Source: Gracilaria domingensis
Taxonomy: Eukaryota > Rhodophyta > Florideophyceae > Gracilariales > Gracilariaceae
Length of the DNA: 64,000 nucleotides
Reading direction: 5' to 3'
Assembly: GCA_022539475.1 (NCBI GenBank)
Contig: VCMS01000232.1
Span: 39,770 to 103,769 of the forward strand
Under the pieces are notes generated by a model. That model was given only the letters and a program-made list of their open reading frames with translations, searched no databases and had not been told where the DNA came from. The stretch's first letter is position 1, and the number at the start of each line of letters is the position of its first letter. The position numbers and the translations under genes are program-made. Below, piece after piece: positions 1-64,000 of this stretch.

Positions 1-534
1 TTCGATAGACAGGGTGGTTATGCCTCAATGGCTCGGGGAAAAGAAGGTCATTGCCCCGTTACCGAATGATCGAAATCGCGTTCTCTATTTCGACAACTGT
101 AGCGGACAAAATTCACGCCCAGTTTGGCTGCTGCTGCCGAGCGGATTCGCACAGAGATAAGGTATTTTCCCGCAAATGCTACAGACAAAGTTCAACCGGC
201 GGACTTGTTCGTGATCCAAAAGATCAAGAGCACTTGAAATGCTCGTTGGGAGCGGTATAAAATGGAAAAGATTAGTCCGAATTCTTGGTCTGGTTCTGGA
301 AAGGTTATTGATCTCAGGAAAAGTTACTTTCTGTGGCTGGCTGCTCTCGCCATGCAAGAATTTAATCGTAAACGGAATATTGATGGACTAACGTACGCCT
401 GAAAGGCAATGATTCGCACAGGACTGGCGCTGAATGTGAATGGGCTTTGGGACGAAAGCGAATTGTTCCCTGAGCTTCAGGAGATCATAGCAAAGTATCG
501 AAGCCACTTGGAAGGTGAAGTGGTTGCGGAGTAA
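1..534 (+). pseudogene. pogo/Tigger-like DDE transposase relic (3' part)
   Basis: The reading runs in one frame from the window edge to a stop at 158-160 and then in a second frame from 157 to a stop at 532-534, with two internal stops (TGA about 217, TGA about 400). The first frame holds a Y-F-D-N-C-S-G-Q-N block, the usual second catalytic Asp region of DDE_1 (pogo/Tigger, Tc1/mariner superfamily) transposases. The next frame holds F-P-A-N-A-T-D-K-V-Q-P-A-D, the typical 'PPNAT..LQPLD' block. The C-terminal tail ends in a plausible native stop. The 5' half lies outside the window. With one frameshift and two stops it is dead. Family assignment rests on these two motifs only. Confidence 0.7.
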
Positions 535-1907
535 ATTCAACATTATTGTGCTGCGCTGACCACACTAATGGAATCTAAATTAAATGATATGGGGCATACT
601 ATTTTGGTTTGCACATTATTTAGTGTGGTACCGTAATTGCTGTGGGCCATGTTAATATAGGTGTCTTTCAGGCAAAAATGCCTTCGTCAAATAGTAAGGC
701 CCATCCTAATTGCAGTCACTGGGTGAACACCATCCCAACAGCGACCTGTGAAAAAGCCGTTCTTCAATGTTCTTATAGATAGTAAGTGCGATATTATTGC
801 CTTACAGTATGATTTACAGTCTAGGTAACCGTGTGGTAATTTAATGCTTTAAGTACCTCATTGCACTTTAAGACTTAAATTACCTCTCCAAAACGTGCCG
901 AATATGGTTCTCTTTCACAAAGTCTTTGAACAAATCTACCACGTGCCATAACAGCCCGTGTTGCACAAACAAATTTGGATATGACTGGTGACACCTAACG
1001 ACAAGCACCAATCATGAATTTCAAAATTCGAATCTGTAGTGTTTCAGCAAAAAAAGAAAGTAATAAATAAAAAGAATTTGAAAAAAGAGTTAAAAGTTGA
1101 AGGCAATCTCAGATTTCTAGACCCTTTCCAGAATAATTTCTTCATCATAACAATGACGGCGATCTATATTCTGCAATTGATTTGAAACCAACACAAAATT
1201 CTTACCCATATATAAAAGTAAACGGAAAAAACATATATTTACGGTTACTTACTCACTAATTTTAATCCAATACGAGAAGGTGTATATTGTAGTTATTATT
1301 AGAAATGAGGAGCAATGCAGATGTTACAAGCTGCTACTTGACGTCGCACCATACAAAAAGACTCATGTGGTCCACCCGCTCTCATGCACTGATCACGGTG
1401 GCGATATCGAACTGTTTTGAATATGGACACAAAAGTGCTCACAATACTATGAAACGCGTGAAACACACAGAAAGCCCTAACTCTAGAGCTCCTGAGTACT
1501 CCACTGTAATAATGGCACTCACACTGATATTAAAAACAGGGAACTGTTGTGCGACGGTTAGAGCAGTAGCAGCAGTATGCTCATAAGAGTATCAAAAAGT
1601 GCATCCTGTAAACATATAACGACATAGTCCAAATAAGCAAACAAAGAATCAAAAGTTGACGTGCATGGTTTGAAGTTCTCCGCACCAGCATAGACGAAGT
1701 TCTTTACAAACAATGGATGACACCAGCCCATAGTTTGACACATCGAACGATGAATCCTATAGAAATGATAATCAACGACCCACACAGAACTTTCCTGGAG
1801 CATACTTTCTCAAACCGGCACTGAGAACTATTTACAAACTGTTCTTTCTCCTTCAGTATCCAACAAGGTACTTACCATGGCCGGCGACTTTACAGGCAGC
1901 CACTTAT

Positions 1908-1950
1908 AGCAAAGCTCCTACAGGCATGGCGAAAACTCTAATCAGATCAA
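1908..1950 (+). repeat. dispersed short repeat, copy 1
   Basis: The core ATAGCAAAGCTCCTAC followed by a GG-Y-AT-R-GGCG stretch and CTAATC recurs at 43840-43882, and a shorter inverted match lies at 19527-19541. This looks like the end of a non-autonomous DNA element; the other end was not found. Confidence 0.5.
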
Positions 1951-2120
1951 AATGCAAAGCTAATTTGCCAAAATAAAATAAGTTACAAGCCGGAAGCACA
2001 GTTTAGGCTTTCTATTGGCAGTGTTCTGTTCTTTTCAGAACCTCCTGCTTAAGGGCAGTCTACGCGTGGTTCGAGAAATTTACGAGGATTTACAATAGGC
2101 TAGCAAACTTAGCGAAAACT

Positions 2121-2182
2121 TGCAAAGCTTTCGCTATTCACTAGAATCTAGTGCAAAGCTTTCGCTATTTACTAGAATCTAG
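2121..2182 (+). repeat. tandem pair, 31-bp period
   Basis: Two adjacent copies of a 31-bp unit beginning TGCAAAGCTTTCGCTATT and ending CTAGAATCTAG, differing at one base. They lie about 240 bp upstream of the Harbinger ORF and may be subterminal repeats of that element. Confidence 0.75.
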
Positions 2183-2197
2183 TGATCCAGGCACTAC

Positions 2198-2270
2198 GGC
2201 TCAAGCGTTACGCTGCACACGCGTAACGGCTGAGCCAAAAGATCTCAGATCTCGCCGAGACAGCGAGATC
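2198..2270. repeat. two consecutive hairpins
   Basis: The first hairpin has arms 2198-2213 and 2221-2236 (14 of 16 pairs, 7-nt loop). The second has perfect 8-bp arms, GATCTCGC at 2248-2255 and GCGAGATC at 2263-2270, with a 7-nt loop. Their position just before the transposase suggests transposase binding sites or promoter structure; that is inference. Confidence 0.6.
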
Positions 2271-2420
2271 GTAGGCGTCACGCACAGAAAACAAATGCGG
2301 TCGAATTGAGATCTTGACGTTATACGTCAATCCGTATGCGACGGTAATCGCTTGTGGTAAATACGAACCGTCGGCGCACAGCATTGCTCGTAAACATGTA
2401 GTAGCCTAGAAGGCTACGCT

Positions 2421-3482
2421 ATGACAAGGATTCACAAACGAACTCGCAAACTCACCAATCGCCTCCTCGCAATATGTGGAGCACTCACAGCTCTCATGGC
2501 AACAACCAGGACCCCTCCCACACGAGTGGAACGCGAAAGGCGGTGCTTTGCACAGGTTAATCAGAGACTGAGCGATTCGGAGTTTCGGTCTTGCTACCGT
2601 CTTTGTCGCCATACATTTTTCCTGCTTTTGGCGCAATTGCGTCCGTTTCTCTCACAATATAATGAAGAGGAGTATGAATCCGAAATACAAGCGCACCTCA
2701 GTGGTTCGGCAATTGAGGCCGCAACAAAACTAGGAATCTTTCTCAGATTCATGGCTGGCGCGAGCTACTGGGATCTTATGCTAACATACGGAATCGGAAG
2801 GTCAACATGTTATTCAATCTTTCGCGAAGTTTTGACTATTTGCGACTCGTACCTAACGTTTGAAGGTCTGCCTCCAAAAGAAGATATAGCGGCCTACAAA
2901 CGAAGAGCAATAGATTTTGCCATCTCGCGATGAAACTTGAACTTACTTCCTGGCTGTGTTGGTGCCTTGGATGGCACTTTAATTTTCTTGCAAAAGCCTT
3001 CGAAAGAGCTTAGCAACCAACAGTTCTACACGAGAAAAGGTGGTTTCGGGGTGCCTGTGCAGGCTCTGGTGGATGCTAAGTACCGTTTTATTGCTTCTTC
3101 GGCTGTCTGTGTTGGTTCTACCGTTGATGCTGTTGCGTTCGCTCACTCTAATATTGGTAGGTTTCTTCAAGAAGAAGGTCTACCAGCAGGTTTTTGGATT
3201 GCCGGTGATGAGGCCTATAGATGCACAATGTTCATTGTGACGACAATACCAAGGAGTATGGCTCATCGTTATCAAGATGGTTTTAATTTCTGTCTGTCAT
3301 CGCATCGGGTGCATGTTGAGCAAGCGTTTGGACGCTTGAAAAACCGCTGGGGAATACTGTGGAGACCACTGAAGTTTGAACTGCAGACGTCTTTAATCAT
3401 TGTTAATACAGCAATGAGGCTGGAAAACTTGTGCATTAACTCTGGTGATGCTGCGCAAATGAATGCTTCAGCTGGTGTATAA
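2421..3482 (+). pseudogene. PIF/Harbinger transposase broken by one in-frame TGA
   Basis: A single reading frame of about 353 codons, from ATG 2421 to the stop at 3480-3482, is cut once by TGA at 2931-2933. The N-terminal half (170 residues) is helical and Cys/Arg-rich. The second half carries the Harbinger DDE core: G-A-L-D-G-T (first Asp), a V-D-A-K-Y-R-F block, G-S-T-V-D-A-V-A-F (second acidic block), a G-D-E-A-Y segment and V-E-Q-A-F-G-R-L-K-N-R-W (catalytic Glu region). All the expected acidic residues survive, so only the one stop separates it from an intact ORF. No Myb-like partner ORF lies next to it and I could not define terminal repeats. Confidence 0.8.
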
Positions 3483-3921
3483 TTCGAACATGAAGCTCTT
3501 CAATGGCTTCATATCTGGCTGGCGTGGTGGGAGAACGATTTTGATTACTTATTCGATCCGCCGAATGAGTTTGCGGTTTGAATCAGGTGAAGGTACTCTC
3601 CTTAGTTCAACAACAACTTGTTCTATTGGTTTCGATGATAATTACTCGCTTACGCGTATACGGTTATGTATGATAACCGAGAACTATCGGTTTAAGCGAC
3701 CAATGTTCAATTAGCAGAGGTCATGAGTACAACTCTGGTCTCAAGAGCCGCGAGACCTACGTCTGTAAACAGAGAAGTAAAACAAATATCGCCTTCAGCA
3801 TCCAATAGGAGAAAGCTACTTCTGCTCTGCAGATTTGTGGTGACTACCTTGTCGGAAAACGTTGCAGCGTTCCGGAGTCTTCCTCTCGGTATAACGATTT
3901 TCATTCTGCGTGTTTGTCAAC

Positions 3922-5238
3922 ATGGGGGTTTTCCGCCGCAGAAAGTCACGCCAGGTTACCAACGAGCCTCTTCCGGAATGGGAGGACCAACGCTGGCGTT
4001 CTCATCTTCGAGCTTGCGCACTTGGTGTTGAACACCACTGCAACTTGTACGTTGAAGTGATCAACAACGAAAGAAGGGAAGCTGACACATACTTCATAGA
4101 CAACGATGAGGCGCGAGCAAGAAGTCACGCGGAGTCCTCTTTTGAGAACAAACGCATCATTTCCGATCTTGGCGCATTAGCCCCGATTACGAACGCACTT
4201 CATCAAATACCAGAGCCGCTGGCTGGTTATAGTTCTATTGCGACAAGCCCGGACCCTGCTCGTTCCGACATCATAACCATCATCTACGCTGCTAGCCGCA
4301 TGCAAATGTCATACCTTACGGACATGGTCGAGTTTCTTCGTGAACAGTTCGGATCCTACCATATTGAGCAAATTCAGCAAGGCAGTGTTGATTTATTCCT
4401 GCATGTCAATCCAACCGTTCGTGACTCGCTCTCCACCATGATGCCATCTCGTGAGGACGCAAATACTGAGATAGCCTCGGCAGTGAAGGAATATTGTGGT
4501 GTTTCCGTAATTCCAGTCCCCGTTCATCCCGTTACACAAAACTCAACCTCAGTTTCAAGCAGGGTCCCACCCCCACCATTTTCAGCTTCGACGCAGAGCA
4601 ATGTAGCCAACGTGCCACTGCCGCCGCCAATGCGAACGTCGAAAGATGCAATGCGCAAATCTCACACGACACCGTTATCTGGTCATTCTTCTGAAATTGG
4701 GCCAACGTCACCCGAGCTTCATAACCAACAGGGTGTACCGCGACATGAGCATAATCTTAAGACCCCGTCTCCCCCGCGTCCAGAACGGAATAGAATGTTC
4801 GCCGCTCGTACGGAAACGCCACAACAGAATACGGAGCATACGCTTCAGAATCAGGAACAAATGGAAAAGCCGTTTACTTCTGCTGCTGACGATATCGGTA
4901 TACCGACGGGACGTTCTTGGTTCACGGACCAGGTTGAAGCACCCAAGAACGCGGAACAGCGCGCAGTGTCGATATCGCAACCAAGGGAACTAGTTCAAAT
5001 GAACAATACTGCTGCATCAGTGAAAAAGACTCAGGATGTTTCGTCGCAGAAGTCTTGTTCTTTGCGCGAAGACAATTTGAAGCCAGATCGAAGTACACCG
5101 GATCACTTGAAGAATTTTCAGGATTCAGATGAGATGCTGTTCAGGAGATATGAACAACTGAAGGAAGTTTGGGAACTTGTTGCAGTTTCACAAGCAAGTG
5201 ATACACAGCCACGGCAAGTTCTGTGGACTTCAACTTGA
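3922..5238 (+). CDS. IST1-like ESCRT-III-associated protein
   Basis: A 438-residue intron-less ORF. I chose ATG 3922 (M-G-V-F-R-R-R-K); an upstream in-frame GTG is not a likely eukaryotic start. Residues about 20-175 match the helical IST1 domain: a basic start, the A-R-A-R-S-H-A-E-S segment corresponding to the 'A+I+VE' helix, then D-I-I-T-I-I-Y-A-A-S-R, which is the 'AistlIyAapr' hallmark, followed by a helix ending in E-Q-F-G. The rest is a low-complexity Pro/Ser/Gln-rich tail with a short charged helix at the C-terminus, where IST1 proteins carry MIM-type VPS4-binding motifs. IST1 regulates ESCRT-III disassembly through VPS4 at endosomes and the midbody. The N-terminal helix is diverged, so assignment rests on the middle of the domain. 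Confidence 0.72.
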   Translation: MGVFRRRKSRQVTNEPLPEWEDQRWRSHLRACALGVEHHCNLYVEVINNERREADTYFIDNDEARARSHAESSFENKRIISDLGALAPITNALHQIPEPLAGYSSIATSPDPARSDIITIIYAASRMQMSYLTDMVEFLREQFGSYHIEQIQQGSVDLFLHVNPTVRDSLSTMMPSREDANTEIASAVKEYCGVSVIPVPVHPVTQNSTSVSSRVPPPPFSASTQSNVANVPLPPPMRTSKDAMRKSHTTPLSGHSSEIGPTSPELHNQQGVPRHEHNLKTPSPPRPERNRMFAARTETPQQNTEHTLQNQEQMEKPFTSAADDIGIPTGRSWFTDQVEAPKNAEQRAVSISQPRELVQMNNTAASVKKTQDVSSQKSCSLREDNLKPDRSTPDHLKNFQDSDEMLFRRYEQLKEVWELVAVSQASDTQPRQVLWTST

Positions 5239-5646
5239 GATGGACATTTTGACGGACTTTCCAATAAATGCAATTGGTTATCATGTATTACTGATGCTTG
5301 ACTTACGGAATACGTGGTTGATATGTTGATATCACTTGCAATTGCGATAGCCAGGCACATGTACCATGCGGTAGGATAGAGTGATCAGCAGTTGACGATA
5401 GAAACGTGGAGCCTTATCGCTTGTGTGTGCCGGATAAGAATCTTTGTTCACTGCGTTCAACAGGGTGTGGTGCGACGGTACCGGAGATGGGCTATGGTGT
5501 TGCCTGCGGCGCCACGCTCGTTCACTGACCCCGCATTCCAAGCTCGCGTAGAGGCCATCGTATGCGGCTAGAAATGATAGACTGTATGCTGGGCAGAAGA
5601 AAGCCATTCGTTGCTTCAAACCGTATCCAAGTGACTGTCCTCGAAG
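5239..5646. other. intergenic spacer
   Basis: 408 bp between two same-strand genes. It should hold the IST1-like 3' end and the hydrolase promoter; an AATAAA-like signal (CCAATAAATG) lies about 5260. The ORFs crossing it show no protein features. Confidence 0.5.
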
Positions 5647-6657
5647 ATGAATACGGAAGTGCTGTGGTACTTCTTCCTTGCTGTTCTGGTAGTCTACGGA
5701 GTCCTGGCTGTGGTGCTTCTGATAATCTTACCAGCTAAAGTGGCAAAACCGCCGTGGCATCTGCCAAGCCCGGGAAAGGCGCTTCAGGACAAAACTATTC
5801 CGCCTTCGTGGTTCGGTGCAACTAATCCCAAACAGCTAAATCTTTCATTTCAAGATGTTGCGTTTCTCACTCCTGCAGGCCTTTCTCTTAGAGGATGGTT
5901 GATGCCATCAGCTCAGAGTCGTCGCAGCACTCCGTCTACAGTTGCTTTCGCGTGCGTCCATGGTGCTGGGCGCGACCGGCGCGCATTTTTGCGTCACGCC
6001 GTCTTCCTGACCGAAGCGGGATTTGATGTTTTGTTGTTTGACTGCTCTAATCATGGAGCAAGTGACAGCTTTCCCATGTGGCCAAGAGGACCTTGGCCAG
6101 GTCGGGCAGTATCTCTCGGAAAGCGTGAACATGTTGACGTCATATCAGCGGTTAGGTTCCCCAATTCACGTGGGACCGAACGTGTTGCAGTCCTCGGGAC
6201 TTCACAAGGAGCATCGTCAGCCATTATCGCCGCAGCCAAGTGCTCTGAAATTGATGCATTCGTTTTGGAAAACCCATTTTCTTCACCGGAAGTTCTGGTT
6301 CGACATATAGTCACAACTATTCTGAAGAGAATTCCTTTGCCGTTTTTCGACGTTGCCCTAACGCCGTTGGCATTTCGACTCTCACTCCTCCGTACTGGTA
6401 ATTTCCCAATTTCAGAACAGAAGAAGGCTATCGATTATGTCTTGAACGTAACTGTCCCCGTTCTGTTTATCCATGGCACTGCTGACCTAGTAGTACATCA
6501 CAAAGAGTCTGAGATATTATACAACGCAGCTGCAATGGAAGACAAAGAAATATGGCTTGTTGATAATGCACCTCATACCCAATGCTTTAACACGAAACCA
6601 GACGATTTCCGGATCAAAGTAACAGACTTCTTGCGTGCTCATCTTTCAGGTGCTTGA
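5647..6657 (+). CDS. membrane-anchored alpha/beta hydrolase
   Basis: A complete 336-residue ORF from ATG 5647. Residues about 6-29 form one hydrophobic helix, so the enzyme is probably anchored with the hydrolase domain on one side of a membrane. The fold is complete: oxyanion loop H-G-A-G (His105), nucleophile elbow G-T-S-Q-G (Ser186), acid in H-G-T-A-D (Asp280) and catalytic His310 in N-A-P-H. This resembles the ABHD12/13/17 and bacterial YqkD-like group, serine hydrolases acting on lipids, acylated proteins or other esters; the substrate cannot be read from sequence. The stop is 20 bp before the start of the next fragment. Confidence 0.88.
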   Translation: MNTEVLWYFFLAVLVVYGVLAVVLLIILPAKVAKPPWHLPSPGKALQDKTIPPSWFGATNPKQLNLSFQDVAFLTPAGLSLRGWLMPSAQSRRSTPSTVAFACVHGAGRDRRAFLRHAVFLTEAGFDVLLFDCSNHGASDSFPMWPRGPWPGRAVSLGKREHVDVISAVRFPNSRGTERVAVLGTSQGASSAIIAAAKCSEIDAFVLENPFSSPEVLVRHIVTTILKRIPLPFFDVALTPLAFRLSLLRTGNFPISEQKKAIDYVLNVTVPVLFIHGTADLVVHHKESEILYNAAAMEDKEIWLVDNAPHTQCFNTKPDDFRIKVTDFLRAHLSGA

Positions 6658-6677
6658 CGGTATATACTAGGAGTACG

Positions 6678-7457
6678 ATGGCCCTGAACCGGGTAACGAA
6701 CTGCCAAAGTAAGTACAAGCTTGATAACAATGCCATCACCGGGGGCCACGTGCTGAAGCTGAGATATTGTGAAGCCAAAGTCCATAAACGAAACTCTTTG
6801 CCCCAACCATGGAGAGCAACTCAACTTGTTCCGCTGACTGATCCAGTTCATGACCGCCTCACTGTCGAAATTCGTCGCGGATGTACTCGCGGGTGCCGCT
6901 TCTGTCTTTCGGGCATGGTGCAGCGGCCTGCTCGAGACGTAAATCCAGATGATGTGATTAGGACAGTGAAGGAAGGCGTGAAAGCCACAGGATATGACGA
7001 TTTTTCATTGCTCTCATTGAGCTGTTCAGATTGGCTGAGCTTACCCAGCGTCGAGATTCAATTGAAGAACGAGCTTCGTGAGGATGAAGAGTCGATATCA
7101 CTTTCACTTGGATCGCAACGTGTTGATAGGTTTGATGAGCACATAGCCCATGTGCTTGATGGAAGCCGAAAATCTGGACTGACATTTGCGCCAGAGGCCG
7201 GAACTCAACGAATACGAGATGTCATCAACAAAGGCTTGACCAACGAAGACTTGCTGAAAGGTGTTAAGCTCGCTTATGATTCAGGTTATCATAACGTGAA
7301 ACTCTACTTCATGATCAATCTTCCATCTGAAACAGACGATGATGTTATGGGTATAGCAGACAGCAGCGACAAATGCCCACTCGTCCAGAGGGAACAATCA
7401 CCTCTTCCAAAACGTGGTCTTCAGATATGCGAGCAAGAGACACACATCAAAATATGA
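6678..7457 (+). pseudogene. radical SAM domain fragment (TIGR03960-like), clipped at both ends
   Basis: A 259-codon ORF from ATG 6678. It contains the radical-SAM [4Fe-4S] motif R-R-G-C-T-R-G-C-R-F-C (Cys69, Cys73, Cys76), the following R-P-A-R-D-V-N-P-D-D block and the F-A-P-E-A-G-T-Q-R-I-R-D-V-I-N-K-G stretch typical of the B12-binding-domain radical SAM family of cyanobacteria and plastid lineages. The usual N-terminal B12-like domain is missing. The barrel stops just after the N-L-P-S-E-T-D-D-D-V block, followed by 35 unrelated residues; full-length members are about twice as long. The last 11 bp overlap the 3' end of the SNARE gene on the other strand. It could be a relic or one exon of a split gene; I see no convincing splice pair. 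Confidence 0.65.
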
Positions 7458-7841
7458 AATGAATAACTGCTTCGAACAGAAGTATGATGAGAAGTACAAG
7501 TGACCATAGTACGAGACAGAAGGAGCGAATGTTGTACGGCGAAACTGAAAGTCCTTCAGTTCCACGATCTGTTCTGACGACATGATCAGACGCTCTTTCC
7601 ATGCCATGAGAAATTTCGTCGAGCATGACATTCTGTGAATCAAATTTGTTGTACATCAGCCCAGGTATTCGTTTTACGGACTCCACGCCTGTAGCAAGTC
7701 CTTGGAGGTCTTTATCTTGTGTGACAAGAGCAAGCCGTTGTTGTTCCAGCACTTGCTCCGCAGAAAGCGCTGCTTCATTTACACTGCCATAAGCGGATGC
7801 ATTGGATGCAGGCTTTCGGTCACCAAGGAGTTCTTCGCGTG
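7447..7841 (-). CDS. Qc-type SNARE, 3' exon
   Basis: The C-terminal 130 codons of a syntaxin-8/SYP5-like Qc-SNARE. They include L-G-D-R after a conserved REELL segment, a SNARE heptad helix with the zero-layer Gln in F-D-S-Q-N, and a C-terminal transmembrane anchor (about 20 hydrophobic residues) ending at the stop. On the minus strand the coding part is preceded by CCTTCTCAG at 7850-7842, a good polypyrimidine plus AG acceptor. A split codon beginning with A would restore the family sequence T-R-E-E-L-L. I therefore end the exon at 7841 and regard the longer open frame up to 8466 as intron plus antisense of uL18. The upstream exon with the N-terminal domain was not found. SNAREs of this type act in endosomal/vacuolar fusion. 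Confidence 0.7.
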
Positions 7842-8148
7842 CTGAGAAGGACGGGGGCGCGGACCGGACGTGGACGACGCAGCGGCGGCGGACGGGCGGC
7901 TGTGCGTAGGCGAGAGAGACGGGCAGACGAATTGTAGGTGTGTATCGGAAGGGGGGGGACGAAGGCTTGAACGCGAGCCATGACGGACAGCGCGACTGAG
8001 CGCGACTGAACACGACGGGGAGGGCCCGTGAAGGGCAGACGGACGGGAAGACCGAACGGAAGCGCACAAGATCAAACTCTCGCTCGGCAAAAGATGCAAA
8101 AATGAAAAGGTACTGACGGTACCCAAAGTTACACTGCTGCGCGCCGCA

Positions 8149-8246
8149 CGCGCCGAAATCAAAACGCTTCGCTCTGGTACACAGAGCGAAGCGTTTTGAT
8201 TTCGGCGCGCGCAGCGCGCAGAGCGAAGCGTTTTGATTTCGGCGCG
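8149..8246. repeat. 28-bp perfect hairpin plus a third direct copy, in a GC-rich divergent promoter
   Basis: Arms 8149-8176 and 8182-8209 pair perfectly over 28 bp with a 5-nt loop. The right-arm sequence (core GAAGCGTTTTGATTTCGGCG) recurs directly at 8219-8246, 37 bp on. It sits between the minus-strand SNARE and plus-strand uL18, embedded in CpG-rich DNA. Confidence 0.85.
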
Positions 8247-8314
8247 CGCGGCGCGCAGCGCGGCGCGACGGCGAGGCGGCGGCGGCGCGCGCGCGAGCGA
8301 GCAAGACGTGGAGC

Positions 8315-8650
8315 ATGGCGCGCGTGAGGGTGCGTTGGCCAGACGCCGACACGCTGCGACTGCTGCTGCGGCTGACCAGCAGGCACGTGCACGCGCAGCT
8401 GGTGGACAAGCATGGCGGACGCATCGTCGTCGCCGCGCACACTACGGAGCCGGCGGTGCGCGACATGATTGACGCGGCCGCGCCGCGCGGCAGCTACGTC
8501 ACTACGTCCATGCCGGCGGCCGGCGTGGTCGGCAGGGTGTTTGCGCAGCGCGCCGTGCGCATGGGTATCTCGGACTCCGACGTGTACTGGCAGCGGTCTG
8601 GCCGATATCACGGCAAGATCAAGGCGACCAAGCTAAGGCAGATCTCATAA
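8315..8650 (+). CDS. organellar (mitochondrial-type) ribosomal protein uL18
   Basis: A complete 111-residue ORF from ATG 8315. It follows bacterial-type L18 throughout: R-L-L-L-R-L-T-S-R-H-V-H-A-Q-L-V-D strand, the I-V-V-A-A-H-T-T block, a V-G-R-V-F-A-Q-R-A helix and the C-terminal R-S-G-R-Y-H-G-K-I-K-A signature that contacts 5S rRNA or its position. The bacterial family averages about 115 residues. There is almost no N-terminal extension, so a mitochondrial location using internal basic N-terminal signals (M-A-R-V-R-V-R-W) is likelier than plastid; plastid is not excluded. The gene is much more GC-rich than its neighbours. Confidence 0.85.
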   Translation: MARVRVRWPDADTLRLLLRLTSRHVHAQLVDKHGGRIVVAAHTTEPAVRDMIDAAAPRGSYVTTSMPAAGVVGRVFAQRAVRMGISDSDVYWQRSGRYHGKIKATKLRQIS

Positions 8651-8888
8651 AGCTTTGTGCAGTCTGGTCGGTGCTTCTGATAGCGTTTGGAAAGTTCGCA
8701 GTCATCGGAGGTGGCGACATCGGAAAAATGTTCTACAGGTAAAGTTTCCGAGATTATTGCGTATTGGGGGTAGCAGGACGGGGTTATCTCAATTTCTAAC
8801 TGTCCTGTGATAGAAAACTGAGTATTATGAGCTCCGTTCTTACGCGTGCTTCCGTTATGGAGGTATGGCTTTATGTAAAGTAAGATTG

Positions 8889-9883
8889 TCAGTTTGTTAA
8901 AGTTCCATTTCCGTCTAGTCGAAGCCCGGCGTCTTCCAGCTCAACATCCTTAAAAGCCCTTCTTGTTAAACGAGTGATGAAGAACATCGCAGCGGCCATG
9001 GATACAACACACAAACCCTTCAATATTAACGGAAGTATGGAGGCGCCGCCAGTTATCACTCCAGCTCCGACGTCACTCGCAGCAGCTCCAACCAGGACAA
9101 GATTGAAAACGCTTGGTGCGATTCCTATCATCGTAGCAAAGACATACTCGATAAACGACACTCCCGTCACACTTAACAGGTAGTTGAGCATAAACCCAGG
9201 AAAAGGGCTTAGCCGCATGAGCAAAACAAACTTCCATCCCCCTTCCTGTCCACTTTCCAACAGAATACGTCGTAATCGTGGTTTAGACTCCAAGAAGCTT
9301 ACCGCACCAGCCTTTAACCAAGTACGCCGAGGGCAAACGCAGCTGCCGGTGCAATTGTCTTCGAGATGAATAGGGCCAAAAAGGCATGTAAGGACGGTAG
9401 CACCGCTCCTGCTGCAAGCATTAGTCGCATGTTCGCCGGGAAACAACACAGAACAGTGAAGATATTCACACAAGCAAGCAGGACTGCTGCCTTGGTTGCG
9501 CCCAGACTTGCGGCATGTGTTGCAATAGTTGCCATTAGCTGCTGTTGACGAGCCAGTCGTGCGAACGCATACGCACCGAATGCCAGAGCGATAAGCGTTA
9601 TTATTCGGCTTCGGAAACGTGACGGCGGTGTTCTTCTGTCTTCCGATAGGGAAGAAGGGATTGGCTCGAATGCTGTTGAAGTCACGGGCGGATGTGGCTG
9701 TGATGTTGTCTCGTGCGATTCCGACACATTGTGAGTTGCTGTAGCCGTGCAGCACAGCAACGGCAGATTGCGTGGGCGCTTGCGTTTAACGGACCGAAAC
9801 GCATGGGGTGCGGCAGTGGGAGAAAGCTGTACCTTTACCGCGGAGAGAGGCACAGATATCCGGAGGGAAACAATAAAGGCCAT
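8889..9883 (-). CDS. TVP38/TMEM64 (DedA-like, SNARE-associated) membrane protein, one frameshift
   Basis: Two overlapping minus-strand frames join near 9326. The first (ATG 9883-9881) has a Ser/Thr/Arg-rich, acid-poor leader of about 85 residues resembling a plastid transit peptide. It is followed by a basic stretch, one membrane helix and the C-F-P-A-N-M-R-L-M-L-A-A-G segment of the PF09335 domain. The second carries A-V-S-F-L-E-S-K-P, then L-M-R-L-S-P-F-P-G-F-M-L-N-Y, the family hallmark 'R.sPi.Pf...ny', and two further membrane helices, ending at 8889. One extra base in the GGC-GTA at about 9326 would give the family's G-R-T-W at the join, so the break looks like a sequencing slip. These proteins act in lipid scramblase or membrane-contact roles. 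Confidence 0.8.
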
Positions 9884-10240
9884 GGAGGAACGCGATGTTG
9901 AGTGTGGGAAGTCAATAAAGCGGATGGTGGTAGAAGCGACCGGACGGATCGTGAACTATGAATTTAATTCAGGGGATGAGGCGGCGTGCGCATTTGTACA
10001 GCCGAAGGAGATTGTACGCCACGAACGGCGACCGAGACCACCCGTTACTCTGCTCGAAATATGTGGGTCTATCAGAGTCCCGATGTTACCCTTAAGGGCC
10101 AAGTCAAGAAAAGACGCCAAGCACGAACCACTATCTATTCGCCGTTCAAGACGTTCTGACAAGCTCTCCTTCGCCCGACCCCCATTCGTTTGGCAGACCA
10201 AGCGAAAAAGAAGCTCGTCGCTTTTCATCTGCTCAGACCA
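9884..10240. other. intergenic spacer
   Basis: Between the TVP38 start and the stop of the 557-residue gene. A plus-strand open frame crosses it (9747-10463), but it lies antisense to both flanking genes at its ends and shows no family features. TVP38 promoter elements should be here; none is distinctive. Confidence 0.45.
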
Positions 10241-11914
10241 TCAAGCACAATCCTTCAGCGCCTGTTTGATCAGAACTACCTGCTGCTCCCACTCCTCTTT
10301 CTCGACTCCTTCTTCAACTTTTGCCTTCGCTACAACGAGCTCGTCCAGCAATTTTCTTCTGTTTCCAATTCGAGTCAACTTCGAAGACGCTCTCGCATTC
10401 TTCACGTTCTGTTCCTCAATCTCGTTGTCCTTTCCCCTGTCTCTTTCCTCTGCCACGAAGTAGCTGCTTGCCGACTCAAAGAACTTCATCCCAGCCTCCT
10501 GAAAATCCCCTGAAGAGCGCTTTTTCGACGTGGACTTCGTACCAGATATTCCTCCTTGCGACTCCATATCAAACCTCCCAGCTCCGCCTTCGTGCCCAAA
10601 ACTTCCAGAGTAGTCAATAGTTCTCGCCGCGGCATTCAAAATCTGCACATCTTCGTTACTAGTCCCCAAACCGAAAACAACCGCACCCACAATGACTCTT
10701 TTCCTGTCGCGCTCGCTGAGAGTGTAACATCTCTTGCTCTTGTCTGTCTCCATAAACTCTTTAAAGTTTGGATTGTTCTGACCACTTCGTCGGAAATTTG
10801 CAAAGGGTAGTGACGAAAGTGTTCGAAAACCGTTACTGACGGAACGCAAGTACGCGCCAGGTCGAAAGTGACTAGGCGGGTCTTCGGGAGTGTTTGGCTC
10901 ATCAAAGAGATACTCTAACGCCTGACGTGGACGCAAAAGTGGGTCGTTATACCTTTTCTCAATTACATTCACCCATTCATCTACCGGCTTCTTCTTCCTA
11001 TCAAGATCAGAACGCTTTGATATTGTCTGGGATGACCTGAAATAGGCTGGACGACATTCTGGATCATCCCGAATTAGAAGCATCAACCGCGTAAATTCAG
11101 AAAGAGAGAAAGGTTTCTGATTCGCAGGTTTCCGTTTCGCGGTCACAATATCTCCCTCCGTCAAATCTATAGCCGTAGATTTAGATATGCGGCTCTTTTT
11201 TGCAGGAGTGGTTCTGGTTTTCGCAGGGCTTTCTGCTTTTCGTTTTGAACGAGCTGAAGAGCTTTTTCCACGCGCTACAAGTTCAGGAAACCGCCTGACT
11301 TTCTCAACAACCTCAGACGGTGTACAACTTGTGAGATCGCGTAAGGCTGGAATAACGGGTAAGGGTGGATTCTGATAAACGAGTGCCCACTTTTTTTCGA
11401 AAGTCGGATAGTCCCAATCTTTTCCTTGGAATACATCGCGGACAGTTGAGAGCGCTTTTACGACGCAATTATCATATATAAAGATCATTATTTGAGCAAC
11501 GAGAACTGCTTTCGAAGAAGCCTGATGCTTGAAATGCTGCGATACATCCCAGAACTTGTAAATTTCTCGCAAGATCTCGACGGATTGACTGCACAAAAAC
11601 ACGTAAGCTTTGTGAACGTCTGTGTCTCTGGCCACGGCTGCAATGTTTGTTTTGCTACCCTTGGAGGACGCCATGGTTTTGCAGTTGTGCTTGGAGACAG
11701 AATGCGGCAGAAAATTCTTACCCAGGCAGCCTAATGTGGTTGAACGGAAAGTTGAAGAATGTGGAAGGCTTCGTTTCGACGGTGTTGGTGGAGAGAGCCG
11801 CGGCGACAGCGGTGGAGAGTTGGGAGGGGGTGCGCACGGCAACAACGAGCGTTGGGCTTTAAAACTGCATTCTGGTGAGCTGGACACCAATTTGCTGGAG
11901 TCAGGAGATGTCAC
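10241..11914 (-). CDS. orphan protein with possible Myb/SANT-like segment and C-terminal coiled coil
   Basis: One open frame of 557 residues. The most upstream ATG is 11914; a second ATG at 11674 (M-A-S-S-K-G-S-K) removes a low-complexity Ser/Pro leader and is an equally likely start. Residues about 215-245 are Lys/Ser/Thr-rich with several K-K-R type nuclear-signal candidates. Next comes a segment F-S-L-S-E-F-T-R-L-M-L-L-I-R-D-D leading to R-S-D-L-D and a W-V-N-V-I-E-K-R-Y-N-D-P block, which reads like the Myb/SANT-like region of transposon-linked accessory proteins. The last about 80 residues are charged helix with coiled-coil spacing. I do not recognise a named family; it may be a domesticated or element-encoded DNA-binding protein. 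Confidence 0.6.
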   Translation of the reverse strand: MTSPDSSKLVSSSPECSFKAQRSLLPCAPPPNSPPLSPRLSPPTPSKRSLPHSSTFRSTTLGCLGKNFLPHSVSKHNCKTMASSKGSKTNIAAVARDTDVHKAYVFLCSQSVEILREIYKFWDVSQHFKHQASSKAVLVAQIMIFIYDNCVVKALSTVRDVFQGKDWDYPTFEKKWALVYQNPPLPVIPALRDLTSCTPSEVVEKVRRFPELVARGKSSSARSKRKAESPAKTRTTPAKKSRISKSTAIDLTEGDIVTAKRKPANQKPFSLSEFTRLMLLIRDDPECRPAYFRSSQTISKRSDLDRKKKPVDEWVNVIEKRYNDPLLRPRQALEYLFDEPNTPEDPPSHFRPGAYLRSVSNGFRTLSSLPFANFRRSGQNNPNFKEFMETDKSKRCYTLSERDRKRVIVGAVVFGLGTSNEDVQILNAAARTIDYSGSFGHEGGAGRFDMESQGGISGTKSTSKKRSSGDFQEAGMKFFESASSYFVAEERDRGKDNEIEEQNVKNARASSKLTRIGNRRKLLDELVVAKAKVEEGVEKEEWEQQVVLIKQALKDCA

Positions 11915-11986
11915 TGGTGGCTCGTTCTGCGTGACACACTTGGATCCGAATGCTATGGGATTGAATCAAGAACAGAAGCTCCTATC

Positions 11987-12075
11987 GTGAATAGATTGTG
12001 CTTTTCACAAAAACGTTTCTATTCACGAAATTGCTTGTGAATAGCTCCAGCTTTTGACAAAAAAGTTTGTATTCA
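11987..12075 (-). promoter_or_regulatory. two tandem imperfect hairpins upstream of the 557-residue gene
   Basis: Copy one has perfect 11-bp arms, TCGTGAATAGA (11987-11997) and TCTATTCACGA (12018-12028). Copy two about 43 bp further repeats the design (GTGAATAG ... GTATTCAC) with a similar A/T-rich loop. They start 73 bp upstream of the first ATG and are placed like paired operator sites. A TATATATA stretch lies at about 12152. Confidence 0.6.
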
Positions 12076-12221
12076 CGCCATAGCGACGAATGTGCGAAGC
12101 CCCCTCTTACATCGTGGAAAAGGCCATGGGAGGAGTCTCGAGACTGTGCGAGACTGCCCCTTATATATAGATTAGGCTGAAAGCTTTCAAAGAAGCAACG
12201 ATACAACTATACTTTCAGTTA

Positions 12222-12330
12222 AAAATATGCGCCGTGTCACACGCACTTTGTATGGTTTTTGGAGTGACCCTCCAAAACAAATCAACTTGCGCCAACAAAT
12301 TAAAATTCAGGACAAGAAATGTCTTGTAAG
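12222..12330 (+). repeat. GTGTCACA-type dispersed repeat, copy 1
   Basis: It starts with the core GCGCCGTGTCACAC (12229-12242), followed by a TTTTTGGAG box and CAACAAATTAAAA, the order seen in the copies at 44.0 kb (same strand) and 18.0 and 19.3 kb (opposite strand). Confidence 0.6.
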
Positions 12331-12894
12331 CATGTTTTTTGGAAGTACACGTCGTTTACATTCCAGTAACTGACTTTTACCATACAAAGTTGTTACAAGT
12401 AGTATCAAAGCTTTGGAGCAATGACTCTATGGATTTCTCAAGAAACACATATATGCTTCTATTTACAATATTATGAACAATAAAAGCCTATATATTAGCT
12501 ATTGTAATTTTAAAGCTATGTTACAGTACATTATACAGACAAAATAATAAGAGTTTTCTGCAAGAGACAAAAAGCAAACCAAAACTTATCTTTCATTCTA
12601 AAACAGTAACAGTCCGACACGAGTATTATGCATCGCTTTAAAAAAAACCTGTCAGTTTTCATTTTATGCAACCGAAATTGTTTTATAGCAAAACTTCCAG
12701 CCACACTGAGACTGATCAATCTAAACATGAAGAAGGGTAATTTAAAACTTTTTCTTGTTTTAAGATATCATAAGTTGATTTCTGGCCCTTCAGCCATGTC
12801 CTTTGGTACACCGCCGAACTTGAGAGTGTACATTTAGAACTTTATCATTTTTCTTTGAAAAACGGATAGCTATCCGCATACATTGAAATCTTTC

Positions 12895-13060
12895 AGAAAA
12901 ATGCGTTGTGCCATACATTTTACGGTCTTTCTGGACACACATCTTAACATTGGATCACAACGCTATCAATCAAATAAAAATGGACCAAAGAAAAATCTTT
13001 GTGTGCATCATTTGGGAGATATATCTAAAGCAGTCTCCAAGATAAGCGCCATATCCATCC
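12895..13060 (+). repeat. GTGTCACA-type dispersed repeat, copy 2
   Basis: A degenerate core (AATGCGTTGTGCCATAC) is followed by TTTCTGGACACA, ATTGGATCACAA, AATAAAAAT, GTGTGCATCATTTGGGAGAT and GCAGTCTCCAAGAT. The order is collinear over about 160 bp with 44028-44185. Confidence 0.6.
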
Positions 13061-13224
13061 TAGCTCTAGATTTATTTTATACAATAAAACCAAACATAAG
13101 GAGATGGTTAAAAAAACAAACGTATGTAACTCTCTAATTGCTAAATATGCTGAGTATATATCTATGATAAAAATTTAATTTGAAGCCAACTATTCTGGAA
13201 AACAACTAAAATCGCAGAGGCGCT

Positions 13225-13290
13225 GTTTGGAGGAGCTTTGCGGCCTTTTGTTGAGAAGCAAGCTTCTCAAAGCTCTGATAACTAATGACA
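13225..13290 (-). repeat. left terminal repeat of Harbinger element 2
   Basis: The palindrome TTGAGAAGC-AA-GCTTCTCAA lies at 13251-13270, with the outer CCGCAAAGCTCCTC read on the minus strand at 13243-13230. It is the inverted partner of 16370-16435. Solitary copies occur at 18756-18806 and 29874-29930. Confidence 0.75.
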
Positions 13291-13373
13291 AAATACTTTT
13301 GGCCAGAGAACTTACCAAGACCAGATGAGCCCATGCACAAAAGGTCTTTTTCGTATGCAATTCAGATGCTCAC

Positions 13374-14395
13374 GTGAAACCTTTGACCTATTGCTTTATC
13401 TGTCAATGCAGAAAATTAATACTTTCAGCAGGGTTTCCGTGCGGACTGCAACGGTCTCTTGCTTTTCGTCAACTCGCGTATGAAATCCCAGCTGATGCCT
13501 GTGATGAAAGTTTTCGTGTATCGAAGACTGTTGGTTTCAAACCTCTAAAAGAGTTCTGCAAGAATGTCGTTAACCAGTTCGCCGCGGAGTTTTTACGCCC
13601 ACCAAATGAAGAAAATTTGAAGAGAATTGAATCCAGGTTTTCCAAATTCAGCTTTCCTGGTTGCATTAGTTGCCTTGATTGTTCTAGTTCAGAGTGGGAA
13701 AAAGTTTCCTACTGCACTACAAAGTATATATTGATAAGAAACCTATACTGCGGATGGAAGTTACATTTGACAGGGGCTTATTAATAAGGCATGTTTCGTT
13801 TGGGTACTCGGAACGCGGAATGATCTAAACATTATGGATCTAAGTCTGTTCTTCGCCAATTTTCTTTCGGGATTGTTTCCAAAGGCTAATTCACTGTACA
13901 GGATTAACTAGAATCTCTTTGATTGGTTTCATTTGCTTACGGATGGAGTCTATCTTCCTTTCCGGGTCCTTATGCAAACTATGCAGAGCCATATTACCCG
14001 AGAGAAAAATGTTTACTCAATGCGGCAGGAGGCTGTACGAAAGGCTGTTGAACGCGTGTTTGGTGTACTGTTGGCGCGATTCAGTATACGCAAGTACCCC
14101 GCAAATCTTTTCGAACGCAGTGATCTGATTCCGATATTAAAATTATGTGTTATAATTCACAACATGGCTTTTGTTGAAGAACGAACTTCTTACGCCAGTG
14201 ATGGTGCTGGCGAGATGCGTATGACGAACAAAGAACTACACGCCCTGTTGGACATTACATTGTCCCCCATTCATGAGATAGATGCAATGCGAGCGTTTCG
14301 TGCGCGGTACGGAAGTATCAGCAATGATGCAATGAATAAGGACGCACGCAGACATCTCATGGGTTCTTTAATTAGTCATATAAAGGAGTGCAGTT
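13374..14395 (+). pseudogene. PIF/Ping-Pong-type DDE transposase, frameshifted
   Basis: Coding is spread over several frames. 13374-13784 holds F-P-G-C-I-S-C-L-D-C-S-S-S-E-W, the plant-type Harbinger 'FPGmlgsiDCmHWeW' box with the first Asp. 13785-13890 in another frame holds G-T-R-N-D-L-N-I-M-D-L-S, the 'pGsnNDinVLd.S' second box. 13933 onward holds L-L-T-D-G-V-Y (third box), V-E-R-V-F-G-V-L-L-A-R-F (Glu region), I-I-H-N-M and a C-terminal M-N-K-D-A-R-R-H-L-M helix. There are at least two frame changes and a stop at 13782-13784. This type differs from the transposase at 2.4 kb. Confidence 0.78.
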
Positions 14396-14545
14396 TACTG
14401 GGTTCACGATCTGAAGTATGTCGGGGTTGGAGTTCCGCTTGGTTGGGCTGCCTTCGGTCTTGTGCATCACCTTCCGGAATGAGCGTCTCTTTTTCTGATA
14501 TTTGGTTTGCAAGCGTTTTCTCTATATCGTTCAAGATTAACTCCT

Positions 14546-15352
14546 TCAAGTGCTAATGTCCATATTGAGTAAATGGAGATGATAACGTTCTCCATCTTGT
14601 TCGTATTCGATATCAATGTATTTCTGCTTACGTAAATGCGTTTCATGTATAATGTCGAGATGCATCCTTTTCAGTTTATTTCTCTCGATAGAAGCCTCAC
14701 CGAGTATTTTCATTCCACTAGCCCCTTTGTCCAAGCACGCAACCAACTTCGCTTTCAACTTCGCCCTCTTTGTTCCAATAGGCCTTTCATCTCCCCTTGC
14801 ATCCTTCTTATCTTCCACCTCCATGGCGACCTTCCTCACCATTGGCGAGACACACAGCTCCAGATTTGGTGTGGTTGAATAGTCGCTCTTCACCGTGTCA
14901 CCATCGTCGGCAGCTACAAAAGTACACGGTCTATGTCCCAAATCGTTGCTTTTCTTTTGAACACTATTCTCATTACGAGCGCCAGTGAGATCCTTTGTAT
15001 TGTGAACGGCAGCAGGTGTACGGTTTTTAGTCTGCCTTATGTCACTGAATAGCGTAGCTTCCGCCATCCATTTCCACACGGCCACGAACTTAAAGGATGG
15101 TCCTACAAACACTGATTGTCTTCTATCAATAGCTCTGTACACGTCCACCAAAGAAGTTGCTCCATTATACAAAGCGATGGCTCCTCTCATTATATCCTGT
15201 TCTCGAAGAATTCCCGCTCGTTTTGCCGTAACCACCTTATGTAACATGCTTCGAACTTTCTTATTTGCTTCTTGACGTTTTTTATAGTGCGAAAGCACCG
15301 CTTGCTGTCGAGATTCCCCGTACTTTGGTCCAACAAATTCACTACCAGACAA
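14546..15352 (-). CDS. Myb/NAM-associated accessory protein of Harbinger element 2
   Basis: An intact 268-residue ORF convergent with the transposase; its stop (14546-14548) meets the transposase tail. Residues 75-105 hold a V-W-K-W-M-A-E-A helix. Near 190 is R-P-I-G-T-K-R-A-K-L-K, matching the 'rPiGrKkAKek' signature of NAM-associated C-terminal domains (PF14303) found in the second protein of plant and algal Harbingers. A long basic helix (K-L-K-R-M-H-L-D-I-I) follows. In known elements the partner binds the termini and brings the transposase to them. It is open although its transposase is dead, so it could still act in trans or be young decay. Confidence 0.68.
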   Translation of the reverse strand: MSGSEFVGPKYGESRQQAVLSHYKKRQEANKKVRSMLHKVVTAKRAGILREQDIMRGAIALYNGATSLVDVYRAIDRRQSVFVGPSFKFVAVWKWMAEATLFSDIRQTKNRTPAAVHNTKDLTGARNENSVQKKSNDLGHRPCTFVAADDGDTVKSDYSTTPNLELCVSPMVRKVAMEVEDKKDARGDERPIGTKRAKLKAKLVACLDKGASGMKILGEASIERNKLKRMHLDIIHETHLRKQKYIDIEYEQDGERYHLHLLNMDIST

Positions 15353-16369
15353 TACAGTCCAGCAGTAGGTGTTAAAGTTCTGGTTCCCGAAGGAACTAGA
15401 CTACTCTCACAGATGTAACCGTCGACTCCGGCTCTCGAAAGAGCTGTATCCGGCTAAAACTGCCAACTCCACTTCCAGAATAGGTTGATGTCAGACGCAT
15501 GTACGCACCAGGCACTACGTGGTTCTTTAAATATTCTTTTAGCAGTTGCTGCGCAAGAGTTGCGCGGTTTCCCGCTCCGCTTTGCGTAAGAATTGGATTC
15601 TAGTTTCCTTTATTGATAGTCGATAATGATGATCAGGTAATCGTAGAGAAGCTGGCTATCTGCTGTAAAAGCTTTCCATTAATACTATTTCTATACTTCT
15701 TTCTTGTTGGGTGTCATTCAATGAAATGAACACTTCATCTTGTTTTCAACTGCTTCCTGTCATTATAAGAACCACACAAGACATACAAATACTTATGATA
15801 TCCAACAAATAATCATATGACTTCTTCCAATTGCGTGTCCCACATATGAGCGGCCACGAAACATAATGAAAATTTTCATTGATGTATTCGACATTTGATC
15901 TGTCCGTTGCAGAGCGTTTGGGTTATAATGCTCATCGCTTCGAATCCTCGCACTTAGCAAGCGCTTATACCCTCTTCAATCTTGCTTTGAAAAGCAGCAG
16001 TCTTCTGTCCTCTTCTTCTACGACGATCTTGGGAGGAAGAAGTAAACGCCTGTGGGGCAAGCGGTGATTCGGTTGCCGTCTATTGCTTTCTAGTATCTAT
16101 CGCTGCCACGCTCGTAAGAGGAAGTGCAATGTTCATGCAACACATCCACGAGTTCATCTACGAGATCAGAAATTCCACAAAGGCGACAGTGTTTCCCGAG
16201 TTTGGCACGAACTCTTCAAGGGAAATCGTTTCGAAGCAGCGGGTTCAGCGACAGCCACGGCGCAGATTTATCGAATGTCCAGAGCTGAAATTCCATGCTC
16301 CTAGTGCATCTCACACAAAAATTACCATGCAAAAATGGAAATTCTAAAGCAATTAGTACAGTGCGCAAA
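15353..16369. other. inner right flank of Harbinger element 2, no gene seen
   Basis: Non-coding apart from short featureless ORFs. A stretch at 15905-15960 resembles tRNA boxes but does not fold (see rejected items). Confidence 0.5.
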
Positions 16370-16435
16370 GATAATCAGTGCTTTGAGAAGCGAGCTTCTC
16401 AAATAATAAAACCCGCAAAACTTCTTAGAGAACCC
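16370..16435 (+). repeat. right terminal repeat of Harbinger element 2
   Basis: ATCAGTGCTTTGAGAAGC-GA-GCTTCTC followed by AAACCCGCAAAACTTCTTAGA, the inverted partner of 13225-13290. Confidence 0.75.
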
Positions 16436-16440
16436 AGTTG

Positions 16441-18755
16441 GCGCTTGAGTCAATATTAACATAACGAAAGTTTGAGCTGGGTCACTTAAAGATGTTCTAA
16501 AACTAAGGATTGTTGTATTCTATAAAGGTATTCCTTCAAATTCTGCTGTTAAGGTTACTCTTTTTTGGTGGCAAACGACGCGGGTGTTTACAGACCTTTA
16601 CCGTTGCCTCTCGTAGCAGAAAGAGAATCAGGGTAGAACAACCAGTTACTCAAAAAGACCAGCGTGGGCCCAGAATATACCAAAGAAATAAACAGAATAT
16701 ACTCGAGTGAAGGTTTTTGAATAAGAAAAGAAAGCAAAGAAGAAAGCTGTCTGAAAGCCACCGAATGAGAAGAATAGAACGAAGCACAACAACAAACTGC
16801 ACGCGAATTCTGCAGCCAAGCTTATCTCTGCGCGTCCAGAGACAAGCGTGTAGACTTCCTACGAGACGTCCCAAGAAAAGTTACTACCTGAAGACAAGTC
16901 TTCACTCTATTCCCAAGCTAGTCTCTCGCAGAAGACGTTACGCGGCGCTCAACTGAAATCCCGACCGACAGCTTCCCGTCCAGCAACTAGGTCCGTGGAG
17001 CACCAGGTCTCTCGACCGACACCGTTATCCGAGCCGAAGCTCCGGTGGGGCTCACTGACGACGAAGAAGCCTTTGGTACACACTACCGGATTCCTGTCCA
17101 CGCCTAGGGCGCTTCGACCAGTACTGGGATTTAGATGAGAAGAGCACTGCTCGCACAAAGCGCGCAAGCACAAACAAGGTTAGTGAGGCACGGAGACCTA
17201 AACAAAATAATAACTTACTTATATGCATTGCCCAATATATTGGGGAAAGGTTAATAGTAGTGGATAAATGTTGAACGCAATGTTGTGTTGGGTCGAGACA
17301 CCGTTCGGCGTCTCTGAGACCCTTAGTATAGAGTTCTGAACCCTTCTACATGGGTTCTAAACTCAATAAAGCATAAAAGTTACTAGTATAACGCAGTAGT
17401 ACTCCTACATCTATCACAGTAGGCACAACGGGAGTGCAGAGAGAGCCTATTGGCTGATTTAGTACACGTGTGGTTGCGTCAATGCAATCCACGTGCGCTA
17501 AGTCACGATGTGCTCTCTGCTGTACTGCCACGTGTGGAGTGCCTGCAAGAATTCAAACATAGAAAAATCCATACTGAAGCATCAACGCGCACATGCAGTA
17601 AGATCCCACTTCACAGTTACCTCTTTCGAATGATGCCGTAAGATTCTTTTGCGTTTGCACATAAAATCGATAAAAATTAGCATTGCCTTTATAGCGAAAA
17701 TTTAAGACATGTTTGAAGTAAAAATTGAAACTTTTAGTAAATTTAGAATTTTCAATTGACAGACAACGTACTTATGACCATGCTTTCGATGAACACTGCC
17801 AACAATTTGGTGTTGTCTATAGATTTTTTGAGTATACTATTAGTAAGAAATGGGTAAGGGTTTGGACATATGTTACAGGCAAATCCCAATGCACTTCATA
17901 CAAGGATTTTTTTGCTTACTTTTAATTTGTTGGATTTGTTGTGATCTATTGTTGGTTATCTCTCCAAAAAGAGACTTAAATGCGCTGTGTGACACGGCGT
18001 ATATTTTTAACAGTTTTTTGTGTGTTCTGCTACTGTTTTGAAAGAAAAGAAGACGTGCTATGTATAGAATGGGCCATTTTACAGTGTCCCAATTTGCTAA
18101 CTATAGTTGCCAGAAAGGGATGATAAGATGTTTTAAAACAACATTTTTTTCGAGACTAGCTCTAAATTAGATTACAATTGCTTCAGTACCTAGAGAGAAA
18201 GAGCTTTGCTCTTAAGTTACAAATTGTGTCAGCATTCTTGAGAACCACAAACCAGAGCATGAAAACTTTGTAGAGTAAAAAGCACAGTACGAGTCACATT
18301 TCTCCACAGTTATTATTCTGCTTCTTGTCTTGAGGCAGACACACGAAGGTCCAAAGCAGACAGTAGCTTACCTCCACAGTAATCCAAATGGTTTAGCTTG
18401 CAAGCGGTACAAATATGATATCTTTCTATAATCTTCCTGCTACAGCAAGACCGATTACGTTCAGCTTGAATGCTGCATGGTGTTCTATAGAGTGTTCTGG
18501 GCGACGTTCAAAGATTTTCTTATAAAGTTGCGCTTTGATGAAAAGTGACAAACCACAAAGCTTCAATGTCACCATGTGTGCGGTTGCATTCCAACCATCA
18601 CACTTTGCTCTCATTATTTATCTGCGTTCACCACTCGGCGCGCACTCCAGCGCATGTTGGCATGCTGCTTTGTCCCTGCCTGGAACAGCTGTATTTGTTG
18701 TTCTGATGCTCGTTGTCCTAAACTCCTATCCGAAATACTTCTCGTAAACCACGTA
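16441..18755. other. AT-rich stretch with a GC-richer Arg/Ser-coding patch at 16.5-17.15 kb
   Basis: No gene I can name. Between about 16560 and 17120 base composition rises and plus-strand frames read Arg/Lys/Ser-rich without stops for 60-80 codons, with a frame change near 16950. It may be the relic of a basic protein or simple codon-biased noise. 17870-18010 is a dispersed repeat. Confidence 0.4.
17870..18010 (-). repeat. GTGTCACA-type dispersed repeat, copy 3
   Basis: Minus-strand copy. The core TACGCCGTGTCACACAGCGC (18001-17982) is followed by CTTTTTGGAGAGAT and CCAACAAATTAAAA. It faces copies 1 and 2, so 12.2-18.0 kb could be the span of one older element into which Harbinger 2 inserted; that is inference. 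Confidence 0.6.
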
Positions 18756-18806
18756 TCAGCGCTTTGAGGAGCGCACTTCTCAAAGTAAAAGACACAAACC
18801 TCCTAT
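18756..18806 (+). repeat. solitary Harbinger-2 type terminal repeat
   Basis: ATCAGCGCTTTGAGGAGCGC then ACTTCTCAAAGTAAAAGACACAAACCTCCT, matching the order palindrome, A-rich spacer, CAAA-R-CTCCT of the 16.4-kb copy. No inverted partner was found nearby. Confidence 0.55.
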
Positions 18807-19589
18807 AAAAATTAGGCCTTGGTACGACTTTTTCTTAATTAAATCTTTCTATGTGAAATTAATGCCCTTCTTTCTAAGTGAATTTTGGATTTAATAGTAG
18901 ACTAATGTTGCCCTCACAAAAAGCAAAACGATTGCCTTGTATTCTCAATCTTTTTTACTTACGTTCATGTAACATAAAAACAGGCATATTTTAGTTTGAT
19001 TAGCCAAATTGCTTAAAATATTGTTCAAAGCAAGAATAAAATATTGCATAGAAGACTTGTGTAGAAGATAACTTATTCTTACGATGCTTTTGAAAATTTA
19101 CATAGAAAGAATGTGACTATCCTCTTCATTGTTTTGGAGTCATTAGTAGAACCTAATTTTAAACTTGCATATGAAAGAAAATCACCTTTGGATACTACCT
19201 TAGATGCATCTCCCAAATTTGTGCATGGAAGGATTTGGTTTTTTTCGAAATCTAATTTTCTTGGTATAATAGTGATCTACTCTGAGGAAGCCTGCAAAAA
19301 GCTCCGAAGTGCGCCATGTGACACGGCGAAGTTTTGAAAGATTTTTATTTGATCATTGTCATTTGTTTGATACAAGCAAGAGCGTTCTATATATAAGCGC
19401 GCAGTTGTTGTCAGTGTACCAACACCGTAGGCAGATTACTAAGATTTCTATTTCAGCTAGTACTTTTGCTATTTTGACTTGTAATGGCTTTACATTTTGA
19501 GCTGATTGCAAAGTTTCTGTGCGAATAGGAGCTTTGCTTTGATTCTTTTTCAAGCTTGCAGTAGAAGTAGCCAATGCCCTGGTTGTGAG
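18807..19589. other. AT-rich stretch, one dispersed repeat
   Basis: Non-coding. It contains repeat copy 4 (19185-19340) and an inverted GCAAAGCTCCT match at 19527-19541. Nothing else seen. Confidence 0.5.
19185..19340 (-). repeat. GTGTCACA-type dispersed repeat, copy 4
   Basis: Read on the minus strand it follows 44028-44185 for about 150 bp: the core CGCCGTGTCACATGGCGCA, a GAGCTT box, AGATCACTAT, a CCATGCACAAATTTGGGAGAT box and GGTAGTATCC. This is the best-preserved minus-strand copy. Confidence 0.65.
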
Positions 19590-19599
19590 GCTGAATATC

Positions 19600-19785
19600 T
19601 CACTTGGTGTTGCCTTCTGTGGCACGTTCATGCTTGTACTTGCCAAAGTGCTTGGTGTCACGCTCAGGCACTCTTCGCGGTCGCACCTGGTGACACGCTC
19701 AGGCTTGCATTCGCCATTGCAGGTGTTGACACGCTCAGGTTCGTACTCGCCGTCGCGCTTGGTGACACGCTTGGCTTGCCCTAAC
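19600..19785. repeat. degenerate minisatellite, 33-39 bp units
   Basis: Successive units carry a GGTG-(TT)-GACACGCTCAGG core at about 19656, 19690, 19724 and 19761, separated by variable CTTGCATTCGCC-type spacers. Open frames on both strands through it are a by-product of the repeat length. Confidence 0.6.
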
Positions 19786-20280
19786 TGTTGCGCTATCAAC
19801 GCCTTTACTGACTCGGGATATGTTGAGGCTTGTGTCGTTGCCTATGCGTGGGTGCATTGCCAGCCATATCTCCTTGTTTTGCTCGAAACCAAATTCGAGA
19901 ACCATTTGAACCAAATTGGTTATCAGATTTAGTTTGGATTGAGATTTTGGTTTGGACGAGATCAGATACAATCAACCATGATTGACGTGCGGACCACACA
20001 GCTGCCCACGCGCTCATAGTTTTAATTCTACTTAAGCAGTAAAGAGGGAGAGAGAAACACGCCTCAACTCCCCAGCACCTTCTTGGATCTCATGTACCCC
20101 CAAGTTGTGAGGTAGTTACTGGCATAGATCGCAGTTGCGCCTACATATAGCGCATGCTATTTAGCGCATCACCATCGCTCTACGCGCAAATCTACCATTT
20201 TCTTTCCAGATCACTTCTCTTCTCATTCGTTACGAGTTTCTGCCTGTACTCCACCCCATACAGTCAACCCCTCTGTAGCG
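19786..20280. other. non-coding, promoter-like for a possible ORF at 20281
   Basis: Contains ACCAAATT/AATTTGGT-type short inverted motifs at 19890-19950 and a pyrimidine-rich stretch before ATG 20281. Nothing else supported. Confidence 0.35.
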
Positions 20281-20361
20281 CAATGCCCGCAAGCAGGAAA
20301 ACACCACGAAGACGTTCGGGATCTTCCTCTACTGAGGGCAACCTAGAGAGCAGAGCCTCTC
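20281..20361 (+). pseudogene. possible 5' end of a gene cut by an LTR
   Basis: ATG 20281 opens a basic Ser/Arg-rich start (M-P-A-S-R-K-T-P-R-R-R-S-G) that reads 27 codons into the putative LTR boundary at 20362 and then stops. The pyrimidine-rich leader and sharp end at TGTAATGG suggest an interrupted gene. The continuation on the far side was not found. Confidence 0.25.
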
Positions 20362-21320
20362 TGTAATGGCACAACTAGCCGGGTGTAAGACCGGGGCCAA
20401 ACCATCAGGACGGGGCGTTGAGAGTTGAGCATAGAAGTGTGACTCAAACGTAAGTGTAGCAGCCTCGAAATAGGGACGAAACCACAGAGTGGGGAAAGGG
20501 AAAGAAAGGGAAAGAGAAAGAGATAAGAGAGGTACGGCGTATCACCGGAGTATTCTCTATACAGAGTCGAACACAAAAAACAAAGGTGAAACACTCCCAA
20601 AGCTGGGTTCTGCGGGGACGTAGGGTGGATAGCTGCACCTTGACAACGGAGAGCCCCTCCATTAAGGAGTTGTGCACCGCCGAAGGCGAGAGTGGCTAGA
20701 GCCAAAATCCTTGAAGTAATCACTCTGGTTTCCGGGAACTCTACTGGTGCGACGGCGGCAACGCCGTCGCACTATGTAGTGTCCTCACTAAAATTAATAA
20801 ATAATATTAACTAAACGCCCCACTAATTGTGGCAAACGCCCACGTGTAGTGGCCAACCTCCCCTCAGCTCCACCGTGTCCCACGTGTCCGAACCATCTCG
20901 ATGGCAACCACTAGTTATTACTTGTCATGTACTGGTGTGTACCAGGCAAACCCGTGAACGGGAATTATGACTAAGTCCCGAGATTATGACCGGAACTGCA
21001 GGTGAAAAGGTTTTGTCTTGGCACTCCCTTACATGCTCTCGGGATTTTCTTGACACTCTTTCGAAGCAGAGACAGAAGAATCCGGAAGGACTCACTCATA
21101 CGGAGTCACAAATTGGCCAGAAGCCTGTAGTTGGCTCCTCCGAACTTTTGCCACAAACGGAGAAATCCAACCAGACTTGCCTGAGCTGAGAAATCTCCGT
21201 CAAAGCGAGACTGAAAGGGAAACTGACTACAGTACTAGGCTTCGCGGAGCGTTCAAACGCTCTGGCTACGTTCATTCGAAGTACGAAATCTGCACCTTCT
21301 AACGACCTGTGAACTTGAGG
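20362..21320 (-). repeat. LTR-like segment (minus-strand element)
   Basis: It begins TGTAATGGCACAAC and carries AGCCGGGTGTAAGACCGG, a motif shared in the same orientation with the solo LTR at 37342 and, as AGCCGGGTGTAAATCC, with the E1 LTRs. A purine-rich GAAAGGGAAAGAAAGGGAAAG tract follows as in the 37-kb LTR. The right end was not determined. It may be the 3' LTR of the gag relic to its right. Confidence 0.5.
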
Positions 21321-21329
21321 CAGTTAAAC

Positions 21330-23731
21330 CAATGGTGTGCCTTTCTTTCTAATTCTCATTCCGTAAAATACATATTGGAGAATCCGCTTCGCTCTCCAGT
21401 TCGTCACAACATTGTGCCAAACTTCTGTCTTCTTTTTGTAGCATCGACGGTTGAGTATCTAAAGGCTCCTGAAATTCCCTTGGACGAATTTCTTCACCTT
21501 CGGCGATGAGGCTAGAATCCTGAGACGGGTGGCGCGCCTCAAGCCGCTCCTCTACGCGTTTTCCGACTAATGTTCTCCATTGGTGGTGTACACGTGACCA
21601 CTGGCTTGCACTTCTTCTGGAACATCCGTTGGGTGTTCTGAGGTAGCATCATCCCTGGATTCGAAACTGCAGTAACCGTTGCAGCCTTGACCGGCGTTTC
21701 CATTGGTGTGGCGTACCTCGACGTGCCTGGTGACGATGTATACCGCGGAGCCTGACGGGTAAACATTACTTCGGAACGCCGTGCGTGGTAGTTATCGTTC
21801 CTTAAGGCGCATGTGTTTGTCCTTCGTTTCCTTCGGTAAGAACTTCATGCAATCGCATGAAGTAACCGTTGACAGGCAAATGTAGCAGGCCTGACAGGAG
21901 CGTTGGAAGACATCCCTTCGAGGTTGGATCGGAGAATACTTTGGTGTAGACTTTTCAAAAGGAATTGTTATTACAGTCGACGGTATGGAAGGCGCACCTG
22001 AGGGAGCTGAATTGAAAGAAACTACAAGAACGTTTCCGTCGTTCTCGTATAAGGCTGAGACTCTGCTTCCCAAACTCTCAACCATATGAGCCTGGGGGAT
22101 TTTCCTGACAGGTGTCGCTCTTCCCCTCGCGTCATTATCAGTTGACCAACGGGAAGTTCTATAGGTTTTTCCGTACCCTTCGGCATAGTTCACCAACTGC
22201 CTGTAGGAGAGGTTGAAATGGTTTATATGGTGATTTCGAACGTGCGTCCTGATGGCAGGCAGCAACTCAGCGATGAAGTGCTGCTTTCAGCCGATTCTCG
22301 GAGAACACATTCCCGCACCCATAGGCCTTTCTCCAAAGCTGGTCGGCGTAATCTTTCTCGGTTACATTCGAAACCTGCCTGTAGGATATAACTTTCTGAT
22401 GGGCGTCCATAATGACGTCATCCGTCGCATATGTTTCCAAAAGGTAGTGCACAACCTCCGGATAGGACCTAAAGAGTTCCAGATCGGTTGCATCGACGGG
22501 GTCCGTAGTTCCAGAGATCTTGGAAGCCACATGGTCATGCGCTTGTCCATGGGGGAAAAACTGAAAAAGATACAGAGCGGCACCCTCGTGGACGCAGGTC
22601 TGATCACAGGCCGTGCGGAACAGACTGAGAAACCTAAGGATAGAAATGGGGTCGGATCCCGAAAACTTTTCCATTAGGGTTAGCTGCAGCCGTTTGGCTT
22701 ATCTGTAGACCTTTTGGCAAGCGAGCTGGAGTATCGAGCTGACGGATAGGCCAGGCGATACGTGCGATAGTCCAATACTCTCTTGAAGAGCTCATTAGTT
22801 GTTACCAACGATTTCAGGCGTCGAACAGCCGCCTCATACGTCTCTGAGTCACTGGAACTCTACGAATCCGAATCTAACTCGCTACTGCTGGAGTTCCTCC
22901 GGCTTTTCGTCTCGTTCTTCGACTTCTTCCTTTTGCTACTTCTCTTCTTCCTACGGTCAGAACTTCTAGCTTCCAATGGTAGCTCTTCATCTTCAGCCTC
23001 CAAACCAATGGTTGCTCAGGGGCCTTGGGCCCCGGTGTGCCTCAAGGGTGGCACGGCCATTAGGCCTTATTGCCGAGAGACGTCTCTATTGCCTCCTGGA
23101 CGTGGGCTTAATTGGTCCACCTGTGGTTGAACCCGGCGAGGGGCTGGCAAAGCAGCTGCTTCCGGTGGTTAGAAACGAGGTTTCCATACAGATACCAATG
23201 GAATACTTTGAATTCGACCCACAGAGGGCGGCGGGCCTACCTGGGCCGTCACCTCACGGCGGATACCTAAGGCAAGGGAGTCGACGAAACCGTCGTATTC
23301 GAGAACTTTTGGAAAGACACGTTCAGCCAGTTGGTAGGCGTGCTCTGCGAGAGCGACAAGGACTCGGAGATCCACAAGGGTTTCGAGTCGAGCGTCGAGC
23401 ATCTCTCGAACCTTTGCCCATAAGACATCAGCAAGTCAATCGGTAGTTACGGAACCAACGTTTCTTGTGGTGCTGCCTGTGGTGTGTTGAGTTCTAAGCG
23501 GTATCTGTCGAGCCGTTCTCGGGGTCTTCCCGCCAAAGAGGCGTCACAATTAATCCTCTCGGGATTATCCACTGGTGTGAGGAGATTAACCTGTGGCTGC
23601 GAGCGGGTACTCCGACGGTCACTCGCGTTGTCCCCAGAAGTTCCGGCGACATCAGAGAGCGGTGGAGGAGTTCCAATGGCTTGAGCCACGGGTGTACGAG
23701 GGTCTTCTTGAATGGGTTGATTGTTATCCAT
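21330..23731 (-). pseudogene. gag relic of a chromovirus-like element (A-)
   Basis: Minus-strand coding in pieces. A Pro/Ser-rich N-terminus runs from ATG 23731. A second segment lies about 23402-23169, followed by an acidic/RS-rich linker with the family box D-Y-R-T-Y-R-L near 22800. The core F-S-G-S-D-P-I-S-I-L-R-F-L (22674-22267) continues after a frameshift at about 22266 into 22265-21792. The zinc knuckle survives only as C-Y-I-C with the His lost. Further open acidic sequence runs to about 21330. The same order of blocks occurs in elements B and E1. No protease, RT or integrase follows. Confidence 0.75.
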
Positions 23732-23836
23732 AATGGCCGTTGCTTGATATACCAGTCCGTCAGTAGTACAGATCCAATGGTAGAATTCCAGTAGTTCGTC
23801 TTTCCTGGAGGTCGTTCTTACCTTCCCTGCGTAATT

Positions 23837-23856
23837 CTAAGTCGGGAGACCAGGAA
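23837..23856 (-). other. primer-binding site of element A-
   Basis: On the minus strand TGGTCTCCCGACTTAGAAT, identical to the E1 PBS. It fits a tRNA 3' end with acceptor strand TCGGGAG, discriminator A and CCA. It lies between the LTR start TGTGGTAAAG (23858 on) and the gag ATG. Confidence 0.7.
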
Positions 23857-23857
23857 T

Positions 23858-24240
23858 GTGGTAAAGTGGCACGGGTCACTAACCACGGAAGGAACGGTCC
23901 AAAGGATGAGGGGCCAACGGCGAGACCACTGGTAAAAAGGTGCAATGGCCGGGTATTATCGGTACCGCCTACAGGAAACGGCGGGCGACGTAGCAATGGC
24001 TTGAAACCCTTACGCTGTTTGGTACTTGCTATCTTATGGGGTCATATAGCTGCCAAGGGGTCTCTTACTTTACCATAGGAAGGAGGCGCAGCTAGAGCAG
24101 CCTAAGTATCGGCTGCAAGGCGCCTCGACCTCCGAAATGGTGCACTGCAAGGTGATGCACAATATGTACTACCCAATCTACCTATGTTGCAAAAATTAGT
24201 TGTCAAAAAGTACTGAGCCATTGGGGTCAACCAAGCTCTA
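23858..24240 (-). repeat. partial 5' LTR of element A-
   Basis: Starts TGTGGTAAAGTGG directly outside the PBS. A TAAGTATCGGCTGC stretch at about 24100 resembles the TAAGTATGGCTGCC of the element B LTR. The outer end and a matching second LTR were not found. Confidence 0.45.
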
Positions 24241-24503
24241 CACGTGTGACACCATTGGCTCCTTCTGAGCTTCTTCATCCACCGCCACCTCCTTTACCGT
24301 ACGCAACTTACGATACTACCAGGAAGAATACGCTTCTCCGGACGTTCCGCAGCAACGCCCCACAATTCTTCCGCACCCGAATCGCGGTCTAACGGATCTA
24401 CCTGGAAGGTTACTCTCAATTACAAGATGATACCACTGATACTCGAAATACTTCAAGGGACTCTACACGAGTTAACCCGCCCACCCATATCCTGACAGAA
24501 CCC

Positions 24504-26091
24504 ATGGCTCCGCCTAAGGAGGGGGGGGGGGAGGTTGATGCTGATCATATCGCTAACGATATTCCGGCGTCGCACGGTTCTCCAGGTATTGGAGCTGTTG
24601 CCCCCTTGGCCGTTAATGGTGTTTCTCCACGCGGAGATACCATTACTGTTGATACTACCAACCCTCAGATCGAGGACCCCTCGCCGATAACGGAATCTCC
24701 TGACCAGGATATGGCACGTTTGTCGCGTGACGCTACAGCAGCTAGGAACGCGCTGGAAGCAAATTATAGGGACGCTTCGCAACGGGCTAATGATCCAGCG
24801 ACGCCGAAGCCGGCAACGTCTCGTCAAGACTCCTCGCGAGCGCCGCATATCGGTATTGTGGCTACCTCGGTTCGTCGGGTTGAGAAGACTGTATCCGCTG
24901 ACCCGGAGTCGCTTCCGCACGCGGAGACTGAAGAACAACTCGAGAATATCGAATCTGATGCGGCATAGATGGCTCTGTGGACCCCAGAGTAACATGGATA
25001 CCATGGACAATGAATATCCCTTTGGCACTTTGCGTTCTACGCATATGAAATGAACCACGCCGTGGAGAGACCGTTTGTAGGCTGAGCTTGTCTGTTACGC
25101 ATCTCAGAAGCGCCGGCGTAGTCTCAAGCTGTGTTACACTGACGCGCGCGGCGCGCGAGCACGGTAGCGATGTGGAATCTCCTTATCGAGAATTGGTTTG
25201 CCGTCCACGGAGGAAGGGCCAAAGCAGGCGCTTTGCGCATGGCTGCATTTCGAAAAATGTTAATTTTTTTAGTTCCCAATTACTCATGGTGACCGCCGCG
25301 CGGGTTTTGTACCGCCAGCAATGGCACAGGCAATTTATTTGACTAATTGTTTGGCTTGCCACGGCGCTTGGGACTCCCGTTTCATCGGAACAGGCGATGA
25401 AATAATTTGGTAATTGAGTCCGCTGTCATAGTTGTGTGGACAATGCCACCGCTCACGGGGCGCATCGCTGCACCAATAGCGTTCAAATGCACAATCCCCG
25501 TGGTCGGGTGAACCGCCTCCATGCAGTATGGCAGCCTCATGTGGGTGATCTCCGACAACGGTCAGCCTCGTGTAGCCGAGCATGACGCTTCATCGTCGCT
25601 GGCTTCGTTTCTTGGTTCGTTGGGTCTTGATTATGAACGAATAACCGTTGCACTCAGGAAAGTGAGAGCTTTCAATCGCAGTTCGTCATACGAAGATTGG
25701 GAGCATCCCAGCGAAGTCATCGCATGGCCGTTACTCCGGCTGTTCGCGAAGCTCGCGTGCCTGACTAAGCGTCACGCTGCCCCTGCGACCTTGCACAGAG
25801 AAGCGCCCAGGCCAGTAATTGAACCTGGCAAGGTGTCCTCAGTTTCTCAGTACCACCATGGTTAATCTGGAGGAGGATGTTCACTCGCAGGAGTATGTCA
25901 TGGATCGAATTGTGAGGCATGTCGCAGGTCCCGATGGGAGGTTTCGTTACCAAATTCGATGGTAGGAATACCCTCCAGAAGAGAACACGTACGAACCCCT
26001 TGAGCATCTACCTCTCTCAAAGGTTATCGCCCATCACCGGCGTTCGCATACCGCTCTTATTGCATATCTTGACTGTGCCCAGGTGGGATAA
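24504..26091 (+). pseudogene. 3' end of pol of a plus-strand chromovirus (A+): linker and chromodomain
   Basis: 24504-24968 encodes an open Pro/Ser/Asp-rich stretch of 154 residues like the integrase-to-chromodomain linkers of B and E1; a G9 run at 24523 follows its start. After a poorly readable interval, the frame from ATG 25858 gives a chromodomain: Q-E-Y-V-M-D-R-I-V-R-H, then F-R-Y-Q-I-R-W, a TAG stop (25963-25965) where an aromatic residue is expected, and E-Y-P-P-E-E-N-T-Y-E-P-L-E-H-L. It ends L-D-C-A-Q-V-G-stop at 26089-26091, matching the E1 C-terminus (L-D-K-A-Q-V-G). RT and integrase cores are absent. An open frame at 25521-25865 precedes it without recognised motifs. Confidence 0.65.
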
Positions 26092-26455
26092 CTCGCGACC
26101 AACCGCATTCGTTCTTGACGCTGGCCATTCTGTGGAAGGGTTCATGGTAGAGAAGTATTACTCGTCGGTTCATGGGAATCTTGAGGGATGGCCGAGAATT
26201 TAAATCCGAATTAACGGGGACACCGAATTAACGGTAATGAAGTAACAGAAGTTCATGAAGTATGAAGTACACGGAATCGTGAAGTAGGAAGTAAGAAGAA
26301 TCGGTACCGACGGTTTCAGGAAGTTGAAGAAGATGAAAGAAGGAAGAAAACCAATCACTGCAATTCAGTTTTACCATAAGCCTGGTTCTATAATGATGTG
26401 TACTATTGCCTAGCAAAAGGGATCACTAGAGGTCGTAGCCCCCGCCGTCGGGTTC
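26092..26455. other. spacer between convergent pol and ORF-X ends of A+
   Basis: 364 bp with no ORF of note; purine-rich GAAGTAGGAAGTAAGAAGAA at 26280-26299. The corresponding spacer in E1 is 50283-50765. Confidence 0.45.
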
Positions 26456-28635
26456 TTATATTCCCGTCGATGGACTGGCACCTCCCGGATTGGTGGGACC
26501 ACCCTGGTTCAGGGAAAGCGAATGGTAGCTCTGCGCAGCTAACGCCAGCATCCGGCCGATATCCGTCATCCCCGGTGGAATCGGGACGCCCACCTGCGTG
26601 AGCTGGTTTCGCAACGCAACAGCCTGCGGATCAACCGCCCTAGTCGGGGTGGTGTTCCAGCCAGGTGGAGCGCTACCCTCGCTTGCTCCCGTCGTTGGGA
26701 GAACCTGCAACTTACTCACGGGCGTCGGTTGCATCCCTTCTCCAGGATTCACTGGTTCGCTATCCATCATCGGACCGTCCCCGCTGTCTCGGGCATAAAA
26801 ACTATCGGAGAACATGAACCCGATGGGGTGATCACTCTGCACGACACGAGGCACTTGCTTCGAGGGGCGTGCTTCCGATAAGTCGATCACGGTCCCCTCC
26901 CAAGCGTTGAAGTATATGAAGTCTCCACCCCCTGGATATCGTCTTCCTGGCGACTTATTGAAGCTCGTGCACTGACTCTATGGAACGTTCTGGGGCGGTA
27001 TATGGTTCCAGTCAATATCGTAGATGACATCCAGCATGTAGAGCAATTCATCAACGTTGGTGGAGGAACCGAGAGCGGTGTGTAAATCCACTTGTCGGAT
27101 TAGCTACTTCAAATTTGGGGGAAGGTACCAAATACGGCACTGGTCGTAGACTTCCCAGAGAGTGAACGCGGCAACGCGGGCAGCCCATTCGCACATCATT
27201 AGGGCCCAGTACCCGAAATTCGGATTCGAAATCATGCGGGAGCCAATATAGGCGATGTAGGAAGGACAATCCGCGAAACAACCGCGTGGGACCTCAAGGT
27301 TGCTCCACGACGCAGGAATTAAGACGTAGCGACCCAGTAGTGCGTCATTTCGCGGACGTTCGACTTCGGAATTCGTGTAAGGTTCGAAGAACCCGAACCG
27401 GGATCGCCACTTCCTTTCGCTTCGGACACGGTGGCTGAAGGTCCCCTCACCAGAAGGGCGTCGCATGTAGCGGAAATCTGCTCGCAGAATCGGTCGGTTA
27501 AAGAGCAACCTATCCAGATCCATCGGAGCATTCGTGTCAATCTTCGTCGGATCGAAAACAGCGAGATTCGCTTTATAGGAGATTCCGCCGTACATTCGGT
27601 AACGGGAGAGATCTCTGGTGGGTTGTGAGCACGGTTCATTCGAAAGTACGAAAGAGGCACCATACCCGCGCGAGCTTCGTCAAGTGTCTCGTACCGTCTG
27701 CCGGATCCTTTCCTGTCGAGGAGGTGTGGCGCCACAGCAATGCGGGTTCCCCAATCCCAGGAGGGCACTAGATCTCGCGGCAAACCACCTGAAAGTGTGC
27801 CGTCTTGAAGGCGTGTTGGAATCGATGAGATCTTCGTCTTCCACCTCTTGAGGGTGGAACCAGGGAGCTCTGGAATATGCCCAACCGCCGTTTAATCCCG
27901 GGTCTCGCACGTGCAGCGATTCGCATGTGATCCATCCCGACGCATGCGTCGTGACCGACATACCTCCAGAAGAGTTCCAAGCCGATACCGCGGCGACGTT
28001 CATGCCTTAAACAGCTGGCCGCTGACTCCCCTGTGGCAGCAAGGATGGGGCAAAACCGCCGAAGTAGCCTGTCCCGGCAGAGGAAGGTCCGGCACCGGAG
28101 AGAGCACGAGACTGGCTGGGACCCCCTGAAGAAGGGAAAGCACTGTCGTTGGAATTCAGATTCATCGAAGGAACAATTTCTTGCATTGCTTGGTCGTTCG
28201 GAGTGTCGAAGTTCGCAACGGGCGCGTGGTTACTTGATAGTGTGTCGCTGTTGAGCGTTGGTTTTCTTGGTATCGGAATGTCCGAGTCACTCATGCCTGA
28301 GCTTATACGTTCTCGCGAACGAGATGGTGATGTCGCCGACACGGTGTTCCTCGACGTAAGGAGGGGGATGTGTAGAGCAATCGCGATTTCGCCCTTGTGA
28401 CGTGTTCCGTCTCATAACACCTCGGCTGTCCGAGTTGCCTCTGCAGCAAGTTGATGAATTCAGGTGGCATTCTGACACCATATAGCATGGTGGCATCCGA
28501 TGGGTCTGGTGGATTAATAACTGGTTGTGGCAGTGGGTCACACGTGTCCGTGTGTATAGATTGGTTCTCTAAGAGGGAATTGAATTGGTTGTTAGCATTA
28601 GTGGCCGCCAAGGCGGGTGTGACCAAGTGTGACAC
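26456..28635 (-). pseudogene. ORF-X of element A+: conserved antisense accessory protein, frameshifted
   Basis: Minus-strand coding from ATG 28635 to the stop at 26456, about 700 codons with several frame changes. An N-terminal Pro/Ser/Asn-rich region is followed by blocks that also occur, in the same order, in E1 48503-50282: P-W-F with E-D-L-I-D-S; L-P-R-D-L-V-P-S-W-D-W (about 27780); R-P-I-L-R-A-D-F-R (about 27500); E-R-K-W-R-S-R-F-G (about 27410); L-G-R-Y and E-V-P-R-G-C (about 27330-27280); Y-I-G-S (about 27250); E-W-A-A-R-V-A-A-F (about 27185); L-D-V-I-Y-D-I-D-W-N (about 27010); G-D-F-I-Y-F (about 26915); and a Gly/Pro-rich tail. It is convergent with pol of the same element. I recognise no known domain. 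Confidence 0.7.
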
Positions 28636-28689
28636 GTGTGTGGCTCTGCCGTACTTGGCACTACTTAGTTTAATTATTTAGTTTAATTT

Positions 28690-29400
28690 GTGGAAACCTA
28701 CTTAGGTGATGGGGACCTCGCCGTCACCACCACAAAGTAAACTTAACCTTGCCTGTGGCTCTAAGATGAGCGCCTGCGCAGAGTGCACAACTTCCGCAAG
28801 GAGGGTCACCGCGTACGATTCCGTTCTTCTCATCCCGGAGGGATAACTCAGGTACACTGATTCGACATTGTTCTTGTCTTCGGACTGTCTTCGGACGTAT
28901 TTTGCAGGTGTCTGCTACCCCCCAGTTTTCGGGTATTGTATCGACTAGGTACAGAGATCTGCCCAGTGGGCTCAATACACACCGTCACTCTCGGTCAGGG
29001 TTTGTGTCCGCTTGTGGCACGGCCTGGCCCTCGGGTGTGTTGTTTTGTTATTTCTCCCTTTCCTTTTTCCCCTTTACCCCTTTTCGTTCTCTCTTACGAG
29101 ACTCACCAGAGATTCGGTTTCCATTCTCACCGCTTCGCTCGTGGCTCCCTCCATTCCTGGATTCCTCGACGGCCTGAATCCTCTCCTGACCCCTTCACCT
29201 CTGTAGGTATAGCCAGAAGTACGGGCGGTTTTACAACTGCACATCCGTACGAGGAGGGCTCTTACACCCAGTCTGCCTGCCAGGGGAGCAAGGACTCGAA
29301 GACGTTGAGTGCCATCTCTTCCAAATGGGATATGCACTACATGCACCGCCCCGGCCACATATCTACACTACTCAGTCAATATTAGTTCTAAATAAATAAA
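28690..29400 (+). repeat. 3' LTR-like segment of element A+ (plus orientation)
   Basis: CACCTCTGTAGGTATAGCCAG at 29193-29214 is the inverted match of CTGGCTATACCTACAGAGGTG in the solo LTR at 37342-38358. It is followed by CTTACACCCAG, the inverse of the CCGGGTGTAAG motif, so this LTR points the other way, consistent with a plus-strand element ending here. A pyrimidine tract (about 29050-29100) mirrors the purine tract of the minus-oriented LTRs. Ends not fixed. Confidence 0.5.
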
Positions 29401-30625
29401 AGTAACATTAGCCCCATCCGTGCCCATGCACAGGAAGGCCCCCTGTGATACACCTTCCACACGTGCCCTTGGGCCCGTGACGTCACCAATTGTTCGAGTA
29501 GAGCTCCCACCGATTGGGATTAATATACTACAGGTAGGTTATGATCAAAGCATCATTTCACAATATTTGAAAAACAGCCGTAACCCAACCTTTTTTACTC
29601 CGTCATGTTTCTGATGGTGCTGTTTTTCAGAAAAGCGGATAATCTCCTCCAACTTTACGTGTTTTGTTACGAACCGAATGTTCTTTTGCGCTATTTCAAC
29701 GGTTTCAAAAGAGTTAAAATTCCAGGGAAAGAGCTTTCCACAACACATCGCACTGCGTGACAAGTGTAATTTCTCTACACGGGCTGCCCCGTCTTCTGCA
29801 GGCCGATATTTGTGACTTAATGACTGAATAAAGATGCAAATGACTAATGAGTGACTGACCAACCAGCTTATGCAATCAGTGCTTTGAGAAGCTTGCTTCT
29901 CAGAGAGAAAACCGCAAAGCTCCTCAGAAAGAGTGCTAAGTATTTTAGGAGAAAGCCATTGGTACGTATATCAAATTCTCCTTCTACAACACACGAAAAT
30001 TTAACTGAAAACAAGGATGATGTATTCTTTACAGCAATGTCTTGACCACTACTTCTGTGTAACGAATAGAGATATGTGTAGTAAGCAAGTCCACATATGA
30101 ATAGAAAGACATTGAAATGTATTTCATTTGTGCAAAGTACAGAAGAATGTGATGCAAAGACTTGGAGATGTCTAAACAGCTCTTCCAAACATATGTTTTG
30201 TAGTAGAATAAAATACAAAACATTTGGGAATACTATTGGAGTATATATCCAAAACTTCTGCCTACAAAGATTTCTGCTTGGTGTAGTGAAACGCTTTCGC
30301 GGTCACTTCACCGCTGTTGCGAGTCATAACGTGCGCCGCCGATGCGGGAGATGGTACCTCAAATTATGAGTTGATGTGGAGGACCCATTCTTGGGCGGAA
30401 TATAGGCTGGATTGTATCCAGAAGATGTACACAGCATTACTGGTCAGTCACACACGTGTGGGAAGTTTGCACCCGCTAGTTGGGGTAGTTTAGATATTTA
30501 CTGTAGATATTTTCACTACATCACTTCACAGTGGGTTGGTACTCTACACTACTTAGTAGGTTGACCTGCACCCATTGTCGTGGAAGTAAACGAACCAACC
30601 GAGTGTTCGGCTCTGATAAACCACC
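29401..30625. other. AT-rich stretch, no gene
   Basis: Featureless short ORFs only. Contains a solitary Harbinger-2 type terminal repeat (29874-29930) and the left flank of a solo LTR. Confidence 0.5.
29874..29930 (+). repeat. solitary Harbinger-2 type terminal repeat
   Basis: AATCAGTGCTTTGAGAAGC then TTGCTTCTCAGAGAGAAAACC and GCAAAGCTCCTCAG. It is the closest match to the left terminus at 13225-13290 (read inverted). No inverted partner was seen before the window's next element. Confidence 0.65.
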
Positions 30626-30630
30626 CTTGG

Positions 30631-31115
30631 TGTTTAGCAAACTCCTTGCGGACAGCTGGCTCCCTGTGTGCCGCGAGGGAGATGATATCCCCTATAGGGG
30701 ATATCATCCGCCTCGCGGCAACTCTAACACACTCACCGCTACTGTGCGTTCGTTTTCGTCGTGTGCTTTTCGGGGTTTGCATCACTGTTGACCAGGTACC
30801 GCGCTACAGCGTACCGGTGCATACCGTTTCTTGGCTCGACCACTCGAGTGGCTTTTCACCGCTATCGTGTGTCGTCGCCACTCTCTAGGCTGCCGCGTCT
30901 CACTCACGTGACGCCAACTTCCGACTGTGTCGTTGTCTCCACCGCCATCCGCGTCTTCTTGGTTTAACCGCTCTCTACGCGTGTCGTGACGGTGATCCCC
31001 GAATTTACGCCTGGCTCGTGTGATCACCCTGAGAGGGGCTCTACTTCTGCGCACACCTCTACAGCGGGAAGGCTTCGAACACCTTTCGTGGCTTCGCCCG
31101 TTTGCTTGCACCACA
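30631..31115 (+). repeat. 485-bp solo LTR with 5-bp target duplication
   Basis: Begins TGTTTAGCAAACTCC and ends TTGCTTGCACCACA (TG...CA), flanked on both sides by CTTGG (30626-30630 and 31116-31120). The ends resemble those of the E-type LTR (TGTAGAGCAAAAC ... TTGCACCACA) read in plus orientation. There is no internal coding, so it is the product of LTR-LTR recombination. It contains a 50-bp palindrome. Confidence 0.85.
30670..30719. repeat. 50-bp palindrome in solo LTR
   Basis: A perfect 28-bp palindrome (30681-30708, half-site GATGATATCCCCTA) is flanked, after a 2-nt mismatch, by further arms GCCGCGAGG (30670-30678) and CCTCGCGGC (30711-30719). Confidence 0.9.
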
Positions 31116-31120
31116 CTTGG

Positions 31121-31500
31121 GAAGAGTTTAATTTGTTGGCATGTCACAGATCGGAAGTAGATTGAAGCTTAAGAAAGAAGCCAAAATACGCCGTGTTTCA
31201 CCGCGCATGTTTATAATATATTGTTCTTGTGTTTTATAATGTATTTGGAATAAAACAAGTTATTCTATATATAAGCTGTAATAATTGACTGTGTATCAAG
31301 TACGCACGTACTAATTCTAAAAAGAAGCTTACTTGGCACAAAAAATAAGGATATTCTTTCGAATAGCTCTAGATTAGATCTGGGAAGTGCGGGAGGAAAG
31401 AAAAAGAGCATAATTGAAATCATGTAATTTGAAACAAATGAAATGCCAACTTGGATAACGTTTTCAGTGCTTGGTGTCATGCAAATCGCTTCCAAAAATG
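31121..31500. other. AT-rich flank
   Basis: No gene. The core of the GTGTCACA-type repeat appears in decayed form at 31188-31207 (TACGCCGTGTTTCACCGCGC). 31501-31505 is the target duplication of element B. Confidence 0.5.
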
Positions 31501-31505
31501 TGCAC

Positions 31506-32019
31506 TGTCGTATAGCCACGGGCGGTGTTCGTCGGTTGTGGGGAGCCAGCGAGGGCTCAACCTATAAGGTACGAAATAGGAGACGAACCACGACGGTAGA
31601 TGAGCACCTGAATACCAAGTTGTACAGTAGGTAAGATTGCTGGCTCCGGCTGTATTGGAAACAGCAAGCGAGACCGCAAGCGTACGTACAAGACCTTAGC
31701 GGTGGTAGTCCTAGACCAGAAGGGCAAAAGATTACCAAGTTGGTGCTTACTTTACATCCGTAGAAGACGCGGACCTCGGCAGCGCCTAAGTATGGCTGCC
31801 GGGTCAACGCAATCTCGCACACGTGGGAGAACTATTGTCTGGTGCACCACGTGCGTCTCTAAAATATCTACCTAATTAAATAAATTATCTAAATTAGTAA
31901 CAAGTTAGTAGAATGTCCACCAAACCATAAGCACCCACTTGATAGACCTGTAGTGTCTCAACCACCTCCAAATGATCTCCTTTGTAGAAGAACCATTAGG
32001 TCAAATTAATTGTACAACC
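31506..32019 (-). repeat. 3' LTR of element B
   Basis: Begins TGTCGTATAGCC in plus orientation; its inner end is slightly mutated (GTACAACC where the other LTR has GTACGACA). Preceded on the outer side by TGCAC. Confidence 0.9.
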
Positions 32020-32034
32020 GACCCCCTTCCTACC
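32020..32034 (-). other. polypurine tract of element B
   Basis: On the minus strand GGGTAGGAAGGGGGT directly before the 3' LTR, the normal position for the plus-strand DNA primer. Confidence 0.75.
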
Positions 32035-34211
32035 CTGAGACAAGCCCCGTGGCTCATGAATACCGTCTCGGTTGTTGACTACCGCCAATTTGGTTCTTCA
32101 TCCGCTCTTATACCAGGATGGTGAGAAACTTTCAGCTTTTCTAGCCTAAGCATGATGCCGATGGGTCGCACGGTATGTGCCTAATACCTTTGAGGTTGCC
32201 ACCAAACGGTACGTCTGTCCTCTCTTTTCCATTTCCAAGCTCTGCTCCTTTCCACATCCAGCCGGATTCATCGCGTACCAATATGGTGGACTCAGTCTCT
32301 CGCCAGAAAGGTTGCGATAATTCTCGTCAACCAATTGATAGTCACCGTGTGGTGCGAAATAACTCCTCAGAAACACCGGTTCGGTTTTCTTCTCGCTCAG
32401 TTTCTACCACTGCCCTTGCTCGTCTGACCCTTGAGGTTCCCGGGTGGCACGCGCTGATGGTGTACCAACTATTGGATTCGCCATTGAACTGGTTTGGTTT
32501 GCAACGTAGAACCGTCTTGGTCAATTGTGTGCTCCTGAACACCTCAGGGGTTCAATTCAATAACGGTTTGGTAACTCAAACTGGCTCACCACGTGGTTCT
32601 GGTTGCCTCCCGGCACCCTGCTTGCTTCCTGTTTCAGCTCACCAATTGGTTCGATCAACATCGGTACAACCTTGCGGTCTTTCTTTCCATTTTACCAAGC
32701 CGTTCACACACCCCCTGTGCACCCTGTTTCACACGGGACTCTAACCATTTGAATCTCTTGCGTGAACTAACTTGGTTGCTGGGTCGCACTCGTCTGTAAC
32801 AGTTACCATTTGGTTAGCTTAAAGAAACTCCTACCAACCGGTCTTCAATTTTTCACCGCAAGGTTCCTAACACATCGCAGTACCGTTTAGGTTTGTTTCC
32901 CACACAACTCTGAGATAGTTGCCACATCACCCTTACGGTCGACCTATCGGTGGAGTTAATCTGTTCGGTGCAATTCCGAAAACCTTCTTGGTTGGTCTCC
33001 GTTAATGCGTTCCTTATAGGTTACCTCATGGTAGAAGCAGAGTCCTCCCATCTGGCTAGAGTTCCTTCTTCACTGATTGGTTTAGTTCTATCTTCCATCA
33101 AAACCTTTTGGTATCGATCCTGTATCTCTTCAACCAGTTTGGTTCCCAATTCATACGCCATTTTCCCTAAGAGGTCTCCAAGACACCATGAGTTAGTCGC
33201 GTACATCTTGCGAGAAACCTCCTCTCCCCCTTCCTTAGGCCAGCGTACCGCGGTGGTAAAGAAGCTCTGGACCATAAGGTCAAGATTGACTAAACCAAGT
33301 GGTAATTGTGCCATGTCTTCCCCCTTCGCCATCGAATGCGCCTTTCCATACAACCCTTTCGGTGTTCAGTGTTCTTCATTACCGGTAAAGTGAGCCGCGG
33401 TGCCCGCGAGACGTTGCGCTGTACCAACCTGGTTGCTCCACGCGCTGCGCGCGTTGAAGTGGCGTCCAGCGATGTATCTTCAAGGATATGCATTACCTCT
33501 AGGGCTGAATGTGGGCGCGCGCAGCGGCAAGATTATGAGGTTACTTGCAAGGCGAATCAAAAAATTTGGCCCCAAAATTACCCCACCAAATGGTATCAAA
33601 AACGCCGAAACACCTTTTGGTCTGTATTTCGGAAACCAGGCGGTTTCAGGGGGTGAGAATGCCCGATTTGGCGTTGCCGCGCGGTCAAAATACTTGAATT
33701 TTTTGACCGAGCATGCGCGTGGACGCTACACACAATATTGTATACCGAATCGGTTACTCGCGCCAGGCTCGAAGCATGATGCGCGTGCACTTTGCCATCT
33801 GGAAAAGGCAAATTTTTTGATTTCCACCATTTGGTCTTGCACGTGTGAGGCGCGTGCCCAGACCGTGGCGCGTGCGTCGCGTGGTGCGGCGCGTGCTACG
33901 TGCGACCTCCACGGCTCCATACAAGCGTCGCGTCTTCATCATTACTGATCGTGGGCGCCATCTCCCTTGAGGTTTCTTCACCACCAACAGGTGCGTTCCT
34001 TTGTGGTTGCAACTTTTCGCGAATATTCCGTTTGGTTAGTTACCTCATGTTACCAATTGGTTATAAGTTAGTAGTAACAAAAGAGGGGAGAGGGACTATG
34101 TCTCCCCCTTCCTTAGACGAGTCAACCGATGTGGTTAGACAAGTCTACCGTCCGGTGGCATAGGTTCCCCTCGCCTCCGCCAGTATCGGTTGGCGAAGTT
34201 CCTAGGGATAG
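32035..34211. other. 3' non-pol region of element B
   Basis: About 2.2 kb between the chromodomain stop and the polypurine tract. E1 carries ORF-X in the equivalent place, but none of its blocks is seen here on the plus strand. A minus-strand frame of 110 codons (33021-33353) is the most protein-like piece (helical, E-L-G-T-K-L-V-E-E-I-Q-D-R-Y), with no recognised family. Open plus-strand frames at 32175-32744 and 33400-33948 have unlikely composition. Confidence 0.5.
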
Positions 34212-35855
34212 CTAAGGTTGCTCAGGAGTGTCACTCTCGGGCCCCCAACCATACCACCGTACGCGGTACTTAAGACCTTCTGGTGTACGTTCGTGACCGA
34301 CGATGGATTCCACAGGATATTCATCCGACTCCTGTGCGTCTACCACTTGGTTCTCTGCGTTTGTCGCGATGTCCTTCAAGGTTTTCCGGGCCTCACTCTC
34401 AGGGTCACTTGGCTCCTCCACGGGTGGGATGTAGTCCGGATCGGTTTCGCCTTCGTCTTCACCTACCTCTAAAGGTTGTTCTTCACCACTTGGTGTGACG
34501 CGAAGCTCAGCCGCACGGGGATCTCGCGCGCGTTCTCCCGCATCCCTACGGTGTTGAACCGTCTCCGGCGCTACCGATACGGGGTCAATTGACACAGTAT
34601 TGTGCAGACCATCTTGAAGTATCGTCACCGGCTGGTCAGTAGACTTCAGAACCTTATAGGGACCCGTAGATTTTGGGAGTAACTTAGAGTTAACCTTGCG
34701 GTCAATCTCTTCGTCATCCGCCTCGTCACCAGACCTCGGTCCTGAACCTTTTGGCGGTACGTCTAGGTAGACATACTGACCCGGTTCTACCGATACCACT
34801 CGGTTTACCTTTCGGTCGTAGTCTGGTTTGTATCGTCGCTGAGCGGCAATGAGCTTGCTCTGCGCGTACTTCAAAGCTTTCCTTAACCTCAGTAAGGTAT
34901 TCCTCTTCACCTGAGCGGGAGTTAAGGATCTAGCTGGGGCTTCACCACTTGGTTCACCTTGAAGGACAATACCAGGAGGGTGACGAGACAGCACCAAATC
35001 AAGCGGTATTGTCTGCGTCGAGCGATGTACCTGTAGGTTGTAGGCGTAGGTCAGCGGCTGAACCAGCTCATCCCAATCAGTTTGGTGTTCTTCCGTGTAG
35101 TGTCTCAGCCTCGATACCAGTGTTTGGTTAAACATTTTCACTTGCCCATTGGTTTGGGGGTGGTAGGCGGTAGTGAAGTAGTGTTTGATACCTAACAAGT
35201 TACAAACAGCTTCGAAGAACTTCGCCGCGAGGTTCGAACCGTTATCTGTCAGCAAGTAAAGCGAGGCACCATACGGATAGACCCAATTGTTCAGAAACGC
35301 GATTGCCAAGGTGGTACTCTTCGTGTCCTTCAGAGGTATAGCTCTAGTGAGCTTGGAGAACCGATCGGTGATAACCATAATATGTCAGTATCCCCTTGAG
35401 GTCCTCGCTAGCGGACCTAGAACGTCAATGGCGACAAACTCCATAGGACCCGATGCTGGAAACAGCTTGAGGTACTTCCTATGTTTTCGCAAACCACCAC
35501 GGGTTCTCAAACATGACTCGCACTGAGCCACAAAGGAGTACACGTCGTGTGCCATGTGTGGCCAGTAGAACTGCCTCCTCAGGGTATAATACGTCCTTGT
35601 ACCACCTGGGTGACCAGCAAGCCTGGGAAAGTGAGTCAGATAAAGGACTCTAGGCCGCAAGGATTTCTGTAGGACCTTTTGGAGGAGACCGTCGAGGGTT
35701 GATTTCCGCACAAGATGACCGTTTCGGTCGACGTCAAACTGCGATCCCTTCCTGCCAACTTGGTCTGCAAGCGACTTGCAATACGGGTCGTTAGCTTGCT
35801 CCCGAAGGAACTCCTCTTGGGGAATGGGGGTGACGTCCATTTCCTCAAGGGTCAT
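34212..35855 (-). pseudogene. element B integrase with C-terminal chromodomain
   Basis: Same frame as RT, after a TAA at 35862-35864. Zinc-binding H-F-P-R-L-A-G-H with C-E-S-C; catalytic Asp in V-A-I-D-V-L-G and second Asp in L-T-D-N-G. Thirty-five residues later the motif reads N-G-Q-V-K-M-F-N, so the catalytic Glu is Lys (AAA). A TGA at about 35379-35381 interrupts just before V-I-T-D-R-F-S-K. The linker is acidic and Pro-rich. The C-terminal chromodomain (Y-P-V-E-S-I-V-G-H, Y-R-V-R-W-Y-G-W) is cut short at the stop after P-E-Q-P. Chromodomains steer integration toward particular histone marks. Confidence 0.88.
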
Positions 35856-35861
35856 GACCTG

Positions 35862-37341
35862 TTAGTAAAGATTGTCATTCCAGAGTTCACCTTCCCCAGG
35901 TATTTCCCAAACTCCCCGTACCGTATCGGTCGAAATATCACTTGGTTCAGTAGAACTTGTGAAGCACGGTATATCGTCTTCCACCGGTTCGGTTTCCAAC
36001 CCATCGGTACTAAGACGTGACAAAGCGTCTGCGACTTTGTGTTTTATACCGGGACGGTACTCTACGTCGAACTCCATCTCAGATAAATGAAACCTCCACC
36101 TGGCCAACCGCCCAGAAGCATCTGACAATCCGAGTATCCACCTGAGGGAATCATGATCAGTCCGCAAGGTAAAACGTTCACGATATAGGTAAGGACGGAG
36201 CATCAGTATGCTCCACACTACTGCTAGACATTCCTTCTCGGTTATTGTATAGTTCTCTCCCGTTCCGGTCAGCGCTCGACTCCAATAACCAATTAGTAGC
36301 TTGTCGCCGTTCTCTTGCTTTTGCATGAGGCTGCAACCAATTTGGACGTCCGAAACGTCGGTATCTAGCCTGTAACGGTAACCAGCTTTGGGTATCGCCA
36401 ATATTGGTGGGTTCAGAAGCGCTCGTTTGAGCGTTTCGAACGCGTCCATCTTTTCATCCGAGAGATTCTCAAACCTCATAGGTTGACCTTTCAGGAGCTT
36501 CCTATTCAAAGGTGCCGCAATAGTCGCAAATCCTTTGATGAATCTTCTGTAAACGTTGCAAAGACCAATAAAGGATCTCACTTCTGTCTGAGACCACGGC
36601 GCTTTCGCTTCCTGAACGGCACGCAGATTCCGCTTGTCTAGCGAATGACGATCTGGGCTCATTGTGTGCCCCAGGTATTTCACCTTGGTATCGAAAAAGA
36701 AGCACTTGCGGAGCTTCAGCGTTACCCCTGCGGTCTGTAACAATCTCAAAACCTGACGGACGTGAACGAAATGTTCTTCCGCAGATCTGGAATAGATGAT
36801 AACATCATCCAAATATACCAATGCGGTTCTCCATTTGACTTTCGAGAGGATGATATCTAGCGCTCGCTGGAACGTAGCGGGTGCATTGCAAAGACCAAAG
36901 GGCATCCGAGTAAAACGGTAAAGACCAGCATGGCACGTGAAAGCCGTTTTATCTCGGTCCTCCCCCCTTATCGGCATTTGCCAATAACCGCAATTGGCGT
37001 CCAAAGTGGTGAATATTTGTGCATCCCCAAGGGAATCAATGCACTCGTCCATCCTGGGTATTGGGTACGAATCCCGTATGGTGACATTGTTCAACTTCTC
37101 GTAGTCGATACAAAACCTCATTCTAGGATCTCCCCTTCTCTGAACCAACACCACTGAGCTGGCCCATTCCGATTGGGCAGGTTCTATTACACCTTCCCGG
37201 AGCATCCTTTCTACCTCTTCCAACTCTACCTTGCGGGCTTTTGGACCTGCACGGTAGGGTTGTTGCCATATTGGTTTCGCGTCTGGAACCAGTTCGATAC
37301 GGTGCTCAGCTGACTTGATTTCACCTAAATGGCCAGACCAC
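35862..37341 (-). pseudogene. element B reverse transcriptase and RNase H
   Basis: An open frame of 453 codons from 37223, continuing upstream in frame to the solo LTR boundary at 37341. RT: E-G-V-I-E-P-A-Q-S-E-W-A-S, F-C-I-D-Y-E-K-L-N, F-T-T-L-D-A-N, M-P-F-G-L-C-N-A-P-A-T-F, catalytic Y-L-D-D-V-I-I-Y-S. RNase H: D-T-D-V-S-D (family D-T-D-A-S-D), E-K-E-C-L-A-V-V-W, T-D-H-D-S-L and H-K-V-A-D-A-L-S-R-L. All RT catalytic residues are present. The N-terminal start of the domain is on the other side of the inserted LTR. Confidence 0.92.
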
Positions 37342-38358
37342 TGTAGAGCAAAACCCTGCGATAAACGCTATGGGGAATCTCCACTAGGATGTTTGAGTCC
37401 TACTCCCTATGAGGGATAGACTCAGCGATAGAACCCTCTGTCCGTACTCGAGTCGAGTGACAAGCCGGGTGTAAGACCGGAGACGGTGACTGGCTATACC
37501 TACAGAGGTGGGATGCAAAGAACGACGCAGATCCAGAGATGGAGTGTGATCCGAACCTGAAAAAAGGGAAAGAAAAGGGGACCGCGTGAACGGGGGAGAG
37601 CTCACGGTAGAAACCACCGGAGGGGAGCTACGGACCGTGCCAACCGGCGAGAACAGGTCCGACAGCGCAGCGACGCACTCAAAGGCGCCAAAAATAAACC
37701 CAATACTGGGGCGGAAGCGATACCTGAACCAGGTGAACAAGTGTAAACAGCAAGACTCAACAGAGTGACAACAACAAGAATCAACAACAAAAACAAAACA
37801 AGAAAGAACAAAAGACAACCGACACAACGGTAAAGACAATCAAAATTCCAAAGATGGCGAGACAAGTGCTTCCTCAGTGACCCTGAGGGGTAATAGTGCC
37901 GATACCAGTCGTGGTCACTCTCCGGTTGGAGTCGTAGACCTACGTAGGCAGTAAGCTACTATAGCCCGATCCTGAACAGGATTCGACTTGAGTTTCGACT
38001 CAGTTGTCCATTTACTTAGAGGCTCAAGGGTGAGATCACCCGAGCATATATACTATTACTATGTCTACGGTGCACATCTCCCGAGAGTTCTACACGTGGA
38101 TAACCCACTGTCAGGGTGTGGGGTAATTCTCAGCGGGCGTGGTACAACTATCTGCAGGCCAACTTCCACACGTGGCCAACTATTCCACTTACTATACCCT
38201 TCCAACAGAGGATTCACCTATCAAGGCTCCGTTAAAACCCTCCAAAAATTGCCCAAAATTAAGGGGAGTTTTCATATCTTCGCCACGTCACCGGCCATCA
38301 GTACCATCTCATTATGAGTGGCATGATGCATCCGATATCGGAAAGCCGTTGCTCCACA
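37342..38358 (-). repeat. 1017-bp solo LTR inserted in element B pol
   Basis: TGTAGAGCAAAACCC ... GTTGCTCCACA, with perfect 5-bp target duplication ACCAC at 37337-37341 and 38359-38363. Removing the LTR and one duplication rejoins the pol frame as E-T-M-W-S-G-H-L-G-E-I, which matches E1 (P-M-W-D-G-T-L-G-K-I), confirming the boundaries. Internal motif AGCCGGGTGTAAGACCGG and a purine tract relate it to the LTRs at 20.4, 28.7, 47.4, 58.4 and 60.8 kb; it is the same broad family as E1 but distinct. Confidence 0.93.
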
Positions 38359-38363
38359 ACCAC

Positions 38364-39437
38364 ATGGTTTCAAATTCTTCAAGGAGACGGAGGATACGTC
38401 GCTTGTATGGACCGTAATCGTTACCTACTTGGACTTCCTCTCTCCAATCCCTTACTGGATCTAGCTCCAGTTTCTTCCTGGCTTTTCCCGCATCGGTGTC
38501 AGTATCGGCCAGTACGATCTTGTCATCAGCATTCTTCGATACAACTTGATAGTTCTCGAACGATTTCCTCCCCCCTTCCTTAGAGTAGGCGAACTCGCTG
38601 GACTCGGTTGGCATCATGAATACACCTCTTGGGGCTGGTAGAGCGACACCTATCACGGTATTCTTCGGTAAATGCACCGTGTGGTTTCCGAAATTGCTGA
38701 GGTATACCTCATATGGTCTATGGGGTACGTTCTCGACGATTCCGTTCGCCATTAAGGTAAGATATCGTTCCGCTGTCCTTGGATGGTTCTGCAACGTTAC
38801 CAGGCCTGGCGTATCGCATGAAACCGTAACCGTAGCCTGGTGCATAGGGGCTATAGAAACCTTCTTGGTGAGCCTAACCTTCTTGGAAAGCGTATTGGTT
38901 GGAAGTTTCCGCGTTGGTGTTCGGGCCCAACCACTCCTAGTTTTCGTATGACCTTGAATGGCAACCTTTCCACCGTAACGGAGCAGGATTGTCTGTGATC
39001 CTGGGGAGATTGCTCTCACATGATTTTCAATGAAACTAGTTCCCAGGATGCAATCCGCAGCCAATCTGTCCACAACGTAGAACTTCACTCGCACCTTCCA
39101 GGTTCCAATTTGCACCATAGTGGTCAGCGTTCCTCTTACTAACAGAGGGCGATTGTTAGCGTCTACCAATGGGTTGAGTGTAGCTTCCGACTTGAGTGTA
39201 TCCAGCACCGCTTTCGGTATCACACGGGCGTTCAATACGCACGGACTGGCACCAGTATCGAGTACGGAAATTGCAGGCACCACAAGGTGAGAAACAAAGC
39301 GAAACACCAACTTTAGAGTTATTGTACTTCATGAACATAACCTTCATTGGTGCACTGTTCTCGTCCTTCACGGTGTCATCCAATCCTTTCGGTATCGCAT
39401 GGCCTTCCAAATTCCGGTTGGGTGTGGCCTCGACCAC
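38364..39437 (-). pseudogene. element B aspartic protease and pro-RT linker
   Basis: From 39310 an open frame gives S-V-L-D-T-G-A-S-P (catalytic D-T-G), N-N-R-P-L (flap side), C-I-L-G-T-S-F-I, then a long linker down to E-E-F-E-T-M-W at the LTR insertion. The segment 39437-39310 precedes it in another frame, so a frameshift or a stop separates it from gag. Retropepsin of the usual Ty3/gypsy type. Confidence 0.85.
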
Positions 39438-39445
39438 AACCGGTT

Positions 39446-41708
39446 TTAGTTTTCCTCCTGCTTGGGAGCAGAGGAGGCTTCCAAGATCGGTTCCTGTTCC
39501 ACAAGGTTGACCTGACTGGGTCCAGAAGGTGCTGATTTGCTACCAATTGGTAGGTTACGTTCAGGACCAAATAGGTGAAAATGATTTTGCTGCCTGGCCT
39601 GGACAAGTCCATCGCGCAATCCGGGCGGTAATTTGTCACACCTATATGCCATGTGATCAGCTGAAAGGCAAAAACAGCAAAGAAGTCCCCCTGTATGAGG
39701 GTCCCGCATCACCATCGAGGTGGACTTCCGTTCTTCAGGGTTCGAAGTCGCATAAGACGAGTTAGAACCACTTTAGGCATTCCGTTGACGGGTACCGACG
39801 GGAGCAGGTGACTGTGTTGCCGCCCTGGTCGGTGGCGTGACAGACTGAGGAGTGCCAATTGGTGTGGTTGACCAGTTCCCTACAGTAGAGGGTCGGGAAT
39901 TTCCATGTGGTGCAGCAAATAAGTGAATTGCAGTACCAGTTGGTATCCTGATCAAAGAATCACCATCTGTGGTAGAGTTCTCTTCGATTTCCCTCACGGA
40001 CCGTTTCGGTTTCTCCGTTGTGGTAGGACCATGAGTCGGTTTCTTACCCATGCAGAGCGTGTCGCCCAGACCCTGAGCGTACCTGGCAAGGGTATCGTAG
40101 TCTACCTCTCGGTTAGTTGTGAAGTAATTACGTACCTGAGAGCGGATGGCTCTGTCAACATTGTCAGAGAACATTGACTTTAACCTCGTGGTAGTGATCA
40201 CGTTCCCGCATCGCGTGGCTAGGTTCCACAAGGCAACTGAGAATTCCATTTCGGTTTGGCCCGAACTTTGACGGTAAGCGAGCAACTCCGAGTAGGACTC
40301 CTGTATTACCTCATCCGTCGCATATGTCTCCAACAAGAAATTAACCTCTTCAGGGTAGCTCTCCAACATCTCCGTTTCTTCGTTGTCAACCACTAGGGTA
40401 TTTCCTCGAAGGCGCCCCTGCAGGCGGTGGTAGGCTTGTCCTTTAAGGTAGAACTGGAACAATCACATGGCAGCCCCTTCGGAAAAACCATTCTGGTCAC
40501 AGGCGATCTTGAATTTCTGCAAAAACTCAATCACCGCGATGGGATCCTCACCGGTAAATACAGTGTCACCCATCTGAAAGCTGAGTTTCTTGTGATGCTT
40601 AGTAATTTTCTGAGCTACCGCATCGGTGTAGTCAGAATCCTTGTTCCGTATCCTGTAGGTCCTATAATCAACCGCTTTGGTGAACAGGTCGTTCAACGGC
40701 TGAATTACCTCCAGGTCGGAAACGGTGTCTGATTCGGTATCAGAATCATTCCTTCCTTTCCTACCCTTGCGGGTTCCCTTAGATTTTCTTGTAGACCTCT
40801 TGGTTTTGTTCCTTCTCCTTCTCTTACCTTTACGGTCGTCCTCCGAGGACTCCGAATCGGTATCTGAACTCGACGAAGTATAACTCGAATCCCACTTCCT
40901 CTGCCTACCTCGACGGTTCTCTTTTCCTTACCTTTATGGTTTCTTCGCCGCTCATCCTCCGAGTCGGGCGAATCACCCTCAGGGCCATCTCCTCCGGCAC
41001 GCTGTCGAGCGATACCAATTGGTTTGGGCAAATAGGTTTGGGCAAATAGTAACCGATCGGAACATCTGCTGCCGAGCCCTTGCGGTCACATCCCAACGAA
41101 CCCTTGTGGTCCCCACTGTCAGCTGGTAAAGACTGAGCATATTGTAGCGAACCCCTCGGGACCTCATAAGGCGTCGTGCCTACTATGTTCACCCTGGATG
41201 GTCTTCCTTCTGCGTACCCTTCGGTAATCCATAGGTCTTGAACAACGCGGTATATCTCACCTTTGGCGTCCGTCCATAGGTACTCGCGCACCATTTTCGG
41301 TAGCATTGCCCTAACTTCCACAACCGCGCGGTCAATTACCACTCGGGTAAGTGTGTCCACATCCAAAGAGGGCGCAGCTATTCCACCTTCAAGGTCTACC
41401 TTATTGGTCGTGGCGTCCTTCACCACTTGGGTCACGAGATTTCTGGCTCGCTCCTCAAGACGAGGCCAGATCTCCTCAACCATTTCACCACAAGGATTAA
41501 CCTTCAGGGTATCTGGCGGCGCCCTTACCACCGCCGGGTCGTCCTGACGGACAGCCTTACCTCTTGGGTTACGTAGCAATTCCTCCGGGTTATCCAAAAT
41601 TGGTTGTACCGGAGGTACAGAAGGTCCACCTGCAAGGCTAGAAGGTGCAATAGACCCTTGAATAGACCTCTTAGGTTTCACCATTATTTGGCCGACGGGG
41701 GTAGCCAA
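39446..41708 (-). pseudogene. element B gag, interrupted
   Basis: From ATG 41708. N-terminal Pro/Val-rich region with a helical D-T-L-T-R-V-V-I-D-R block, then a frameshift near 40.95 kb into a Lys/Arg/Ser/Asp-rich linker. The D-Y-R-T-Y-R-I box follows, then F-T-G-E-D-P-I-A-V-I-E-F-L and, after TGA 40463-40465, L-F-Q-F-Y-L-K-G-Q-A. A TAA at 39773-39775 precedes an intact zinc knuckle C-C-F-C-(x4)-H-(x4)-C near 39.68 kb. The stops are in frame, so this was one protein of about 750 residues. Confidence 0.82.
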
Positions 41709-41825
41709 TTGTTTTCCTGGTATTCCAACTACCGAATTGGTTTGAATTCCTTTCGTCCTACGAAGGGCTTCGTTTCCAGAGTGGGCACGACAAAAACCTA
41801 TTAGGTGTTATTCAACAACAACCTT

Positions 41826-41846
41826 CTAAGTCGGGAGCCCGAAATA
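41826..41846 (-). other. primer-binding site of element B (degenerate)
   Basis: Minus strand, directly inside the 5' LTR: TATTTCGGGCTCCCGACTTAG. It shares CTCCCGACTTAG with the PBS of A-, E1 and E2, but the CCA-complement TGG is lost or changed. Confidence 0.6.
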
Positions 41847-42363
41847 TGTCGTATAGCCACGGGCTGTGTTCGTCGGTTGTGGGGAGCCAGCGAGGGCTCA
41901 ACCTATAAGGTACGAAATAGGAGACGAACCACGACGGTAGATGAGCACCTGAATACCAAGTTTTACAGTAGGTAAGATTGCTAGCTCCGGCTGTATCGGA
42001 AACAGCAAGCGAGAGCGCAAGCGTACGTCGTATAAGACCTTAGCGGTGGTAGTCCTAGACCAGAAGGGCAAAAGATTACCAAGTTGGTGCTTACTTTACA
42101 TCCGTAGAAGACGCGGACCTCGGCAGCGCCTAAGTATGGCTGCCGGGTCAACGCAATCTAGCACACGTGGGAGAACTATTGTCTGGTGCACCACGTGCGT
42201 CTCTAAAATATCTATCTAATTAAATAAATTATCTAAATTAGTAACAAGTTAGTAGAATGTCCACCAAACCATCAACACCAACTTGGTAGACCTGTAGTGT
42301 CTCAACCACCTCCAGATGATCTCCTTTTTAGAAGAACCATTAGGTCAAATTAATTGTACGACA
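41847..42363 (-). repeat. 5' LTR of element B
   Basis: TGTCGT...ACGACA (6-bp terminal inverted repeat), 517 bp, followed by target duplication TGCAC at 42364-42368. Confidence 0.92.
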
Positions 42364-42368
42364 TGCAC

Positions 42369-43837
42369 GTGTTCTACAGCTAATGATGTAGATTGCTACA
42401 ACATCATTTATCTGAAATATAGTTTAAAAACAACAAGAACCCGTCCATAATCATCTCAGGTCATCAGAAGATGATTTACATCTGATTTTGAAATCAATAA
42501 GTTTTGTAGCATAAATCTTTCGCAAGAGACATCATTTCTTAACATAACGCATCAAACATGATCTCTGACATAGTTTGATTGAAAGCAACACAACGTTTAG
42601 CAATGAATGTAACATCTTCATATTTATTGCGCACAAAAATGCCCAATGTAGAGCGTTTTCCGAACATCATAATGATGGTATGCCATAAATTGGTTTCTTT
42701 TGTCCATGTTTACCTCTAAAGCTTATTATCTCATTTTAAGAACGCTTAGATCTATGACGTTATGCCACACTATTGGCGTTTTCTCTGGGAATATGAAAGA
42801 TTATGGATGTAAAAGTTTCTCTGTGAGCTAAAGTGATGCATAATGGATGTCTTTTGGATAGAAATTTGGGATATCTATGGAATATCAGTCGCATATCTTT
42901 CGAACATCCAGGATATTTAAAAGATGTACTGTGGTGCCTTATTACATGCGTGTAATTAATACCCTTTAAATTTTATTACGATTTGCCAACCTGTTCTAAA
43001 GATATTTATATTATGCGGAAGGAAATTTCCAAAAGATGTCCGGAAATCCACGTTGCTTTGTTCGAAAAAAATAATGAACTCAATGAGCACTCTTTCTAAC
43101 ATCATATGATTATGAGTTGATTATTTTTCAGATATACCTGATGTATCAACTGAGCATAATCTGAATATGTCATCTAGACATCGTATGAGGATCAAATGGA
43201 CAATTTTAGGTTTCATAATTCTGATATGGGTTATGTAAAAGGTATCATCCAGATTTCAATTTACCTCTTTGGGTTTGTAACTAAACTGTCAATCATGAAT
43301 TCATCTAGATGACAGCTGTTACCTTTTGTATATAACAGGAAGTGTCCGGTGCACAGATGCGTGTAAACGCACTACTGAAATGAATGTCTTTACAGGCCTG
43401 CTCAGTTTAATCATTTTGGCTTGCACAATTCAATGCCAGAAAGTCATTTAAGCAACGTGTTCTAAAAACTAAAACCTGTTGGCACGATAACAATTGAAAA
43501 AACCATTTTTTCCTGCATTTGTCTGCAAAGTGGGCGCCCAAAGCATTAGAAGCTTTGCTATAAAAGTTTAGTCTCATTAAGTGATTTACAGTACAGATTT
43601 CTAGACATAAGTTAAATCTCTTCAATTGGCTACGAATTTAATCGGTTTGAGATCTGACCAATAACATGCAAACTCCAGTTCCACGTGTGTTTGAATGAAC
43701 ATGGTTTGTTAAACCACTCTCTTTTAGCCGCAAGACCGAGTCATTGCTTTTAAATTTCATCAAATTTTCTTTTCATTGAAAGTAGTATACATAGATAACT
43801 ATTCGTTAAGATGTTTTTCTTTATTTATTTTGATAGC
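42369..43837. other. AT-rich stretch dense in ACATCAT/ATGATGT motifs
   Basis: No gene. From 42380 to about 43190 short motifs ACATCAT, AGATGT, ATGATGT and relatives recur roughly every 30-80 bp on both strands, with local palindromes such as AACATCATAATGATGG at 42663. 43407-43625 is an AT-rich chance ORF. Confidence 0.5.
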
Positions 43838-43839
43838 AA

Positions 43840-43882
43840 AGCTCCTACTGGTATAGGCGTAAATCTAATCCGGAGCTGATTA
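43840..43882 (+). repeat. dispersed short repeat, copy 2
   Basis: GATAGCAAAGCTCCTACTGG followed by TATAGGCG and CTAATCCGG; partner of 1908-1950. Confidence 0.5.
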
Positions 43883-45517
43883 GCAGAACCAACCTATTTT
43901 AAAAGGCTGTCTACTTATATTTTGGCGGCAATATGCCGAAATTTGGAACCGTCTCGTAGGCGACCGCTTATTTTTAGAATGGGCTTTATTTCTTCATACA
44001 AGATACAGCCAAAAAATTAAAATATTAAAACAAATGCGCAGTGTCACAGGGCGCATTTGCCCATCTTTTTGGACATAAGCTCCACATTAGATCATACCAT
44101 ACCAACAAATTAAAATTTCAGGAGAAAACATTCCTTCCATGCACAATTTTGGGAGATGTTCCTAGGTAGCATCCAAAATTAAGGCTACACGTAACTTTGA
44201 CTAACAAGTTTTTCGAAAATACTTCCAAAAATTGGAAATGTTCGATGTGTGCCACATAGCGCACACAATAGGATTTGTCGTCAGGTTACTGTTTCCTTTG
44301 ACAGAAGCATTTTTTTAATTTTATTCATTTAGAAGTACAGATTTGAAAAGTGTAGACGTAGATTCGCGCATATAGAATAGAAAGATCGGCTTTGTTTAAA
44401 AAGAAAGATATAAATGCTCCTTTTAGCATGTTGTGCAACTACTGTTAGGAAACTTGAAAGGATTCGAGATTGCATAGAAAAGTGGTTACAATGCTGTTAA
44501 AGCAAATACATATCCTTGCCATAGCATTTGCATCTATATGATTTTGCAATTTACGTTTTATTACGTAGTGTTTTATTGTAACGTTTGTCTCATGTTTGAC
44601 ATTTATCAGACCACTAATGTTGGTCCAAAAGAAATACTTCACAGCAAACAAAGCTTTCGTATGATAATAATGATTTGAACAACTAAACATCGTATATTTT
44701 GCACGATATGTTTTGTATTAGGTAGAGATCTAAAACATAGACTAGCGCTGATAGTGTTCTAAATAAAACAAACGCAATATGTACTTGTACGAGAGTTCTA
44801 CCAATGTGACAACCTTAGCATGCATGATTTCATAGGATCTTTATTGAGTCATTTCGGTGCAGCTCGATGAGCGATCTTTACTGAGTTTTGGTAGTGGTGT
44901 GCAGCAGTAAACACAAAGGCACAAGCTTGAAAGCAACGTAGTCAAACTCCAGCGGCATCTAGGAGATGCAAACTGTCCCATGGAGAAGGTCGGTGGGTGA
45001 AAAGAAAACTAAAAGCTTTCGCAAGAAGATGTTGATGGCTGCGATAGAAGATCGCTGATCGTCGACTGAGTGCTTGCCGCCAAGGTGAGTGTCCCTCCAT
45101 TGATCAATGCATGGGTTTTGGCGGCAAGACGTCACAGCAGCAAAGATCCAATTCACAGCCCCGAATTTCCAATAAATCAGCTTCCTGGTTCGGAAATTCC
45201 AATATATCTGAAACCAAGAGTAGTGCAGTTTAATTTCTAAGCAAAGACTTTTAGAAAAAGGACAAAGGAAAATGGCACTAAATATGACTGAGTACAAATT
45301 TTTTGGGTGACTTTGACTTTCCGACTTGGTCAAAAATCTAGTCACAAATACGGCCTTGGTCTTCCTGAGGCGCAATAACGAGAGAGCCAGGTTATCCTTG
45401 TACCCGTCGTAGCTTCAACAGGCAGATCTGCTGCAGATTGGCAACTATGATACTTCCGACCCCAAATTGCATCAGCAGCCTTCTACCTCCCTCCGCAACT
45501 ATACGAACTGAGTTGTC
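43883..45517. other. AT-rich stretch, no gene
   Basis: Contains the best plus-strand copy of the GTGTCACA-type repeat (44028-44185). ORFs at 44445-44690 and 44959-45375 are not protein-like. Confidence 0.5.
44028..44185 (+). repeat. GTGTCACA-type dispersed repeat, reference copy
   Basis: Core ATGCGCAGTGTCACAGGGCG (44034-44053), then CTTTTTGGACATAAGCTCC, AGATCATACC, CAACAAATTAAAATTTC, CATGCACAATTTTGGGAGAT and GGTAGCATCC. Collinear with 19340-19185 and 12895-13060, partly with the others. Confidence 0.65.
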
Positions 45518-46288
45518 CTACTTGCTCAGCAAAACATTAAGGCGATACCCTTGCCAAGATGCATCTTCCGCCTCCCCAAACGAATTCGATCTAATAAGCT
45601 TCAGCTTTCCGTCCGTCCACCGCTCTATTTCTTGTGCATCATCACAAGCCCACCGGAAATAACTCTCCTTTGGCAAATGTTTCATAATCACATGCTTACT
45701 CTGCGTGTTCATCATGAGTGTGTCTGCGGTATCTGTACAAAACCACACCGGGTGAAAGTTTTCGGCAATCTGTATGATCGCCTTCTTTGCATTATCTCCG
45801 TCCAAGTAAATCATGGCCGCCTCTGACACGAACAACCACGGCCCGCCAACTTTCTTCACAGCGTCCATCCACTCAGTATCAACAATGCTGCCAGAAATCA
45901 TCGTCCTGCGCGCTCCGTCTTCGAAAAACTTGCGTCGCAACGCGATCACATCGGGAAGATCGAGATCAAACCACCGCACAGTACCGTTGTCAAGTCGCTC
46001 AAAGCGCGTGTTAAGCCCGCATCCAATCTCCACGACGGTGCCAGCGGGAAAGCGCTCCAAGAACTGCTTTATGTCTTCGTCCATCATAACCGTGCGTACC
46101 GCGTTGATTCGGATTGTCTTCCTCACGTTTTCCCACTTGGAGAAGTCGTAGTTGAGCGAGTTGACGATCTCTACAGCCTTCGGGTCGCGAAGCACGCAGT
46201 TGGGCTGCTGCGTCTCTTGTGCTCGCGCCATCAACGGCACTTGTAACGTCTCCTGTACGGCGCCGAGCTCGACGGCAATCTTGGTCAT
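45518..46288 (-). CDS. PPM1/LCM-type (Tcmp-like) SAM-dependent methyltransferase
   Basis: A complete intron-less ORF of 256 residues from ATG 46288. Residues 31-36 hold C-V-L-R-D-P, where the family's 'D..A' start lies. The SAM site is V-V-E-I-G-C-G-L-N-T-R-F (85-96), the hallmark 'VVnLGaGlDtR' of leucine-carboxyl-methyltransferase-like enzymes. It is followed by W-F-D-L-D-L-P-D-V-I (106-115), also typical, and the F-V-S-E-A-A-M-I-Y-L motif-IV region. It resembles bacterial polyketide O-methyltransferases (TcmP) more than eukaryotic LCM1; the acceptor is unknown. It stands alone in AT-rich repeat-dense DNA and has higher GC, so acquisition from bacteria is possible. Confidence 0.85.
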   Translation of the reverse strand: MTKIAVELGAVQETLQVPLMARAQETQQPNCVLRDPKAVEIVNSLNYDFSKWENVRKTIRINAVRTVMMDEDIKQFLERFPAGTVVEIGCGLNTRFERLDNGTVRWFDLDLPDVIALRRKFFEDGARRTMISGSIVDTEWMDAVKKVGGPWLFVSEAAMIYLDGDNAKKAIIQIAENFHPVWFCTDTADTLMMNTQSKHVIMKHLPKESYFRWACDDAQEIERWTDGKLKLIRSNSFGEAEDASWQGYRLNVLLSK

Positions 46289-46507
46289 GGCCTATCCGTA
46301 AGGAAGCTCTGCGCCTCAGTGCAAATCAACCCAAATTTGACTTGTATGCGAACTAGGTCGCGAAGCACGAGCTGAAAGCTGAAGATACATGCGTACAACG
46401 GCAATGTTCACTTCAATGAAGTTCATCTCCCAAATGAGTCGGCGAGATGTCGGCTGAGATGCCAACGTGTGGTGATTGTGTGAGGAAAGCCCTGACGCCA
46501 CCTTACT

Positions 46508-46860
46508 TGTTATGAATTGATTGCCGCAAATCAATTTATTGAATTTGGGACTTCTACTTAGGCTAGAATTTGGATTTGCTGGAATTATTGTGGTGGAAAT
46601 AATGGTTGTTATATCTACAATGAGTATTGTTAATAAGTAGAAGTTTATTGTAGTTACTGCTAATGTTTATCTACACTACAGTGCTTCTACTATAGTTCTT
46701 AGAGCATTATATAAACTGTTCTTGTCGCCGGCCTTTGCGCTCTCTCTCTTCCCGCTTCAAGTGCAAAGCGGGATCGAGTGCCTCAAAGAGGCCTCCCCCG
46801 ACAAGACACTCTTTCCTGAAACAATACCAGAACTCAGTTGTCCGTAGACTTCTGAGTGCA
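46508..46860 (+). repeat. possible 5' LTR/leader of element F
   Basis: Starts TGTTATGAATTG, carries a TATA box TATATAAA at 46708-46715 followed by a GC-richer transcribed-looking stretch, and lies upstream of the F ORFs. No second copy or PBS could be matched in the window, so the assignment is tentative. Confidence 0.3.
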
Positions 46861-47054
46861 TCTGAAAATTGTTCAAAAATCTGAAGTCCAAAAATAAGTC
46901 CAAAATCTGAAAATAATCAGTAAGTTTTAAACATTTGACAACAAAACTTTCAGAAAAACTTTCCAGATTGCTACAATTTGGTAGCATCGCTTTACAATAC
47001 TAACATTTTTACAGTGACTAAATCTGCTGACAGTAAACTGGAAAACAGTCCGAC

Positions 47055-47449
47055 GTGGACAAAGTTGAACACGTGGACACCAAGGACAAGAAGACGGGCA
47101 ATAACGACGCACTAAGTGGAACACGTCATCCGTCGAATTCAACCAATAAAGAGCCGAATTTGTCGACTAATCAAATTTCACTACGTGACCAGAACGACAC
47201 CAATAACACGTTGCCAAGTGGAGAGCAAGTTCCTGTTATTCAGACTGTTTCCGCACATTCTTCTTCATCCAATCAGAAATCGACAGTTGTCGGCTGTAAG
47301 CCTTCCGTGTCCACGTTCCTACGTGGCGGGACGCTCAAGCAGGTTTTTAAGAATTGCCACGTCCATCAGAGCACCGCTGTTACGAGAAATCAGAGCGGTT
47401 ACTTACGGACTGACGAGGATACTTACGCTCCGCTGACAACGCGTCACTT
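47055..47449 (+). pseudogene. ORF1 of F, 5' part
   Basis: From ATG 47055, 131 codons of Asn/Ser/Thr/Lys-rich, polar, probably disordered protein, ending at the E1 left boundary. It continues at 59295. The local 5' target copy reads ACTT where the right copy reads ACCTT; with the missing C restored the frame passes directly into the 3' part. Confidence 0.55.
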
Positions 47450-48451
47450 TGTGGTGCAAAACCCTCGACGGGAAAACAACAAGCCGCGTCGCGACGAGCA
47501 CCTCAGGGTGTTCAGGCCCTGCTCCCTGTGAAGGGCAGTCGAGCGGCAGAACCCTCCGATAGGGCCAACACGAGCCGGGTGTAATCCGGGTGGCCCCGAT
47601 CTGGGCGTGCAGTCGGAGGTAGAAGGGGTAGAATCGGCGTAGGTATCCGGATGGTTCCGGCGAGCCACAGCGAGTGGGGGTATCCAGCCCAACGGTATGG
47701 GACGACAAAAGATCAACAAACGAGCCGCACTGCGGAGCACTGACTCGCGATAAGCGGGAAAACTCCCGAGACAAATAAAACAAACCTACAATGTAGGGCA
47801 GAGTAGCGAAAGCCGTAAGACGGAAATGAAAACAATAAAATAGATACGGAAAGTGCCGTGACGACGGATTAGTACTCCTCAGTGGACGGAGGTTGGTTGA
47901 TCAGCCGCGAATTGCGGCGGTATTCCCCAGGATCGGGGCTGGCTGACCGTGGCGCAAGCGGCAAGCACAGATCAGGCCAAGGCCTCGTTGAGGTTTAACT
48001 TCCCGTAACAGTGGCGGCAAGNGACGACGGATTAGTACCTCAGGGACGGAGGGTTGGTTGATCAGCCCGAATTGCGGCGGTATTCCCCAGGATGGGGCTG
48101 GTGACGTGCGCAAGCGGCAAGAAGATCAGAGCCAAAGGCCTCGTTGAGGTTTACTTCCCGTACAGTGGCGGCAAGTGCGCCACTTATATACGGCACTTGA
48201 AATATCAATTAAATATCTAACTATCCGGCGCTGCCGGCCATACACTACAGGTGTGCACCGTGGCAGGCTTGCCACGGCGCACCCGCTATCGGGCAACTTG
48301 GCACACGTGTGCAGAAATACTACCTTCCTAGGCATACCCAAATAGGGCACTACCCAGTAGCTCTCATAACCTGAGGTGTCGAAGCCGATGACGGATCAAC
48401 AAACTATGAAAAGCACCTCGGTGCATCCCCAAAAGGGCGTTTTGCTCTACA
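47450..48451 (-). repeat. 3' LTR of E1 (with assembly duplication)
   Basis: TGTGGTGCAAAACCC ... GTTTTGCTCTACA. It is 1002 bp against 857 bp for the other LTR. The excess is a repeat of about 155 bp on either side of an N at 48022. Many single-base losses in homopolymers relative to 58438-59294. Confidence 0.9.
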
Positions 48452-48465
48452 TCTCCCTTCTCAGG
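48452..48465 (-). other. polypurine tract of E1
   Basis: Minus strand GCCTGAGAAGGGAGA immediately before the 3' LTR start TGTAGAGC. Confidence 0.6.
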
Positions 48466-48502
48466 CTGAGACACCGACTCCGTCGGCTCGATACGCCTCG
48501 CG

Positions 48503-50282
48503 ATGGAGGTATATAAGGAAGTCTCCCAAGACGGGTCTGCCGAGAACTGTTCGGAGCCACAACACTCCGGTGTCAGTAGCGAACCTCGTCATCTCGAGCC
48601 CTCCGCGATGTCCAACGCACCGAACGGCCTCCGTCTCGACGGCACGCATGCAAGTATCGAACCCGCCGTTCCGGTCTGTTCTCTCCCGCAGTCGGCGGCT
48701 GCCTCCCAGCCGGGTTCTTCCGGACAAGATCACGCTCCAGCCCAGGCTGGTCCCGCGCCGTGTGGGATTGGTTCAACGCCGAGATGCCAGCTACGCTGGG
48801 TGGATGGCCTACCGCAGGCGCGTTACGCATCCGGGATCCGCACCGGCACAGTTTCCTTTTTGCCCAGGCTCCTGGTTTGACGCCGAAGCCGTTCGGGATA
48901 CGGAGCTCGTCGACTCGTACGCTGTCGACGGTCAACTCCCTGGTGGGCTTCCTGCTGACGTTACCCGTTCATGGGACTGGATCGCCCGCGTGCGGTTATA
49001 CCGAGCTGCCTGTTTGTAGGTCGAAACGAGACGAGACAATTCGCTCGCAATGAGATGGCCGCATTGGGTAGCGCGACACTTCCGAGCTCCGAACGAACAT
49101 CCGGTGCCGGCACAGTACAGTACGATGTGGCACGTTACCGAACTTTCGGCGAGGTCGGCTACGGCGACCATCTAGCCAACGCGTTGGACGAAATTGACCG
49201 ATATTCGGATACCGTTCAGCCGCAGCAGGAGTTGATCCTGTGGGCGCGGCCGATCCTTCGCGCCGAGTTCCGGTTCCTTCGCCGTCCTGGACGGTCTCAA
49301 TTTCATGAAGGCCTCCGCTTCGAGAGGAAATGGCGTTCCCGCTTCGGGGTACTGGTGCCGTACCAGTGCACGGAGGTGGAACGCATTGCGCGTCATTCCA
49401 TACTGGGCGATACCTGCCGCTGCCGTCATTCTGGCCTGCGGTCGAAGTCCCACGAGGGTGTCACGTAGAGCTACGCCCTGCCTAACTTACATAGGCTCGT
49501 ACTTCATGAATGATCCGCCTCGCGGCCTGTGGAGCATCCTGGCAACAGAATGGACCGTCCGCGTTGCGGCTTTCCTCCTCATCGAGGCATATGACTCATA
49601 CCGAGTTTGGTTCATCCGGAACTCATCCGGCAAGCGATCCGAGCGTTGGATCTCTCCGAAGTGCTCGGCTCGGTCCGCAATGCGCGCGAAGCCACCGCGT
49701 TGGTGGACGTCATTGACCAGATTGACTGGAATGAGGTGCCTGCTAGTCAGGTTTCCGACGGGGTCCGTCGGCAGTCGGACCGTTCCCCGGACGGAACGTC
49801 AACGCCGGCGACTTCGTATACTTTGACCCATGGATTTGGGAGGTAATTGGTCCCGCTGAGGCGGCTGGTCGCCGCCGAGAGGAGCGATATATCCGGAAGG
49901 GCACCCGCGTGGGTTCGTATACGTCGACGATGACGGTGATGACCCTGCAGAGGGAGGAAGTCCATGGATGAGGGGAGCCCAGTGGGGGTTGCCTCGGAGC
50001 CCGACGCTACGGGAGATGACGACGAAGTCGTGATCGTTGACCCGCCCGCTGTAGCGGCTCCCGCTCCGACCGGCCGTGGGCTCAGGATGTAGCATCCGCC
50101 GTGGGCGGCAGTTCTTCTCTCACTCCGCGAGCGGCGGTCATTCGCGACTTCCTTCGAGGCGTGGGAGTGGCCGTTCCGATACGGTGACCGACGAGTCGGA
50201 GTTGCAGGCAATAGCGGCACAGCGCTTCTCCGGGGCTCCCGGTAGTGGGGGCACCCCAGGTGCTGGACCGTCCGGCGCGTAA
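48503..50282 (+). CDS. ORF-X of E1: antisense accessory protein of unknown function
   Basis: Plus strand, opposite to gag-pol and convergent with it. From ATG 48503, about 590 codons read through frames that change near 48.83, 49.02, 49.43, 49.5, 49.6 and 50.1 kb. Each frame change keeps homology to 26456-28635. Layout: Pro/Ser/Ala-rich N-terminus (about 110 residues); S-W-F with D-T-E-L-V-D-S; L-P-A-D-V-T-R-S-W-D-W; R-P-I-L-R-A-E-F-R-F-L-R-R-P; E-R-K-W-R-S-R-F-G; E-V-E-R; P-R-G; Y-I-G-S; E-W-T-V-R-V-A-A-F-L-L-I-E-A-Y-D; L-I-R-Q; D-V-I-D-Q-I-D-W-N; G-D-F-V-Y-F; Gly/Pro-rich tail. No signal peptide, no zinc motif, no enzyme motif known to me. It starts 51 bp inside the LTR, so an antisense promoter in the LTR would have to drive it. 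Confidence 0.72.
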
Positions 50283-50765
50283 TTCCCGGCTCGCGGTCCC
50301 CGACGGCTGCGGTAGTCCGCAATAGACCCGATGATGAGGGGCGACTCAATAGTTAGAGGTAAACTTCTCCAGCCGTGCTGGCTTGGCTCAACTCTTCGTC
50401 TTGCTCTCCCCTTCTCAGTGGGCAATACCTCGTTTGAGGCTGTTGCGAATGGCCACAAGAGAGGGGTAACTTTTCCGCACAAGCGGCTGTAGCGATAAAA
50501 CTTCTTAGTCTTCCTTCCAGTGTCCTGGCTTCTTTCTTCTTTATCTTCTTCTCCACTGTAAGTGGCTTCCGCATTTCGCGGCATGTTTGTTCAGCGAAAA
50601 GCTGTCCGCTTAGAGCGGCCTGGTCCGCCTGAGGCGGCTGAGTGATCTCGAGTTAACTTCAAGTTGCATCCGCTTGACGCGGCATATTCTTGCGTAATGC
50701 AATACTGTCCGCATGACGCGGCATATTCCGTCTGGGACGGCTGTGCTCAATAGAGACGTGGGTGG
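50283..50765. other. spacer between convergent pol and ORF-X ends in E1
   Basis: 483 bp without coding; it has repeated CCGC(A/T)TGACGCGGCATATTC-like phrases at 50670-50730. It should hold both 3' processing signals. Confidence 0.45.
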
Positions 50766-53700
50766 TCAACCCACTTGGGCCTTGTCCAGCGTAGCCGGTA
50801 TCGGTGTCCGTGTGCGACGGTGGTACTGCAAGACCTTCGAGCGAGGCAAGTGCTCAATGGGCTCGTGCGTATCCTCTGAAGAGGCGTAGCCGTACCAACG
50901 GACTCGATACAGTAGTTCCCGTCAGGGGCGTAGCCGTGACTTATCAGACGGTCAATGACATACTCCTCATCGAGGACCTTCCGCGCAGGATGCGGCTTTG
51001 TCGATGTATCCTCTCTCGAGGTGTCGTTGTTACTCTCCCGTCGTGGGCTTCATTGGTTACTTTCGGCTTCCGTCCTGACGGCAAGACATCCTGTACGCCA
51101 GGCGAGAGCCATTTTGACCATGGTGTTTCCATGTCATTCCGGCTTCCAGAGTTCTGGCTTTCCTTCCGTATTGTCGGGCTGTTACCGAGCTTCGGTGTTC
51201 TGGAATAGCGAGCTTCCGGCGTTCCGGCAAGATCTCCCGAAGTGAGGGTGAACGGTCCGCAATGCGGTGTGCCAGCGAGTGGTGCCGTGGCACGTGCCGA
51301 GGCGACGCCTTGCCAAGCATTGCTGGCGGTGGGGCCTGCGCCGTTGCACGGCTGTGCGTTGCCGATTCAAATTCGGAATTTCCGTTTCCGGCGGCCGCAA
51401 GCCTTACAGCGGGCACGTGCCCGGCTCGTGTGTTGTCACCCTCCACTGGAGGCGGATCGCCGGCGAAGCCAGACACTTGGCGCAGCGTGCGCGCGTGTGC
51501 AGCGTTGGGCTGCTGCCCACTACTGTGGCATGTCGACCTGCTGTTGCGGCGGTTGCCTCCGTGTTTTCAACGGCTTCATCACTCGATGCCTCAATAAATC
51601 TCCCGAAATCGGGTCTGCCGTAACAACACGGTCTTTCTGGACAGGCTTCTTTTCCGGTCTTCCGGCTTCTTTTGACGCGAGTGCGCTGCCGCTGCCGGGC
51701 TCCGACTGCGGCGGGCATGTACTTTCCGCATTCGACGTGGCTGCTGCGGTGGTTACCACCTCTTTTCCGGCGTACCGGTCTCACGCTGCACAGCTGGGGC
51801 AGGCTCTTGTCCTTCCGTCTGTGACGGCCGTACAGTGCTATCCGCGGGCGAAGCGGCGACTTCTGCAGCAGCTACATCCTGGTGTTCTTCTGGTTCTCCG
51901 GCTTCGTGCTCCACCGAAGTGGTGCGTTCCTCTTTAGGCTTCCGCGATGACTGCGCGTTTCTCGCTTCTTTCCGAATCTTCGGCTGTACGTCGCGCGTCC
52001 GCGTGCTTTCACCACGATTGCGTGCGGCCCGGAGGCCTGCAAAGGCACTTCCGTCGACGACGGCGACAACGAAATCGAGCGACTTACCTCCTCCTCCCCC
52101 TCTCAGTTGGAGCGTCGGGGGTGGTGGTGAGTATCCCTGAGGGGCCAGTATCCGCGTGTGGACATGTGCGGCGTTCGAGACTGGCGGGTTAGCTTCCGGC
52201 TTTGCCGGCAAATCAGCAAGTCCGCGGCTAGGATGCGGCAGGACTGACAACGAAGCGCGCTCTCCCGCTGTCGCGGCTGGGTCCACAGTAGGCGTAGCGC
52301 TGTCCGGCGTTTCCGGTTGCTTTTCCTGACGAACAGGCTGTGGCGCAGGCGTTACGCGATCGCGCGAAAAACGCTCGTGTTCACCCTCAATATCGAGGAC
52401 AACCGTTGTATCGGTGATAGAAATAACCTGTAGGGGCCGTCCGCGATAGGAGAGAGCTTATGCTCTTCTCCTTTTCCGGGTTATAGTATTCCTTCCGTAG
52501 GAAGGCGTAGTTACCTTCCTGATCTGAGGGGCATCCTGCGCATTCGTGCGTCGAAATTCCGCTTGTACGCGGCTTGTGCCTTATCGATGTTTTGCCTAAC
52601 TGTAGGAATGATGTTCTTAAGCCAGGCCTTCCAGGCGTCCCTGTGTAGACGAGGCGAGGGGAACTTATCCAAAGTTGGCTGTGGCTCGATAGCCACCGAA
52701 GGTGGAACGCGTGATAGCACAAGCTCGAACGGCGAGATCTGAGTAGTGCGATGAACCTGCGTATTGTAGGCATATGTCACCGCATCGGTGTATTGATCCC
52801 ACTCCGACGGATGTTCGGCAACGAATGTCCGTAATGCATTGAGCATTGTGCGGTTAAAACGTTCAACCTGCCATTACTCTGGGGGTGGTATGTTGTCGTA
52901 AACCAGTTTTGGATCCGCAAGATGCGGCAAACGTCCTGAAAGAACTTAGCCGTAAACTGCGGTCCATTGTCCGATAACAGGTCAATCGGCGGTCCGTAGA
53001 CAAAACCCAGTGTGTAACGAAAGCTTGGGCGACCGCACTGGCGGTAACCTTCGTCAAAGGCACAGTCCGTACCAGTTTAGAAAACGGTCGGTGATCACAA
53101 GTAGAAACCGGTTTCCCCGGCGAGTGCGGATAAACTCGCCGAGCAAGTCAATTGCCACGAATTCAAGTGGAGCCCTAGCAGGGAAGAGTACCAACTTCTT
53201 GGAGTACTTCCGCAGTTTGACGCGGTTCTTCGCGCAGTCAGAACATCCACGAACAGTGGCATACGCGTCGAAAGCCATTGCTGGCCAGTAAAAGTCTTCC
53301 GTAAGGTGTAGTACAACTTCCTGCACCAGGGTGGGCTGACAACTTCGCGTAGTGCGACAAATGCAGTACTCGTGACTGAAGTGAGTGCGGAACCACAATC
53401 TGTGGCCTGTTTCCGACGGTTCGGATTAGAAATCCTTGGTCGTTCTCGACGAAAGGCAACTGTGCTCCACCGTTTAGGCGACTACGAATCTCCGTACAAA
53501 ACGGTCGGTGTGCTGCTCCCGGATGAGTTCCTCCGGCTTGATCGGTACGAAAGAGCCGGTTCGGGTTGCGTGTCAGACACGGCTAAAACAGCATCGTAGA
53601 TGTCCATCCTTCCGATTCTTCATCGGCATCGCTCGAGCCGTCTTCCACGAGGAAGCACGGTATCTCCAGATCATCGACTGGCGCAGCTTCAGCCGCTGTT

Positions 53701-56147
53701 TCCAAGCGGGACAGTGCATCAGCCTGAGTGTTCAGGAGTCCTTTCTTGTAACGGATTTCGAAGTCGAATTCCGACAAGCGAAGTCTCCACCGCATCAAGC
53801 GGCCAGATGGCTCTGCTATAGAGAGTAGCCAGCGTAATGCCGAATGATCGGTATGGACAATGAAGCGGGTCCCATAAGATAGGGCCGCAGTGTCTGTAAC
53901 GCCCAGACAACTGCCAAGCACTCCTTCTCGGATACCGAGTAATTCCTCTCGTGAACGTTGAGGCTCCTTGACCAATACCCAATTGGCAATCGCTCGCCAT
54001 CATTGGTGGTCTGGAATAGGGCACAGCCGACTTGGTAGTCGCTCGCATCCGTATCTACTGCATATGGCAGACCAGCCCTAGGCAGGGATAAAACAGGTGG
54101 CGATGTCACCGCGTCCACGAGCGACGAGAAAGCCGCGACCTTGCGGTCATCAAATTCTTCCAGGTCGACTGGCTGGCCTTTGCGAAGAAGCTCGTTCAGA
54201 GGTGCAGCGATATCCGCGAAGTTCGGAATGAAGCGGCGATACACATTGCACAAGCCGAGAAAAGATCGGAGTTCCGTCTGCGTCCTCGGATGCCTAGCCT
54301 CTTTGAGGGATTTCACGCGTACTTCGTCAATCGAAAGCCGTCCCGGACGGATAACATGGCCGAGATACCTGACGGTTTCGGTAAAGAACTCACACTTCTT
54401 GAGCTTGAGCGTAATGCCTGCATCGCGTAGGACTCGCATCACATCCCGTACGTGGGTCAAGTGCTCATCCAGGTTGCTGGAGTAGACAATGATGTCATCC
54501 AGGTATACCAGGCAAGTCTTCCACTTAAAGCGGGCTAGCAAAATATCCACAGCTCGTTGAAAAGTGGCTGGCGCGTTCGTTAACCCAAAGGGCATCCGAT
54601 TGAATCGGTACAATCCTTCATGACAAACGAAGGCTGTCTTGTCACGATCCTCAGCCCTCACGGGTACTTGCCAATAGCCCAATTCGCGTCTAGGGTTGTG
54701 AACACTTTCGCGTCGCCCAATGAATCGATGCATTCATCCATTCGTGGGATAGGATACACATCCTTGACCGTAGCCGCGTTTAGCTTGCGGTAATCGATGC
54801 AAAATCGCCAAGACCCATCAGCTTTGGGCGCGAGCACCACCGGCGATGCCCAAGGTGACTGAGCCGGCTCGATAACTCCAGCGCGGAGCATCTTCTCAAC
54901 TTGAGCTTTCTCCTCCTGCCGAGCTGTCGGTCCTGCCCTGTAAGGGTGCTGTGAAATGGGCCGAGTATTCGGTAGCAAATCAATCCGATGTTCGGTAATA
55001 CCAATCTTACCCAGAGTGCCATCCCACATGGGCGTGAACTCCTCAAGCATGTGCCGCAATTTATCGCGGTGAGTCTCTGGGACATGTTCAAGATCCAGAG
55101 ACTCCAGTTCCTGTACTGCCTTATCCTTCGTGTCAGCAGCACTCAGGTCCGTATCATTACTGTCCGACGAGGTCGGCATTGCCTCCTTCGACAGGCTGCG
55201 GTTATTTGCATCCGACGAAGTCGGCGTAGCATCTTCCGACGAACTGTTCGGTCCAGTCGTTTCGGAATTGTTCCGTTCCGCCTCCCCTCCTCAGCTTCGA
55301 GGATTCCGAGAACCTCGGCAATAGAAACCTGAGTAGGCACTATAGCCACAGGATGCGGAAGCAACGAACCAATAACTTGGCTCCTAACCAACCGTTGAGA
55401 AAAACGGCTGAAGTTCGCAACCAGCACCTGAAAAGGCTTCTCGGGTTCGACGAAAACAATCCCATTAGCGAGGGCAAGCTGATGCTTCTCCTGTAACGCA
55501 GGCAACGGTTGTACCGTTTGTAAGCCACATTGTGGGGAGGTCACAGTAACCCAGACCTGTGATTCAGGCGGGATGGAAATGGGCCGAGCTACTCGGAGCT
55601 TTGTAGACTTCCGTTCATCGGCTGTAGGCTTCTGCGCAGCAGGCAATGGCACTTGCTTCTTCAGAGCCCTTCTAAGGGGTCGCCGAACGATCGGTACAGT
55701 AGTCCCATCTTCCATCTCGATGGTTCGCTTCCGCGGTCGAATTGCATCGACGAAGCGGTCACAGAAGTCGCAGCCGAGGATAACCGGCGCAGCGAGTTGC
55801 TTGCAAACCAAGAAATCGAGCTTCGCCACGTAGCGGCCAAGCCTGACGAGCAGGTCTATTACTCCCACAGTCGAAAGTGGCCGATTGTTCGCATCCGCTA
55901 TATCAATCTGCGGCGCCGCACGAACGCGAGACCGCAAGTGCGGCGGAATCATAGACTCAACCAAAAAGTTTGGCCCAGCTCCTGTATCGAGCACGGACAA
56001 CTGCCGAACCATGTACTGGTCGGAAACACCTAGGTCGGCGTAAACTTTGTAGTTACGTTTCGCCATGACCAGGACTCTATCCGGGAACCGGCTGTTCTTA
56101 GACCGTATCCACGGGCGACGCAAGACACCAAGGTGCTCAGAGTCCAC
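50766..56147 (-). CDS. E1 pol: protease, RT, RNase H, integrase, chromodomain (homopolymer frameshifts)
   Basis: From ATG 56147. Protease S-V-L-D-T-G-A-G and I-L-G-C-D-F. RT F-C-I-D-Y-R-K-L-N, M-P-F-G-L-T-N-A-P and catalytic Y-L-D-D-I-I-V-Y-S. RNase H D-T-D-A-S-D, T-D-H-S-A-L and A-D-A-L-S-R-L. Integrase H-L-S-H with A-H-P-G, C-S-D-C and V-A-I-D-L-L-G; D2 is at about 52.96 kb, followed by R-F-N in the DDE Glu region at about 52.86 kb. Then comes a Pro/Ala/Glu-rich linker of about 450 codons (52.4-51.0 kb) and a chromodomain, E-E-Y-V-I-D-R-L-I-S-H and Y-R-V-R-W-Y-G-Y, at 50971-50766 ending L-D-K-A-Q-V-G-stop. The frame changes at six places; each is mended by one base in a homopolymer, so I treat this as one gene read badly. 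The linker is unusually long for a gypsy integrase tail. Confidence 0.82.
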
Positions 56148-56263
56148 GTCTGTAGTGGCCAGTTTCCTCGAAAGGATTGTGACCGGGGAGCGAGGCTTCG
56201 CAGCCTCAGGCGCACTAAACCCCGTCGCTGGGGGCGCCTCTCCATTGCTGGAGGCTCCCTTGC

Positions 56264-58273
56264 TCAGTTTTTCTGAGCGTCGCCGCCAATCTGCGGAGGT
56301 TGCGGTTCCGCAGGGGCGGCTACAGTTCCACCATTCGATGGCACCGTTTCCTGGTTTCCAGGCTGAGTCTCCGCCTTCGCACGAAGGTACGATTTGTCGG
56401 GAACACGTTCCCGCTCGGCGGGCGTCAACGACTCATACTGAGGCACTATCTTCGCCATATCCCGTATGGGCATTAAGCAATTCGGAGCGATGTGCCCTGG
56501 CCTGTAACAGGTATGACAAATAAGGTGACGAAGAAGATCCGCGTTGGGCGGCCGGCGCTCCTGTCGAGGAGGATACGGGTCCCTCCATCCAGGGCGTTGG
56601 CTTCGATATCCGCCAGAGTGCGGCACGGGCAATGCCGGGACTTGACGTCCGGCGTACAGAGCGGGGTCTGCATCCACTGTAGACTGCTCCGTCGTCGACG
56701 GCAATTCCGAACTCGGCATTGAACCATCGTCCTGTAACAGGTGCAGGTTATCATAACCCCCTTGAACAGAACCTCGCGAATGAGGCAGTGAGGAGTCTCG
56801 GCCTTCTACATGAAGGAGTCGGCGCGTGCGCGCCTTGATGCCAGTGCGTGCTCGAGCTGCATCTCCCTCCGCTTGGGCAAATTGAACGAGTTCCAGATAG
56901 GTAATCCGGCGTTTGTTCTCCCGATAATGGGCTACCAACGTCCGAATTGATCGGTCCAGTCCATCAACAAACATCGTACACCGCTCGGCTGCGGAGAACA
57001 CGTTGCCACATCTGTGGAAAGCCTTATTGAGGCGGGTCGAATAAACGGTTTCCGACTCTTCGGCTCCTTGCTTCGTGTCTCGTAGCGCGAGTATGGCACC
57101 TTGTATCGCATTGCCTGTCGCGTAAGAGCGCAGGAGATATTGTACCGCTTCCGGCCAGCACGTAACTCCTCCTTCGGAGGCGCGAGACGACCCACGAACC
57201 GAATTGAATTGATCTTCGGCTACACCCGTCAAAAAGTACGGCAGCGCGATGTAGACCTGTGCCTCACTCATCCGAAGTACATCGGCTTCCGCTACGAAGC
57301 GGCTAAGAAAATCCAAGACCAGAATTGGATCTTCCCCAGAGAACTTGTGGGGCTTTAGCGTGAGCTCCATTTGTCGGAGATGATTTCGCACTTTGCCAGT
57401 CCCACGTGGGGTCCTCTGTGGCGTCGTGTCATCAAGCCGATAATATCGGTAAGATAGCAGCTTCCGATACAGTAAGTTTGTCGGCTTCAACTCCTTCAAT
57501 CCGAGGTGTCTCCGTCCTTTCGTACGGCCTCGTGCAACGCCAGAAGTGGCTTCAGTAGCCCGCGAACGGGATGCACGATAGCGAGAGCGCTCTTCCGCGC
57601 TGTCCGAAGAGTCGGTAGACGATCCCTTTTTGGGGCCCTCCTCATCAGAAGAGGATGAAGAAGACGAGTCAGACTCAACCTTGACCTTCTTCTTTGCCGG
57701 ACGATCCCGGGAACGGCGCGAGTGCTGAGAACCCTCAGAAACCGGGGCTCCCGGCGCAACAGCATCAGATACGATGATTTGCTCGACCGTCTCCAGACGG
57801 GTAGCCAGGCGGTCCAGGCGTGCGGCAGCCTGCTCGTGCAGACCAGCCGACACCTGTCGGTGTTCCATAATCTGGTTGACATCAGACCGTAAAACACGGA
57901 CGTCGCTCGAAACATCCCGGACACCGGCTTCATCGAGCCGTTGCCGGAGCTTCGTAATATCCCGGATGAGGCCCACTTGGGAGTTCTGCAGGATGCGAAC
58001 CTGAGCCTCTAATTCACGGAGGGTATACTCGTCGGACCGCGACGACATAACGTCAACCGCTGCGGCGGCATCAGCCGCAGGTGCGGTTTCAGTTGGCCCA
58101 CGAGTGGGTGGGGTCCCGTTATCAGAACGGCGGCCCCGGGAAGCCGGTTTCGGGTCGCCATTGCCTGGGACCTCCAGTGCGTCCTTCGGCAACGGAGGCA
58201 AACTTGCCGGCAAGCCGGACGAACCGGGCACAGAAGCGGCACGTGGCGCGCCACTCCTGCGACGGGAGGACAT
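56264..58273 (-). CDS. E1 gag
   Basis: An intact 669-residue ORF from ATG 58273 (M-S-S-R-R-R-S-G). Order: Pro/Gly-rich basic N-terminus; coiled coil about residues 80-170 (L-R-E-L-E-A-Q-V-R-I-L, then heptads); Ser/Asp/Glu-rich and RS-rich linker; box L-S-Y-R-Y-Y-R-L; capsid-like core F-S-G-E-D-P-I-L-V-L-D-F-L-S-R-F; canonical CCHC knuckle C-H-T-C-(x4)-H-(x4)-C near residue 590; acidic C-terminus. It is the best-preserved of the four related gags in the window (A-, B, E1, E2). The stop is 114 bp before the first pol ATG, so pol may need reinitiation, frameshifting or a separate message. Confidence 0.9.
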   Translation of the reverse strand: MSSRRRSGAPRAASVPGSSGLPASLPPLPKDALEVPGNGDPKPASRGRRSDNGTPPTRGPTETAPAADAAAAVDVMSSRSDEYTLRELEAQVRILQNSQVGLIRDITKLRQRLDEAGVRDVSSDVRVLRSDVNQIMEHRQVSAGLHEQAAARLDRLATRLETVEQIIVSDAVAPGAPVSEGSQHSRRSRDRPAKKKVKVESDSSSSSSSDEEGPKKGSSTDSSDSAEERSRYRASRSRATEATSGVARGRTKGRRHLGLKELKPTNLLYRKLLSYRYYRLDDTTPQRTPRGTGKVRNHLRQMELTLKPHKFSGEDPILVLDFLSRFVAEADVLRMSEAQVYIALPYFLTGVAEDQFNSVRGSSRASEGGVTCWPEAVQYLLRSYATGNAIQGAILALRDTKQGAEESETVYSTRLNKAFHRCGNVFSAAERCTMFVDGLDRSIRTLVAHYRENKRRITYLELVQFAQAEGDAARARTGIKARTRRLLHVEGRDSSLPHSRGSVQGGYDNLHLLQDDGSMPSSELPSTTEQSTVDADPALYAGRQVPALPVPHSGGYRSQRPGWRDPYPPRQERRPPNADLLRHLICHTCYRPGHIAPNCLMPIRDMAKIVPQYESLTPAERERVPDKSYLRAKAETQPGNQETVPSNGGTVAAPAEPQPPQIGGDAQKN

Positions 58274-58410
58274 CGTTCACCGACACAGTCGGCCAATGGG
58301 CAACCAAAACAACTTCCGAAAACGGACAATGAGAGAACCGTAAGAACGGATATTCCCAACTATCTGGGCTCTAATCAAACGAACCAGCTCCAACGATTGT
58401 TGGCCAATAA

Positions 58411-58434
58411 AGCCGATTCTAAGTCGGGAGACCA
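58411..58434 (-). other. primer-binding site of E1
   Basis: Minus strand TGGTCTCCCGACTTAGAATC, 3 nt inside the 5' LTR. It is complementary to a tRNA 3' end reading CTAAGTCGGGAGACCA. Same site in A- and E2. Confidence 0.8.
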
Positions 58435-58437
58435 GTT

Positions 58438-59294
58438 TGTGGTGCAAAACCCTCGACGGGAAAACAACAAGCCGCGTCGCGAACGAGCACCTCAGGGTGT
58501 TCAGGCCCTGCTCCCTGTGAAGGGCAGTCGAGCGGCAGAACCCTCCGATAGGGCCAACACGAGCCGGGTGTAAATCCGGGTGGCCCCGATCTGGGCGTGC
58601 AGTCGGAGGTAGAAGGGGTAGAATCGGCGTAGGTATCCGGATGGTTCCGGCGAGCCACAGCGAGTGGGGGTATCCAGCCCAACGGTATGGGACGACAAAA
58701 GATCAACAAACGAGCCGCACTGCGGAGCACTGACTCGCGATAAGCGGGAAAACTCCCGAGACAAATAAAACAAACCTACAATGTAGGGCAGAGTAGCGAA
58801 AGCCGTAAGACGGAAATGAAAACAATAAAATAGATACGGAAAGTGCCGTGACGACGGATTAGTACTCCTCAGGGACGGAGGTTGGTTGATCAGCCCGGAA
58901 TTGCGGCGGTATTCCCCAGGATGGGGCTGGTGACCGTGCGCAAGCGGCAAGAAGATCAGAGCCAAAGGCCTCGTTGAGGTTTACTTCCCGTACAGTGGCG
59001 GCAAGTGCCGCCACTTATATACGGCACTTGAAAATATCAATTAAAATATCTAACTATCCGGCGCTGCCGGCCAATACACTACAGGTGTGCAACCGTGGCA
59101 GGCTTGCCACGGCGCACCCGCTATCGGGCCAACTTGGCACACGTGTGCAGAAATACTACCCTTCCTAGGCATAACCCAAAATAGGGCACTACCCCAGTAG
59201 CCTCTCATAACCTGAGGTGTCGAAGCCGATGACGGATCAACAAACTATGAAAAACACCTCGGTGCATCCCCACAAAAGGGCGTTTTGCTCTACA
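58438..59294 (-). repeat. 5' LTR of E1
   Basis: 857 bp, TGTGGTGCAAAACCC ... GTTTTGCTCTACA, followed by target copy ACCTT (59295-59299). Same length as, and inverted to, the E2 LTR at 60797-61653. Confidence 0.93.
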
Positions 59295-59797
59295 ACCTTC
59301 AGCCGGGTAACCCTGTCGGTAACCGCATTGACAGGATACTCAAGGCTGTAAATAAGTCACGCTTGGAGTGTAAGCCGATTGACCGCATTTGCTTGCCTCG
59401 TGACACCGTTACGCCACGTGTGCGTGATCTATGCGGTGACTGTCACCGTCACAAGTCACCTACTGTGTCGTGGACAGATCACAACTGTTCGACCAATCAC
59501 ATATCAGCTTTGATCAGCCAATCAGGTTGGGGCGCCGGACGTCACCGTGTACTTGTGGACCACGTGAACAAGTTGCAGATACCTTGCCACCTGTGCGACC
59601 TGTGGTGTAAGGACGCTTTGGCTTACTGTCATCACGTGCTGACACAGGACCATCAGCTTCGTGTAAGCTCATTTCGTGAGTATGCCACCTTTGCCACGTT
59701 GCCAACTGGTGATCCATTTACTAAGGTGAACAAGACTCCGAAAGAATCGGTTGATACCATTAGTGACGTCATCAAATATTTCAAAGCTAAGCATTAA
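59295..59797 (+). pseudogene. ORF1 of F, 3' part with U1-type zinc finger
   Basis: Continues the ORF begun at 47055 after the E1 insertion and runs to TAA 59795-59797 (168 codons). It is Arg/His-rich with D-L-C-G-D-C and a clear finger, P-C-H-L-C-D-L-W-C ... H-H-V-L-T-Q-D-H, spacing C-x2-C-x12-H-x5-H, the U1/matrin type. The tail is helical (T-I-S-D-V-I-K-Y-F-K). U1-type fingers bind RNA or DNA ends. No named family recognised. Confidence 0.6.
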
Positions 59798-59934
59798 CCT
59801 AAGATAAATTGAATTGGTAATTGAATTAAGTAAAATTTGAATTGAGTTTAGAAATTTGAAGATATTTGAATTAAATTTGAAGATTGAATTGAGTCAAAGT
59901 TCGCGTGAAATTACAAAAGTACTTATATTTTAAA

Positions 59935-60796
59935 ATGTCTAATCCTCCTCAAGCTCAATTTCAACAAAGTGTGCAAGCCATTCAAGAACTACAGCAGCAA
60001 GTAGCTCAACTACAAAACCAACTAAATAATGCTAATCGTGCCTTTGTGGGTTTCGTTAATAGTAACCAGCCTAACACTGCATTAAAAATTGGTAAACCAG
60101 AAAAGTTCTCCGGTAAGAATGCTCGTAGTTGGATAAAATGTTTAGAGAATATTTTTCTAGGCATGACTAATGAACCATCCGAAGAACAAAAAATTAAATA
60201 TGCTGTTAGCTATATGAGTGGGGACGCATTACAATGGTGGGAGTTAATTACTATTGATGGCAATGAAATTAAATCATTCAATGAATTTAAAGATAAACTC
60301 CTACAGTATTTCGAGCCTGTGAATAGAGAATTAACCGCAAGAAGAAAGTTATGCGAATTAAAGCAAATTGGAAAATTTAGTACTGTACGATCCTATAATC
60401 AAGAATTCACAAGATGGTTATTGCAAATTCCTACCATGACTCAAGCGGAACAATTATTCCACTATAGTCAAGGATTAAGAACAAGAACTCGAATTGAAGT
60501 AGAGCGAGCAGAACCATCAAATGTGCAAGATGCAATGAAAATTGCAGATAAATTAGATAATATATTCCGTAGTGGTACCTGGAATGTAAACCGTTTAGGA
60601 ACCACTAACAGTAGCAATCAAGGACCTGTTCCGATGCAAATTGGAAATATTAAAATGAGAAGAAATCCAATAATTTCTACGGACGAGAAAAAACGTTGTT
60701 GGGATAACAAATTATGCTTTATATGCAAAAAGAAAGGATGCTTTGCCAAGAACCACTATGGAAATAGGGTTCAAAGGGCATACAACCCAAAAAACT
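59935..60796 (+). pseudogene. gag of element F, cut by E2
   Basis: From ATG 59935 (M-S-N-P-P-Q-A-Q-F). Gln-rich coiled coil (residues 10-35), then the retrotransposon gag domain: N-A-R-S-W-I-K-C-L-E-N, Y-M-S-G-D-A-L-Q-W-W-E, F-N-E-F-K-D-K-L-L-Q-Y-F, L-K-Q-I-G-K-F-S-T-V-R-S-Y. The knuckle reads C-F-I-C-K-K-K-G-C-F-A-K-N-H, that is C-x2-C-x4-C-x4-H: His and Cys swapped relative to CCHC. The frame runs into the E2 LTR and stops at once (60799-60801). AT-rich codon use, unlike E1. Confidence 0.85.
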
Positions 60797-61653
60797 TGTA
60801 GAGCAAAACGCCCTTTTGTGGGGATGCACCGAGGTGCTTTTCATAGTTTGTTGATCCGTCATCGGCTTCGACACCTCAGGTTATGAGAGGCTACTGGGGT
60901 AGTGCCCTATTTTGGGTTATGCCTAGGAAGGGTAGTATTTCTGCACACGTGTGCCAAGTTGGCCCGATAGCGGGTGCGCCGTGGCAAGCCTGCCACGGTT
61001 GCACACCTGTAGTGTATTGGCCGGCAGCGCCGGATAGTTAGATATTTTAATTGATATTTTCAAGTGCCGTATATAAGTGGCGGCACTTGCCGCCACTGTA
61101 CGGGAAGTAAACCTCAACGAGGCCTTTGGCTCTGATCTTCTTGCCGCTTGCGCACGGTCACCAGCCCCATCCTGGGGAATACCGCCGCAATTCCGGGCTG
61201 ATCAACCAACCTCCGTCCCTGAGGAGTACTAATCCGTCGTCACGGCACTTTCCGTATCTATTTTATTGTTTTCATTTCCGTCTTACGGCTTTCGCTACTC
61301 TGCCCTACATTGTAGGTTTGTTTTATTTGTCTCGGGAGTTTTCCCGCTTATCGCGAGTCAGTGCTCCGCAGTGCGGCTCGTTTGTTGATCTTTTGTCGTC
61401 CCATACCGTTGGGCTGGATACCCCCACTCGCTGTGGCTCGCCGGAACCATCCGGATACCTACGCCGATTCTACCCCTTCTACCTCCGACTGCACGCCCAG
61501 ATCGGGGCCACCCGGATTTACACCCGGCTCGTGTTGGCCCTATCGGAGGGTTCTGCCGCTCGACTGCCCTTCACAGGGAGCAGGGCCTGAACACCCTGAG
61601 GTGCTCGTCCGCGACGCGGCTTGTTGTTTTCCCGTCGAGGGTTTTGCACCACA
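60797..61653 (+). repeat. 5' LTR of E2
   Basis: 857 bp, TGTAGAGCAAAACGCCC ... GGTTTTGCACCACA; inverted, near-identical copy of 58438-59294. TATA-like TATATAAGTGG at about 61069-61079. Confidence 0.93.
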
Positions 61654-61963
61654 AACTGGTCTCCCGACCTAGAATCGGCTTTATTGGCCAACAACCGTTG
61701 GGCTGGATACCCCCACTCGCTGTGGCTCGCCGGAACCATCCGGATACCTACGCCGATTCTACCCCTTCTACCTCCGACTGCACGCCCAGATCGGGGCCAC
61801 CCGGATTTACACCCGGCTCGTGTTGGCCCTATCGGAGGGTTCTGCCGCTCGACTGCCCTTCACAGGGAGCAGGGCCTGAACACCCTGAGGTGCTCGTCCG
61901 CGACGCGGCTTGTTGTTTTCCCGTCGAGGGTTTTGCACCACAAACTGGTCTCCCGACTTAGAC
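61406..61963 (+). repeat. 289-bp tandem duplication spanning LTR end and PBS
   Basis: 61406-61694 is repeated from 61695 on (offset 289), so two LTR 3' ends and two PBS copies follow each other (about 61656 and 61945). The join is at CCGTTGGGCTGG, a sequence resembling the normal leader CGTTGGAGCTGG. Confidence 0.9.
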
Positions 61964-62090
61964 ACAATCGTTGGAGCTGGTTCGTTTGATTAGAGCCCAG
62001 ATAGTTGGGAATATCCGTTCTTACGGTTCTCTCATTGTCCGTTTTCGGAAGTTGTTTTGGTTGCCCATTGGCCGACTGTGTCGGTGAACG

Positions 62091-63427
62091 ATGTCCTCCC
62101 GTCGCAGGAGTGGCGCGCCACGTGCCGCTTCTGTGCCCGGTTCGTCCGGCTTGCCGGCAAGTTTGCCTCCGTTGCCGAAGGACGCACTGGAGGTCCCAGG
62201 CAATGGCGACCCGAAACCGGCTTCCCGGGGCCGCCGTTCTGATAACGGGACCCCACCCACTCGTGGGCCAACTGAAACCGCACCTGCGGCTGATGCCGCC
62301 GCAGCGGTTGACGTTATGTCGTCGCGGTCCGACGAGTATACCCTCCGTGAATTAGAGGCTCAGGTTCGCATCCTGCAGAACTCCCAAGTGGGCCTCATCC
62401 GGGATATTACGAAGCTCCGGCAACGGCTCGATGAAGCCGGTGTCCGGGATGTTTCGAGCGACGTCCGTGTTTTACGGTCTGATGTCAACCAGATTATGGA
62501 ACACCGACAGGTGTCGGCTGGTCTGCACGAGCAGGCTGCCGCACGCCTGGACCGCCTGGCTACCCGTCTGGAGACGGTCGAGCAAATCATCGTATCTGAT
62601 GCTGTTGCGCCGGGAGCCCGGTTTCTGAGGGTTCTCAGCACTCGCGCCGTTCCCGGGATCGTCCGGCAAAGAAGAAGGTCAAGGTTGAGTCTGACTCGTC
62701 TTCTTCATCCTCTTCTGATGAGGAGGGCCCCAAAAAGGGATCGTCTACCGACTCTTCGGACAGCGCGGAAGAGCGCTCTCGCTATCGTGCATCCCGTTCG
62801 CGGGCTACTGAAGCCACTTCTGGCGTTGCACGAGGCCGTACAAAAGGACGGAGACACCTCGGATTGAAGGAGTTGAAGCCGACAAACTTACTGTATCGGA
62901 AGCTGCTATCTTACCGATATTATCGGCTTGATGACACGACGCCACAGAGGACCCCACGTGGGACTGGCAAAGTGCGAAATCATCTCCGACAAATGGAGCT
63001 CACGCTAAAGCCCCACAAGTTCTCTGGGAAGATCCAATTCTGGTCTTGGATTTTCTTAGCCGCTTCGTAGCGGAAGCCGATGTACTTCGGATGAGTGAGG
63101 CACAGGCCTACATCGCGCTGCCGTACTTTTTGACGGGTGTAGCCGAAGATCAATTCAATTCGGTTCGTGGGTCGTCTCGCGCCTCCGAAGGAGGAGTTAC
63201 GTGCTGGCCGGAAGCGGTACAATATCTCCTGCGCTCTTACGCGACAGGCAATGCGATACAAGGTGCCATACTCGCGCTACGAGACACGAAGCAAGGAGCC
63301 GAAGAGTCGGAAACCGTTTATTCGACCCGCCTCAATAAGGCTTTCCACAGATGTGGCAACGTGTTCTCCGCAGCCGAGCGGTGTACGATGTTTGTTGATG
63401 GACTGGACCGATAATTCGGCGTTGGTA

Positions 63428-63458
<31 letters not shown>

Positions 63459-63947
63459 GCCCATTATCGGGAGAACAAACCCGAATTACCTATCTGGATA
63501 CTCGTTCAAATTTGCCCAAGCGGAGGGGAGATGCAGGCTCGAGCACGCACTGGCACTCAAGGCGCGCACGCGCCCGACTTCCTTCATGTTAGAAGGGCCG
63601 AGACTCTCACTGCCTCATTCGCGAGGTTTCTGTCAACGGGGTTATGATAACCTGCACTGTTACAGGACGATGGTTCAATGCCGAGGTTCGGATTGGTCCG
63701 ACGACGGAGCAGTCCTACAGTGGATGCAGACCCGCTCTGTCACGGCCGGACGTCAAGCTCCCGGCATTGCCCGTGGCCGACTTGGGGATATCGAAGCCAC
63801 CCCCTGGATGGAGGGGCGCCGTATCCTCTCGACAGGAGCGCCGGCGCCCACGCGGATTCTTCTTCGTCACCTTTATTTGTCATACCTGTTGCAGGCCCAG
63901 GGCAAATCGCTCGAATTGCTTAATGCCATACGGATATGGCGAAGATA
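62091..63947 (+). pseudogene. E2 gag, frameshifted
   Basis: Starts identically to E1 gag and is frameshifted by CCCC to CCC at 62616-62618 and GGGG to GGG at 63026-63028. A 29-base C run at 63430-63458 sits where E1 has ordinary sequence (G-T-T-G-G-T-A-G-C-C-C). Beyond it the knuckle region is recognisable but shuffled among frames. The pol part lies outside the window. Confidence 0.8.
63430..63458 (+). repeat. 29-base poly-C run
   Basis: Uninterrupted C29 inside E2 gag; the E1 counterpart has three Cs. Confidence 0.95.
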
Positions 63948-64000
63948 GTGCTCATTGTATGAGTGTTGACTGCCCGCCGAGCGGTAACGTGTTCCGACAA

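Follow-up and report, generated by a model that had tools for sequence, protein, structure and literature searches.

Antisense accessory genes of Gypsy retrotransposons are known mainly from flowering plants, and the parts of the literature consulted assign them no function (PMC7264820, PMC11963269). In the plant Retand elements, an antisense open reading frame (ORF) sits between pol and the 3' LTR and carries TRP28 in 97% of clusters, according to the consulted portion of one study (PMC11963269). Antisense ORFs at the same place have been described for Grande (gene23), RIRE2, PvRetro13 and the fungal element Boty, and the same excerpts report a nuclear location and a separate promoter for the maize Grande antisense protein, and an antisense promoter in the 3' LTR of HTLV (PMC7264820). 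What two further papers describe, in their consulted parts, are accessory genes of algal DNA transposons and not an antisense Gypsy ORF (PMC12477816, PMC6431247). For red-algal Gypsy elements, we found no such ORF mentioned in the titles and abstract beginnings of the open-licence literature, covered partly by searches aimed at red algae and exclusive of Repbase and the subscription journals.

Here we analyse such an ORF, called ORF-X, in a stretch of 64,000 nucleotides from the red alga Gracilaria domingensis (the window). A first-pass annotation of the window had proposed that ORF-X is antisense to gag-pol and lies between the chromodomain end of pol and the 3' LTR, and both its coordinates and its placement were confirmed.

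The element in the window

On the minus strand, the element reads 5' LTR, gag-position ORF, reverse transcriptase, RNase H, integrase-like and chromodomain end, spacer, polypurine tract and 3' LTR, and ORF-X, on the plus strand, lies between the chromodomain end of pol and the 3' LTR (Table 1). Within the window pol, Pfam places reverse transcriptase and RNase H at 53816-54733, next to a protease-like match below the cut-off and an integrase-like and chromodomain end. Copies elsewhere in the genome complete this picture: L062 matches RVT_1, RT_RNaseH, Integrase_H2C2 and rve, Chromo stands above the cut-off in L003, the chromodomain is recognised by motif in L061 and L062, and chromodomain-like motifs are present in three of the lineages defined below (A, C and D). 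By their order of reverse transcriptase, RNase H, integrase and chromodomain, the host elements class from their sequence as Ty3/Gypsy elements with a chromodomain. Two LTRs and a polypurine tract are seen, and the printed flanks show no matching target-site duplication.

Table 1. Features of the ORF-X element and its relative in the window
Feature	Position	Strand	Remarks
ORF-X relative, lineage B, degraded	26468..27937	-	35% identity over 518 aligned positions (tblastn within the window)
3' LTR	47450..48451	-	N at 48022; some 150 nt duplicated
Stretch from 3' LTR end to first ATG	48452..48502		opens with the complement of the polypurine tract
ORF-X	48503..50282	+	antisense to gag-pol; ATG at 48503, stop ending 50282; frame broken in the window copy, open over 599 codons in other copies
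pol region, several frames	50766..56432	-	left limit taken from the pol stop of the first-pass annotation
ORF in gag position, 670 codons	56264..58276	-	named by position alone; no Pfam gag match
5' LTR	58438..59294	-	

Other features of the window concern its assembly and its remaining mobile elements. The duplication in the 3' LTR (47860-48021 versus 48023-48175) is split by the N, and both are probably an assembly join or fault. An inverted second copy of the same element, 1.5 kb off, extends to the contig end (56950-59295 versus 60796-63412, 98.6-99.5% identity over the two longest pieces), and the pair represents either two insertions or an assembly fault. Between the inverted copies, an ORF at 59893-60801 on the plus strand carries Ty3_capsid and Retrotrans_gag and belongs to another Gypsy family. 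Transposase pieces with DDE_Tnp_4 and Plant_tran lie at 2934-3482 and 13912-14556, both on the plus strand.

The frame in the window and in other copies

The first-pass annotation had taken ORF-X to be readable across its length, which holds for other copies and fails for the window copy, whose frame is discontinuous, the longest overlapping open piece on the plus strand counting 214 codons. Against four genomic copies, the window copy shows 1, 2, 2 and 10 substitutions per 1777 aligned bases, together with 20 one-base gaps, every one on the window side, and zero insertions; homopolymers hold 17-19 of these gaps. Two non-window copies compared with each other differ by 5 substitutions and no gap. 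Gaps of the same kind appear between the 3' and 5' LTRs of the window element, and the window ends where its contig ends. Since the gaps are mostly homopolymeric and the substitutions few, we read the broken frame as poor assembly rather than decay.

A DNA search, in which the best 40 of 246 candidates were scored (97-100% identity), yielded 30 loci that were fetched. Measured from stop to stop, the frame spans 610 codons in 20 of the 30 (599 residues from the first ATG) and 594 codons in two more, so that 22 loci hold a frame of at least 594 codons, and it is shorter in eight, the window copy included. At the protein level, where the best 73 of 1351 candidates were scored, 53 matches are free of internal stops and 20 contain at least one. 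The lineage B copy of the window as query (best 150 of 977 candidates scored) gave matches falling in identity steps of about 75-82%, 60% and 50%, and queries with further relatives were scored for the best 92 of 1129 and the best 150 of 1055 candidates. Many of the relatives are open over 600-703 codons and others contain stops. All these counts are lower bounds, as is the family size of more than 200 matches from two protein searches together.

The relatives fall into lineages that we name A (that of the window), B, C with C2, D, E and F, so that A has at least five further lineages beside it in the same genome; the rows of our alignment (A1) other than A show 34-48% identity to A. ORF-X recurs in many copies and is not a gene captured by one copy.

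The neighbouring Gypsy element of the window (31506-42359) yielded no ORF-X by tblastn, and none of 93 of its integrase matches (from at least 150), compared with part of the ORF-X matches, is linked to one. Its plus-strand ORF at 33394-33948, antisense to its pol, was considered as an equivalent of ORF-X and rejected, as other copies do not have it as a long gene. An 80-residue stretch of this ORF recurs in 112 matches; beside integrase matches of the neighbouring element, it is on the opposite strand at places such as C138, C38, C342, C62, C28 and C399, and on the same strand at others (C204, C131, C287, C340, C18 and C169).

Antisense placement across lineages

Among 134 related integrase matches listed, 100 have an ORF-X 1.4-3.6 kb to their 3' side on the opposite strand, and none has one there on the same strand. 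In this count, made with an incomplete set of ORF-X matches, linkage is found for 79 of 105 D-type integrases and 21 of 29 others. Four of the 34 matches that lack a linked ORF-X are too near a contig start, and for the remaining ones ORF-X may have been lost or truncated, or be missing from the set. A count on a smaller set of ORF-X matches linked 70 of the 134 and placed four ORF-X matches within 8 kb on the 5' side. When the linked cases are assigned by contig, B, C, C2, D and F are among the lineages represented. In lineage A, the ORF-X core and the chromodomain motifs are on opposite strands in all 30 loci, and in D and C, too, ORF-X and the adjoining pol frame occupy different strands. 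The opposite-strand position is thus common to lineages A, B, C, D and F.

Selection on the protein

Ratios of nonsynonymous to synonymous change (dN/dS, Nei-Gojobori) were calculated for 11 pairs in the ORF-X frame and compared over six frames. Between lineages they range from 0.13 to 0.29 (C/C2 0.13, A/A2 0.17, F/E 0.20, A/C 0.21, A/D 0.24, C/D 0.29, D/F 0.29), the values of the distant pairs being rough because dS is high. The close pairs, which may include dying copies, gave 0.53 and 0.25 (C/C), 0.47 (C2/C2) and 0.39 (B/B). The ORF-X frame has the lowest ratio of the six in 10 of the 11 pairs, the exception being C2/C2, where one minus-strand frame reaches 0.43. This competing frame has its third positions in common with ORF-X and is second-lowest in the other pairs; the two can be told apart because, over eight representatives, ORF-X contains no stop and the minus frame contains 12-28. 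Each of the five other frames holds 5-28 stops, and these counts, plus the identity retained across lineages, rule out a chance frame. For pol, dN/dS cannot serve as a yardstick, since dS is saturated, and dN alone is comparable: in the C-D pair, it is 0.158 for RNase H-integrase versus 0.528 for ORF-X.

The ORF-X protein is therefore maintained by purifying selection, and we regard it as almost certain that ORF-X is a real gene under selection. The proposal of an element-encoded antisense protein, which the first-pass annotation had tied to dN/dS and to the presence of the ORF in other copies, is borne out on both counts.

A protein without recognisable domain

Seven representatives share 123 invariant positions (in columns filled in at least five of them), rich in P, G, R and W. 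Ten of these are W and 16 are R, in agreement with the W/R-rich conserved blocks noticed at first pass. The core, which measures 348-353 residues in lineages A, C, D and F, is preceded by a low-complexity N-tail and followed by an acidic C-tail, and the end GAGPS is shared. The highest 19-residue hydropathy mean in these four lineages is 1.54, which gives no membrane span, and the envelope-like reading was rejected on this ground.

None of 32 members matches any Pfam family at E 0.1. Against PDB, a single-sequence search gave no match and a profile search gave one hit, which we attribute to chance (E 0.65, 20 residues), so that the earlier statement that no domain is recognisable still stands after the profile search it had called for. 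Phage, IMG/VR and GTDB collections contain no relatives, these database searches being blind to most eukaryotes. A profile comparison with the Gag of the element shows no likeness (probability 0.1%), and likeness to Pfam capsid families is equally lacking, so the Gag or capsid reading was also discarded on the level of sequence. Within the collections and literature searched, the protein family seems to be undescribed.

Other proteins of this genome were also searched. Its phycobilisome linker (PF00427) has 14 matches, on C8, C11, C25, C47, C104, C128, C142, C257 and C680, the last of which also carries ApcE and is probably plastid. For the linker from C8 and ApcE from C680, the best or second-best match is PDB 5y6p, which we take to be from the red alga Griffithsia. 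These proteins identify the host as a red alga; an oomycete host had been considered and was dropped, elicitin (PF00964) having no match here and its control giving none either.

Start codon and putative promoter

Going inward from the LTR end, the polypurine tract comes first and the first ATG follows at 53-80 nt from the LTR, a layout that recurs in the other lineages read. The second methionine, residue 37, aligns with methionines of other lineages, and the first ATG is therefore not certain to be the true start. On the other hand, B, C and C2 use differing codons for similar residues directly behind the first ATG (IPxPR), and so this stretch looks translated.

In five lineages, A, B, C, C2 and F, a TATAA motif starts 61-63 nt inward of the LTR end (in ORF-X orientation, L003 1575, L041 789, L054 824, L052 813 and L067 212), whereas lineage D lacks it and has TAAATA at about the equivalent place. 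Shuffled segments contain TATAA in 1-8% of cases. Its distance from the LTR end is fixed in the five lineages and its distance from the ATG is variable. In B, C, C2 and F, only 7-19 nt separate the motif from the first ATG downstream, and in A the motif follows that ATG; for this reason it is poorly suited as a plain TATA promoter for that start. The second methionine, 99-154 nt downstream, would fit such a promoter as the start. The motif could be an antisense core promoter, and it could serve either strand.

Proposed role and alternative explanations

On balance, we lean towards ORF-X being an accessory gene that encodes a protein in a group of red-algal Gypsy elements with chromodomain, transcribed antisense and with a soluble regulatory product; for the accessory or regulatory role as such, which is drawn by analogy, we consider the chances about even. 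ORF-X runs towards pol on the opposite strand, between the polypurine tract with the 3' LTR and the pol end. As an antisense protein cannot be read from the genomic RNA, its own transcript from the DNA copy is needed, and this would start within the 3' LTR or the short segment between its end and the ATG. The product would be a soluble intracellular protein with a W/R-rich core of about 350 residues between its two tails. By analogy, it would regulate the cycle of the element, most likely in the nucleus, acting on transcription, RNA handling or the pre-integration complex. A soluble regulator is favoured because there is no membrane span and, by sequence, no capsid likeness.

The main rival to this soluble regulator, which we consider unlikely, is that ORF-X shields the element from host silencing: convergent transcription would yield double-stranded RNA, and the protein would weaken the host's reaction to it, for instance through binding to Argonaute or small RNA. 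ORF-X is indeed convergent with pol, and the host has four Piwi-domain (Argonaute-like) genes and, because of them, probably RNA silencing. These genes are found at C25:437662, C207:44371, C61:231607 and C140:204136, in frames of 886-1098 codons. The invariant W92 and G103-W104, on the border of the N-tail, and W532, within the C-tail, bear what we take to be a weak likeness to Argonaute hooks, but such positions are few and the majority of the invariant tryptophans lie in the core.

Less probable still is that the ancestor of these elements captured a cellular gene which they now use. A capture would fit the single origin of a 600-residue protein, but Pfam, PDB, IMG/VR and GTDB offer no relatives, and no host homologue outside the elements is found among the best matches listed. 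A more far-reaching proposal ranks behind both as improbable. According to it, ORF-X would be a new family, perhaps of novel fold, which the ancestor of the red-algal chromodomain Gypsy clade acquired; its antisense place would belong to the mechanism, the convergent transcript marking a copy for silencing and the protein lifting silencing at the same locus, and flowering plants and red algae would have arrived at the antisense design independently.

Lower again we place a particle protein, that is, a second Gag or an envelope-like protein. Its length of about 600 residues and its abundance would suit such a role, and additional sense-strand ORFs next to the 3' LTR frequently resemble envelope genes, as stated in the consulted part of PMC7264820. 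However, the protein has neither a membrane span nor any profile likeness to the Gag of the element nor a match in Pfam (32 of 32 members), and the antisense placement keeps ORF-X off the genomic RNA. That the antisense RNA itself acts and the open frame is a by-product has on its side the antisense non-coding transcripts reported for some LTR elements (PMC7264820, in the part consulted) but retains next to no probability, as selection at the protein level, conservation across lineages and the confinement of stops to other frames, in our reading, refute it, joint roles of RNA and protein being possible.

Comparison with known systems

As in Retand, Grande, RIRE2 and PvRetro13, to the extent that the consulted texts describe them, ORF-X lies between pol and the 3' LTR, is antisense, occurs in most copies and is conserved across lineages. 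No tie to TRP28 was detected, none of the 32 members matching PF04195 or any other Pfam family at E 0.1; genome-wide, this profile has no match at E 10, the control genomes being below the cut-off as well. Contrary to plant Retand, described in the consulted part as a non-chromovirus, the ORF-X elements carry a chromodomain (A, C and D), and they differ from the plant elements in their red-algal host and in a protein of about 600 residues without known domain. Fungal Boty, likened here by the description consulted, shows that an antisense ORF between pol and the 3' LTR also exists outside plants. With the HTLV antisense gene, which we take to be HBZ, ORF-X has in common, as far as its description was consulted, that the reading of the protein runs counter to the sense genes and comes from the side of the 3' LTR, and we use this as a working analogy. 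Chronos, an oomycete Gypsy element, also has a chromodomain at the pol end, but the second, archaeal-type RNase H given for it in the consulted part of PMC5348765, where the word antisense is absent, was not found in the pol read here: at E 0.01, the RNase H of the 1239-codon pol frame of L062 consists only of RT_RNaseH and RT_RNaseH_2, overlapping at one place.

The first-pass annotation had called ORF-X its strongest candidate for something undescribed. For the protein family this seems to hold, whereas the arrangement is of a known kind, because antisense ORFs at this place have already been reported in plants and a fungus; what sets ORF-X apart is the protein, its red-algal host and its occurrence in chromodomain elements. 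That a second, unrelated-looking protein, with more than 200 matches and under purifying selection, occupies the same antisense slot hints at some general advantage of this position next to the 3' LTR. Next to the plant elements, those of red algae thus provide a new protein family and an independent system for finding out why this antisense slot is useful.
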